The notes below the pieces were generated by a model. That model was given only the letters and a program-made list of their open reading frames with translations, was not told the DNA's origin and ran no database searches. This document shows positions 1 to 64,000 of a stretch of DNA of 64,000 nt, piece after piece. The DNA is from Patiria pectinifera (lineage: Eukaryota > Echinodermata > Asteroidea > Valvatida > Asterinidae), in NCBI GenBank assembly GCA_029964075.1, contig CM057141.1:13020001-13084000 (forward strand), read 5' to 3'. Every line of letters begins with the position of its first letter. The stretch's first letter is position 1. The position numbers and the translations under genes were made by a program.

Positions 1-204
1 CTGTGTTGGGAAGAAACACGAAACCAAAGCGACGTGACAGGGCTATAATAGTGACACTTCTCTATGGGACTTGTCACCGTCTCAGAAATGGTAGCTCTTA
101 TAATTATTGAACTCAATGCAACAAGGTTCAATAGCTGTGTAGATCTGTTTCTCTTTCTGCATTGAGCAGTTAGGGTTAACCCTAACCCCCTAGCCCTTTT
201 TGCT

Positions 205-580
205 GGGAACCATCCTCAATCCTCCAAAATCCTCCAAAATTTTTAGTTTTTGAAAATTTTCAGAAAATTTTCAGACAGTCCAGTGCCTCAAAATGCATTC
301 ATCCTCAATCCTTCAAAATCCTCCTGATGAAAAAATGTTCAAATGAAGGGTACCCAGCCCCTCAATCCTTCAAAATCGTCAGACAGTCCTGCCTCAAAAT
401 TCCATTCAGCCTCAATCCTCCAAAATCCTTTTCTGAAAAAATACCATTCAGCCTCAATCCTCCAAAATCCTTTTCTGAAAAAATACCATTCAGCCTCAAT
501 CCTCCAAAATCCTTTTCAGAAAAAATACCATTCAGCCTCAATCCTCCAAAACCACAATGAGGATTTTGGAGGATTGAGGA
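205..580. repeat. Degenerate tandem repeat of CCTCAATCCTCCAAAATCC, copy 1
   Basis: Units of roughly 58 bp, containing AATACCATTCAGCCTCAATC and TTTTCTGAAA, repeat about four times between 400 and 560. The left edge has GTTAGGGTTAACCCTAAC and the right edge GGTTAGGGTTA, so the element may be bounded by telomere-like inverted ends. It lies in the intron before the transmembrane exon. Confidence 0.6.
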
Positions 581-605
581 AGGTTAGGGTTATTAAAGAA
601 AGACA

Positions 606-884
606 TACCACCCAACACTGGGTTAAACCCAACCCTACCCAACTCAACTCAACCTATCTAGTCCAATCAAGCCAAACCAACCCAACCCTACCAAACCCAA
701 CCCAACCAGCCCAAAGCCCAACCTAACCAAGCCAAGCCAAGCCAAACCAAACATGGCCCAACCCAACCCAACCCAACCCAATTCAACCCAGCCCAAAGAA
801 ACCCAACCCAAATCCAACCAATGAACCAGACCTTTCTAATCCCAACCTAACCTGACCCAACCCAACCCAACCCAACCAATCACC
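606..884. repeat. AACCC/CCAAC-rich low-complexity tract, copy 1
   Basis: Irregular pentamer runs (AACCCAACCCAACCC), strongly C/A-biased on the plus strand, between the previous repeat and the SRCR8 exon. Confidence 0.75.
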
Positions 885-929
885 GACAAATCAAGAATAC
901 AACTTGTAGACTGGGTGTGTGAATCTTAC

Positions 930-1298
930 CAGGATCCTCAGGCTTTAGCCGTGGGTCACCACTTGGGTAGTCCTCGCTGAAGCAGACAACACCGACATCT
1001 TCTCTGTGTCGACATAAACCAGCAAATGGGTATGACAGTGGACATTTGATGATGCTCTCCTCTGTGCCGTTGCAGCCCAACTTGTACAAGAGGATCCCTC
1101 CCTCTCCCGACCCATACAGGCTAGCCGTTTCATAGCCATCCAAAGCCACCACGGCTGAGGCAAAGCCCAGCTGCCTACACACTACTTCTGCATCCTTCGC
1201 GTCCCAGTCATCATCACAGACAGTCCACCAAGCACCTTCGTACAGTAGTTCCAAGCGGCCCTGGTTGGGGTATGGTCCAACGAGGCGTGCTTCATAAT
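930..1298 (-). CDS. Receptor copy 1, exon 9: SRCR domain 8 and stalk
   Basis: 369-nt phase 1-1 exon with the canonical CDDDWDAKDAEVVCRQLGF block and six cysteines. It differs from copy 2 at DYE/DYK, DAK/DTK, ASLYG/ASKYG and SGD/SDD. About 4% of bases differ here, far more than in the SRCR5 exon. It ends CCTG|GTAAG and would join the transmembrane exon just beyond position 1. Confidence 0.92.
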
Positions 1299-4200
1299 CT
1301 GAGATAATAAAGTCCAAACTTACAGTATGTCTAACTAACAGTACGTCTAACTATTTTTGAAATAACTTCAAAATCAAGTAATTGTGCAGATATTCCTTAT
1401 CCTTGGCCTAAACCCCTATGAGCTTCATTTAATTTCCCTCACGCCTCACTGCACATTGGTCAATTGATCATCGCAACATTTTGCACACTGTGACCAAAGT
1501 CCTTGCCTTAATCAATTTCAGATGTGCTATGTAAACTCCTTTGTGTTGTGATTAAAAGGCTGATGTTGTTGGGAAATGGAATCATTTGCCCTTGAGCATT
1601 GAACTGAGGCCTTGCCATGATGACTGATAGCCAGACATGATTCCAATCCCCAACCACATCCCTCTTTCACAAAATGAAGGATTTCACACAATTTACATTA
1701 CACAGTACTGATATTAATTATGAACTGTTGTGATCAAATGACCATTGTTCAATTCAATTCAATATAACATTTATTTATATCCAACCATGAACAATGGTCA
1801 TTTCATATAGCATGTACATTAAAGGAAAATAAATATAAATTTTGCACTGGAAAAACAAATAAGTAAAATTGTAAATGACAAAGCAATTATTTCTAAGCCT
1901 AAGCTTGTCAATGGCAGTTGCTAGAAGCATACTGTGACCACTATAAAGCAATAAATGAAACACAAAAACGTTCATTAGTAAAACAACTGTTAACACATAA
2001 TACTCGGTCCATAACAGTGCAGTTAAACAGGTAATTAATATTCAAGAGTTAATTATCAAAAGTAAGAACGCAAAAAGACAAAGAGTAAATATTGAAGTGT
2101 ACAAATAAAATGTACAGGCTAAATGATATAATGAAAAAATAGGGAGGCATACTTCCAAAAGCAATGCTTGTATGGAAAGCCTTTGAGACACAAAACAAAC
2201 ATCAGACACTGGGAACCTTGGACAAGACAAAGACAAAACAGGACAAATAATATATGTACAAAAAAGTAAGTGACAATAGCATGAGGAGGAAACAGCACAC
2301 TACATGTTATGTACAGCAAGGCGTGAGGCAAATTAAGTGAATCTTGTAGGGATTTACACGTAAATCCAAGGAAAAGGAGCGTCTGCACTATTACACATTT
2401 TCAAGATTTACTTTGTGGTTTTGTGGTTCTTTCAAAAACACTTAGATGGACACTTTTTGGGGGACATTCATGTAATATGCAGCAGAGTTTGACATGACTG
2501 TGAGTAATATGTGACTTTCTCGGTCAAAATGAGCCACAAGCTGGCTACTGTTTCCATAAATGTTGCCATTTAAGTTACAGAAGACGAAAACACTTCGAAA
2601 TTGACATTCTTGTTTTCAAGTAATTTTTTTTATAAAGTGTAGAGATATACTGAACAAGCACAAGAGATTTTGCACCAAAAATGATCTAAAACAACGCATC
2701 AACTCTGAAGTAAAATTACAGATGTCGTATTAGGAAACTTATGGCACTTTCTTGGCCAACTCAAATAGTTTGGGGGTTTTCAAATCAATTCTGCCAAGCT
2801 TTGCTGCACGGTAAAGAGCACTTATTGCCAACAGATTGAGCACAAAGCCTGGCCATACGCTGCAACATGTACAAACAAGATGGACATCGACTTCCACACT
2901 GTAGTAAGACAAACACATGCAACTTCAATGCAAGATCTAGTAGACCATGACATTACACTAAAAGAACCAAACTGCTAAAAGATTTAAACCACAGCTTCAA
3001 TTCTTTCCAATTTGGGTAACGAAGAACATTTGGAAAAAAAATGCAACTTACAGTTGGTAAAAGGGAAATTCTCACACCGGACACTAGCCAGGGAACTGGA
3101 AGAGCAATCAACTGGATCCCCAAGCATCGCACGACATTCCGAGATACGTTCCTCTTTCCCCTGGCACATCAAGTCCTTCAGCCACACTGGCGTGCCTCCA
3201 GCCCGGGAAGCTGCAGAATTATAGAAATAGTCTTGGTTCCGGAAGCCCAAATGGTGGCAAACGACCTCAGCATCATTAGCATCCCAGTGATCAGCGCAGA
3301 TTGTGCCCCACTGGTCACTGTGGTAAATCTCGACGCGTCCCCGCGTGGCATCACGGCCACCACTGAGTCGCAGGTCTCCTTCAGTCGCTGCACAGATTTG
3401 TAAAAAACAGTCCTTGAAAAATTAGTAACAGGAAAAATGTACTTTTATATGGCTTAAGATATGCGATGCGACCTGACATGCAAACCATTCACTTACATAT
3501 CGTCGTGTCAGTGCAACAAGGTTGTATGTCCATTCTGCAACAAAGTCGTATACGCTCCGTGCAACAACGTCGTATCTCGATGTCCATTGACTTTGCGTGT
3601 ACATCCGGGTTATTTTAAGCCACATACGACCTTTTGACATTCTGAAACTCGCATTTTGCGTTCATGCCATTTTAGGAGATACGACCTTGTTGCACTGACA
3701 CGACGATATACAAGTCGTGCCATTTTGTTTTTGTGACACATAATAAGTACTTTCTAGGCTGGTTTGTATGTGAACACGTTCTTTATTTCAAGAACCACTA
3801 CATCAAATATTGTAAATGTTTTTTTGAAATGGTTCAGACACAAACAATACCGGGTAGGCTTAATGCTTGTTTTCTCAAAATCTTAACATTCACAATGCCA
3901 ACCGTTTTTACAGATGTCACGTACATGTTCAGGGTTAGGCACAAAAAGTATAACCTAAACAGTTCATACAGTGCTTTAGCACTGTTGCCTGTATTCGTAT
4001 TTGAGCACATTTTTGGTACTCGTACTCATGAAAATGTAACCGTACTCATACTCATGACAAATTACTCATGCTCTTGTAAATATTCTCCTGCAAGGATTTA
4101 AAATTGTTTAAGAGCTACATGTACATGCAGGAAAAGAACCAGTTTCCTACTGTTATGGAGGTTTCTGCAATTTATGTAATGTCTAATCTGACAGCCAAAA

Positions 4201-7200
4201 ACTCTCAAAAACGCGTGACACATCTAAGTTTACTCCTTCTAACTCATTTAAGTACTGGTAAATGTACTCGTAGTTGAGGATATTTATTGTTACTCGTACT
4301 CATACTCATGGAAAAACTGTTTTGTACTTGTACTCGTATTTTGTACTCATGACCAAGTACTCGTACTCACGACAAAGTATTCAAACTTGTACTCATTGGA
4401 ATGTACTCAATGTGGCTGCATCGGATTGGACGGATTATTGGCTTTCTATAAAAAGCACTTGGATATTATGTGTGGCAATTGGGGATGTACAGTACTCACC
4501 GTTATTCCAAATACCACACTGAACTGCAGCGGCCCCACCAATGCAAGGGCTTTGTCTGGACGTCCGATCGCACAACGAAAAAGCTATGGTCTCTCTTGAT
4601 ACACAGTTGATGACATCGTCCACCATCTCATAGGCTGGACTCTCACCAAACAGTCCCCCCGTGGTCTCCACAGAGGGGAAGGGTAAGCTTAGCTCTCGGC
4701 ACACGATCTGCTGCCCAATGAGTGTCAGATCATCGGCACATAAGGTCCTCCAGGCGTTCCGGTCGTAGATTTCAACACGTCCTTCGGTGCGCTCAGAGCC
4801 ATTGACAAGTCTAAGCTGGCCCTCCATAGCTTGTGGATGGGAAATATATGTAAAAAAAAAATACACATAAGGCCAAAAAAAAAAATAAGTCGGTCTCTGG
4901 TCAGCGCGCGCGTCGATTTTAATCATGCGCGTCAATCTTTTTTTTTCCAAAATGCTCCGCAGTAGCTCCAACAGCGCCCTCTATTGCCGCACCTCCTCAA
5001 TTGTTTTTACCAAAGAGCACCAAGGAATGAGAAATTGCACCAAGGCAAATGATCGAGAGTACCAAGGCAAATTATGGAGGACACCAATGTACATGAAGAC
5101 ACCAAAAAAGCAAAATAGTACCCCACCTTGTCTGTGCAATCCAAGCTTGAAAAAAAAAAAAAAAGCCGCGTCCCCGCGTCAATTCCGGAACTTTGGTCTG
5201 ACCAGAGACCAAATATTTTGGTTTTTTGGCCTAATGTACAAATATTGACTGCTTTGAGTGGTGTTCGCCTCGGGAAAAATAGATTGCTTCATGGATCACC
5301 TCGGGAGGCTAGTTTGACTACACCACGAGATAAAGCAGCCAATATATTCTGCTTGTCTTTAGGTGATGACTGATTAATTCAATATCAATTCATTTAAAAT
5401 GTACTTCAAATTGAATGCGAAAATAGGTGAAAGGTTACTTGCATTTTTCCCAAACTACTCCTTCACGAAATGTTTGAACCCAGCTCTGTAGCGCCAGCGC
5501 GCGCTCAGGACTAATATGCGCAACGAGCACACCCGTAATGCTTTTGCACACAATACCGGTTCTCATCGTATAGTACTTGGTTGCTATGGGTATAGTACTT
5601 TGGTTGCTATGGGTATAATACTTTTCATCATGCACAGCAAGATAGCAAGAATAGCAAATGCCATGTGACTCGCTCTCGGCCAATCAAGATACAGAATCTG
5701 TGGGTGAGGTTTTATAAATTGTAACGTATTGTGACTGGTACAAGAAAAATCTGTGAAATACATTGTACATCGTCGCTTTGCTCACAAAGTGACAAAAACC
5801 TTGAAAATCAATAAAATTTGATTTGAGTTTTACTAGCCTTTTCTTATTTTTGTCTGCATAGGAACAGTTTGACCAAGTTCCAAAGTGAAATCTTGTTTAC
5901 GTTTTTAATTATCGTAAATAAACATTTGACAAGAAGCTTAATATCCATGTTTTTTGTTTGAAGCGTAAAATGTTGTCACAAAGTGACAAAAAGTCATCTT
6001 GTTAGCAGGGCTGGTGGAATCAAACATTGGTCTACACGCAAGCAGGATGGGAAATGTACATGCGCGTGCGAACGATGTTTAAAGAGAACAGATGTAAGCG
6101 CTCAATTGTCGTTCATATGAATGATGCGTAGCCGTAAAAGCAACAAGTTTGTTGCGCCGACAAAAGGTACATGTATAGTGCTTATATTTTGATTAGAACT
6201 CTGATTTAAAGATCAAATACATTGTATGTGACTTGTTTCATTTGACACAAAAAGAGGATACTTGTAATCATGTACGTTTCTGATTCTTGTTCAATATTCC
6301 ACAAAGAACGATGACAACGTGGAACCCAACTACAAAGTACAATAAGATAAAGATTTATGGTAGCACTGTGTGACAAAAATCTCTGTATTGCATTGTACAT
6401 GTACAATGCAATACAGTACAATGAGTATCATGCAGTGCAGAAGCCCCCTTTACATCCTTTACCACGAAACGCACCTGAAATTAGGTAATTACATTTACAC
6501 CACTAAATATTGCATGGCATTTAAAGGGAATTAATATCATTTGCTTTTGCTGTAATTTTCAGAAATGGATGGAATTGGGGGGTTGGAAATATATAGCAAA
6601 TATAGTTACACTGACTTTTTTGAGGTTTTGGGTTCAAAAATGCTATAAAACCAAGAAAAACAATCATTTTCCTGTAGTCTGGTTCCCTGACTCCATATAA
6701 GAAGAAACAGAGCAGTTTACATACATTGGGGAATTGTAAGGTCAGGGAACCAGTCTAGCTGGCTTGTACCCGTTCATAGGTGTGTAATCGATTGTAAACA
6801 AGTGCGATGGTCAATTGGGGCCAGTATTTGAAAAAAAGCCAGTTTTTTCCAACGCTGGTCGGCCGACCAGCGTTGGAAATTGATAAAAAATACCACTTTT
6901 CTTGAAAATGACAGTATACCAGGTGTCATGATTTTACAGGATGCTTTACACTGTCATTCACTAACAGTCCAGCAAGGTATTTCAAAATGATTTGGTAGTT
7001 TTATTTTTTGATGTTTGCAAATGTTGTATTTTCCCTTTAAGTACAAGATTTGTGATAAAACATGTATTTTCCCTTTAAGTACAAGATTTGTGATAAAACA
7101 AACAATGCCAATACCGATTCCGTTGCTTCATCTGTACTTTGCCTCACCTGCTTCTGTGGCATCACAGACCACGTAGGCATCCATGTCATGAGTGCAGGTA

Positions 7201-10200
7201 TTTGTCAATTCACAATATCTTGGGATGATTGTGTCGAAAAATAATGGGCAGTTTGCAATTTCACCCGTCGCCCCACCATAAAGCCCTGTGCCAAACGATG
7301 TAGGAGGACGATACTTAAGCCCACGACAGATGGTGTTGGCTCTAGTTAGGTCCCAGACTTCTCCGCAGATTGTGGCCCACTTTCCCTCTTCGGCGATGTA
7401 GACCTCCACGCGACCTTGGTAAGGGTCCGGACCGCCAACAAGTCGCAATTCGCCATCATCTGGTTTAACAAATGATTTCAAGAGTAAATACAAACTAATG
7501 GTGCAATGTAGGTGGGTACCTCAGACTGGGACCATGTGTGCGGAAAGCATGCAAACTAAATTCAGGCCAACTTTACTCACTCTTTAGCAGACAAAATTAT
7601 CCAAAATTTTTATGACGTAAAGACAATTAGGTCCTCAGTATTTAACCAGCCATGTTTTTAAGTCTCAATTCAATTTTTAAAGAACTTTCTTCAATATTTT
7701 GCATCTAAAAGATGGAAGGCAAGTGATATCAATTTGAAGCCAAAGACTAGACTGGTACATGTCCAACTGTTTTTTTAAAAGATTGACCCTTCAGGAGTTT
7801 AGTGGCAGATTAAAGGGAATATACAACATTTGCAAACATCGAAAAATAAAACTACCAAGTTTTTACGAAATACCTTAGGCCAAACAAAAAAAATGGTGTG
7901 TTTACGGTAACGGCCTGAAAAAAATCCAGGTAGGTAGGTAGGTAGGGAAATAATTTTATTTTGTAATTTTTTTTTTTCATTTCAGTTCTGCATGCCCATG
8001 CGTGTTCTTTCGCAAAAAAATTGTATAAAACCACTATTCAAGCATTGAAGATATTCAATCGATACATTTCAATCCAAATTAATTTGTATCGTCCGCCAGG
8101 GTTCTCACCAGGATTTTTTCAAACATGTGGGGGAAGATTTGCTGTGATTCAACAACCCGAAAATGTTTGAACTTTAGAAGCTCTCTGGTGCATTTTAGAG
8201 CAAATCTGGGGGTCTTTATCTTAAGATTTGTCCTTGAAATTCAGAGGAGATCTTGTAGGTTATTAATATTTTTGTAATTAAAAAAAAAATCAAAATTGTT
8301 AACTAAAAAAAAATTAACATTTCACAACCTGTGTTTCATTGCTTCCTAACTAGAAAAGTATGCATTACATTTACATGTAAGTTTCAAATTAAGAAATTAA
8401 GGTGGAGAAAAAAAAACAACTTTTGCTTCCGATTTCATGCCTTTCAAAATAGCGTCAGTAGGTCGAAAAATTATTTCGCCAATTTTTTGGGGTGCTGATT
8501 AATGGAGCATCATTCGTACTAATCATAGAGCAAGGAATCATGTTTATTTTGTGCCTGGATTATTTTCATTTGCGCCACGAAAATTATCAAGACTGGCTAT
8601 CAGAAGTGATTAAAACTTGCCTCACCTAATTAAAAATATATTTGAGGTCGGTGATTCCACTTTATACTTAACATACATCACGGTCGCTGGCACCACCAAC
8701 ATTCCGCCTGGCGCGCCGAACATCGCGCCATGCTCACGGCCCACGTGGCCGAAAATCTTGCACTACTGCAGAAACACGCTACGATGTTTCCCCACAAGTT
8801 CGAGCTTTGCAATCTCATCATTTTAATGGAAAACGCATACACAGAAAGTAAAGATCACGTTCTGTGAATTAATTCGCAGAAATTCTCTTTCTCCAGCGAT
8901 GTTTGTTTGGTAATATTTTTACGATCCAACTTCGCCCACTACATCATCATGCTGTATATGATACGAAGTATGGACTGGAGAGCGGCAGTAGTCACTGGTT
9001 CCGGTCCTTCATCATATCATTGATTCCGTTAGCTGGCGAAGGGAACCAGTGTACCATGCTGTTAGCTAACTGCTGGTGGTCGACAGAACACGTCATTGTG
9101 TGCATTTTGATCACACATGCATCGGAAAAACAGGATTTTGGTCAAGATTTTGAAATAATGGCGTATGTAACGATCAAATTGTGCATTTTAATGACGTGTA
9201 ATTGTATTGTGCGTATCAGGGGCTAAAAAATGTGATCGGCATTTTTTTGTCGGCGTATCGGGCAGATACGCAGTACGCACGTTTGTATGTGGGGAGAACC
9301 ATGCCGTCCGTCGGCCAGCTAGGCGTACCCTGGCCCGATGCGTTTGTGCAAAAATAATCGTACTTCGTAGTTTGAGAGTTCAAGTTTTGAGATCGTCGCG
9401 ATTTTCGCATGTTTAACACAGGTATGTTTGTGTCAAATCATGGTCAGATTCAAGTGTGGAAAATGTTTTTTGTTCGTGGCAAATAATTAAAAGTACTTGA
9501 AATATTTGAAATTTGTCAATTATCAACCTTCAAAATGGCAATAAAAAGTTTGAGGTCGGCAATTTGGCCGAAAAAATTCCAGGTCGGTCGGGTTACCGTA
9601 AACACACCATTTTTTTTGTTCGGCCTTACAAGGATGTTGGTAAATGACAGTCTCAAGCATCTTGTAAAATTATGGCACCTGGTGTGAAGTCATTTTCAAG
9701 AAAATGGTATTTTTGTTTACATTTCCAACGGTGGTCGGCCGGCCAGCGTTGGAAAAACCTAACTACTTTTCAACTACTTCTCCAAATTAACCATTTTTTC
9801 AGTCCATATTTTGTTCGCTATTGGTTACATGTTTCATGAACGAGTGCAGGCCAGCTAGACTGGTTCCCGTGCCTTACAATTTTCCATCATCTATAAATTG
9901 ATCCATTTTATCTTTTGTGGAGTCAGGGAACCAGACTACTTAAACATTTTTGCTTTTCTTGGTTTTTCCAACCTTTTCGAACACAAAACTTCAAAAATGT
10001 CAGTGTAACAATATTTGATCTATATATACTAACCCCTCAATAGTTTATTTCTGAAAATTACATCAAAAACCAATGATGTACATTCCCTTTAAGGAAAGAT
10101 GTGTAGAAATAGAGACCGATACCAGCTTTTTCTTTTGACACAGTTGACTGATGCAGTACCAAAGGGGTGTGAGACTGCTTGTTTCATTTGCCAGTCTATT

Positions 10201-13200
10201 GTCTTGTATTGAATGAAGGGGTCAATATTTTTTCAAACAGTTGGACGTGTACCAGCTTCAAATTGAGATCACTTGGTTCACTCTCAGGTGCAAAATATTG
10301 AAGAAATATCTTCTTAGAAATTGAATTGAGCCTTCAAACTTGGCTGTTGAAATACTGAGGACCTTGCCTTTTCCTCCTGAACATTTTGGATAATTGTGTC
10401 GGCTAAAGAGTGAGTAAAGTTGGCCTGAATTTGTTATTCATGTTTATCTGCACTTATCAAGGTCCCAATTTGGTACAGTACCTGTACTGTGATTGCATGC
10501 TCACCTGGTGTGGGATTAGGCGTTGGTGTTGGTGATTCAACGTTCGAGCAGACGACTCCCAAATCTTGACCATAGCTACAGGTGGATGTTCCAAGTGTGT
10601 CATGGTAACAGTCAACAAGCCGCTCTTCGTTGCCATTACAGATCACCTCGGTTAAGACAATGTTCTCCATTTGCGGCCCGAAGGACTTCGTTGCCACCTC
10701 TGCATACAGGAACCCCAGTTGATGGCATGCTACCGATGCCTTGTTCTCGCCGTCAAAGCTCCGATGGCAAACGGTTCCCCACTCGCCTTGGTGAAGTATT
10801 TCCACTCGACCTTCTGCAGAGGTTTCGCCATTAGCCAGCCGCAAATCAGATTCCTGAGCTGCAGGTGACAGCAATAATTGGCATCAAAACAAAATCGACT
10901 TTAATTGATTTTAAGCTGCTGGTGCTCCAGTAATCACTTTTAAATAAATACTGCCCTTCAGAACTTCACCTTGCACGCCCTGGTAGACAACTTTGATTTG
11001 AACACATGCCAACTATTGAATTACAGACTTTTTAATCTTACTATTATCTACAGCAATGGGTGGTTTTCTCCTTCTATTCCTTGCGGAAATAAAACCAACT
11101 GTCGCTCTTCTATCTGTTGCCATTTTTCAACAACCATGTTCGGCATATTTTGCACACAAAAATCGAGAACCAAGCATGATGTTGGGTAAACCCGAATGTT
11201 CGGTAAAGCGGTGTTCGGTATAGCAAAGTTCCTCTGTACATACATGTACGTGACTTAAGATCAGTCAGAATGTTAAGAAGCTTTTGATCTGGGCATCAGA
11301 CTATCATAATTTGGCCTTTCCTGGTTTGCTTCCTAACTTGTTTCAGTTCAGTGGATCTGGGTCACATAAACTCACCTTCACTTGGTTCACCACACCGAAC
11401 TGCAGCATCACCACTAGCACACGTTGTCTGCCTTGCCATCTGAGGGCACGTTGCCAGACTGAACTCCTGCCCGGCACAGTCCAGCGAAACCTGCAGGATA
11501 TTGCCGGCCTTGCTGCTTCCAAACGTCCCACCTGGGACCACCTCTTGGGGAGGTGGCAAGCCCTGTTGCCGACAGGAAACCTGGGCCTCTGCCATCGTCC
11601 AGTCGTCTGAACACAGCCCCTTCCACACGTTGTTGTTGTAGATCTCCACACGACCTTCAGATTGTTGAGATCCACCAACAAACCGGATGTAGTCCTGTAT
11701 GCCTTTAACAATTAAAGGTCACATCTTTGTCAAATTGGAGTATTGGTTTTTGGGGCTTTTGAGGCAAACAAGGGCGTAATTAATTCGGGGAGGGGGGAGT
11801 GGAGAATAAACCCCACCCCCACACTTTTGACGGGGGGTGGGGGGTCATTGGATCATCCCAAAGTGTACCGGTATGTAGTGGGAAATAAAGAAAATGATGA
11901 TTTAAAGGTCATTTTCTTACTTGCAAACAGCGAAAAGGTATTAAATTGCACTGAAAAATGGAGAACAAACAGTAGAGCAGCTTTCATAAACCATTTTGAT
12001 GTAAGGTTCAGTGTAAGCTCTGAAGTTTGCATTGATGTTTATTGGCATCATAAACACGGCCCCCTTCGAAATTCATAGCCAGGCAATTGTAAGATTTAGA
12101 ATGTACGCCACTGGAAAACATCACAGCAGAATTCAACCAAACAAAATAGTTATTGGTAGTGTTATTTAAGATTGGAACGAGCCAGCCCCACCCGGCAAGC
12201 TCGTTGGCCGATTGGGAAGATGTCTGCTTTTGTAAGCAGGCAATGGTGAGTAAGCTTGTGAGGTTTTTCTAACAAGCCCTCGGAGAACGTGGAGTATACG
12301 TTGTTACTGAAATCACACGTACGTTAGTGATGGCAAAACCAAGAATTCAAAATGCATCCTTCATTTAATCAATTCATTTATTTACAGTACTGATCAGGTA
12401 ACTGAGGATCAATTCACACACCGGATGTGTAATGAGTGAAATGCAATATGAAACATTGGTTTTCATATGCGTTTCACTTCTGCTAGGTTGGTGAATGACA
12501 AAAATGTATATGTATTCCCACTTTCTGCATACATGCACTCACATGGATGCCCTTTGTGTGCCACTACACATGTTTGCAACTTTTAACTTGAGAAATTTGT
12601 TATATCGTGTGCATGGATACTGTCGTTTCATTGGTCGAGAAAGGCCACGTGGCCAGTCTGTAAAAATGCATCACACTGCGTTCATTGCGCGCATTGCAAA
12701 ATGTAGGTTTCTGGTGCACCCTAGTCAAACTTGTGATGACAAAGATAAATTTGCAAGAGCTCTCTTCCACTGAGCTTTGCTACTCAGCCATCAATTCGCC
12801 ACTGGCCATAGTTGTTTCAACACTTCTTATTTCGCCATTTTAACACTGCGAGATGACCTTACAAGAAATGGCTTACGTACCTGGCTCTGTACCACTGCAG
12901 ATCACGTCTACTGCCATGTCGTGAGAGCATTCACCGACTGCATCACTTGCATTGACTATTTGACAGCTGTCCCAATTCGAATCAACTGAACCACGATAAT
13001 TGAATGCTGCAGCCGAGCAATTGGCTGTCTGTCCAGCCCCGGCACCGTAGCGGCCTGTCCCAGCCAATGTAGCGGGTCGGAAGCCCAGCTTCTCACAAAC
13101 AAACGAAGCTCTGGTGAAGTCCCAGTCCACGTTGCAGATAGGCATCCAGGCTAGGGCTTTGCCGCGGAATACCTCCACACGGCCTTGGTAGGGATCAGGT

Positions 13201-16200
13201 CCACCGACCAGTCGGAATTTGCCATTGATTGCTTCAACATCTACCAAAAACAACAGAGGGATAGGATTTAATTTAATACTACCTGCATACATGCAACACA
13301 TTAAGAAAAGCTTTCGTTATGGTAGTCAGGTATCAAATGGAGCCGAAATGAAAGATTGGTTGTGGACGTAACATTGACACCGTGTCAACCCCAAATGTCA
13401 CACTTCCATCGAGTGATTTTGACACCATTACGTCCACATTAAGGTATTGTTTCTGCTATATTTGAACCCTGACCATACCGAAACAAAAGCTTTTCATTGT
13501 GCATAAGGTGTCCAGCAATAAATATGCCATGTCAGTTTGGGTAATATTTTACATATATGTGTAAAAAACGGCAAAAAAAAAGAATATTTGGATGTAACAT
13601 TGACAAGGTATGTCTGAATTAATACATTTTTGCTCATATTTTTTGTTAAAGTACATTCACATGATTTCAAACTTTCGCTAAGTATTTAAACACCCTAACA
13701 CAAATATTATGTTGAGCAATTGTTTACAACGCATTGATACTTTTACTAACCAAATATTTGGATGTAAAATGCACTGTGTCCCAACCCGCAGTGTTGTAGT
13801 CGAGTACTTTTTTCCGAGTACCGAGTACTGCCGAGTACTTAGGTTGCCGAGTACGAGTACTTGTACCTCCGAGTACAAGAACGGGTCTCCAAGTACGAGT
13901 ACTTGTACTTCCGAGTACAAGTACGAGTACGCGTAAGTTTCCGAGTACGAGTACGAGTACGAGTACGAGTACTCGCATTTCCGAAAACGGCCATAAGGCA
14001 GTTGGTTTATTGTGCGTAATCAGACCGATATACAGACCCACTCACGGCTAGCTGTTAAATGTGTTTGTCCGGACTTGCACAGAGGAAAATCAGGAAATAT
14101 TGATTTCTCCACAAGCCAATCAACCATTTAAACTGAAAGTACCGATAAAATAAGGCCATGGTAAGTGAAGCTATAACATTTCCCCCCGAGTACTGCTATT
14201 CGAGTATGAGTACTTTAATGATCGAGTACAATTTTGACATGTTGAGTACGAGTACTTTGCTGCCCGAGTACGAGTACCGCCACTTCGAGTACAAGTACTT
14301 GGACATTTGAGTCCGAGTACGAGTACTCCAAAAAAAGTACTCGAGTAGTACTCGAGTACTACAAAACTGCCAACCTGGTGGAATGACCCAGTTCTCAATC
14401 TTGTCACCTAGCGCTAAATAAATAAAGTCTTGTGCCTTTTTCCAATGATGCACTACGGGTATGGAAGTAGGATATGTGCTAGCGTGACCAACAGCATCTT
14501 TACTGTATATGAATCCATTGCAGTTGCACTGTCGATACAGGTACACCAAATAGTACAAAAGCAAACAATTCAAGCCTCAAATGAACTAGATCTTAATTAA
14601 CCACCTCCTCCACTCAATTCAGATACGCAGAATTTTTTGTGAACTTACCAGGAGCATAAGTTATTGGTACCTCTGTAGTAAGAACATTGCTGCAGACGAG
14701 CCCAACGTCGTAACCATGCCCACAATTGGACTTGCCCAGCTTATCATGATAACAGTCCAGTATGCTGGCCTCATTGCCGTTACAATTCAAGTCATCAATG
14801 ACAATCGCTCCTGAACCAGGCCCAAAGGACTTGACTTCCACTGCGTAGGGAAACCCAAGCTGACGGCACACCACAGACGCTTCCTCTATCTTAAAAGAAT
14901 CTTCACCGCAGACTGTTCCCCATTCGCCCTGGAAGAAGATTTCCAGTCGTCCTTCCATGCTGGTCGAGCCATTTGTCAACCGCAGATCATGTTCTTGGGC
15001 TGTGCAAAGTATAAATGAAGAAAGTTTGTTCTGCCTCACAATTCATCACATCAATGATAAGTTGACCACAAGGCATCAAGATTCAACTCTTGCTTTTGTC
15101 ATTCTTGATCATGCCCTATGACCTGACTACATGTCATGACATGACTACAGTGATGGACCCGTGAGGCGTTTTGGCAAAATGAGATGAAACTGGGCACATG
15201 CCCTAGTGGGGGAAATTGTAAAAAAAAAAAAACACGGAATGGGGGTAATTCGTGTCAGTGCAACAAAGTCGTAACTCCATTCTGCAACAGTTTTATCTCG
15301 CACGAATACGCTCCGTGCAACAAGGTCGTATCTCGACGTCCATTGACTTTGTGTGTACATCCGGGTTATTTTAAATGAGATACGACCTTTTGACATTCTG
15401 AAATTTGCGTTTCGCGTATGGCTCATTTCAGGAGATACCGTACGACCTTGTTGCACGGACATGACAAATTTTTGTTGCAGTTTTAAGGTTTATTGACACT
15501 TATAACCTCTCATATGTCTAAAACACATATTTAATAAAGAAACAGTATAAAAATTGTGGAATAAAAGATTTTTAAGGAAAAACAATTGGCATATTTAATT
15601 TTTACGACTTCAAAATTCAAAACTTTAAAGGCCTTTTTCTCAGTATTTTACTTTCAAGATGACATTGGAAAGTCAATTTTATTTTCATTTCCGGGTCTTC
15701 TCTATAGTCTGACGTGCCATTGGTCCGACGTGCCATTGGTCCGGCGTGCCATTGGTCCGGCGTGCCATTGGTCCGCAACCCATTGGTCCGCAACCCATTG
15801 GTCCGCAACCCATTGGTCCGCAACCCATTGGTCCGCAGCCCATTGGTCCGCAGCCCATTGGTCCGCGGCCCATTGGTCCGCAACCCATTGGTCCGCAACC
15901 CATTGGTCCGCAACCCATTGGTCCGCAACCCATTGGTCCGCAACCCATTGGTCCGCAACCCATTGGTCCGCAACCCATTGGTCCGCAACCCATTGGTCCG
16001 CAACCCATTGGTCCGCAACCCATTGGTCTATGTTAGTCCCACTGGTTCGACGTTCCATTGGTCCGACGTTCCATTATTCTATAGATACATCCAATTGGTC
16101 TATACGTCCCATTGGTCCGACGTCCCTTTGGTTCTACGGCTCATTCAGGGTTAGGGTTAGGGTTAGGGCACCAGTACTACCAGGCCAAATGTCTTCAAGA

Positions 16201-16451
16201 AGTGAAATATCTCAACTTCTGGTGATCCAATTTCAAAAATTAAAAAAGTTTTTAATTTCTGAAAGCCAGCCTGACATCTTGGAAGTAAATCCAGGTTTCA
16301 CTAAGAGCCAGAAAAACAAATAATCGAAAGTGCCTCATAAATGTGACTGAACTGATTAACTAAACTACTTACGTTGCTGTGCAGCACCAAGGCAGACTAG
16401 CGATGAACACATCAGAAGCATGACAGTATGTGTCCATAGAAATTTCGCCAT
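930..16451 (-). CDS. 8-SRCR transmembrane receptor gene (copy 1), partial: last two exons outside the window
   Basis: Gene-level entry. Coding exons in transcript order are 16373-16451, 14649-14999, 12881-13240, 11376-11702, 10505-10858, 7148-7459, 4500-4829, 3052-3387 and 930-1298, each exactly the length of its counterpart in copy 2. All are open, with intact splice sites. Bases 1-5 (CTGTG, i.e. CACAG on the minus strand, preceded by a pyrimidine tract) are the acceptor of the transmembrane exon, so transmembrane and tail exons lie to the left. The visible 2818 nt encode 939 residues. Nothing suggests a pseudogene. The two copies would have the same architecture with scattered residue differences. 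Confidence 0.87.
1299..3051. other. Receptor copy 1 intron between SRCR7 and SRCR8: no gene seen
   Basis: AT-rich, without intact frames of interest. An ATTCAATTCAATTCAATATA string with ACATTTATTTATATCC at 1748-1785 looks like a dispersed repeat end. The counterpart is 39755-41535. Confidence 0.7.
3052..3387 (-). CDS. Receptor copy 1, exon 8: SRCR domain 7
   Basis: 336-nt phase 1-1 exon, open from the TGCAG acceptor to the CAACT|GTAAG donor. No in-frame methionine precedes the middle of the exon, so simple ORF calling sees only its second half. Differences from copy 2 include NQD/NQY, GTP/GSP, GDP/GEP, CSSSSLASVR/CTLSSLANVW and ENF/ENS. Confidence 0.91.
3500..3706. mobile_element. TA-flanked inverted-repeat MITE, copy 1
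   Basis: Ends TCGTCGTGTCAGTGCAACAA are inverted at both sides, with TA at 3498-3499 and 3707-3708. Second family members lie at 15250 and in copy 2. Confidence 0.6.
4009..4400. repeat. ACTCGTACTCATG-rich repeat, copy 1
   Basis: Scattered ACTCGTACTCATG and GTACTTGTACTCGT motifs in the intron 5' of the SRCR7 exon, the complement of the GAGTAC-rich elements at 13.8 and 14.2 kb. Confidence 0.6.
4500..4829 (-). CDS. Receptor copy 1, exon 7: SRCR domain 6
   Basis: 330-nt phase 1-1 exon with six cysteines. It has CRELSLPF and ETIAFSLC where copy 2 has CRQLSLPF and ETIAISLC. As in copy 2, leucine replaces the usual tryptophan after CADD. It pairs with SRCR3. Confidence 0.92.
4830..6524. other. Receptor copy 1 intron 5' of SRCR6: mixed dispersed repeat, no gene seen
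   Basis: 5085-5240 (ACACCAAAAAAGCAAAATAG to TTTTTTGGCC) is related, in reverse, to 31365-31550. A GTTGCTATGGGTATAGTACT motif repeats at 5579-5622. A 34-bp perfect palindrome lies at 6383-6416. The ~80-codon open frames are not protein-like. Confidence 0.6.
6525..7036. mobile_element. TTAA-flanked palindromic-core element, copy 1 intron
   Basis: Flanked by TTAA (6521-6524, 7037-7040). The ends are AGGGAATTAATATCATTTGC and, inverted, AGGGAAAATACAACATTTGC. The interior holds a 34-bp perfect palindrome (6846-6879) centred on GGTCGGCCGACC and a pair GGTTCCCTGACTCC/GGTCAGGGAACC. It is the same family as 7814-10088 and 61025-61270. TTAA and AGGG/CCCT ends suggest a piggyBac-type MITE. Confidence 0.65.
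7027..7102. repeat. 38-bp tandem duplication
   Basis: Two copies of a 38-bp unit starting TATTTTCCCTTTAAGTACAA. It includes the end of the TTAA-flanked element, so the duplication followed that insertion. Also present in copy 2 at about 46043-46118. Confidence 0.75.
7148..7459 (-). CDS. Receptor copy 1, exon 6: SRCR domain 5
   Basis: 312-nt phase 1-1 exon, identical in nucleotide sequence to copy 2 as far as I can see. It has the compact six-cysteine form with CRGLKYRPP after the second cysteine. The donor is GCAG|GTGAGG and the acceptor AAACCAG. It pairs with SRCR2. Confidence 0.92.
7814..10088. mobile_element. TTAA-flanked element carrying a nested Harbinger-like insertion, copy 1 intron
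   Basis: TTAA at 7810-7813 and 10089-10092. The ends AGGGAATATACAACATTTGC and CCCT match the palindromic-core family. The element is interrupted at 7878-9625, and its own sequence resumes in ACAAGGATGTTGG. That junction is continuous, with a near-identical uninterrupted copy at 61025. The palindromic core lies near 9720-9757. Confidence 0.65.
7878..9625. mobile_element. 1.75-kb PIF/Harbinger-like element nested in another MITE (copy 1)
   Basis: Inverted ends of about 34 bp start GGCCAAACAAAAAAAATGGT and, at the right end inverted, GGCCGAACAAAAAAAATGGT. They are flanked by TTA (7875-7877, 9626-9628). The three-base TWA target and GGCC ends fit PIF/Harbinger. A 45-residue frame (8730-8867, MLTAHVAENLALLQKH at its start) stays open upstream for another ~25 codons, but I see no DDE motif, so the element is probably non-autonomous. 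Confidence 0.65.
10505..10858 (-). CDS. Receptor copy 1, exon 5: SRCR domain 4
   Basis: 354-nt phase 1-1 exon with six cysteines and the Pro/Thr-rich PTPTPNPTPG linker. Near the start it reads QESDLRLANG where copy 2 has QEFDLRLVNG. The rest of the protein is the same. The neighbouring intron here is the empty site for the MITE found in copy 2. Confidence 0.92.
11376..11702 (-). CDS. Receptor copy 1, exon 4: SRCR domain 3
   Basis: 327-nt phase 1-1 exon with six cysteines. It differs from copy 2 at VSC/VAC, EVV/EVI, AGN/AGD, DCA/DCT and QTT/QTL. The acidic pair CSDDW is kept. It pairs with SRCR6. Confidence 0.91.
11703..12880. other. Receptor copy 1 intron between SRCR2 and SRCR3: no gene seen
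   Basis: Unique-looking sequence with a G-run (11788-11850). The counterpart at 50975-52154 differs by a few percent. Confidence 0.6.
12881..13240 (-). CDS. Receptor copy 1, exon 3: SRCR domain 2 (variant loop)
   Basis: The 360-nt exon matches copy 2 except for one isolated substitution and a cluster of six near 13147-13163. The cluster changes the loop after GRVEVF from LYNAR to RGKAL. Cysteines, spacing and splice sites are unchanged. It pairs with SRCR5. Confidence 0.92.
13794..14364. repeat. GAGTAC-rich fold-back element, copy 1
   Basis: Two GAGTAC-rich arms (13798-13978 and 14186-14362) surround a ~200-bp unique core. The outer ends TTGTAGTCGAGTACTTTTTT and, inverted, TTGTAGTACTCGAGTACTAC are complementary, so the whole resembles a small transposon with repeat-expanded ends. 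Confidence 0.6.
14649..14999 (-). CDS. Receptor copy 1, exon 2: SRCR domain 1
   Basis: Six-cysteine SRCR domain, 351 nt, phase 1-1, with CACAG acceptor and CTG|GTAAG donor. The protein is identical to copy 2, although several silent changes are present (for example around 14775 and 14880), so the exon seems to be under constraint. It pairs with SRCR4 of the same protein. Confidence 0.92.
15250..15468. mobile_element. Second member of the TCGTGTCAGTGCAACAA MITE family, copy 1
   Basis: Shares ends and interior (ACATCCGGGTTATTTTAA) with the 3500 element. The outer ends are more decayed, so the target duplication is not clear. Confidence 0.5.
15709..16034. repeat. 15-bp minisatellite in receptor intron 1 (copy 1)
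   Basis: About 21 tandem units of CCCATTGGTCCGCAA, near perfect in the middle and degenerate at both ends (GTGCCATTGGTCCGG). All six frames are open because 15 is a multiple of three and the unit lacks stops; the resulting long ORFs are artefacts. Confidence 0.9.
16146..16168. repeat. Short telomere-like GGGTTA run
   Basis: Three to four units of GGGTTA directly beside the minisatellite flank. Copy 2 has only GGGTAGGGTTAGGG near 55912. Similar CCCTAA strings occur at 173-190. Confidence 0.6.
16373..16451 (-). CDS. Receptor copy 1, exon 1: start codon and signal peptide
   Basis: ATG at 16451; 79 coding nt to a GTAAGT donor in phase 1. The signal peptide is as in copy 2 with small changes: K to T at residue 7 and the end AAQQ instead of AAQE. 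The upstream leader lacks a 28-bp segment that copy 2 carries. Confidence 0.84.
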
Positions 16452-16532
16452 CGTGAGAGCATCTACTGGAATGATGATATGGCAGCACTGGTGTCTAATG
16501 TACCTTAAATGAGGAACGTACAATTTGCCTAG

Positions 16533-16541
16533 TATTAAATA
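16533..16541 (-). promoter_or_regulatory. Possible TATA-like element of receptor copy 1
   Basis: TATTTAATA on the minus strand lies 82 bp upstream of the start codon and is conserved in copy 2 at 56333-56341, 118 bp upstream of its ATG. The spacing difference comes mostly from a 28-bp segment present only in the copy 2 leader. No transcription start can be fixed from sequence, so this is a weak call. Confidence 0.25.
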
Positions 16542-16659
16542 AAGACCCTAGAAAGTATGTTTTCAGTTAACACTGTCCATCAATGACGTTATGTGTACAG
16601 ATGGTGAAGAAGTGTGAGGGAAAACTGTATATTTCTTGTCTTTTGTATAAATTTCTTAC

Positions 16660-16834
16660 TTTCTTAGTGATCCGTCAGGTGGACAATCTCTTAACTTATA
16701 TTCAACGCTTGCTTGGAGATAGTGATGGCATGCTGCGACCAGACCAAATGGCAACACTTGCCCATGATCGCAGTAAATGGAAGAAGCTTGTAGTCGACTG
16801 CTCCGCAGCCGAAGGATGATGATGATGAGTGATC
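16660..16834 (+). mobile_element. LINE ORF2 3'-end remnant (copy 1 flank)
   Basis: The translated tail reads RQVDNLLTYIQRLLGDSDG, then LAHDRSKWKKLVVDCSAAEG and a stop, followed directly by GATGATGATGATGAG. The DR.KW..LV..C pattern before a stop and a short tandem tail is typical of the end of jockey/CR1-like LINE ORF2. No upstream reverse transcriptase remains, so this is a 5'-truncated insertion. A host exon is less likely. Confidence 0.55.
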
Positions 16835-17183
16835 CGTGGCTTTGGAGGATTTTTTTTTGAAGGAAACTAAAATCTGAGAACCATTCGGTTGATAGTCTTG
16901 TTCAGACAGCCGGCCAAAGATATCTATTGTCGGGCCAGGAAACTAGAAAGTCGACTGCCATTACTAGCCACTGCATAAATAGACATGATATTGGTAAGAA
17001 GTATAGCAGTAGGATTAAGTTCTAGGTTACAAAAACAACGTGAGGTCCCACTACCTGACTGCGTAGTACTAGTCCCAGAATTAGAAGGCCCCATGTACGG
17101 TACTTTTCTAGAAGTGGAAGTTAAATCACGTAGAGGATGACGGTTGGGGGCACTCAGTTAACAACTATAGCCTATATACAGTA

Positions 17184-17368
17184 CAGTCGAGACTCGTTAT
17201 AACAAACTCGTTCAGACCTAGCCAAATTGTTATATCAGAATGTTGTATTAAGAGGAACATCAGTCCTATTCATTGTGCACATAAATGCACAGTCGGGACC
17301 AAGGCTTTATGTTTGTTATAACCTGAGAATTTTGTATTAACAGAGTTTGTACTGACGAGAGTCGACTG
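17184..17368. mobile_element. 185-bp pogo/Tc1-mariner-like MITE with TA duplication, copy 1 only
   Basis: Ends are CAGTCGAGACTCGTTATAAC and, inverted, CAGTCGACTCTCGTCAGTAC, flanked by TA on both sides. Copy 2 has the empty site near 56905 (CAGTACAGCC). The size, TA target and CAGTCGA ends fit a non-autonomous pogo-type element. Confidence 0.7.
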
Positions 17369-17556
17369 TACAGTCTTCTTCTTCCTTACAAGTGCAGACT
17401 TCATGGCTGAAGATAATCGCACTGCCAGAAACACCGGGGCGAACCCCTTCTCTTAGCGATAAGTGTACTGGGTTCTTTAACGTGCATTATACATTATACC
17501 ACACACGGGACCTACGGCTTTACGTCCCATCCGAAGGACGAAGCAATAATGGTTAA

Positions 17557-18089
17557 AGGTACAGTCCATCATTTGTAACTTGTGCATTTTGTTCGTTTAA
17601 AGCAACAAAAGTGCTCAAGAACTAAAGAGTAAAGACGGGTGCTGAACAACAAACTTGATGAAGTTTAGCTCAGCTTTAGCTGTATATATTTCGAGAAAAA
17701 CAACATTCTAGGGTCTCGATTTCAAATCAAAAGTTGCTGAATCATGTTTTGAATTCGTCCGAGACATGTTCTCACTGAGCCAATTGCAGCTACGCAATGT
17801 CGCACACTGATCCGATGAATTCTAGCAACCACGCGCACATGTGCGTCGTGCCAATGCTTGCGCGCGCTTCGCTGAATAACAAAACGAACTACTAATTTGA
17901 ATTTCCTACGTAAGAAGAACCGTACCGTTGGAAAGGCCTTCTTTTGATGATTTCTTCAAAATGACAGCTTGTCAGAAAGAATAATTTCACAGGGAGTTTA
18001 GTCCCCGTACTATCTTTCAACGAAGTATTTTTTTCAACAATAATTACCCTACTTACTTTTTGGATAGCTGCAAATGATGGACTCTGGCT
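17557..18089. mobile_element. TTAA-flanked MITE (piggyBac-like), copy 1 flank
   Basis: Ends AGGTACAGTCCATCATTTG and, inverted, AGCCAGAGTCCATCATTTG, with TTAA on both sides (17553-17556 and 18090-18093). It is the same family as the element at 41944-42460. TTAA duplication is the hallmark of piggyBac-type integration. No transposase is encoded. Confidence 0.65.
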
Positions 18090-18140
18090 TTAAGTGCCTT
18101 GCTTAAGGGCACAAGTGTCCGGGCCCGGGCTCGAACCCAC
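18076..18140 (-). mobile_element. tRNA-like SINE fragment
   Basis: On the minus strand GGGTTCGAGCCCGGGC gives a box B-like core, followed by GGACACTTGTGCCCTTAAGC and AGGCACTTAAAG. It is cut by the MITE at 18148. Only a fragment remains. Confidence 0.4.
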
Positions 18141-18147
18141 GCCACTG

Positions 18148-18610
18148 TAGCCCCATAAATGTGGCCAATTTACTGGACTACCTCCGTAAATAAAGGCCAC
18201 ACTTCCACCATGTACAAAAACATGTTGAACTTTGTCAAATTTTGATCTTCACATTTAGGCTTAGTTTGTAGGGTGTTTTTTTTGCTTATACTCACCCTCT
18301 TTATAGGTTAATCAGAAAGTGCTGCCTTTTTCAGATGTCTAATTGTCGTGAAATTTCATGTTGAAATTTTGATACGCAAACATGGCAAATGGGTGCAAAC
18401 GAATCTGGAAATTTCACGAAAATAGACATCTGAAAACGGCAGCACTTCCTGGGGGTGAGTATGCTCAAAGCAAAAAAACCTACAAACTATTAACTAAGCC
18501 TTAATGTGAAAATCAAAATTTGACAAAGTTCGACATGTTTTTGTACATGGTGGTACTGTGGCCTTTATTTACGGAGGTAGTCCAGTAAATTGACCACATT
18601 TATGGGGCTA
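18148..18610. mobile_element. Inverted-repeat MITE with 9-bp target duplication (Mutator-like), copy 1 flank
   Basis: Perfect 9-bp direct repeats ACGCCACTG (18139-18147, 18611-18619) flank an element whose ends TAGCCCCATAAATGTGG are inverted and continue as ~200-bp inverted arms. A 9-bp duplication and long inverted ends fit Mutator-like elements. It has split a tRNA-like SINE. Confidence 0.65.
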
Positions 18611-19617
18611 ACGCCACTGTTGCCTCTGTACAGCTACTTTCAGAACTGTAACTAATAAAAATCTTACAGTTCTGGAAGTACAGTGCGTCATCGACTGTGT
18701 GCATGCATGACCATGACTCAACACAATGATTGAATTGAATGAACAACAACGCATCACCGATCACCAGGTTTATAACAGAGAGTGAAATTCTGAGGACGTA
18801 AGTTATCTGAATTTTGTTTTTCCACATTGTGGGTATTTCCCAGAGACATGTTGTCCTCAAAATTAACCCAAACATAACATAATAATACCTCAAGCGACAT
18901 AAATGCCGGATAAATTCCAACATGAACTTGCCGCCAGATAAAACTTCTTTCAAAACATACCGGGTGCCGGTGATGATGGGTTGGGCCGATCCAGCAGGTA
19001 GAGCACTCTCCACACAGCTCATTGTTTATGTGTTATGAAATTTCAAACCCGCCCTCTTGTGATACAGTTTCATCTAGGGTTTGGTTCGCGCGCGCAACGC
19101 AAGCTATCTATGGCTTAGATAGAAAACCTCATTGACTCGACTCGTGCCGGACAACTTGAAATTGAATGAAGCAGAGATTTTTTGTTTTCCTTCCTAATTA
19201 TTCGTGAACTTCGCTAAAATTCCTAACTGATTTTTTTCAAATAGATTTTATTTGCCTTTACACAAAAAAGCAACCAAAATATATTAAGGCCTACAAACTC
19301 TGAACTCCGTGTATGTCTAAACCTTTTAATAGCCTACACTCGTTGTTTGAGCAATAACCCGAGCTCAGCAGGTCAAGCTATATTAAGTTGTAAGTTCAGT
19401 AAGTGATCGGTCTTGATGTCTTACATGAGAAGATTAAATTTCGTGAGAAACCGTCAAACAACTAAAAAACATCTTACGAGAAAGGGCGCGCTGAATAAAA
19501 CTAGTGGTCTCGCACCGCCAAGACAACAATCCGCACGCCGTAGAATATTTTAAGTTTCGTTCAATAGAGGGCGTGCCACATAAATAGTGGTCTCAACAAC
19601 GCATCAACACGGCCGGA

Positions 19618-20754
19618 TACGGAAGCTTGAATTGCCTTCCGCGTTACCGCGTTACCGCGATAATTTATCGCAGAAATCCAGAAATCAGAGATAAATCCTT
19701 CCGCGATACCGCGTTACTGCGATAATTTATCACAGAAATCCAGAAATCAGAGATAATTCCTTCCGCGATACCGCGTTACTGTGATAATTTATCACAGAAA
19801 TCCAGAAATCAGAGATACCTATTCCGTGATACCGCGTTACTGTGATAATTTATCACAGAAATCCAGAAATCAGAGATACCTATTCCAGGATACCGCGTTA
19901 CTGTGATAATTTATCACAGAAATCCAGAAATCAGAGATACCTATTCCGTGATACCGCGTTACTGTGATAATTTATCACAGAAATCCAGAAATCAGAGATA
20001 CCTATTCCAGGATACCGCGTTACTGTGATAATTTATCTCAGAAATCCAGAAATCAGAGATACCTATTCCGCGATACTGCGTTACTGCGATAATTTATCTC
20101 AGAAATCCAGAAATCAGAGATACCTATTCCGCGATACTGCGTTACTGCGATAATTTATCACAGAAATCCAGAAATCAGAGATACCTATTCCTCGATACCG
20201 CGTTACTGCGATAATTTATCACGTATACGGAGCTTTAAATTCATATGTGTCTCCAACCTCGTCCCCAGTGCTTACTTTATTTCCAACCGTGTTTCCAATA
20301 GTAAGAGAGCAGGTAGTGGTGGGCGCCCTGCTCGAAACCCTGGGGACGAGGTTGATGTGTCTCCTCTCTACAATCGATGAGTGCGCGATGTCACGTGATA
20401 AATTATCACGGTAACGCGGTATCGAGGAAAAGGTATCTCTGATTTCTGGATTTCTGAGATAAATTATCGCAGTAACGCAGTATCGCGGAATAGGTATCTC
20501 TGATTTCTGGATTTCTGAGATAAATTATCACAGTAACGCGGTATCCTGGAATAGGTATCTCTGATTTCTGGATTTCTGTGATAAATTATCACAGTAACGC
20601 GGTATCACGGAATAGGTATCTCTGATTTCTGGATTTCTGTGATAAATTATCGCAGTAACGCGGTATCGCGGAAGGATTTATCTCTGATTTCTGGATTTCT
20701 GCGATAAATTATCGCGGTAACGCGGTAACGCGGAAGGCAATTCAAGCTTCCGTA
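19618..20754. mobile_element. 1137-bp fold-back element built of 61-bp repeats, with 6-bp target duplication, copy 1 only
   Basis: Perfect 19-bp inverted ends (TACGGAAGCTTGAATTGCC) are flanked by GCCGGA at 19612-19617 and 20755-20760. Copy 2 has the empty site at about 59363-59368. The left arm holds ten tandem units of about 61 bp (TTCCGCGATACCGCGTTACT core), the right arm about six in reverse, around a ~175-bp loop that contains its own inverted pair (CCTCGTCCCCAG/CTGGGGACGAGG). No coding sequence is seen. Confidence 0.8.
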
Positions 20755-20779
20755 GCCGGATGCTGGAAAATTGAACAAA

Positions 20780-20851
20780 ATGAACAAACTCGTTTCCGAT
20801 GAACAACTCAAGAAATACGAAATGGATTCAATTGAAATTTCGTACAATTAG
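20780..20851 (+). other. 23-codon conserved small ORF (copy 1)
   Basis: ATG to TAG encodes MNKLVSDEQLKKYEMDSIEI and three more residues. The same frame is present at 59389-59460 and 60231-60302, with one residue change in the last. A CATAAATA motif lies 54-58 bp upstream in the two other copies but is separated here by the fold-back element. The LVSDEQLKKYE string recalls the start of phytanoyl-CoA dioxygenase-type proteins, but is far too short to assign. Confidence 0.25.
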
Positions 20852-21171
20852 TTTTCACGATGTGTAGCAGAAGTAGTTTGAATGGTGTGAGAAACTGTGG
20901 AGCTATAAATAATATGATCGTAACAATTTGGTGTTTGAAAAGCTAGAAATCCACATTGACTTCCATATGTCCATTCCACCTCAATTACGGTAATTGTGTC
21001 TCGGTGTATGCTTTATCCTGACAACATCAAGTTGTTCACGTCTGAAAAATCACAAGACCCATATGTGTCAAACTCCAGTGCACGCCGTTTCCATGAAATC
21101 TAAGCATAACGACTATTACACACGGACTATGAACGTTTTCTTTAGTATTTTGGGGTTTCTTTTTTTTCTAG

Positions 21172-21277
21172 TGAGGAGTTTCAAGTTGTAAGCAAACAAA
21201 ACGCCAGCGACCTGGCCTACACGGGAAAGCCACTGGGATTCCACGTCGACCAAGCATACTTGAGTTACTATCCAGGC
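21172..21277 (+). CDS. BBOX1-like: BBOX1-like exon a: first iron-ligand motif
   Basis: After a TTTTTTTTCTAG acceptor the exon reads EEFQVVSKQNASDLAYTGKP and then LGFHVDQAYLSYYPG. This matches the AYT...HxD...PPG region of gamma-butyrobetaine dioxygenases, where HxD holds two of the three iron ligands. It ends PG at GGC|GTACGT in phase 0. Its first base completes a codon begun in an upstream exon that I cannot find. Confidence 0.75.
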
Positions 21278-21657
21278 GTACGTAAAGCTTTATTTTGGGA
21301 ACCTTTTTCAATCTAAGAATCAGGAAAATAAGAGTTACCCTTAATGAGTTACAAATAAAGCACGCACAATTAACTGTGTTACTTCAGATGCATGTGCACA
21401 ACAAAGTATTAACTTCTGTTTCTGATGTCCATGCTACTTGAGAGTTTTAAGCAATCAGCGCGAACGAATTATCAATAAGCATCTGATTTCGTCATCAGAA
21501 GACAACTGCTTTACTCCATTCTTCAAGTCAAAAACAATTTCACGAGAAACACATGTAGGAGAAGACGGTATTTAGCGTTTACCTTTAGTTTAATCGCACA
21601 GTCATGTCTACCAACATGTTTGAATTAAACAAACTAGCATAAATTCTTGGACTGCAG

Positions 21658-21863
21658 ATTCAGATGCTTCATTGCATCCAAAGAACGGTGGATGTTGAGG
21701 GCGGTGAGAATCAGTTTGTGGACGGACTACACGTTGCCGAACAAATCCAGAAGGAGTTCCCTGAGGCCTACCAAATCCTGACTACGCTAGACGTAGACGT
21801 TTTGTGCGCCACTTTCGAAGATCATCGTTCTGTGCGCCTCAAATGCAAATCACCAACCATAAA
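21658..21863 (+). CDS. BBOX1-like: BBOX1-like exon b
   Basis: Starts after CTGCAG with IQMLHCIQRTVDVEGGENQF and continues VDGLHVAEQ...FPEAYQIL, the hallmark LLHC...G...VDGF...P.A..IL block of the family. It ends at AA|GTAAGC, leaving two bases of a codon. Confidence 0.8.
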
Positions 21864-22479
21864 GTAAGCCGTACTAGTAGCCTCCATTCACACCGTTTTG
21901 GTATCGAGTCAATACTCCATGGTACCATTAAGGGTGCAGATCGGTGAATTGGCCCAAAATTGCCAACTCGGACCAAAGCACGATTTGTATGCCCTCAATT
22001 GTTTTTCTGGTATTGTGGGCCATGAACTGGAACATTACTAGGACGGCCTCGATACTTTTTGGTCATTTAGAGTTTACGCACAAAACCCTGGGCTGCCAGG
22101 GTTTTCAGTGTAAAACCCCAGTGCCCAATGATAGACGAGAGGCAAGGTTATTTGCATACATGGGTCGGTTCTGCAGTGGGGAGATGGGTCCAAGGGGGGC
22201 CTGACCGCCAAATCGCAAAGCTAATACATTGCACGTGTACAGCCTGTGCTGTGCACGTGTAGGTGCATCGTAAGGCACACCGGTATAACTTTATTATAAT
22301 CAAAGAGCAAGAAACATAATGGAGTAAGTGGATTCATTCGGATGGTTCTTAGGAGGCCTAGATTCACTGTTGCTCTCTTCACCATATCAAACTTTAAAAA
22401 AATAATCCTTTTGATGACTTTCCCTATGTTTATTCCTGAGCAGTTATTTTTCACTTTTTATGTACACATTAATAACTTG

Positions 22480-22560
22480 ATAATAATAATACCAAGAATG
22501 TATATGGCGCTCTACAAAGATCACAGCGCCTCACAATAAACAGCAAACAGTTTAACAGAA
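22480..22560. repeat. Dispersed repeat fragment in BBOX1-like intron
   Basis: AATAATAATACCAAGAATGT, then GGCGCTCTACAAAGATCACA and GCGCCTCACAATAAAC, a pattern of many marine invertebrate SINE/MITE tails. Family not identified. Confidence 0.35.
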
Positions 22561-22981
22561 AAATTACCAAGAAATGAATATGCAAAACCAACAACAAATA
22601 AGTGTGCTTCGAGTAGGCACGTGAAGCTACACATTATACTCTGCAATTCATAGAGTAAAAATTACATAAGTTTCAAAAGAAGGGTGGAATTTGCAATGGA
22701 GCGCGTATCACCTTTAAAATAGCGAGGAGTCACAGGACTACTTTAATCCCAAAATTCACCAGATTACCACCCAAAAATTGAACAGAAAATGAAAGATTGG
22801 TATCGAGTCTATACATTACATGTAAATTACCATTACGGGTGCAGACCGTATGATTGAGACTCAAACACCTTGGAGTCTTGCGATTATTTAATGAGCTTAA
22901 ATTTGATGGTTACTCAAACACCTTGGAGTCTTGCAAGTATTTTAAATAACGTTTGGACGTGCGCGAAATTATCACAGAGGT

Positions 22982-23247
22982 TGTTACAACTGATAATGTA
23001 GTAACCAATGGATTATGTATCAGCAACCGATAATGTCACAAAAATTAAATTAACCAATACTGTATCACTAACCGATAATGTAACCAAAATTTACCAATAG
23101 TGTAGTAAATGTTACTACATATCGGGTTTTACTGCACTATCAGATAATGTTTGTTATCATTATAGGTTAGTAATATTGGTAAATGTTTGTGACATTATCG
23201 GTTGGTGATGCATTATCCGTTGGTTACTACATTATCATGTTGCAACA
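22982..23247. mobile_element. Fold-back MITE in BBOX1-like intron
   Basis: Ends TGTTACAACTGATAATGTAG and, inverted, TGTTGCAACATGATAATGTA, with several internal CCGATAATGT repeats in both directions. I see no convincing target duplication. Confidence 0.5.
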
Positions 23248-23727
23248 TAGGTCGACGGGGAGTCGATCGATTTACTGGTCTGCAACCTTGCATGTTAGGT
23301 GATAAACAATGATAACGGAATGCCATTACACCAAGGTCGGTCTACCGATCAGAGAATTACATAAAGCAATTGATATGCCACTGAGGAGAATCCATATATT
23401 TGTGTACTCGGAATCTCATGTATTATATACTTTTTGCGGTAAGGAGAGGGCACAAGCTGCCTTGTATCCCCCGGATAGGCATGCACCTTTGGTGCATTCA
23501 TTGCAACTACATTTAAATAATGAAAATACCCTCAGAGACACCCGCAACGCAAAAGGTCTATAATCGAGAGTGTGTATATTGTATAGGGACACGGGGGTAC
23601 CCCTCTGTCTCGTGTCGTGCAAAGTATAACCAGTTCCTTGCTGGATGGTACAACGAGAATGGTTGACTTGTGATCGACATGATTGATTTGTGAAGTTATT
23701 TACACAGTCAAGTTCTTCCCCCTACAG

Positions 23728-23897
23728 TGTACACAGCAATGGCAGGTTCCGATCCATTAACTACAGTGACGGCTCGAGGGCGCCCTACCAAACCGGAGTT
23801 GCAGTGGAACAGGTTACCAGCCTTTACAGAGCCTTGAAGCTGTTCAGTAATGTGATGTATCGGCAAGAAAATGTGGTGCGCCATCAACTGGCTCAAG
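23728..23897 (+). CDS. BBOX1-like: BBOX1-like exon c
   Basis: Starts after CCCCCTACAG and completes an Asn codon with exon b. It reads VHSNGRFRSINYSDGSR, then VAVEQVTSLYRALKLFSNVM, equivalent to the family's GQVVRINFNN...V..FY.AL..F block. It ends CAAG|GTCTGT in phase 1. Confidence 0.78.
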
Positions 23898-24149
23898 GTC
23901 TGTAAAAAAAAAAAAGTGTTGATGGTTTTGTTCGTATTAGTACTCACAGTTCTATCCAGGCCGCAATTTTTTTGTGGACAAACATTGCCATTCGGCCAGA
24001 ATTCAGCCATAAATCAAGCGTCGTGCGGTTGAAAGGTATTACAGCAATTCCAACAATACACCCACATCTGGTGGGAACGCCTTCGTAAAAGAAATTTTTT
24101 TTAAATCCTCGGGAGCCACGAATTTCAAAATGAAACAAATCAATTCAAG

Positions 24150-25790
24150 TCAAAGATCTTTTCTTTCGTATGAACTCTGGAACGAGGTGAACATTATAGT
24201 TAGATTGGTAAATTTGGTCACTTCAAGCCATTGGATGGTGTCCTGGTCGAGGTGTACGAGTCCCTGCTCATGTTTTGTTGGTCTGAAGTCAGTGCAGTCA
24301 TGAATGATGTGGTTGATGGTCTGTGGTCTGGCAGTTTCGATGTTTTTGAGGAATGAGGAACTACGACGCCAACTAGTGCTAAGACAATTGAGTTGGACCC
24401 GGGCCTCACGAGGAAGATCCCAGCCTATGGGTCTGAAGGATTGAGTTTGAATGAAGTCACAGGGTCGTGTTGAGAATGTTGAAGAGGCTTCCTTCCACCG
24501 ATTCAAGGTCCATGATGGGGAAAGAGGATGAGTGGTTATGATATGGAGTCCTTCTGAGGCAAAGTGTTTGTGGTCGAGCCTGCTGCCGATTTGCGGATCA
24601 AATATTGAGGGCACTAGGCTGTCTATATGAATTTGTTGTGTTCACTTAAGCTCAAACCTCTGTGCGGGCCCGTTTCCGGGCGAGAATCCCGGTAAAAAAG
24701 CCCCTTTTTTCGATGTTTCGAGTCATAGTTTGATAACCATGCGGTCTTTTTCAATGGGGGTAAACGGTTCTGTACAATTTAACTCTTTCTCTTTCTCATG
24801 GTATATGTTATTTGGTGAGGTGAGTTGTGAGCCATCTAGGATGATGTTGAGTTCCCTCTTGGCAAGGCGACTTGGAAGATGAAACACGGAGCATACTGTT
24901 TTTAGTTTGCTAGGTTTCATGGTTTCATATATGCCATCTACTGAAGTAGCGCAGTGGCGCACCCAAGATGTGGCGGGGGGGGGGGCTCGCACATTTTTTT
25001 CTTCAAATTAAAAAAAAAATGAAAATGTCCACAATTTTGGGCCACCGAAAGAAGTATTTGTTATTAATTTTTTTTTAGGGCGGGGGGATACTTTGACGTT
25101 TGTGGCGCCACTGACACCCTTTAAATACTACATGTACTCGAAAATAGGCCATATACATATTACCTAGGTCAAATTGTGGGAGTAAAAAAATTTAAAAAGA
25201 GATGGACAACCTCTTGGGGGGAGGGGGGCTCAAGCCCAGCCCCCCCCCCCTCGGTTGTGCCACAAAAGTAGCTGCTTAGACACTTGAGATCTGCATGAAG
25301 ATGTTTTTTAATGGACTCCATGCAGGGACTTATCCGCATGACCAATGGCAGTTACGTCCGCATAGATGAACTGATTTGAAGTTATTGCAGAAATGTCGGA
25401 CATATAGATGTTAACAGATGATTGGTGCCAGTGTGGAGATTTGTGGAATACCATTTTTAGCCTGCGCTCCGTTTGATGTTTCAAGGATGAAAGTACGGCC
25501 TTGCACTAAAATCATCACGAATTGGACAAGATTTACAACTGGGGTGGTTTTCAGGAGCGTGAGATAGACATCACAATGCCAAAACCATATCGTAAGCAAC
25601 AGTGAGGTCGATAATGACTGCTCCAAAATTCTGTTTAATCTGGAAGGGGCATCGTGGACTAGGCGAGGGACTTGATCGGTAGTCGAACGTCGCTTGTGAA
25701 AGCCAACTTGAGCATGTGGTAACTTTGCCCCGATGATATCAGTGATCCTGGCCAGAACCATCCTGTCTAGAAGCTTGTAGATGGGAGTTT
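24150..25790 (-). mobile_element. Decayed non-LTR retrotransposon (LINE) reverse transcriptase, in the last BBOX1-like intron
   Basis: Minus-strand fragments in order: 25761-25411 with the reverse transcriptase block QVGFHKRRSTTDQV and a degenerate NGIPQ.S.LAP; near 25320 the catalytic box reads FIYADV where YADD is expected, followed by an in-frame stop; 24920-24800 with SKLKTVCSVFHL...KRELNIILDG; and 24440-24230 with LPREARVQLNCL...HIIHDC...LDQDTIQWL. The order and motifs fit the 3' half of a jockey/CR1-like ORF2. Stops, frameshifts and an inserted G-rich element (24953-25262) make it dead. It runs opposite to the host gene. Confidence 0.75.
24953..25262. mobile_element. Small G/C-run-rich repeat inserted into the LINE
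   Basis: This segment interrupts the LINE coding trace. It starts GTGGCGCACCCAAG and ends TTGTGCCAC, weakly inverted ends, and contains runs of G and C and a GTGGCGCCAC palindrome. I do not recognise the family. Confidence 0.4.
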
Positions 25791-26106
25791 CCTGAATGCT
25801 CCGAAATGAAAATGATTCTTCTGAAGAGGTGATTTTCAGTCAAATTAGGAGTTATGAATCCTCCATAGATATGTATTGTGTTATTTGATTAAAAGTGGCG
25901 TAAACAAAGGGATCCTCAAATTTAAAATGCTGTCTCTGTTGAAAAGACCTTATTCCAACAATGGTTAGTACTGCGCCCCCCCCCCCAAAAAAAACCGAAC
26001 CAAAATGGTGAGTGGACTCTATATCACTGTATTACAGACTCTAAGTTGGGGCCTATACGGGTTTCTCAAACTCTCCCAATTCATGTAATCTACTTTTCTT
26101 TGACAG

Positions 26107-26273
26107 GGGAGATAGCTACTTTCAATAACACTCGTGTCCTTCACGCCCGCAGCGCCTTCACCATTACTGGCGATGGAGGCCGCCATCTTGAAGGCGGTTA
26201 CATGGACTGGGACGAGGCTCGATCGCGCATTCGTGTTCTTCGCGAGAAGCTCTTCGGTGATGCAGCTCTGTGA
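26107..26273 (+). CDS. BBOX1-like: BBOX1-like exon d: distal histidine, 2-oxoglutarate arginine and stop
   Basis: Starts after TTTGACAG and reads GEIATFNNTRVLHARSAF, then GRHLEGGYMDWDEARSRIRV, ending FGDAAL with TGA at 26271-26273. The His of RVLHAR is the third iron ligand and the Arg of GRHLEG binds the 2-oxoglutarate carboxylate in this family. Both are intact. Confidence 0.82.
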
Positions 26274-27917
26274 CTTGTTTACATTATTTTATGCTAGTTT
26301 TGATGTGCGGTATAAAATTATTGTAGGCTATACTTCCGGAGGTTACAGTTGATCTTGATCACTATGTTTAACAAAGCTAAAACAAAATTCTTAACGAGTG
26401 CTTACATGCTACTGTTGATTAGAGGGATTGATGTTTAATGTAATGTAAACGGCATTTTCTTTATCGACATATTTTGTGTTGGGATAAACTGGAGATCAGT
26501 CATTTTGATGGTCGCGGACTCGAAGTTAATGTGGATGTGGTGGATGCGGGGGTCGGGCTGGAAATGTGGGAATAAGAGATTCTGGAATGTGTGTTTAGGG
26601 AAAGTCAAAGATATGTGGTTGTTAATTTGGATAAATTTCTTTGAATTTAAAGCTTAATATCGCTTACCATCTTCTCGGGAAACTATAAAGCAAGGCATTT
26701 CTTTCTTTAAATGTAATATTGTACAAGATTTGATTTTACTGCAGTTCAGAAATTGACGGATTTGTGGGTTAAAATTTCATAGCAAATGTTGTTACACTGA
26801 TCTGTTTAAAGTTTTGTGTTCAAAGATGCGGCTTAAAAAAACACGAAAAATGATGTTGTTATAGTCTGGTAAATAAATTTGGTATTAAATAATGTCGTCA
26901 GTAATTGTAAATAGACTTTTGTCCAGTTTGTTTCCAACGATGGTCGGTGTTTTAGTCTTTCGCGTTATCCAAAAGTAACTGGTTGTTCTGACTTGGGACT
27001 TGCTGCAACGGTGCTGACAACAGTTCCTCGGAATTTACTGCACAAAATAGAAATCAGAGGGAAGCATGCACTATATATTGTGAATTTTTTTCTCCAAACT
27101 ACAGGTCTGGACTTGGGCATTTTTGCATCTTGTATTTTCAGTTTTCTAACAGTGTATTTTTTCCTTGGAATTTCATTTTGAGGTAATATTAGATTGAGAC
27201 TGTGGATAACCTTGCAGCACTAAAAGAGATTTGCTACGGGATTTACCTTACAAAGCAAAAATAAGAGGTGAATATTCACCGTATGCATCTGTCATTTTTG
27301 CATACCTATTTGGGCTCCTGACATAGAGATTTTTAAATCTTGTAACCCTTCTATGCATTTGGGTTTTTTTTTATCAATGTATAGATTGTCTAGAATATCT
27401 TATTTTGAGGCACATTGAGATCCGGATATAGAAAGCGAATTAATACCTAGCGGCGCTGACAGGGGTTGCTGAGGGATTTACTCGTTTGTAAAATCACAAC
27501 GCTTCGTTTTACCCAAGTGTGATATTTATTAAGGGAGAAACTCACCCGGATTAGTACTGTATGTTTCTTGAAACGTTTCTGTCATGCTAGGCCATTGGTG
27601 ATGGTTTCAGTGATTCCTGCTGAGCAAATAAAATCCAGGTCAGTAATTTGTTGCTACCAAGTCAGGGATACTTTTTCGGATTACTGCAACTACGTATAGA
27701 ATCTATATGCAAATAAACGTGACAAACACTTAAAAATCAAAACATTAATCTGCAATCTATAGTAAACACAACATTTACAATAACTAGAAATGTGTTTGTG
27801 GACAAACACAAGCTGTTTCTGCTGTTTGAAATGACTGGGACTTCTAATAACGTCGTCATGATAGATTTCATGTATAACACATGATACTGTAACGTCATGT
27901 TACCACCGAATCAGACA
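26274..27917. other. Downstream of the BBOX1-like stop: no gene seen
   Basis: AT-rich, single-copy-looking sequence. A stretch near 26730-26960 (CAGAAATTGACGG, GTTACACTGA, TTTCCAACGATGGTCGG) is a degraded relative of the palindromic-core TTAA element. Confidence 0.5.
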
Positions 27918-30638
27918 TTCAGTTCTCATTTATCGCAGTCTAAAGGTACCTTAACATGGATGGTTCTGAATAAACTATATACTGTTGAAAAGCTGATGAA
28001 TAGGCCAACAAGTTGTCCAATCGGCAAGGTTTCAGACTTGAAACTTTTGGAGTAAACGTCAGATGTAATACATGATGCCACTAGTTTCGTTTTTGTGCAG
28101 TAAATCCCATAGCAAGGCCTGTCAGCGCCAACCGGCATGGCTCTCATGTATCGCAGTCTAAAGGTACCTTAACATGGACGGTTCTGGACAAACTTTATAC
28201 CGTTGAAAAGCAGATGAAAGGGCCAACCAGCATGCAAATCGGCAAGGCTCTAGACCTAAAACTGTTGGAGAAAACCGCAGAAGAAGTGGCTGATGCCACT
28301 AGTCTCGTTTTTGTGCAGTAAGGCCCCTAGCAAGGCCTGTCCGCCCAAACCCGCATGGCTCTCGTGTATCGCAGTCTAAAGGTACCTTAACATGAACGGT
28401 TCTGGACAAACTTTATACCGTTGAAAAGCAGATGAATGGGCCAACCAGCATGCAAATCGGCAAGGCTCTAGACCTGAAACTTTTGGAGAAAACCGCAGAA
28501 GAAGTGGCTGATGCCACTAGTCTCGTTTTTGTGCAGTAAGTCCCATAGCAAGGCCTGTCAGCGCCAACCCGCATGGCTCTCGTGTATTGCAGTCTAAAGG
28601 TGCCTTGACATGGACGGTTTTAGACAAACTATATACTGTTGGAAAGATGATGGATAGGCCAAAAGCTGGCAAATGGGCAAAATTTCAGACATGAAACTTT
28701 TGGAGTAAACGTCAGACGTAGTACATGATGCCACTAGTTTCGTTTTTGTGCAGTAAATCCCTTTGCAAGGCCTGTAAGCGCCAACCTGGATGGCTCTCAT
28801 ATATCTCAGTCTTAAATTACTTTAACATAGATAGTTCTTTACAAACTTTATACTGTTAAAAAGCTGATGAATAGGTCAACCAGCATACAAATCGGCAAGG
28901 CTCTAGTCTTTAAACTTTTGGAGAAAACTGCAGATGTAGTAGCTGATGGCACTTGTTTCGTTTTTGTGCAGTAAGTCCCATTGAAAGGCCTGTCAGCGCC
29001 AACCCGCATGGCTCTCGTTAATCGCAGTCTAAAGGTACCTTAACATGAACGGTTCTGAACAAACTTTATACCGTTAAAAACGGATGAATGGGCCAACCAG
29101 CATGCAAATCAGCAAGGCTTTAGACCTTAAACTTTTGGAGAAAATCGCAGATGTAGTAGCTGATGCCACTAGTTTTGTCTTTGTGCAGTAAGTCCCATAG
29201 CATGGCCTGTCAAAGCCAACCGGCATGGCTCTCATGTATCGCAGTCTAAAGGTACCTTAACATGGACGGTTCTGGACAAACTTTATACTGTTGGAAAGCG
29301 AATGAACGGGCCAACCAGCGTGCAAATCGACAAAGCTCTAGACCTGAAACTTTTGGAGAAAACAGCAGATGTAGTAGCTGATGCCACTAGTTTCGGGGTT
29401 TTTTTTGCAGTATGTCCCATAGCAAGGTCTGTCAGCGCCAACCGGCATGGCTCTCATGTATCTGAGTCTAAAGGTACCTTAACATGGACGGTTCTGGACA
29501 AACTTTATACCGTTGGATAGCGGATGAATGGACCAACCAGCATGCAAATCGGCAAGGCTTTAGACCTAAAACTTTTGGAGAAAATCGCAGATGTAGTAGC
29601 TGATGCCACTAGTTTCTTCTTTGTGCAGTAAGTCCCATAGCAAGGTCTGTCAGCGACAACCGGCATGGCTCTCATGTATCGCAGTCTAAAGGTACCTTAA
29701 CATGGACGGTTCTGGACAAACTTTATACCGTTGGAAAGCGGATGAATGGACCAACCAGCATGCAAATCGGTAAGGCTCTAGACTTGTAACTTGTTGAGAA
29801 AACCGCAGATGTAGTAGCTGATGCCACTAGTTTCGTTTTTGTGCAGTAAGTCCCATAGCATGGCCTGTCAAAGCCAACCGGCATGGCTCTCATGTATCGC
29901 AGTCTAAAGGTATCTTAACATGGACGGTTCTGGACAAACTTTATACTGTTGGAAAGCGAATGAACGGGCCAACCAGCATGCAAATCGACAAAGCTCTAGA
30001 CCTGAAACTTTTGGAGAAAACAGCAGATGTAGTAGCTGATGCCACTAGTTTCGGGTTTTTTTTTGCAGTATGTCCCATAGCAAGGTCTGTCAGCGCCAAC
30101 CGGCATGGCTCTCATGTATCTGAGTCTAAAGGTACCTTAACATGGACGGTTCTGGACAAACTTTATACCGTTGGATAGCGGATGAATGGACCAACCAGCA
30201 TGCAAATCGGCAAGGCTTTAGACCTAAAACTTTTGGAGAAAATCGCAGATGTAGTAGCTGATGCCACTAGTTTCGTTTTTGTGCAGTAAGTCCCATAGCA
30301 AGGCCTGTCAGCGCCAACCGGCATGGCTCTCATGTATCGCAGTCTAAAGGTACCTTAACATGGACGGTTCTGGACAAACTTTATACCGTTGGAAAGCGGA
30401 TGAATGGGCCAACCAGCATGCAAATCGGCAAGGCTCTAGACTTGTAACTTGTTGAGAAAACCGCAGATGTAGTAGCTGATGCCACTAGTTTCGTTTTTGT
30501 GCAGTAAGTCCAATAGCAAGGCCTGTCAGCGCCAACAGGCATGGCTCTCATGTATCGCCGTCTAAAGGTATCTTAACATGGACCGTTCTGGACAAACTTT
30601 ATACCGTTGTAAAGCGGATGAATGGGCCAACCAGCCCT
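27918..30638. repeat. Satellite array, ~219-bp unit, 12-13 copies
   Basis: The anchor CAGTCTAAAGGTACCTTAAC recurs near 27938, 28155, 28375, 28591, 28806, 29023, 29242, 29461, 29679, 29900, 30121, 30340 and 30559. Units are diverged on the left and more alike on the right. 29242-29900 and 29900-30559 repeat as a three-unit block (period about 658 bp) with near identity. The ~70-codon frames inside are by-products of the unit. Confidence 0.9.
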
Positions 30639-31090
30639 TTAAAGCCACCACAGGTACCCATGGACACGAGGTTGCGGCGCCACGAATTGATGCTGTTTTT
30701 ACCCCAGACACCGCATACAAGATCTCCACAAGATTTTCACGAAATAGATAGATTTTACTAAAAAAAATAGGAGCCAAGGTGGGTTGATGTGTCGCAAATG
30801 GAAGAGTTTTAGAAAAGGGATTATTAAGTCCAAATTTTAGCCAAGGAAATTCATTCTGGTTAAAATAAGAGCATTTTGAAACTTCACTTTCAAACTCGAA
30901 AACTTTACTACACGAGAACAAAGAAATGTCTCCACAAAAATATTTCAGTTAGTGTGGGCGCGTACTGCTCGACACCCTGGGTACGAGGTTGGCTCGTGCT
31001 AGTCTTTTTACGTGTCAGCATCCGGGGTGCGTCACGAACAGCGTGTGGGACTTGACTAAAGGCTAAGGATGCCGCCGCCGGGGCTTGGGG

Positions 31091-31873
31091 TGTCGGACGC
31101 TTCGCCCCATTTCCACGTCGCCCCATGTCACTTCGCCCCTAACCACTTCGCCCCATCCCCACTTCGCCCCATCCCCACATCGCCCCATCCCCGCTTCGCC
31201 CCATCCCCACATCGCCCCATCCCCGCTTCGCCCCATCCCCACTTCGCCCCATCCCCACTTCGCCCCATGTAGATTGGTTCCTCCAAGAGTGACATTAGGA
31301 TGTCAAAGGTATTGTCGTTCTCAGATAAGTGGGAGACGGGTTGGTATAGCCGGGTCTTTTAGGCCAAAAAAAATTAAGATATTCGGTCTCTGGAAAGTTC
31401 CGGAATTGACGCGGCCACGCGGCTTTTTTTTGGGGGGGGGGGCTTTTTTTTCTTCTTCAAGCTTGGATTGTAGTACAGACAAGGTGGGGTACTATTTTGC
31501 TTTTTTGGTGTCCTCATGTACATTGGTGTCCTCCATAATTTGCCTTGTTCATTTGGTGGGCTAATTCTTTCCGTTGGTTAGCAATTAGTGTATCTGTTGG
31601 AACATGGAGGAATAAGAACACATTCCTCCATGGTTGGAATTGTTTTTAAGCCAATAAAATAGATGAGATTTTTTTTAACTTTTTACATGTAACGGCTGGG
31701 GCGAAGTGGGGATGGGGCGAAGTGGGAATGGGGCGAAGTGGGAATGGGGCGAAGTGGGAATGGGGCGAAGTGGGAATGGGGCGATGTGGGGATGGGGCGA
31801 AGTGGGGATGGGGCGAAGTGGTTAGGGGCGAAGTGACATGGGGCGACGTGGAAATGGGGCGAAGTGTCCGACA
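31091..31873. mobile_element. Fold-back element with 17-bp GGGGCGAAG repeats in both arms
   Basis: Left arm 31091-31268 (CTTCGCCCCATCCCCAC units), right arm about 31695-31873 (the inverse), ends TGTCGGAC inverted. The 9-bp CGGGGCTTG occurs just outside both ends (31079-31087, 31876-31884), a likely target duplication. The 420-bp core contains, in reverse, sequence related to 5085-5240 and 44100-44255. Confidence 0.7.
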
Positions 31874-32089
31874 TTCGGGGCTTGTACGCAGAATCTCCGG
31901 TCAACGTTATAATCTTTCATGGGAGACGGTCAGAGCTAGCTGATTGTGCACTCACACGTACTTGTTTGGATATCACCACTGACTTTGAACTTTTCAAATT
32001 AAATTGTTCAATAAATGAAATCTCCATTTTATTTCGCACCCCATCCCTCCCCGTCTGTCACCCTTTACTCCGTTCTCAACACTGCATCA

Positions 32090-32386
32090 CGAAGTCCGAC
32101 GCGGACTAATGAGGCGTCGGACTTAATTATGAGGCATAACATTGATTTATTCCGCCTCATAGGTCCGACGCCTCATTAGTCCGACGCCTCGTAAGTCCGA
32201 CGTCGGAAAAAAAAAAAAACGTTTAATTTGTCAGAGCTATGACGCATCGGACCTATGAGGCGTCGGACTTGTGAGGCGTCGGACATATATGAGGCGTCGG
32301 ACTTATGGGACTTTATTTGGTTAGGGGATTTTGTCGGACTTATGATGCGTCGGACCTATGAGGCGTCGGACTTACGAGCGGACCCC
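32090..32386. repeat. Cluster of inverted GTCCGACGCCTCAT motifs
   Basis: At least ten copies of the 13-14-bp motif TGAGGCGTCGGACTT or its inverse, spaced 15-40 bp, in both orientations around an A-run at 32205-32218, giving many possible hairpins. Confidence 0.65.
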
Positions 32387-32443
32387 ATCCATTCTTGTGT
32401 TCCCTCTAAATACAATGTACTGATTTGATTTGGTTTTTGCCTT

Positions 32444-32609
32444 CACAGAAAACTCAAAGTGAGTCACTTGACTCATTATCGTAAAAAAAAAAACAATACT
32501 CATTTTGTCCGTGTAGTGACACAATATGGCTCCAAGTGTGCCACTTCATGGACGAAATGACTCAATTTTTACGATAATGAGTCAAACGACTGACTTTATG
32601 TTTTCTGTG
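32444..32609. mobile_element. 166-bp inverted-repeat MITE
   Basis: Ends CACAGAAAACTCAAAGTGAG and, inverted, CACAGAAAACATAAAGTCAG, both running into TTGACTCATTATCGTAAAAA. Almost the whole element is hairpin. The target duplication is unclear. Confidence 0.6.
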
Positions 32610-35600
32610 TTGGAGAAAGATTTTGCCATTTAGTCGAAACATTGGGCCCTCAACACACGATTTATAGATTTCAGAAAGAAGTTTGCAGTGGCTTCTCATT
32701 TAAGATTTCCATTTTAATACACCCTCATGTGGCAAATCTAATAAAGGAGCAGAAACAATGTAACATCAGAGAAAATATAATATCACTGTAACATAACATC
32801 AGTGCTAAATTGATATTATAAATATGTTGGGAAAACATGCATTTTACTTGGAAACCTTTCAAAAGTTGTCAGACACATTTAAAAATTCTCACCAACAAGC
32901 ATATTACACATGATCCATTCTATCAGCAAATACTATGCCGGTACACAATTAATGTACTCTTTCTATTAGTACATTCAATGTATGTGCAGCATGAAATGCT
33001 GGTACAAAATCATTTTCCATAAAATGATAGAAAAAAAACAAGATTATAATATATAACCGTGCACTTTAGACAAAGCATTCATGTATAATGTTAAAATATT
33101 CATACATGTATTAAAAATGCTTTAAAGCAAAGACGTTTTACATCATCAAACGGAGAAACACAGTGACTTGACTGACCTTGGGAACCTTATTTAAATACGT
33201 GTATTCAAAGAATGGAATTTTATTCATGAAAGTAAATCAGCTATTTTATTTGCATACGATGTACACATGGCACGAGAGTCTGGTAAAAAGTACTTCAATA
33301 TTTCAGATAATCTGGAAACCATATAAATCACATTTCAATTGAATGGGTATGTACATGCACTTGTTTCATTAACATGCACAGCAAATACAAACATGTAAGA
33401 TCACTAGGGAAGATCCAAGGGGATTGGTTGCGGGGGGGGGGTTGTAACAAACTCCTCCTGGCTTTCAATCGACCAATTTTAATTAAACATATTTTCCTTG
33501 TAGAACCCCACCACTTACTTTTGAATATCTTGATTCAGTGCTTCAGGGCATTGATCTTTATATGTGATGACTACAAGTGATTATTACAGCTACATTGTAC
33601 AAGCAAATTACAAAAAGTTTCGCCGAAACATAACAATTATATACAGGCCTTGTTAAAAATGTTGTCCAAAACCTTATTTCAGTTGTCTACATCTTTTAAA
33701 ATAGTAAAAATAGCGGGAAATGCTTAGTGCAAAATTTACAGATATTAATGCCTTATTAAAAAATATATCCCATTTATAACCTACTTTTTAAGTATATCAT
33801 ATGAATGGTAAAACAAAAATAGACGAATACATTGTGTAAAATAGATTTATATAAATGGTCTATTTGACTGAATGTGCAAATTTTTTTACAAGATAACTGT
33901 CACTTGGCATGAAGGGTTTGGCAAGAGATCATTCCTATTTCAGATACCGAGTGTCTTAATTTTCAGGAAAGCAGTAGCTTTTGTCAAAGCTTATTTGTCC
34001 AACATGTATGTACATGTAAATGTATGTACATGTAAGTGTATGTACTACATAGTAATAATAATAGTGGGTATTTATAAACTGCACATATCCACCAGGACTG
34101 GTGCTCAAGGCACTACATCATTATTACCCCTGCTCATTGGGCCCATAAAACATTCTAAATACCATCTCAGCTCTATGGGGTGGGAAGTATACAGCTCGAT
34201 GCAGCCTGTTAGGCACAAGGAAGCTAAGTCAATCACAATAACCATCTCTGCCCTCACAGGTACCCATTTACTCCTGGGTGGAGAGAAGCAATGAGTGACA
34301 CCATGACCCTAGGCCGTACAGATAATCATCCGCAAACATAAAACTGTGGATACAATACAATTTCTAGTCATCGTCAAGCAAAAGCCTTTCTTTAATTAAC
34401 CCTCCTAGATGCAAACATACATTCTGTGCAAAGTTGTCCTTTCACTCAAAATCAATTTAAACACTTCAAGAGCTCCACGCCTACATAACGCAGGATTGAC
34501 TGGCTCTGACTGTTTATGTAGCTTGATACAGCTATGTGGTATTGACTGTAGGTGATTGATAAGCCAGCTGTGCCAAGTTCTTGCCTACTTTTGTCCATTG
34601 ACTGAATTTGAATAGTCACAGAGCTCGCTCACAATATGATCTGAATGTTCATGACTAGCCTGTGTAAAAGGCATGGCAGGGGATGAGGATTGATTAATGA
34701 CTGTTTGTGACTGTTCAAATAGCAGGAGGGTTAACTTAGACATAATTCTATCAAGCTTAAACTTGGGCGTTATAATATTATATGTTACTGTTACCCTATA
34801 TGGGCAGCTTACCAGAAAGCAAATCACCGTCGCTTGATATCCTTTTACCAAGATACAAAACATAGGAAAAATAACCAGCTACAAATATAATATACATGTA
34901 ATGATGTCAGGAAATCAATGTTCCCAGAAGAGAACGAAATTTAACACAGCCATTTGATTTTTACAAACTCATAATCATTATGGGAATGAAAGATCATCAT
35001 ACTTGACATTCTCAGTGAGATGAATGGTTTAACAACACATTCCTCTAAGTTGCTACATTTCTCATTTAACATGTTTAAATTGGTGCAAAAGCAGTGAGAA
35101 AGGCACACTTAATACATTACATCTTTGCAAAAAAGTATTACATTAAATTACAGGCAGAAGGCAGTGGAATTGAAAAATATGTAAGCCTCTTGAATAGAAA
35201 ACAGTACACACCTAGAATAGTTGTGTTTTTGATTAAATATATATTCCTATAAAACCACAACTTTAAAATTCATATACATCCACCAAGTTAAGTTCTAGTT
35301 TAACAAAATTGATATAAATGTATCCACAATAGTGTGGAATTTCTCAGCTAAAATATAAATGCAATATGTATGTGAGGCAGTTTGGCTATTAAATACAACG
35401 GCAGACGCTTTGCCTTAGCAACGACATGACTGGACTGGGCCAGTACCATGCACACGAAGCTGGTCTCACAGAGCGATCTGGTGAAAGTTTTGCATATGAT
35501 GGGTGAAAAAATCCTTTAAAAGAAACCTGCATCCTGCATTCCCAGATGCAGATCCGGATCACTTCCAGCATCTAATAAATTTGTACTTGTACAAAGGACC

Positions 35601-36452
35601 ACCCCTAAAAAATTTTCATGAAAATCCGTCCAGAACTTTTTGAGTTTTGCTGTTCACAGACAAACACACTAACCAACCAACCAACCAACCAACCAACACA
35701 CAAACAAACGCTGGTGAAAACATAACCTCCTTGGCGGAGGTAAAAAGACCCTGGCTTTTTTAAAGCAAAACTGCCTCATGGGCAGAAAAACTAGATACGC
35801 GGATAAATATATATTCAACTATCTGCTTTGCATATACGAGTTTCACCCTGTAACATAGATTTTTTTTCTTTCTAAATTGCTCTTCTTTCTAGCAATGGAC
35901 AACTCCACGAGAATGTGAAAAGGGCTGAAAAAAATTAATGGAAGTTATTAAATCTTCATAACTGAAAGCATCACAACCTCAAATGTGGTGTGAAAATAAA
36001 AGGCAACAAGACCTTTCATTTGAGTGATGTGGCACTGAGACAAAATACAGTTCTTTTTTGTACAAAAATTACTTGTTTTGGCTACATTTATGGATTTTAG
36101 GCAGTCGTTTTGGCACATTGTTTTTTACATGCACAATGCAAGTGTTACTGCAAGTTTTTACTTTAAAGGCAGACTGAAAGGTTCACATTTTATGCGAAAT
36201 GAGTATTTTGTTTGATTGTTAGCTTATTTTAACTTGTACCAAAGGTGGGCAGACAAACTGTAACACGAGTTACTGTAACGTGCATTACCAAATTTATATC
36301 CCTCTACTCCTCTAGAGAGAGACTGATTATGTTTTAGCTACAGTATTTGATATTTGCCCATTACCAATCTACGAAAGCTATATTTACCACTTGGGTCAAC
36401 TGTCAGGAGTAATCTCTTGGTCTGAGATGGGTGGTTGTTAAGACACAACTGT
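32610..36452. other. Repeat-poor AT-rich tract downstream of receptor copy 2
   Basis: No protein-like frames. It follows the receptor stop codon on the minus strand and could hold a long 3' untranslated region. A dispersed repeat lies at 34060-34310 (ACCCATTTACTCCTGGGTGG) and a short CCAACCAACCAACC repeat with CCTCCTTGGCGGAGGTAA at 35660-35745. Neither is a gene. Confidence 0.5.
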
Positions 36453-36599
36453 TTAACTGTTAGCTGCATTCCCACCTGCTCCGTCCAGGGTCTCGTATCT
36501 AGGTGGTGGGACAGAAGGTTCTGCTGTTGACTCGGTACCCATCGCTGGATTAACCTTGCCTGGTTCATTGGTAGCGTTCTCATATGACGGTGGGGCATC
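36453..36599 (-). CDS. Receptor copy 2, exon 11: cytoplasmic tail with two PPxY motifs and stop
   Basis: The exon begins after TTTTTAG and encodes 48 residues to a TAA at 36455-36453. The tail has DAPPSYEN and VPPPRYETLD. Both contain PPxY, the core ligand of WW domains such as those of NEDD4-family ubiquitin ligases. The first tyrosine also fits YxN (Grb2-type SH2 site when phosphorylated) and the second fits YxxL (AP-2 adaptor sorting). These functions are inferred from motif knowledge. The acceptor lies in a 44-bp perfect tandem duplication, which gives a second acceptor 44 bp upstream in another frame. Confidence 0.87.
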   Translation of the reverse strand, partial: DAPPSYENATNEPGKVNPAMGTESTAEPSVPPPRYETLDGAGGNAANS

Positions 36600-39500
36600 C
36601 TAAAAACAATGATAAAAAAACGGACATATGACGGTGGGGCATCCTAAAAACAATGATAAAAAAACGGACAAGATTACTCCACTGCAGAAGGGTGTTAACT
36701 GATGAATATGTTTTTCTAAGGGCCAATTTTACGAAACCCTAAGACAAGTCTTAGGAAGGGTAACTCGTCTTAATTCGCAAATCGTCCTAGGATCGATTTC
36801 ACCAAACTGAAGATGCGTTCAACACGTCCAAACTTCCTTAGCATTCATTTCTTTTCAACGACTGTTTCGTCAAGCGGTAAAAAAACAACTTGAAACGGCC
36901 ATCAAATTGGAAGTTTTGAAGCCTCTTGCTTAAGATGAGTTTAGTGAAATCGGTCTTAGGATGCGTCGCAGCTAAGATCGATCTTAGAGCGGGGCTATAA
37001 AGGTGATTCGCATGATGAGACCAGTTCCGTGAAATTAGCTCCAAGTACACGTAAAGCGGGCACACACACACACTGAGTTACATAGGTTGGTACTCTGATA
37101 TGTGTAATGATTGAGTCATTTAGAGTGCCGTGGTCTTGTTGTCTGAGGCAACAAATTCAAGATCTGTTGATAATTCTGCAGAATGTAAAGGTTTTCAGTC
37201 CAGCCTGGGGTTTGCGTGTGTCCTTGGGCAAGACACTTTATGACTAATTGCTTCTCCCCACCCAGGAGTGAATGGGCATTATGCGAGGACAGAGAGGGTC
37301 TCTGTGATTGATTTTAACTGCTTTGAGCAAAATGGCAGCGTCAAGCTCCAGGGAGCCGAGTTGGTCTTTGGAATGTTTCATGGGCCCAATATAAGTAGGG
37401 GTAATAATGATGTAACTTTTCATAAGATGGAATTTGCGTCCGGGTGATGTAAATTCAATACTGGGTTTTGCCCTTCACTGACATATTTTATAAACATTTC
37501 ATAATTGGTGTTGTCCAAAGTGATTGTGAGAAAAAAATCACTCGGGTGGGACTCGAACCTCTGACCTCCTGCTTACTATTGCTGACGTCTTACCACTTGA
37601 CCACCAAGCTTGTCTGGGTCTGCTGACTGGTTCTAATCTGATGTAGCAGCAGGTACCGCAACCAAACTATTCATAAGATGGTCTTGGGTTCGAGTCCCAC
37701 CCGAGTGATTTTTTTTCTTCTCACAATCACTCGTGACAACACTGAGTATATACAGTGTCTATAAAATATGTCGATGAAAGACAAAACCCAATATTGAATG
37801 ATACAACTTGTAGAAAATTATGCTTTTGACATATCCATGGTTAGAACAGGTTTTCTATTCAGGAGGAGACTTTTACTTTCATAATGCGTCCAGGGGCCGA
37901 TTTCATAGAGCTGCTTAAACACAAAATTTGCTTAAGCACAAAAAAACTTTGCTTTATATAATCAGGTTACCCACCATAACTCCATGCGATTGTTATGCCA
38001 AGTAAACAACAGCTAAACGTCAGTCACAAGCAATGTACTTCACATGATGTTTTGGCCGGTATCCTCATTATATTAAGCAAGGTTTTTTGTGCTTAAGCAA
38101 AGTTTGTGCTTAAGCAGCTCTCTGAAATTGGCCCCAGGTCACGTGGATTTTTTTTGGAAAAAGATATTTCTGTTTCATTGTGATAGTACAAAAATATTTA
38201 TGGTCAGGAACACTTGATTATAGGGAGTTATTTTTCATGGCCTATACATTTACCTCATTTTGGCCAACACCTGTGAGGGCTACATCTCCGGTGGGCGATC
38301 CCGGTGCTGGGCTGGTAAATGCATCTGCACCCTCTGGTGATCTTTTTTTATTGGCTTTCAAGATAGCTCCCAAGATTGTGAAAAACACTGAGGCACCCAA
38401 CAGGCATCCAAGGACAATATTACGGATCTGGTCGCTTGATAAACCTGTAGGAAGAGACACGAACCAAAGCGACGTGACAGGGCTATAATAGTGACACTGC
38501 TCTATGGGACTTGTCACCGTCTCAGAAATGGTAGCTCTTATCATTATTGACCTGCTCAATGCAACAAGGTTCAATAGCTGTGTAGATCTGTTTGCCTTTC
38601 TGCATTGAGCAGTTAAGGTTAACCCTAACCCGCTAGCCCTTTTTGCTGGGAACCATCCTCAATCCTCCAAAATCCTCCAAAAATGTTAGTTTTTGAAAAT
38701 GTTCAGAAAATTTTCAGACAGTCCAGTGCCTCAAAATGCATTCATCCTCAATCCTTCAAAATCCTCCTGATGAAAAAATGTTCAAATGAAGGGTACCCAG
38801 CCCCTCAATCCTTCAAAATCGTCAGACAGTCCTGCCTCAAAATTCCATTCAGCCTCAATCCTCCAAAATCCTTTTCTGAAAAAATACCATTCAGCCTTAA
38901 TCCTCCAAATTCTTTTCAGAAAAAATACCATTCAGCCTCAATCCTCCAAAATCCTTTTCAGAAAAAATACCACTCAGCCTCAATCCTCCAAAATCCTCCA
39001 AAACCACAATGAGGATTTTGGAGGACTGAGGAAGGTTAGAGTACCACCCAACACTGGGTTAAACCCAACCCTACCCAACTCAACTCAACCCAAACCAACA
39101 CAACCCAACCTATCCAGTCCAATCAAGCTCAGCCAAGCCAAACCAACCCAACCCTACCAAACCCAACCCAACCAGCCCAAAGCCCAACCTAACCAAGCCA
39201 AGCCAAACCAAACATGGCCCAACCCAACCCAACCCAACCCAATTCAACCCAGCCCAAAGAAACCCAACCCAAATCCAACCAATGAACCAGACCTTTCTAA
39301 TCCCAACCTAACCTGACCCAACCCAACCCAACCAATCACCGACAAATCATGAATACAACTTGTAGACTGGGTGTGTGAATCTTACCAGGATCCTCAGGCT
39401 TTAGCCGTGGGTCATCACTTGGGTAGTCCTCGCTGAAGCAGACAACACCGACATCTTCTCTGTGTCGACATAAACCAGCAAATGGGTATGAGAGTGGACA

Positions 39501-42500
39501 CTTGATGATGCTCTCCTCTGTGCCGTTGCAGCCCAACTTGTACAAGAGGATCCCTCCCTCTCCCGATCCATACTTACTAGCCGTTTCATAGCCATCCAAA
39601 GCCACCACGGCCGAGGCAAAGCCAAGCTGCCTACACACTACTTCTGCATCCTTCGTGTCCCAGTCATCATCGCAGACAGTCCACCAAGCACCTTCATACA
39701 GTAGTTCCAAGCGACCCTGGTTAGGGTATGGTCCAACGAGGCGTGCTTTATAATCTGAGATAATAAAGACCAAACTTACAGTATGTCACAAAATAATTGT
39801 CCGTCTATTTATATTTTTGAAATAACTTCAAAATCAAGTAATTGTGCAGATATTCCTTATCCTTGGCCTAAACCCCTATGAGCTTCATTTAATTTCCCTC
39901 ACGTCTCAGTGCACATTGGTCAATTGATCATCGCAACATTTTGCACACTGTGACCAAAGTCCTTGCCTTAATCAATTTCAGATGTGCTATGTAAACTCCT
40001 TTGTGTTGTGAATAAAAGGTTGTTAGGAAATGGAATCATTTGCCCTTGAGCATTAAATTGAGGTCTTGCCATGGTGACTGATAGCCAGGCATGATTCCAA
40101 TCCCCAACCAAATCCCTCTTTCACAAAATGAAGGATTTCACACAATTTACATTTCACATTACTGATATTAATTATGAACTGTTGTGATCAAATGACCATT
40201 GTTCAATTCAATTCAATATAACATTTATTTATATCCAACCATGAACAAAATACAATTCATATAGCATGTACATTAAAGGAAAATAAATATAAATTTTGCA
40301 TTGGAAAAACAAATAGGCCTAAGTAAAATTGTAAATGACAAAGCAATTAATTCAAGCCATAATAAGCCTAAGCTTGTCAATGGCAGGTGCTAGAAGCATT
40401 CTGTGACCACTATAAAGCAATAAATGAAACAAAAAACATTCATTAGTACAACAATTGTTAACACATAATACTCGGTCCATAACAGTGCAGTTAAACAGGT
40501 AATTAATATTCAAGAGTTAATTATCAAAAGTAAGAACGCAAAAAGACAAAGAGTAAATATAAGTGTACAAATAAAATGTACAGGCTAAATGATATAATGA
40601 AAAAATAGAGAGGATATAGGCATACTTCCAAAAGCAATGCTTGTATGGAAAGCCTTTGAGACACAAAACAAACATCAGACACTGGGGACCTTGGACAAGA
40701 CAAAGACAAAACAGGACAAATAATATATGTACAAAGAAGTAAGTGACAATAGCATGAGGAGGAAACAGCACACTACATGTTATGTACAGCAAGGCGGGAG
40801 GGAAATTAAGTGAATCTCGTAGGGATTTACACGTAAATCCAAGGAAAAGGAGCGTCTGCACTATTACACATTTTCAAGATTTACTTTGTGCTTTTGTGGT
40901 TCTTTCAAAAACACTTAGATGGACACTTTTTGGGGGACATTCATGTAATATGCAGCAGAGTTTGACATGACTGTGAGTAATATGTGACTTTCTCGGTCAA
41001 AATGAGCCACAAGCTGGCTACTGTTTCCATAAATTTTGCCATTTAAGTTACAGAAGACGAAAACACTTCGAAATTTACATTCTTGTTTTCAAGTAAATTT
41101 TTTTAAGCGTAGAGAAATATTGAACAAGCACAAGTGATTTTGCACCAAAAATTATCTAAAACAACGTACATGTGTACATGTATCAATACTGAAGTAAAAT
41201 TACAGATGTCGTATTAAGAAACTTATGGCACTTTCTTGGCCAACTCAAATAGTTTGGGGGTTTTCAAATCAATTCTGCCAAGCTTTGCTGCACAGTAAAG
41301 AGCACTTATTGCCAATAGATTGAGCACAAAGCCTGGCCATACGCTGCAACATGTACAAACAAGATGGACATCGACTTCCACACTGTAGTAAGACAAACAC
41401 ACGCAACTTCAATGCAAGATCTAGTAGACCATGACATTACACTAAAAGAACCAAACTGCTAAAAGATTTAAACCACAGCTTCAGTTCTTTCCAATTTGGG
41501 TAACGAAGAACATTTGAAAAAAAAATGCAACTTACAGTTGGTAAAAGGGGAATTCTCACACCAGACATTAGCCAGGGAACTCAAAGTGCAATCAACTGGT
41601 TCCCCAAGCATCGCACGACACTCCGAGATACGTTCCTCTTTCCCCTGGCACATCAAGTCCTTCAGCCACACTGGTGAGCCTCCAGCCCGGGAAGCTGCAG
41701 AATTATAGAAATAATATTGGTTCCGGAAGCCCAAATGGTGGCAAACGACCTCAGCATCATTAGCATCCCAGTGATCAGCGCAGATTGTGCCCCACTGGTC
41801 ACTGTGGTAAATCTCGACGCGTCCCCGCGTGGCATCACGGCCACCACTGAGTCGCAGGTCTCCTTCAGTCGCTGCACAGATTTGTAAAAAACATAGTCCT
41901 TGAAAAATTAGTAACAGGAAAACTGTACTTTTATATGGCTTAAAGGTATACCGGTAGTCCATCATTTGCAGCCATCCGAAAAGTAACTGGCGTAATTATT
42001 GTTGAAAAACAAACTTGGTTGAAAGATAGTAAAGGGACTAAACTCCCTGTGAAATTATTCTTTCTGGCAAGCTGTCATTTTGAAGTTATCAACGAAAGAA
42101 GGCATTTCCAACGGTGACTCTTAAGAAGCACCGTAGGAAAATTTAAATTAGTAGTTCGTTTTGTTATTCAGCGCAGCGCGCACAAGTATTGGAACGACGC
42201 ACACGCGCGCGCGGTTGTTATAATTCGTTGGATCAGTGCGCGACGTCGCGTATAGCTGCAATTCAAAACAATTCAAAAGATGATTCAGTAACTTTGGATT
42301 TGAAATTGAGATCTTAGAATGCTGTTTTTCTCGGAATGTACAGCTGAAGCTTAGCTGAAACTTCATCAGGTTAGTTGCTTAGTATCCTTCATTAGATTTT
42401 GAACCCTTTTGTTGCTTCAAACGAACAAAATGCACAAATTACAAATGATGGACTGTAGCTTTAAGATATGCGATGCGACCTGACACGCAAACCATTCACT

Positions 42501-45500
42501 TACATATCGTCGTGTCAGTGCAACAAGGTCGTATGTCCATTCTGCAACAAAGTCGTATCTCGCGCGTATACGCTCCGTGCAACAACATCGTATCTCGACG
42601 TCCATTGACTTTGCGTGTACATCCGGGTTATTTTAAGCCACATACGACCTTTTGACATTCTGAAACTCGCATTTTGCGTTTAGGCCATTTTAGGAGATAC
42701 AACCTTGTTGCACTGACACGACGATATATACAAGTCGTGCCATTTTGTTTTTGTGACACATAATAAGTACTTTCTAGGCTGGTTTGTATGTGAACACGTT
42801 CTTTATTTCAAGAACCACTACATCAAATATTGTAAATGTTTTTTTGAAATGGTTCAGACACAAACAATACCGGGTAGGCTTAATGCTTGTTTTCTCAAAA
42901 TCTTAACATTCACAATGCCAACCGTTTTTACAGATGTCACGTACATGTTCAGGGTTAGGCACAAAAAGTATAACCTAAACAGTTCATACAGTGCTTTAGC
43001 ACTGTTGCCTGTATTCGTATTTGAGCACATTTTTGGTACTCGTACTCATGAAAATGTAACCGTACTCATACTCATGACAAATTACTCATGCTCTTGTAAA
43101 TATTCTCCTGCAAGGATTTAAAATTGTTTAAGAGCTACATGCAGGAAAAGAACCAGTTTCCTACTGTTATGGAGGTTTCTGCAATTTATGTAATGTCTAA
43201 TCTGACAGCCAAAAACTCTCAAAAACGCGTGACACATCCAAGTTTGCTCCTACTGACTCATTCTATACTGGTAAATGTACTCGTAGTTGAGGATATTTAT
43301 TGCTACTCGTACTCATACTCATGGAAAAACTGTCTTGTACTTGTACTCGTATTTTGTACTCATGACCAAGTACTCGTACTCACGACAAAGTACTCAAACT
43401 TGTACTCATGGGAATGTACTCAATGTGGCTGCATCGGAAAGGATGGATTATTGGCTTTCTATAAAAAGCACTTGGATATTATGTGTGGCAATTGGGGATA
43501 TATACAGTACTCACCGTTATTCCAAATACCACACTGAACTGCAGCGGCCCCACCAATGCAAGGGCTTTGTCTGGACGTCCGATCGCACAACGAAATAGCT
43601 ATGGTCTCTCTTGATACACAGTTGATGACATCGTCCACCATCTCATAGGCTGGACTCTCACCAAACAGTCCCCCCGTGGTCTCCACAGAGGGGAAGGGTA
43701 AGCTTAGCTGGCGGCACACGATCTGCTGCCCAATGAGTGTCAGATCATCGGCACATAAGGTCCTCCAGGCGTTCCGGTCGTAGATTTCAACACGTCCTTC
43801 GGTGCGCTCAGAGCCATTGACAAGTCTAAGCTGGCCCTCCATAGCTTGTGGATGGGAAATATATGTAAAAAAAAAATACACATAAGGCCAAAAAAAAAAA
43901 TAAGTCGGTCTCTGGTCAGCGCGCGCGTCGATTTTAATCATGCGCGTCAATCTTTTTTTTTCCAAAATGCTCCGCAGTAGCTCCAACAGCGCCCTCTATT
44001 GCCGCACCTCCTCAATTGTTTTTACCAAAGAGCACCAAGGAATGAGAAATTGCACCAAGGCAAATGATCGAGAGTACCAAGGCAAATTATGGAGGACACC
44101 AATGTACATGAAGACACCAAAAAAGCAAAATAGTACCCCACCTTGTCTGTGCAATCCAAGCTTGAAAAAAAAAAAAAAAGCCGCGTCCCCGCGTCAATTC
44201 CGGAACTTTGGTCTGACCAGAGACCAAATATTTTGGTTTTTTGGCCTAATGTACAAATATTGACTGCTTTGAGTGGTGTTCGCCTCGGGAAAAATAGATT
44301 GCTTCATGGATCACCTCGGGAGGCTAGTTTGACTACACCACGAGATAAAGCAGCCAATATATTCTGCTTGTCTTTAGGTGATGACTGATTAATTCAATAT
44401 CAATTCATTTAAAATGTACTTCAAATTGAATGCGAAAATAGGTGAAAGGTTACTTGCATTTTTCCCAAACTACTCCTTCACGAAATGTTTGAACCCAGCT
44501 CTGTAGCGCCAGCGCGCGCTCAGGACTAATATGCGCAACGAGCACACCCGTAATGCTTTTGCACACAATACCGGTTCTCATCGTATAGTACTTGGTTGCT
44601 ATGGGTATAGTACTTTGGTTGCTATGGGTATAATACTTTTCATCATGCACAGCAAGATAGCAAGAATAGCAAATGCCATGTGACTCGCTCTCGGCCAATC
44701 AAGATACAGAATCTGTGGGTGAGGTTTTATAAATTGTAACGTATTGTGACTGGTACAAGAAAAATCTGTGAAATACATTGTACATCGTCGCTTTGCTCAC
44801 AAAGTGACAAAAACCTTGAAAATCAATAAAATTTGATTTGAGTTTTACTAGCCTTTTCTTATTTTTGTCTGCATAGGAACAGTTTGACCAAGTTCCAAAG
44901 TGAAATCTTGTTTACGTTTTTAATTATCGTAAATAAACATTTGACAAGAAGCTTAATATCCATGTTTTTTGTTTGAAGCGTAAAATGTTGTCACAAAGTG
45001 ACAAAAAGTCATCTTGTTAGCAGGGCTGGTGGAATCAAACATTGGTCTACACGCAAGCAGGATGGGAAATGTACATGCGCGTGCGAACGATGTTTAAAGA
45101 GAACAGATGTAAGCGCTCAATTGTCGTTCATATGAATGATGCGTAGCTGTAAAAGCAACAAGTTTGTTGCGCCGACAAAAGGTACATGTATAGTGCTTAT
45201 ATTTTGATTAGAACTCTGATTTAAAGATCAAATACATTGTATGTGACTTGTTTCATTTGACACAAAAAGAGGATACTTGTAATCATGTACGTTTCTGATT
45301 CTTGTTCAATATTCCACAAAGAACGATGACAACGTGGAACCCAACTACAAAGTACAATAAGATAAAGATTTATGGTAGCACTGTGTGACAAAAATCTCTG
45401 TATTGCATTGTACATGTACAATGCAATACAGTACAATGAGTATCATGCAGTGCAGAAGCCCCCTTTACATCCTTTACCACGAAACGCACCTGAAATTAGG

Positions 45501-48500
45501 TAATTACATTTACACCACTAAATATTGCATGGCATTTAAAGGGAATTAATATCATTTGCTTTTGCTGTAATTTTCAGAAATGGATGGAATTGGGGGGTTG
45601 GAAATATATAGCAAATATAGTTACACTGACTTTTTTGAGGTTTTGGGTTCAAAAATGCTATAAAAACCAAGAAAAACAATCATTTTCCTGTAGTCTGGTT
45701 CCCTGACTCCATATAAGAAGAAACAGAGCAGTTTACATACATTGGGGAATTGTAAGGTCAGGGAACCAGTCTAGCTGGCTTGTACCCGTTCATAGGTGTG
45801 TAATCGATTGTAAACAAGTGCGATGGTCAATTGGGGCCAGTATTTGAAAAAAAGCCAGTTTTTTCCAACGCTGGTCGGCCGACCAGCGTTGGAAATTGAT
45901 AAAAAATACCACTTTTCTTGAAAATGACAGTATACCAGGTGTCATGATTTTACAGGATGCTTTACACTGTCATTCACTAACAGTCCAGCAAGGTATTTCA
46001 AAATGATTTGGTAGTTTTATTTTTTGATGTTTGCAAATGTTGTATTTTCCCTTTAAGTACAAGATTTGTGATAAAACATGTATTTTCCCTTTAAGTACAA
46101 GATTTGTGATAAAACAAACAATGCCAATACCGATTCCGTTGCTTCATCTGTACTTTGCCTCACCTGCTTCTGTGGCATCACAGACCACGTAGGCATCCAT
46201 GTCATGAGTGCAGGTATTTGTCAATTCACAATATCTTGGGATGATTGTGTCGAAAAATAATGGGCAGTTTGCAATTTCACCCGTCGCCCCACCATAAAGC
46301 CCTGTGCCAAACGATGTAGGAGGACGATACTTAAGCCCACGACAGATGGTGTTGGCTCTAGTTAGGTCCCAGACTTCTCCGCAGATTGTGGCCCACTTTC
46401 CCTCTTCGGCGATGTAGACCTCCACGCGACCTTGGTAAGGGTCCGGACCGCCAACAAGTCGCAATTCGCCATCATCTGGTTTAACAAATGATTTCAAGAG
46501 TAAATACAAACTAATGGTGCAATGTAGGTGGGTACCTCAGACTGGGACCATGTGTGCGGAAAGCATGCAAACTAAATTCAGGCCAACTTTACTCACTCTT
46601 TAGCAGACAAAATTATCCAAAATTTTTATGACGTAAAGACAATTAGGTCCTCAGTATTTAACCAGCCATGTTTTTAAGTCTCAATTCAATTTTTAAAGAA
46701 CTTTCTTCAATATTTTGCATCTAAAAGATGGAAGGCAAGTGATATCAATTTGAAGCCAAAGACTAGACTGGTACATGTCCAACTGTTTTTTTAAAAGATT
46801 GACCCTTCAGGAGTTTAGTGGCAGATTAAAGGGAATATACAACATTTGCAAACATCGAAAAATAAAACTACCAAGTTTTTACGAAATACCTTAGGCCAAA
46901 CAAAAAAAATGGTGTGTTTACGGTAACGGCCTGAAAAAAATCCAGGTAGGTAGGTAGGTAGGGAAATAATTTTATTTTGTAATTTTTTTTTTTCATTTCA
47001 GTTCTGCATGCCCATGCGTGTTCTTTCGCAAAAAAATTGTATAAAACCACTATTCAAGCATTGAAGATATTCAATCGATACATTTCAATCCAAATTAATT
47101 TGTATCGTCCGCCAGGGTTCTCACCAGGATTTTTTCAAACATGTGGGGGAAGATTTGCTGTGATTCAACAACCCGAAAATGTTTGAACTTTAGAAGCTCT
47201 CTGGTGCATTTTAGAGCAAATCTGGGGGTCTTTATCTTAAGATTTGTCCTTGAAATTCAGAGGAGATCTTGTAGGTTATTAATATTTTTGTAATTAAAAA
47301 AAAAATCAAAATTGTTAACTAAAAAAAAATTAACATTTCACAACCTGTGTTTCATTGCTTCCTAACTAGAAAAGTATGCATTACATTTACATGTAAGTTT
47401 CAAATTAAGAAATTAAGGTGGAGAAAAAAAAACAACTTTTGCTTCCGATTTCATGCCTTTCAAAATAGCGTCAGTAGGTCGAAAAATTATTTCGCCAATT
47501 TTTTGGGGTGCTGATTAATGGAGCATCATTCGTACTAATCATAGAGCAAGGAATCATGTTTATTTTGTGCCTGGATTATTTTCATTTGCGCCACGAAAAT
47601 TATCAAGACTGGCTATCAGAAGTGATTAAAACTTGCCTCACCTAATTAAAAATATATTTGAGGTCGGTGATTCCACTTTATACTTAACATACATCACGGT
47701 CGCTGGCACCACCAACATTCCGCCTGGCGCGCCGAACATCGCGCCATGCTCACGGCCCACGTGGCCGAAAATCTTGCACTACTGCAGAAACACGCTACGA
47801 TGTTTCCCCACAAGTTCGAGCTTTGCAATCTCATCATTTTAATGGAAAACGCATACACAGAAAGTAAAGATCACGTTCTGTGAATTAATTCGCAGAAATT
47901 CTCTTTCTCCAGCGATGTTTGTTTGGTAATATTTTTACGATCCAACTTCGGCCCACTACATCATCATGCTGTATATGATACGAAGTATGGACTGGAGAGC
48001 GGCAGTAGTCACTGGTTCCGGTCCTTCATCATATCATTGATTCCGTTAGCTGGCGAAGGGAACCAGTGTACCATGCTGTTAGCTAACTGCTGGTGGTCGA
48101 CAGAACACGTCATTGTGTGCATTTTGATCACACATGCATCGGAAAAACAGGATTTTGGTCAAGATTTTGAAATAATGGCGTATGTAACGATCAAATTGTG
48201 CATTTTAATGACGTGTAATTGTATTGTGCGTATCAGGGGCTAAAAAATGTGATCGGCATTTTTTTGTCGGCGTATCGGGCAGATACGCAGTACGCACGTT
48301 TGTATGTGGGGAGAACCATGCCGTCCGTCGGCCAGCTAGGCGTACCCTGGCCCGATGCGTTTGTGCAAAAATAATCGTACTTCGTAGTTTGAGAGTTCAA
48401 GTTTTGAGATCGTCGCGATTTTCGCATGTTTAACACAGGTATGTTTGTGTCAAATCATGGTCAGATTCAAGTGTGGAAAATGTTTTTTGTTCGTGGCAAA

Positions 48501-51500
48501 TAATTAAAAGTACTTGAAATATTTGAAATTTGTCAATTATCAACCTTCAAAATGGCAATAAAAAGTTTGAGGTCGGCAATTTGGCCGAAAAAATTCCAGG
48601 TCGGTCGGGTTACCGTAAACACACCATTTTTTTTGTTCGGCCTTACAAGGATGTTGGTAAATGACAGTCTCAAGCATCTTGTAAAATTATGGCACCTGGT
48701 GTGAAGTCATTTTCAAGAAAATGGTATTTTTGTTTACATTTCCAACGGTGGTCGGCCGGCCAGCGTTGGAAAAACCTAACTACTTTTCAACTACTTCTCC
48801 AAATTAACCATTTTTTCAGTCCATATTTTGTTCGCTATTGGTTACATGTTTCATGAACGAGTGCAGGCCAGCTAGACTGGTTCCCGTGCCTTACAATTTT
48901 CCATCATCTATAAATTGATCCATTTTATCTTTTGTGGAGTCAGGGAACCAGACTACTTAAACATTTTTGCTTTTCTTGGTTTTTCCAACCTTTTCGAACA
49001 CAAAACTTCAAAAATGTCAGTGTAACAATATTTGATCTATATATACTAACCCCTCAATAGTTTATTTCTGAAAATTACATCAAAAACCAATGATGTACAT
49101 TCCCTTTAAGGAAAGATGTGTAGAAATAGAGACCGATACCAGCTTTTTCTTTTGACACAGTTGACTGATGCAGTACCAAAGGGGTGTGAGACTGCTTGTT
49201 TCATTTGCCAGTCTATTGTCTTGTATTGAATGAAGGGGTCAATATTTTTTCAAACAGTTGGACGTGTACCAGCTTCAAATTGAGATCACTTGGTTCACTC
49301 TCAGGTGCAAAATATTGAAGAAATATCTTCTTAGAAATTGAATTGAGCCTTCAAACTTGGCTGTTGAAATACTGAGGACCTTGCCTTTTCCTCCTGAACA
49401 TTTTGGATAATTGTGTCGGCTAAAGAGTGAGTAAAGTTGGCCTGAATTTGTTATTCATGTTTATCTGCACTTATCAAGGTCCCAATTTGGTACAGTACCT
49501 GTACTGTGATTGCATGCTCACCTGGTGTGGGATTAGGCGTTGGTGTTGGTGATTCAACGTTCGAGCAGACGACTCCCAAATCTTGACCATAGCTACAGGT
49601 GGATGTTCCAAGTGTGTCATGGTAACAGTCAACAAGCCGCTCTTCGTTGCCATTACAGATCACCTCGGTTAAGACAATGTTCTCCATTTGCGGCCCGAAG
49701 GACTTGGTTGCCACCTCTGCATACAGGAACCCCAGTTGATGGCATGCTACCGATGCCTTGTTCTCGCCGTCAAAGCTCCGATGGCAAACGGTTCCCCACT
49801 CGCCTTGGTGAAGTATTTCCACTCGACCTTCTGCAGAGGTTTCGCCATTAACCAGCCGCAAATCAAATTCCTGAGCTGCAGGTGACAACAATAAGGCCAA
49901 AAAAAATAATAGTTCTGCTTCCGGTTTTCCTACCTACCCTATTCTGACAGCCCCTACCCTAATTTTTTTATTGGAAAAATGAGGAAAAATTACCCAAAAT
50001 CATCAATTTCTACCCTTTGCCCTTGACTACACGCAAGCGCCTCCATATGATTGTACACACACAAAATTGGCAAAAAAAATAATAATTTCCCTACCTACCT
50101 ACCCTATTTTCGAATGCCATGTAATCGGAAGCAGAATTATATTATTTTTTTTGGCCTAATTGGCGTCAAAACAAAATCGACTTTAATTGATTTTAAGCTG
50201 CTGGTGCTCCAGTCATCACTTTTAAATAAATACTGCCCTTCAGAACTTCACCTTGCACGCCCTGGTAGACGACTTTGAACACATGCCAACTATTGAATTA
50301 CAGACTTTTTAAGCTTACTATTATCTACAGCAATGGGTGGTTTTCTCCTTCTATTCCTTGCGGAAATAAAACCAACTGTCGCTCTTCTATCTGTTGACAT
50401 TTTTCAACAACCATGTTCGGCATGTTTTGCACACAAAAATCGAGAACCAATGCATGATGTTGGGTAAACCCGAATGTTCGGTAAAGCGGTGTTCGGTATA
50501 GCGAAGTTCCTCTGTACATACGTGACTTAAGATCAGTCAGAATGTTAAGAAGCTTTTGATCTGGGCATCAGACTATCATAATGTGGCCTTTTCTGGTTTG
50601 CTTCCTAACTTGTTTCAGTTCAGTGGATCTTGGTCGTATCAACTCACCTTCACTTGGTTCACCACACCGAACTGCAGCATCACCACTAGCACACAGCGTC
50701 TGTCTCGCCATCTGAGGGCACGTTGCCAGACTGAACTCCTGCCCAGTACAGTCCAGCGAAACCTGCAGGATATCGCCGGCCTTGCTGCTTCCAAACGTCC
50801 CACCTGGGATGACCTCTTGGGGAGGTGGCAAGCCTTGTTGCCGACAGGCAACCTGGGCCTCTGCCATCGTCCAGTCGTCTGAACACAGCCCCTTCCACAC
50901 GTTGTTGTTGTAGATTTCCACACGACCTTCAGATTGTTGAGATCCACCAACGAACCGGATATAGTCCTGTATGCCTTTAACAATTAAAGGTCACATCTTT
51001 GTCATATTGGAGTATTGGTTTTTGGGGCTTTTGAGGCAAACAAGGGCGTAATTAATTCGGGGAGGGGGGAGTGGAGAATAAACCCCACCCCCACACTTTT
51101 GACGGGGGGTGGGGGGTCATAGGATCATCCCAAAGTGTACCGGTATGTAGTGGGAAATAAAGAAAATGATGATTTAAAGGTCATTTTCTTACTTGCAAAC
51201 AGCGAAAGGGTATTAAATTGCACTGAAAAATGGAGAACAAACAGTAGAGCAGCTTTCATAAATCATTTTGATGTAAGGTTCAGTGTAAGCTCTGAAGTTT
51301 GCATTGATGCTTATTGGCATCATAGACAAGGCCCCCTTCGAAAGTCACAGCCGGGCAATTGTAAGATTTAGAATGTACGCCACTGGAAAACATCACAGCA
51401 GAATTCAACCATACAAAATAGTTATTGGTAGTGTTATTTAAGATTGGAACGAGCCAGCCCCACCCGGCAAGCTCGTTGGCCGATTTAATGGGAAGATGTC

Positions 51501-54500
51501 TGCTTTTGTAAGCAGGCAATGGTGAGTAAGCTTGTGAGGTTTTTCTAACAAGCCCTCGGAGAACGTGGAGTATACGTTGTTACTGAAATTACACGTACGT
51601 TAGTGATGGCAAAACCAAGAATTCAAAATGCATCCTTCATTTAATCAATTCATTTAGTTACAGTATTGATCAGGTAACTGAGGATCAATTCACACACCTG
51701 ATGTGAAATGGGTGAAATGCAATATGAAACATTGTTTTTCATATGCGTTTCACTTCTGCTAGGTTGGTGAATGACAAAAATGTATGCATGCCCACTTTCT
51801 GCATACATGCACTCACATGGATGCCCTTTGTGTGCCACTACACATGTTTGCAGCTTTTAACTTAAGAATTTTGTTATATCGTGTGCTCGGATACTGTCAT
51901 TTCATTGGTAGAGAAAGGCCACGTGGCCAGTCTGTAAAAATGCATCACACTGCGTTCATTGCGCGCATTGCAAAATATAGGTTTCTGGTGCACCCTAGTC
52001 AAACTTGTGATGACAAAGATAAATTTGCAAGAGCTCTCTTCCACTGAGCTTTGCTACTCAGCCATCAATTCGCCACTGGCCATAGTTGTTTCAACACTTC
52101 TTATTTCGCCATTTTAACACTGCGAGATGACCTTACAAGAAATGGCTTACGTACCTGGCTCTGTACCACTGCAGATCACGTCTACTGCCATGTCGTGAGA
52201 GCATTCACCGACTGCATCACTTGCATTGACTATTTGACAGCTGTCCCAATTCGAATCAACTGAACCACGATAATTGAATGCTGCAGCCGAGCAATTGGCT
52301 ATCTGTCCAGCCCCGGCACCGTAGCGGCCTGTCCCAGCCAATGTAGCGGGTCGGAAGCCCAGCTTCTCACAAACAAACGAAGCTCTGGTGAAGTCCCAGT
52401 CCACGTTGCAGATAGGCATCCAAGCTCGGGCATTGTAGAGGAATACCTCCACACGGCCTTGGTAGGGATCAGGTCCACCGACCAGTCGGAATTTGCCATT
52501 GATTGCTTCAACATCTACCAAAAACAACAGAGGGATAGGATTTAATTTAATACTACCTGCATACATGCAACACATTAAGAAAAGCTTTCGTTATGGTAGT
52601 CAGGTATCAAATGGAGCCGAAATGAAAGATTGGTTGTGGACGTAACATTGACACCGTGTCAACCCCAAATGTCACACTTCCATCGAGTGATTTTGACACC
52701 ATTACGTCCACATTAAGGTATTGTTTCTGCTATATTTGAACCCTGACCATACCGAAACAAAAGCTTTTCATTGTGCATAAGGTGTCCAGCAATAAATATG
52801 CCATGTCAGTTTGGGTAATATTTTACATATATGTGTAAAAAACGGCAAAAAAAAAGAATATTTGGATGTAACATTGACAAGGTATGTCTGAATTAATACA
52901 TTTTTGCTCATATTTTTTGTTAAAGTACATTCACATGATTTCAAACTTTCGCTAAGTATTTAAACACCCTAACACAAATATTATGTTGAGCAATTGTTTA
53001 CAACGCATTGATACTTTTACTAACCAAATATTTGGATGTAAAATGCACTGTGTCCCAACCCGCAGTGTTGTAGTCGAGTACTTTTTTCCGAGTACCGAGT
53101 ACTGCCGAGTACTTAGGTTGCCGAGTACGAGTACTTGTACCTCCGAGTACAAGAACGGGTCTCCAAGTACGAGTACTTGTACTTCCGAGTACAAGTACGA
53201 GTACGCGTAAGTTTCCGAGTACTAGTACGAGTACGAGTACGAGTACTCGCATTTCCGAAAACGGCCATAAGGCAGTTGGTTTATTGTGCGTAATCAGACC
53301 GATATACAGACCCACTCACGGCTAGCTGTTAAATGTGTTTGTCCGGACTTGCACAGAGGAAAATCAGGAAATATTGATTTCTCCACAAGCCAATCAACCA
53401 TTTAAACTGAAAGTACCGATAAAATAAGGCCATGGTAAGTGAAGCTATAACATTTCCCCCCGAGTACTGCTATTCGAGTATGAGTACTTTAATGATCGAG
53501 TACAATTTTGACATGTTGAGTACGAGTACTTTGCTGCCCGAGTACGAGTACCGCCACTTCGAGTACAAGTACTTGGACATTCGAGTCCGAGTACGAGTAC
53601 TCCAAAAAAAGTACTCGAGTAGTACTCGAGTACGAGTACCGAGTACGAGTACTACAAAACTGCCAACCTGGTGGAATGACCCAGTTCTCAATCTTGTCAC
53701 CTAGTGCTAAATGAATAAAGTCTTGTGCCTTTTTCCAATGATGCACTACGGGTATGGAAGTAGGATATGTGCTAGTGTGACCAACAGCATCTTTACTGTA
53801 CATGTATATGAATCCATTGCAGTTGCACTGTCGATACAGGTACACCAAATCGTACAAAAGCAAACAATTCAAGCCTCAAATGAACTAGATCTTAATTAAC
53901 CACCTCCTCTACTCAATTCAGATACGCAGAATTTTTTGTGAACTTACCAGGAGCATAAGTTATTGGTACCTCTGTAGTAAGAACATTGCTGCAGACGAGC
54001 CCAACGTCGTAACCATGCCCACAATTGGACTTGCCCAGCTTATCATGATAACAGTCCAGTATGCTGGCCTCATTGCCATTACAATTCAAGTCATCGATGA
54101 CTATCGCTCCTGAACCAGGCCCAAAGGACTTGACTTCCACTGCGTAGGGGAACCCAAGCTGACGGCAAACCACAGACGCTTCCTCTATCTTAAAAGAATC
54201 TTCACCGCAGACTGTTCCCCATTCGCCCTGGAAGAAGATTTCCAGTCGTCCTTCCATGCTGGTCGAGCCATTTGTCAACCGCAGATCATGTTCTTGGGCT
54301 GTGCAAAGTATAAATGAAGAACGATTGCTCTTCCTCACAATTCATCACATCAATGATAAGTTGACCACAAGGCATCAAGATTCAACTCTTGCTCTGTCAT
54401 TCTTGGTCATGCCCTGTGACCTGACTACATGTACCGACATGACATCGAGTGATTGTTCAGTGATGGACCCGTGAGGCGTACTGGCAAAATGAGATGAAAC

Positions 54501-56215
54501 TGGGCACATGCCCTAGTGGAGGAAATTGTAAAAAAACAAAAAACACGGAATGGGGGTAATTCGTCGTGTCAGTGCAACAAAGTCGTAACTCCATTCTGCA
54601 ATGGTTTTATCTCGCACGAATACGCTCCGTGCAACAAGGTCGTATCTCGACGTCCATTGACTTTGTGTGTACATCCGGGTTATTTTAAATGAGATACGAC
54701 CTTTTGACATTCTGAAACTCGCGTTTCACGTATGGCTCATTTCAGGAGATACCGTACGACCTTGTTGCACAGACACGACAAATTTTTGTTGCAGTTTTAA
54801 GGTTTATTGACACTTATAACCTCTCATATGTCTAAAACACATATTTTAAAGAAACAGTATAAACATTGTGGAATAAAAGATTTTTAAGGAAAAACAATTG
54901 GCATATTTAATTTTTACGACTACAAAATTCAAAACTTTAAAGGCCTTTTTCTCAGTATTTTACTTTCAAGATGACATTGGAAAGTCAATTTTATTTTCAT
55001 TTCCGGGTCTTCTCTATAGTCCGACGTCCCATTGGTCCGACGTGCCATTGGTCTGAGGTGCCATTGGTCTGAGGTGCCATTGGTCCGCAACCCATTGGTC
55101 CGCAACCCATTGGTCCGCAACCCATTGGTCCGCAACCCATTGGTCCGCAACCCATTGGTCCGCAACCCATTGGTCCGCAACCCATTGGTCCGCAACCCAT
55201 TGGTCCGCAACCCATTGGTCCGCAACCCATTGGTCCGCAACCCATTGGTCCGCAACCCATTGGTCCGCAACCCATTGGTCCGCAACCCATTGGTCCGCAA
55301 CCCATTGGTCCGCAACCCATTGGTCCGCAACCCATTGGTCCACAACCCATCCAGTCTATACGTTCCATTGGTCTATATTAGTCCCATTGGTTCGACGTTC
55401 CATTGGTTCCATTAGCTAACCCTAACCCACCTCACTCCTCCAAAATCCTCCTGGCGGTTTTGGAGGATTCTAGAGGATTGAGGATGAATGGTGATTGAAT
55501 CAAATGAGGATTCTGGAGGATTGAGGATGAATGGTGATTGAAGCACATGAGGATTTTGGAGGATTGAGGATGAATGGTGAATGAAGCACAAGAGGATTTT
55601 GGAGGATTGAGGATGAATGCATTTTGAGGCAAGACTGTCTGATGATTTTGAAGGATTTGGCGTTGGTTATCCTTCATTTAAACACGAGTGCAAAGTTTTG
55701 GGATGAGGAGGATTTTGGAGGATTGAGGATGAATGCATTTTGAGGCAGGACTGTCTGACAATTTCGAAAAATTTAGGCGGAGTTGAAAAATTCTGGAGGA
55801 TTTTGGAGGATTGAGGATGGTTGTAAGCAACAAGGGCCGAGGGGGTAGATACATCCAATTGGTCTATACATCCCATTGATCTGACATCCCATTGGTTCTA
55901 CGGCTCATTCAGGGGTAGGGTTAGGGCACCAGTACTACCCGGCCAAATGTCTTCAAGAAGTGAAATATATCTCAACTTCTGGTGATCCGAATTCAAAAAT
56001 TTTAAAAGTTTTTAATTTCTGAAAGCCAGCCTGACATCTTGAAAGTAAATCCAGGTTTCACTAAGAGCCAGCCAGAAAAACAAACAATCGAAAGTGCCTC
56101 ATAAATGTGATTGAACTGATTAACTAAACTACTTACGTTCCTGTGCAGCACCAAGGCAGACTAGCGATGAACACATCAGTAGCATGACAGTATGTTTCCA
56201 TAGAAATTTCGCCAT
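36453..56215 (-). CDS. Complete 8-SRCR transmembrane receptor gene (copy 2), 11 coding exons
   Basis: Gene-level entry. Coding exons in transcript order are 56137-56215, 53948-54298, 52155-52514, 50648-50974, 49522-49875, 46164-46475, 43515-43844, 41536-41871, 39386-39754, 38254-38444 and 36453-36599. They total 3156 nt (1051 residues plus stop). All junctions are GT/AG. All introns are phase 1 except the last, which is phase 0, and the frame stays open throughout. The product is a type I membrane protein: signal peptide, eight six-cysteine (group A-like) SRCR domains, a short stalk, one transmembrane helix and a tail with PPxY motifs. SRCR receptors of animals bind microbial or endogenous polyanionic ligands, so an immune or scavenger role is an inference. 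The nearest well-known relatives are DMBT1-like and sea urchin SRCR proteins. Coordinates come from reading splice sites by eye; no transcript supports them here. Confidence 0.88.
36581..36668. repeat. 44-bp perfect tandem duplication over the last splice acceptor of receptor copy 2
   Basis: Two identical 44-bp units, 36581-36624 and 36625-36668, each with the TTTTTAG acceptor and the first codons of the tail exon (minus strand). The downstream acceptor (36600) gives the annotated tail. The duplicate 44 bp upstream would shift the frame. Confidence 0.9.
37449..37805 (-). mobile_element. tRNA-derived SINE head with inverted partner
   Basis: On the minus strand 37618-37538 reads TGGTGGTCAAGTGGTAAGAC (box A-like) and GAGGTTCGAGTCCCACCC (box B). 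The flanking sequence is repeated inverted at 37677-37805 (GGGTTCGAGTCCCACCCGAG), so the whole forms a fold-back. It lacks tRNA cloverleaf integrity and is not called as a tRNA gene. Confidence 0.5.
37893..38135. mobile_element. Inverted-repeat MITE (GGGGCCGATTTCATAGAGCT)
   Basis: Ends GGGGCCGATTTCATAGAGCT and, inverted, GGGGCCAATTTCAGAGAGCT, each followed by GCTTAA-rich stretches. It sits in the last intron of receptor copy 2. Confidence 0.65.
38254..38444 (-). CDS. Receptor copy 2, exon 10: transmembrane segment
   Basis: This 191-nt exon (phase 1 in, phase 0 out) follows a TTCCTACAG acceptor. It reads LSSDQIRN, then a ~20-residue hydrophobic helix (IVLGCLLGASVFFTILGAIL), then a basic stop-transfer KANKKR. 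The helix has a GxxxG motif (GCLLG), which often packs helices together. The rest is cytoplasmic, with proline/serine-rich stretches (SPAPGSPTGD). The donor is GAG|GTAAAT. In copy 1 the matching exon must start one base left of the window. Confidence 0.9.
38652..39037. repeat. Degenerate tandem repeat of CCTCAATCCTCCAAAATCC, copy 2
   Basis: Counterpart of 205-580 with a changed number and order of the internal units. Confidence 0.6.
39046..39338. repeat. AACCC/CCAAC-rich low-complexity tract, copy 2
   Basis: Counterpart of 606-884 with small length changes. Confidence 0.75.
39386..39754 (-). CDS. Receptor copy 2, exon 9: SRCR domain 8 and stalk
   Basis: This 369-nt phase 1-1 exon is the most canonical SRCR domain of the protein (CDDDWDTKDAEVVCRQLGF, LGCNGTEES, GVVCFS), with the full acidic cluster after the first cysteine. 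It runs into a charged membrane-proximal stalk ending PRLKPEDPG. It ends CCTG|GTAAG and joins in phase to the transmembrane exon 38254-38444. Confidence 0.93.
41536..41871 (-). CDS. Receptor copy 2, exon 8: SRCR domain 7
   Basis: This 336-nt phase 1-1 exon follows a TCTGTGCAG acceptor and opens with TEGDLRLSGGRDATRGRVEI. It is a canonical domain with CADHWDANDAEVVCHHLGF and six core cysteines, plus one more in the linker (TNC) before the donor. Copy 1 differs by about eight residues, concentrated in the second half of the domain. Confidence 0.93.
41944..42460. mobile_element. 517-bp TTAA-flanked MITE in copy 2 only
   Basis: Inserted in the intron just upstream of the SRCR7 exon of copy 2, with TTAA at 41940-41943 and 42461-42464. 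Copy 1 keeps the empty site near 3451 (GGCTTAAGATATG). The ends match the 17557 family (GTCCATCATTTG), in inverted orientation internally. Confidence 0.72.
42507..42724. mobile_element. TA-flanked inverted-repeat MITE, copy 2
   Basis: Counterpart of 3500-3706, 11 bp longer because of an internal TCTCGCGCG stretch. Confidence 0.6.
43029..43415. repeat. ACTCGTACTCATG-rich repeat, copy 2
   Basis: Counterpart of 4009-4400. Confidence 0.6.
43515..43844 (-). CDS. Receptor copy 2, exon 7: SRCR domain 6
   Basis: This 330-nt phase 1-1 exon starts MEGQLRLVNGSERTEGRVEI after a CACAAG acceptor. It has six cysteines (TLCADDL, IVCRQLSLPF, INCVS, SLCDR, SPCIG, VQCG). The canonical tryptophan after the acidic pair is replaced by leucine (CADDL rather than CADDW). 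Two residues differ from copy 1 (RQ/RE and AI/AF). It pairs with SRCR3. Confidence 0.92.
45541..46053. mobile_element. TTAA-flanked palindromic-core element, copy 2 intron
   Basis: Counterpart of 6525-7036 at an offset of about 39016, differing by a single base of A-run length. Confidence 0.62.
46164..46475 (-). CDS. Receptor copy 2, exon 6: SRCR domain 5
   Basis: This is the shortest SRCR exon (312 nt, phase 1-1). It reads LRLVGGPDPYQGRVEVYI and then a compact six-cysteine domain ending AYVVCDAT. The second-cysteine block is CRGLKYRPP instead of the usual CRQLGF. It pairs with SRCR2. The exon is identical to copy 1 and lies in the block where the two copies are almost indistinguishable. Confidence 0.92.
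46894..48642. mobile_element. 1.75-kb PIF/Harbinger-like nested element (copy 2)
   Basis: Same nested insertion with TTA flanks. It differs from copy 1 essentially by one extra G near 47950. It predates the duplication or was homogenised with it. Confidence 0.65.
49522..49875 (-). CDS. Receptor copy 2, exon 5: SRCR domain 4
   Basis: This 354-nt phase 1-1 exon encodes a six-cysteine SRCR domain (WGTVCHRSF, ASVACHQLG, VICNGNEE, VDCYHD, STCSYG, GVVCSN). It is followed by a Pro/Thr-rich linker, PTPTPNPTPG, that looks like an O-glycosylated hinge between the two halves of the ectodomain. The closest relative inside the protein is SRCR1. A 262-bp MITE sits just upstream in the intron of this copy only. 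Confidence 0.92.
49895..50156. mobile_element. 262-bp PIF/Harbinger-like MITE, copy 2 only
   Basis: Ends GGCCAAAAAAAATAATA are inverted at the two sides, flanked by TAA (49892-49894, 50157-50159). Copy 1 shows the empty site near 10875 (CAATAATTGGC). The interior shares GGTAGGTAGGGAAATAATT with the 7878 element, so they look like one family. Confidence 0.78.
50648..50974 (-). CDS. Receptor copy 2, exon 4: SRCR domain 3
   Basis: This 327-nt phase 1-1 exon starts after a TTAAAG acceptor with IQDYIRFVGGSQQSEGR and encodes a six-cysteine SRCR domain (GLCSDDW, VACRQQG, LDCTG, ATCPQ, TLCAS, VRCGE). The acidic pair after the first cysteine, part of the usual cation site of SRCR folds, is kept. It resembles SRCR6 in order and spacing. 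About five residues differ from copy 1. Confidence 0.92.
52155..52514 (-). CDS. Receptor copy 2, exon 3: SRCR domain 2
   Basis: This 360-nt phase 1-1 exon begins FRLVGGPDPYQGRVEV and has six cysteines. It carries an unusually long spacer before the fourth cysteine (SVDSNWDSC). The donor is CCAG|GTACGTAAG. The closest internal relative is SRCR5, which shares GGPDPYQGRVEV and an SHDM/THDM block near the end. Between the two gene copies this exon has seven substitutions, six of them in a 17-bp stretch (near 52421-52437). The loop there reads LYNAR in copy 2 and RGKAL in copy 1. Confidence 0.92.
53068..53657. repeat. GAGTAC-rich fold-back element, copy 2
   Basis: Counterpart of 13794-14364; the right arm is longer by about 20 bp of GAGTAC repeat. 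Confidence 0.6.
53948..54298 (-). CDS. Receptor copy 2, exon 2: SRCR domain 1
   Basis: This 351-nt, phase 1-1 exon encodes one SRCR domain with six cysteines (WGTVCGEDS, ASVVCRQLGFPY, LNCNGNEA, LDCYHD, SNC, GLVCSN). Upstream is a CACAG acceptor, downstream CTG|GTAAG. After the domain comes a short Thr/Pro linker (TTEVPITYAPG). The domain is clearly closest to SRCR4 of the same protein (shared KSFGP, NCNGNE-type and CYHD motifs). Its protein sequence is identical to copy 1. Confidence 0.93.
54561..54779. mobile_element. Second member of the TCGTGTCAGTGCAACAA MITE family, copy 2
   Basis: Counterpart of 15250-15468, with a better preserved left end (TCGTCGTGTCAG). Confidence 0.5.
55024..55352. 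repeat. 15-bp minisatellite in receptor intron 1 (copy 2)
   Basis: Same unit, about the same number of copies, and more homogeneous than in copy 1. Confidence 0.9.
55413..55845. repeat. CCTCCAAAATCC-type repeat inserted beside the minisatellite, copy 2 only
   Basis: It is the same family as at 205 and 38652, but inverted (GGATTTTGGAGGATTGAGGA). It starts near a CTAACCCTAACCC string. Copy 1 lacks it: minisatellite flank passes directly to ATAGATACATCCAATTGG at about 16080. Confidence 0.6.
56137..56215 (-). CDS. Receptor copy 2, exon 1: start codon and signal peptide
   Basis: The exon opens with ATG at 56215 and encodes about 26 residues: a basic start (MAKFLWKH), a hydrophobic core (VMLLMCSSLVCLG) and a small-residue AA site before QE, a classic secretory signal peptide. 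It ends in phase 1 at a consensus GTAAGT donor. The first SRCR exon lies about 1.8 kb downstream, across an intron holding the 15-bp minisatellite. I chose this start because it is the only ATG that precedes a signal peptide and meets the donor in the right phase. It was too short to stand out as an open frame and was found by comparing the two copies. Confidence 0.85.
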
Positions 56216-56332
56216 CGTGAGAGCATCTACTGGAATGATGATATGGCAGCAAAAACTGGGAGACGAGAGATCGTCCACCGGTGTCTATAGTACCTTAAAT
56301 GAGGAACGTACAATTTGCCTAGTATTAAATAA

Positions 56333-56341
56333 AGACCATAG
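56333..56341 (-). promoter_or_regulatory. Possible TATA-like element of receptor copy 2
   Basis: Same TATTTAATA motif as in copy 1. The interval to the ATG contains an additional segment (about 56249-56276) absent from copy 1, so the 5' leaders of the two genes would differ in length. Confidence 0.25.
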
Positions 56342-56449
56342 AAAGTATGCTTTCAGTTAACACTGTCCATCAATGACGCTATGTGTACAGATGGTGAAGA
56401 AGTGTGAGGGAAAACTGTATATTTCTTGTCTTTTGTATAAATTTCTTAC

Positions 56450-56624
56450 TTTCTTAGTGATCCGTCAGGTGGACAATCTCTTAACTTATATTCAACGCTT
56501 GCTTGGAGATAGTGATGGCATGCTGCGACCAGACCAAATGGCAACACTTGCCCAAGATCGCAGTAAATGGAAGAAGCTTGTAGTCGACTGCTCCGCAGCC
56601 GAAGGATGATGATGATGAGTGATC
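56450..56624 (+). mobile_element. LINE ORF2 3'-end remnant (copy 2 flank)
   Basis: Same fragment as in the copy 1 flank, with one residue change (AHDRSKW to AQDRSKW). It was therefore present before the duplication. Confidence 0.55.
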
Positions 56625-57094
56625 CGTGGCTTTGGAGGATTTTTTTTGGAAGGAAACTAAAATCTGAGAACCATTCGGTTGATAGTCTTGTTCAGACAGC
56701 CGGCCAAAGATATCTATTGTCGGGCCAGGAAACTAGAAAGTCGACTGCCATTACTAGCCACTGCATAAATAGACATGATATTGGTAAGAAGTATAGCAGT
56801 AGGATTAAGTTCTAGGTTACAAAAACAATGTGGAAGTTAAATCATGTAGAGGATGACGGTTCGGGGAACTCAGTTAACAACTATAGCCTATACATGTACA
56901 CAGTACAGCCTTCTTCTTCGTCCCTACAAGTGCAGACTTCATGGCTGAAGATAATCGCACTGCCAGAAACACCGGGGCGAACCCCTTCTCTTAGCAATAA
57001 GTGTACTGGGTTCTTTAACGTGCATTATACATTATACCACACACGGGACCTAAGGCTTTACGTCCCATCCGAAGGACGAAGCAATAATGGTTAA

Positions 57095-57629
57095 AGGTAC
57101 AGTCCATCATTTGTAACTTGTGCATTTTGTTCGTTTAAAGCAACAAAAGTGCTCAAGAACTAAAGAGTAAAGACGGTTGCTGAACAACAAACTTGATGAA
57201 GTTTAGCTCAGCTTTAGCTGTATATATATTTCGAGAAAAACAACATTCTAGGGTCTTGATTTCAAATCAAAAGTTGCTGAATCATGTTTTGAATTCGTCC
57301 GAGACATGTTCTCACTGAGCCAATTGCAGCTACGCAATGTCGCACACTGATCCGATGAATTCTAGCAACCACGCGCACATGTGCGTCGTGCCAATGCTTG
57401 CGCGCGCTTCGCTGAATAACAAAACGAACTACTAATTTAGATTTCCTCCGTAAGAAGAACCGTACCGTTGGAAAGGCCTTCTTTTGATGATTTCTTCAAA
57501 ATGACAGCTTGTCAGAAAGAATAATTTCACAGGGAGTTTAGTCCCCGTACTATCTTTCAACGAAGTATTTTTTTCAACAATAATTACCCTACTTACTTTT
57601 TGGATAGCTGCAAATGATGGACTCTGGCT
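57095..57629. mobile_element. TTAA-flanked MITE (piggyBac-like), copy 2 flank
   Basis: Duplicate of the copy 1 element with the same TTAA flanks and a few small indels, so the insertion is older than the duplication. Confidence 0.65.
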
Positions 57630-57687
57630 TTAAGTGCCTTGCTTAAGGGCACAAGTGTCCGGGCCTGGGCTCGAACCCACGCCACTG

Positions 57688-58158
57688 TAGCCCCATAAAT
57701 GTGGCCAATTACTGGACTGTAACCTCCGTAAATAAAGGCCACACTTCCACCATGTACAAAAACATGTTGAACTTTTTAAAATTTTGATTTTCACATTTAG
57801 GCTTAGTTTGTAGGGTTTTTTTTGCTTATACTCACCCTCTTTATAGGCTAATCAGAAAGTGCAGCCTTTTTCAGATGTCTAATTTTCGTGAAATTTCATA
57901 TTGAAATTTTGATACGCAAACGGGTGCAAACGAATCTGGAAATTTCACGAGAAATAGACATCTGAAAACGGCAGCACTTCCTGATTAGCCTATAAAAGGG
58001 GGCGAGTATGCTCAAAGCAAAAAAAACCTACAAACTATTAACTATGCATTAATGTGAAAATCAAAATTTGACAAAGTTTGACATGTTTTTGTACATGGTG
58101 GAAGTGTGGCCTTTATTTACGGAGGTAGTCCAGTAAATTGGCCACATTTATGGGGCTA
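57688..58158. mobile_element. Inverted-repeat MITE with 9-bp target duplication, copy 2 flank
   Basis: Counterpart of the 18148-18610 element, with the same ACGCCACTG repeats at 57679-57687 and 58159-58167. Its central part retains a segment lost in copy 1 (GATTAGCCTATAAAAG). Confidence 0.65.
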
Positions 58159-59388
58159 ACGCCACTGTTGCCTCTGTACAGCTACTTTCAGAACTGTAAG
58201 GTTTTTACAGTTCTGGAAGTACAGTGCGTCATCGACTGAGTGCATGCATGACCATGACTCAACACAATGATTGAATTGAATGAACAACAACGCATCACCG
58301 ATCACCAGGTTTATAACCAGATAACAGAGAGTGAAATTCTGAGGAAGTATTCTGAATTTTGTTTTTCCACATTGTGGGTATTTCCCAGAGACATGTTGTC
58401 CTCAAAATCAACCCAAACATAACATAATAATACCTCAAACGACATAAATGCCGGATAAATTCCAACATGAACTTGCCGCCAGATAAATCTTCTTTTCAAA
58501 ACATACCGGGTGCCGGTGATGATGGGTTGGGCCGATCCAGCAGGTACGTCCGAGCTCCCGAGCACTCTCCGTACCACACAGATAGCTCATTGTTTATGTG
58601 TTATGAAATTTCAAACCCGCCCTCTTGTGATACAGTTTTATCTAGGGTTTGGTATGGTTCGCGCGCGCAACGCAAGCTATCTATGGCTTATACTAGATAG
58701 AAAACCTACTTGACTCGACTCGTCGGGCAACTTGAAATTGACTGAAGCAGAGATTTTTGTTTTCCTTGCTTATTACTCGTGAACTTCGCTAAAATTCCTA
58801 ACTGATTTTTTTCAAATAGATGTTATTTGCCTTTACACAAAAAAAGCAACCAAAATATATTAAGGCCTACAAACTCTGAACTCCGTGTAATGTCTAAACC
58901 TTTTAATAGCCTACACTCGTTGTTTGAGCAATAACCCGAGCTCAGCAGGTCAAGCTATATTAAGTTGTAAGTTCAGTAAGTGATCGGTCTTGATGTCTTA
59001 CATGAGAAGATTTCGTGAGAAACCGTCAAACAACTAAAAAACATCTTTCGACCGAGAAAAGGCGCGCTGAATAAAACCAGTGGTCTCGCACCGCCAAGAC
59101 AACAATCCACACGCCGTAAAAGGCGCGCACATAAATAGTGGTCTCAACAAAAAAGTTGTAAGTTCAGCAAGTGATCGGTCTTGATGTCTTACATGAGAAG
59201 ATTAAATTTCGTGAGAAACCGTCAAACAACTCAAAAACATCTTACGAGAAAGTGAGTGGTCTCGCACCGCCAAGACAACAATCCGCACGCCGTAGAATAT
59301 TTTAAGTTTCGTTCAATAGAGGGCGTGCCACATAAATAGTGGTCTCAACAACGCATCAACACGGCCGGATGCTGGAAAATTGAACAAA

Positions 59389-59460
59389 ATGAACAAACTC
59401 GTTTCCGATGAACAACTCAAGAAATACGAAATGGATTCAATTGAAATTTCGTACAATTAG
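59389..59460 (+). other. 23-codon conserved small ORF with upstream TATA-like motif (copy 2)
   Basis: Same frame as at 20780, with CATAAATA at 59331-59338. No good splice donor follows before the stop, so whether it is a first exon, a micropeptide or chance is open. Confidence 0.25.
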
Positions 59461-60230
59461 TTTTCACGATGTGTAGCAGAAGTAGTTTGAATGGTGTGAG
59501 AAACTGTGGAGCTATAAATAATATGATCGTAACAATTTGGTGTTTGAAAAGCTAGAAATCCACATTGACTTCCATTAGGATTGCATTTGTCGCGATTAAA
59601 ACCCTGTATTGTTACTGTCATAATAGCTTGATTGTTTGACCTTTTCTTATGAAATTAAATCTGTTCATGTTAAACATCATGACAAATGAGTGCACGAAAA
59701 TTCACTTTTATGTAACGTGTATTTCTTGAGTTGTTGCCCCAAAACGAGGCCGGTAGTTCTGTATTTTAAAATTGAATATTCAGTGATTTGTCATGATGAC
59801 TGTGTAATTACATTATGAGATTGAATTTCATGAGAATCCATCAAACAATGAAAAAGAGCATACCCGAAACAGATATAGTATTTTAAACCTGAAAAATACA
59901 AACCAAATGAAAAATGAAAACAAGGTCCATGGAAAAATAATAATACACTCGTTGTTTGAGCAATAACCCGAGCTCACCAGGTCAGGCTATATTAAGTTGT
60001 AAGTTCAGCAAGTGATCGGTCTTGATGGCTTACATGAGGAGATTAAATTTCGTGAGAAACCGTCAAACAACTCAAAAACATCTTTCGAGAAAAGGCGAGC
60101 TGAATAAAACTGTCTCGCACCGCCAAGACATACATCCGCACGCTATTTTAAGTTTCGTTTAATAGAGGGCCCGCCACATAAATAGTGGTCTCAACAACGC
60201 ATCAACACGGATGCTGGAAAATTGAACAAA

Positions 60231-60302
60231 ATGAACAAACTCGTTTCCGATGAACTACTCAAGAAATACGAAATGGATTCAATTGAAATTTCGTACAATT
60301 AG
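60231..60302 (+). other. 23-codon small ORF, third copy
   Basis: Third instance, inside the ~1-kb tandem repeat; EQL is changed to ELL. CATAAATA lies at 60177-60184. Confidence 0.25.
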
Positions 60303-60879
60303 TTTTTACGATGTGTAGCAGAAGTAGTTTGAATGGCGTGAGAAACTGTGGAGCTATAAATATAATATGATCGTAACAATCTAGTGTTTGAAAAGCTAGA
60401 ACTTCCATTAGGATTGTATTTGTCGCGATTAAAACCCTGTATTGTTACGGTCATAATAGCTTGATTGTTTGACCTTTTCCTATGAAATTAAATCTGTTCA
60501 TGTTAAACATCATGACAAATGAGTGCACGAAAATTCATTTTTATGTAACTTGTATTTCTTGAGTTGTTGCCCCCAAACGAGGCCGGTTGATCTGTATTTT
60601 AAAATTGAATATTCAGTGATTTGTCATGATGGCTGTGCATTTCATGAGAAACCATCAAACAACGAAAAAGAGCATACCCGAAACAAATATAGTATTTTAA
60701 ACCTGAAAAATACAAACCAAATGAAAAATGGAAAGTCAAGGTCCATGGAAACTTTGTTTTGGCGCTGGCCACGTACTTCATCTTTTTTTTGCGTGAAGGC
60801 AACAGATAAAATCTATATCAGGTTTTGCCCTTCAATCACCAACGTATAAACGCTGTACCTCCCGAGTGAAAGTTGGAAA

Positions 60880-60974
60880 AAAAACCACTCGAGTGGAACT
60901 CGAACCCACGACCTCCCGCTTACTTGTCACGTGCAGACGTCTTACCACTCGACCATACACCGAGCTTGCGGGAG
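60880..60974 (-). mobile_element. tRNA-derived SINE head
   Basis: Minus strand: TATGGTCGAGTGGTAAGACG (box A-like), then GTGGGTTCGAGTTCCACTCG (box B). Same family as 37538-37618, with a shared AT-rich tail (AGGTTTTGCCCTTCAAT at 60819). Confidence 0.5.
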
Positions 60975-61024
60975 CGCCTGGCTCATTGATCTGCTTTAAA
61001 AAATCAGTTGAAATTTTTAGTTAA

Positions 61025-61270
61025 AGGGAATATACAACATTTGCAAACACTGGGAAAACAAAACTACCAAATATTTACGAAATAGCTTACTAGGATGTTG
61101 GTAAATGAAAGTCTGAAGCATCCTGTAAAATTATGGCACCTGGTGTGAAGTCATTTCCAAGAAAAGTGGTATTTTGTATAAATTTCCAACGGTGGTCGAC
61201 CGACCACCGTTGGAAAAACCTAACTATTTGTCAACTACTGCTCCAAATTTACCCTTTTTTCAGTCCAATG
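61025..61270. mobile_element. Truncated palindromic-core element with uninterrupted left half
   Basis: After TTAA (61021-61024), AGGGAATATACAACATTTGC begins. It continues across the position where the 7878 element is inserted, and contains the core ACGGTGGTCGACCGACCACC. It stops at a G-run near 61275. Confidence 0.6.
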
Positions 61271-63440
61271 GAGGAAAAGGGGGGGGGGGGAGAAAAGAAA
61301 AGAGGCACAAAGTCATAAATTTTAATTGAATGGATGGGGGGGGGGGCAAATGTCCCTGCCCACTCCCGAAAATTGAGAATATCCTGGAAAAGTACAGGGA
61401 TTTCGGGGAGGGGGTGCTTTCCCCCCTCTAAAAAAAAATCCTGGCTACGCCCATGCGTTTTCGAGATAATGGCAAGGGAAGTTTCTCCTATTTTAAAACT
61501 GCAAAAACTACTACTCAGTTGCAACAACTTTGCAGTAAGGAAACCTTCACATGATTCACATGATCATAGAGGTAAACTTTAATTTGAACCCAGTAATTAG
61601 AATTTACACAATTATTTAGTAAAGATACCAGGCCGTCCCTTCGTGAAAACGAAAATCTCATGCAGTCACGGGCGTCGCTAGACCATTTTCAATGGGGTGG
61701 GGGTGCCATCATGAAATGTGCCGACGGACCGTCACGCAAAATGAGTGTAATTGATAATTTCCGCCCAAACTATTTTCCCCACAAATAAAATAGTACGTAC
61801 GGCGATCGTGATTGGTCAATTGCTTAATCGGGTCATCGTACTCGCGTAACGATGTTGCTTACTGGCTGAACGTATGACCTCAACATCCAAGTCCGCGAAA
61901 TTCGAACAGACAAATGATCGACAATTTTCGTGTTTTTTTTACGGCTTACTGAGCAATTTTTATCGTTGGGAATAATTAACTTTAAAATATATATCATCAT
62001 TTTACAAATGTTCAGCTATGAATTAAGTTGTCCCCAGCTTTGTTGCACGAAACAACAGCTTAAAATGGGATGTATAGCGGCCTAAAAGTAATTATGTTGA
62101 TTATACTTTGAATGGATTTAATTTTTCAGTGGGATAAGTTCAACTTCAAAAGTAAATCGTCAAAATGTGACCCTATCATATTGAAAAGGTTTGGACATTA
62201 TTTTGTTCGTCGCAAAACTGCGTGTACACGCTCAGTGCGTGTGCGCATACCCTGTTCAGGTGCGGGGGATCCTTGAATCCTAAAGTGGAACTTTTTATGC
62301 GAGCGCGCGGAGCGCGAAGCCCTGAAGGCGTATGGGGTCCGGAGCCCGCTGTATAGGGCCCCGGGAATTTTTTGGATTCTAGATGCTCTATGCTACAATC
62401 ATCTGAGGCATTTCCTGGCCACTTTCCCCTGACTTTGAATGAAATATGTGCTCGTGTTTAGGGCCTGAGATGGGGGTGGGTCATCAAAGTTGATATATTA
62501 CATCACAAACATCACATCAAAACTGTAGCTTGATCTATGATTTTGAGTCGTCACTAAGAATCAGCTCAATTCATAACTGCCTGCGTCCTCAGGCGTATAG
62601 TAAAACACGACTGTGCGCGGCAGCTCGTGCTGACATGACAGAATGTCTTTTGCCATAATGTTGCAGAACCGGATTTTAGCTTCGCGGAGTTTTTGTGCAG
62701 CGGTGTTTATTTACAATTTCCATTTTTCTTCTTCCCTCTTCCTTTCCCCTTCCTTCTCCGTTCTTCATTTTCCGTTCTCCGTCATCTTCAAAATGGTCAA
62801 TTTTGACATGCCCGTCCCTTCGTGAAAACGGTGACGATCAGTGCTACAAAAATTATAACAAAATCTATTTTTCGAAGTGAAATTCAAAAACAGAACGAAG
62901 TATGGTGATCCTAATATATACTTGAAATACTTAAAATACCCCCCCTAAAAAAACTATACTATACTATATTCTTAAAAAAGCAGATTTTGAAGGATTTAGA
63001 TAGTTAACTAAATCAAAGATATTGGGAAGATGCAAGGGGTTGTATATAACGGAAATACCTTGAGAAAAGCCGAAAAGACGGCACGATCGTGTCTTAATAC
63101 CGGGTGGCGAGTAGGCCTATTAAAAATAAGATATGTTGGGACTGATCCGTCCGATATATTTTCCCACTTCAAAAGCCAGAACGCATCCGTACCGGCGCTA
63201 AGTTTTTTCTGTGGGCGATGCAGGCCTCTAAGTGTTCTCCGAGAAAGGGGAGGGGAGGGGATATCCAAGGAAACGGTCAATAACATAGGTAGGTGTAAAA
63301 GAATAGTGTACAATACACTCTGACCAAGCTGCCTCTGTCCTGTCCGTATTTTGTGCACAGTCGGACGTCTCCGTACCAGTATATTTTTTTGGGTGTCGGA
63401 GAGATAGAGGGGGGATTGTACGAAAGCCCTGTAGTGCCAT
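61271..63440. other. Non-coding tract with G-runs and dispersed repeats
   Basis: G-runs at 61278 and 61336, and repeat ends such as CTGGCTACGCCCATG (61440-61455) and ACGGGCGTCGCTAGACC (61668). No frame looks like protein. Confidence 0.5.
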
Positions 63441-63454
63441 CAAGTATATGTTTT

Positions 63455-64000
63455 GTCCAAGTTCGTTTTTATGAGGTATATTTTTTCCCAAAGTTCGTTT
63501 TTATGAGATACATTTTGTCGAAGTTCGTTTTTATGAGATACATTTTTCCCAAAGTTCGTTTTTATGAGATACATTTTGTCGAAGTTCGTTTTTATGAGAT
63601 ACATTTTCTCGATGTTCGTTTTTATGAGATATATTTTGTCGAAGTTCGTTTTTATGAGATATATTTTACGGAGTTACGGAGTTTATGAAGTTACGGAGCC
63701 CCTAAAGGAACATCCAAAATTATTTTTTTTTATCTCGTGCGCACGACATAATATCTCGTGCGCACGACATAATATCTCGTGCACACGAGATGTATCTCGT
63801 GCGCACGACATAATTATCTCGTGCGCACGACATATATCTCATGCGCACGAGATGATTATGTCGTGCGCATGAAATAAGGAAATAATTTTGGATGTCCCTT
63901 TAGGGGCTCCGTAACTTCATAAAACTCCGTAACTCCGTAAAATATATCTCATAAAAACGAACTTCGAGAAAATGTATCTCATAAAAACGAACTTCGAGAA
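63455..64000. mobile_element. Fold-back element truncated by the window end
   Basis: Left arm: seven ~30-bp units with GTTCGTTTTTATGAGATA (63461-63661), then TTACGGAGTTACGGAG and GAGCCCCTAAAGG. Centre: ATCTCGTGCGCACGA palindromic units (63735-63870). Right arm: the same blocks inverted (CCTTTAGGGGCTCCGTAA, ATCTCATAAAAACGAACTTC) running off the edge. Confidence 0.75.

Follow-up and report, generated by a model that had tools for sequence, protein, structure and literature searches.

Six substitutions within 17 bp separate the SRCR2 exons of two tandem Patiria pectinifera genes, possibly through a short ectopic conversion tract

The exons of SRCR domain 2 (SRCR2) of two tandem genes of Patiria pectinifera differ at seven sites, six of which fall inside 17 bp, and our analysis confirms that this patch is a real and statistically strong cluster. 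We consider it to be one clustered event in the SRCR2 of gene 2, most likely a short ectopic conversion tract from an SRCR2-type donor absent from the assembly, a reading to which we give about an even chance. Both genes have eight SRCR domains, are encoded on the minus strand and follow each other at a 39-kb interval within the window, which is the whole stretch of 64,000 nucleotides that was analysed and corresponds to C13:13020001-13084000. The patch represents a clean worked case of clustered substitution mimicking positive selection in an immune-type gene, and it is set in a trio of eight-SRCR genes in which exon-scale exchange is directly visible. Table 1 compiles the coordinates.

Table 1. 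Positions of the genes, domains, exons and patch; coordinates refer to the window, except those of gene 3, and domains are listed from 5' to 3'.
Feature	Position	Strand	Basis or remark
Gene 1, eight SRCR domains, each one open frame	982..14973	-	domain calls
Gene 1 SRCR1-8	14689-14973, 12894-13208, 11392-11679, 10545-10832, 7164-7439, 4543-4806, 3074-3361, 982-1272	-	
Gene 2, eight SRCR domains	39438..54272	-	domain calls
Gene 2 SRCR1-8	53988-54272, 52168-52482, 50664-50951, 49562-49852, 46180-46455, 43558-43821, 41558-41845, 39438-39728	-	
SRCR domain 2 exon, gene 1	12880..13242	-	ends judged by eye from sequence
SRCR domain 2 exon, gene 2	52154..52516	-	translation, domain calls
Low-divergence tract, copies 1 and 2	12704..14411	.	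nine substitutions, six of them inside the patch; one 19-bp indel near 14352
Patch, copy-1 version (RGKALA), six differing sites	13149..13165	-	alignment, translation
Patch, copy-2 version (LYNARA), probably derived	52423..52439	-	alignment, translation; gene 3 agrees with copy 1
Gene 3, third eight-SRCR gene (L035, L036)	C13:12970222-12980714	opposite to genes 1 and 2	first SRCR at C13:12970222

The alignment places the mismatches between copy 1 (gene 1) and copy 2 (gene 2) at 13027, 13149, 13153, 13158, 13162, 13163 and 13165, and the translation agrees with it. The original prediction had made the same count of sites and had described the change from RGKAL to LYNAR after GRVEVF, which is seen in the translation; its span, 13147-13163, is two bases off, the true one being 13149-13165. 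On the coding strand, copy 1 reads TTC CGC GGC AAA GCC CTA GCC TGG and copy 2 reads TTC CTC TAC AAT GCC CGA GCT TGG, or F-RGKALA-W and F-LYNARA-W at the protein level, with five base changes in four amino-acid-altering codons and one synonymous change. Six substitutions within 17 bp were obtained in none of 2,000,000 random placements of nine substitutions in the 1708-bp low-divergence tract, and in 13 of 2,000,000 placements of seven substitutions in the 363-bp exon. These figures reject independent, evenly spread point changes and are compatible with one clustered event. The 17-mer keeps 11 of its 17 letters as well as the reading frame (P ~6e-4 under an unrelated or random filler), which argues against random filler, yet point changes would leave the same match.

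The surrounding introns had been described as almost unchanged, and this holds for 12704-14411 only, with the indel as an interruption, since the flanks (10932-12703 and 14412-15700) diverge by ~2.9% between the copies. At the divergence of the flanks, ~49 substitutions would be expected in the tract, and because only nine were found, we conclude that it was homogenised recently, with the patch as the exception inside it. Elsewhere, genes 1 and 2 mostly show a divergence of 1-5% per 400-bp bin. Positions 4801-10800 of the window differ from their copy by two substitutions in 6 kb, while the neighbouring stretches are ~2-3% divergent, which suggests a long tract of recent conversion. Six differences are likewise packed into each of two further 17-bp windows of the duplication, with starts at 655 (655-667) and 1335 (1335-1351), which sit in more divergent 400-bp bins (3.2% and 4.3%, respectively). 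Genes 1 and 2 therefore present the mosaic identity between paralogues by which interlocus gene conversion is recognised, and the exons of gene 3 present it as well.

In the whole-genome DNA search of the 613-Mb assembly, the SRCR2 exon was found at three places. The SRCR2 of gene 3, which lies 62 kb away from its gene 1 counterpart, carries the copy-1 patch with every letter identical; it differs from both copies at eight further sites of the 315-nt SRCR2 domain, and the start of its exon also differs from that of genes 1 and 2. Site 13027 of gene 3 matches copy 2, and with gene 3 as the comparison copy 2 has zero private changes in the domain outside the patch. Because gene 3 has the copy-1 patch and copy 2 lacks any other private change, LYNAR is probably the derived state in copy 2. 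This polarity is not certain, as the SRCR2 exon of gene 3 seems itself to have taken part in exchange with genes 1 and 2.

The comparison of gene 3 with genes 1 and 2 separates its domains into those that differ by 3-7% (SRCR2, 3 and 8) and those that differ by 27-34% (SRCR4-7). Against gene 1, the nucleotide differences are 9/315, 13/288 and 14/291 for SRCR2, SRCR3 and SRCR8, and 97/288, 79/276, 74/258 and 82/285 for SRCR4-7, with SRCR1 at an intermediate value (43/276); synonymous codon changes number three in SRCR2 and 26 in SRCR4. When 3.4-kb stretches around SRCR2 were compared, the matches of genes 1 and 2 to gene 3 consisted of two exons and one 63-bp piece only, and in the introns beside SRCR2 gene 3 is not near-identical to the other two genes. 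Since SRCR2, 3 and 8 are near-identical while SRCR4-7 and the introns beside SRCR2 have diverged, the alignments point to exon-sized transfers among genes 1, 2 and 3.

From this pattern, we infer the origin of the patch by conversion, its direction and its donor. An ectopic gene conversion tract of at least 17 bp would have hit the SRCR2 exon of gene 2 and swapped the ancestral RGKALA for LYNARA, the donor being a paralogue or allele of SRCR2 type that the assembly lacks or has since lost. The patch resembles a conversion tract, not a proven one, and a tract of 17 bp is short, which counts against conversion. The donor searches covered the whole assembly, with places counted irrespective of their location in SRCR exons. 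The derived 24-mer, with up to three mismatches, found itself only (one place, with one for the reversed control), and the derived 18-mer, with up to two mismatches, found nine other places (ten with the patch; ten for the control), the patch alone having fewer than two mismatches. A gapped pattern with up to two mismatches found 31 other places, none of them exact (32 with the patch; 23 for the control). Among the 207 other sampled SRCR domains, the longest run in common with the derived 18-mer was 7 nt. A donor block of the kind expected for an interlocus gene conversion tract was therefore not found in the assembly, and absence from one assembly is not the same as absence from the species. 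Of the three ideas suggested from the first look, the short conversion tract is in general the best supported, by the exon-scale exchange in the trio and by the single tight block, and the assembly search for its donor speaks against it.

Within the locus, the best match, a segment of the same exon reading RYGAGA (13 of 18 letters), was rejected as a template: on visual comparison, five of the six changed sites correspond and the letters between them do not, a misfit to a contiguous copy. The longest exact runs of local templates were 6 nt, in both direct and inverted orientation (the latter within 150 nt), and none was convincing.

Gene conversion has been suggested for the SRCR and cytoplasmic domains of CD163 (excerpts of PMC2906472). 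As in our trio, ectopic (interlocus) conversion in SRCR families such as CD163/WC1 homogenises SRCR domains among paralogues; in contrast, the patch spans 17 bp, makes the copies differ instead of agree, and has no donor among the places found in the assembly. Multinucleotide mutation and short-range template switching, as presented in excerpts of PMC7954356, likewise leave dense substitutions in a near-identical alignment, but template switching differs from our case, where the inverted runs provide no reverse-orientation local template. Among the titles and abstracts listed by paper searches on SRCR gene conversion and on echinoderm SRCR genes, none concerns a comparable patch. The present genome, with its very large SRCR set and with each domain in one open frame, is similar to the sea urchin, for which one exon per SRCR domain is described (excerpts of PMC10855680).

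For the behaviour of the loop across the SRCR family, 208 of the 214 domains found from 1208 first-look candidates entered the sample; this sample is non-random, as it was chosen from top-scoring lists with preference for arrays likely to contain close copies. Close pairs, defined as at most 12% divergent over more than 240 aligned nt, were picked greedily and without overlap. Among the 76 independent pairs, the loop from VEV to W has 30 substitutions in 381 codons (0.079), compared with 696 in 6967 (0.100) elsewhere, and we reject a family-wide hot spot or hypervariable selected loop. Without the focal pair, the values for the 75 remaining pairs are 24/374 (0.064) and 695/6869 (0.101); none of these pairs has more than three loop substitutions, so that the focal pair is the lone outlier in the loop. 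The ratio of non-synonymous to synonymous codons in the 75 pairs is 14:8 in the loop and 298:308 elsewhere, which is not significant (Fisher P 0.20), and the higher non-synonymous share of the loop is not significant with the focal pair included either (Fisher P 0.11). This ratio leans toward the selection idea of the earlier reader and goes no further; the diversifying selection proposed for a surface loop finds no recurrent hot spot to support it.

Amino-acid change in the close pairs is densest at alignment columns 2-8, just past the domain start, and 110-117, near the C-terminal end; the patch, at columns 13-19, is not among the densest windows. A seven-residue loop occurs in seven of the 208 sampled domains, namely the three SRCR2 and three SRCR5 domains of genes 1-3 and one other. 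Clusters in 17 bp with a nominal P of at most 0.01 (58 tests, uncorrected) were found in five of the 58 pairs with at least three changes, the focal pair included. In the four others the cluster lies outside the VEV-W loop, elsewhere in the domain; in two of them both variants recur in a further sampled copy, which is not so for the other two, and conversion is weakly suggested as their cause. A regular array of near-identical SRCR exons, with a spacing of ~3.1 kb, is located at C10:8487276-8515383 (L054-L062, L074-L082).

The identity of the domains as SRCR is supported by phmmer matches to CD163, SCARA5, DMBT1 and MARCO (among 26 sequences) and by the predicted SRCR2 model (mean pLDDT of 77, from an alignment of 16 sequences that all come from the window), which matches SRCR structures, the best being 7bzz (E 1.6e-08). 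In this model, the patch residues 21-25 form a turn between strands 14-21 and 26-31. The VEVLXXXXW peptide motif of DMBT1/SALSA is reportedly the subject, by its title, of a 2004 work by Bikker. The patch occupies the x positions of this motif between VEV and W, but the VEV-to-W stretch is two residues longer here. SRCR2 has CNVDWD where the consensus of the sampled family is CDDGWD, and it lacks the aspartate pair of the SALSA-type cation sites 2 and 3 (D1019/D1020); these two aspartates of SALSA SRCR8 probably correspond to N and V in SRCR2. We take D1019/D1020 to follow the Cys directly, which agrees with the numbering of the SALSA paper. Excerpts of PMC7043408 state that mutating the two cation-site aspartates of SALSA SRCR8 abolished binding, and describe the GRVEVxxxxxW peptide as buried in the SALSA structures and without a validated binding role, thereby disputing that of the DMBT1 motif. 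Because SRCR2 lacks both aspartates and the motif is called buried, a ligand role of the patch turn is unproven; selection for ligand specificity, as originally proposed, keeps in its favour the turn between two strands of the model.

The main rival to the conversion tract is an untemplated multinucleotide mutation, in which several bases of gene 2 were altered together by an error-prone polymerase or by complex repair. It would account for the searches, which found neither an assembly template above control nor a convincing local one, and eukaryotic genomes are said to be pervaded by mutation clusters, which come partly from error-prone polymerases (excerpts of PMC7954356). We nevertheless regard it as unlikely: six spaced changes in 17 bp that leave an open frame and no indel seem, in our judgement, many for such an event, and the base changes are of mixed type. 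More doubtful is the possibility that RGKAL and LYNAR are versions that diverged long ago, either with flanks that were homogenised later while the patch was skipped (by mosaic conversion or by selection against its loss), or with RGKAL transferred from gene 3 to gene 1 in a piece of at most ~138 bp. The divergence of the patch (6/17, 35%) is close to that between the old SRCR4-7 domains of genes 3 and 1 (29-34%), and genes 1 and 3 differ at domain codons 2 and 48 and are identical in between. Against this, two events would be needed around or past a 17-bp patch, and outside it the domains of genes 1 and 2 are each other's closest relatives, with one difference between them and eight or nine to gene 3.

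That diversifying selection acted on a ligand-contacting loop and fixed several changes there independently appears to us very unlikely. Of the six changes, five are non-synonymous, the model shows the patch as a hairpin turn, and the non-synonymous share of the loop is somewhat, not significantly, higher in the other pairs; however, five of six is expected by chance with P ~0.38, the loop of the other close pairs is the less changed part per codon, and the cation-site residues of SRCR2 and the buried motif of PMC7043408 also weigh against a ligand contact. The patch is known here from assembled sequence, in which one copy could carry an assembly or consensus error, but the six substitutions keep the frame and bring neither an indel nor a stop, and this, with the independent presence of the copy-1 version in gene 3, makes an error extremely improbable. 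Another reading, for which we see only a slim chance, would make the hairpin turn an exchangeable cassette, with RGKALA and LYNARA as long-lived alternatives moved between SRCR2 exons by micro-conversion and kept distinct by selection while the rest of the exon was homogenised; if true, it would constitute a germline path to receptor diversity in an invertebrate.

The window also contains, at 27924-30635, a tandem array of ~218-bp units that are ~85-90% alike.
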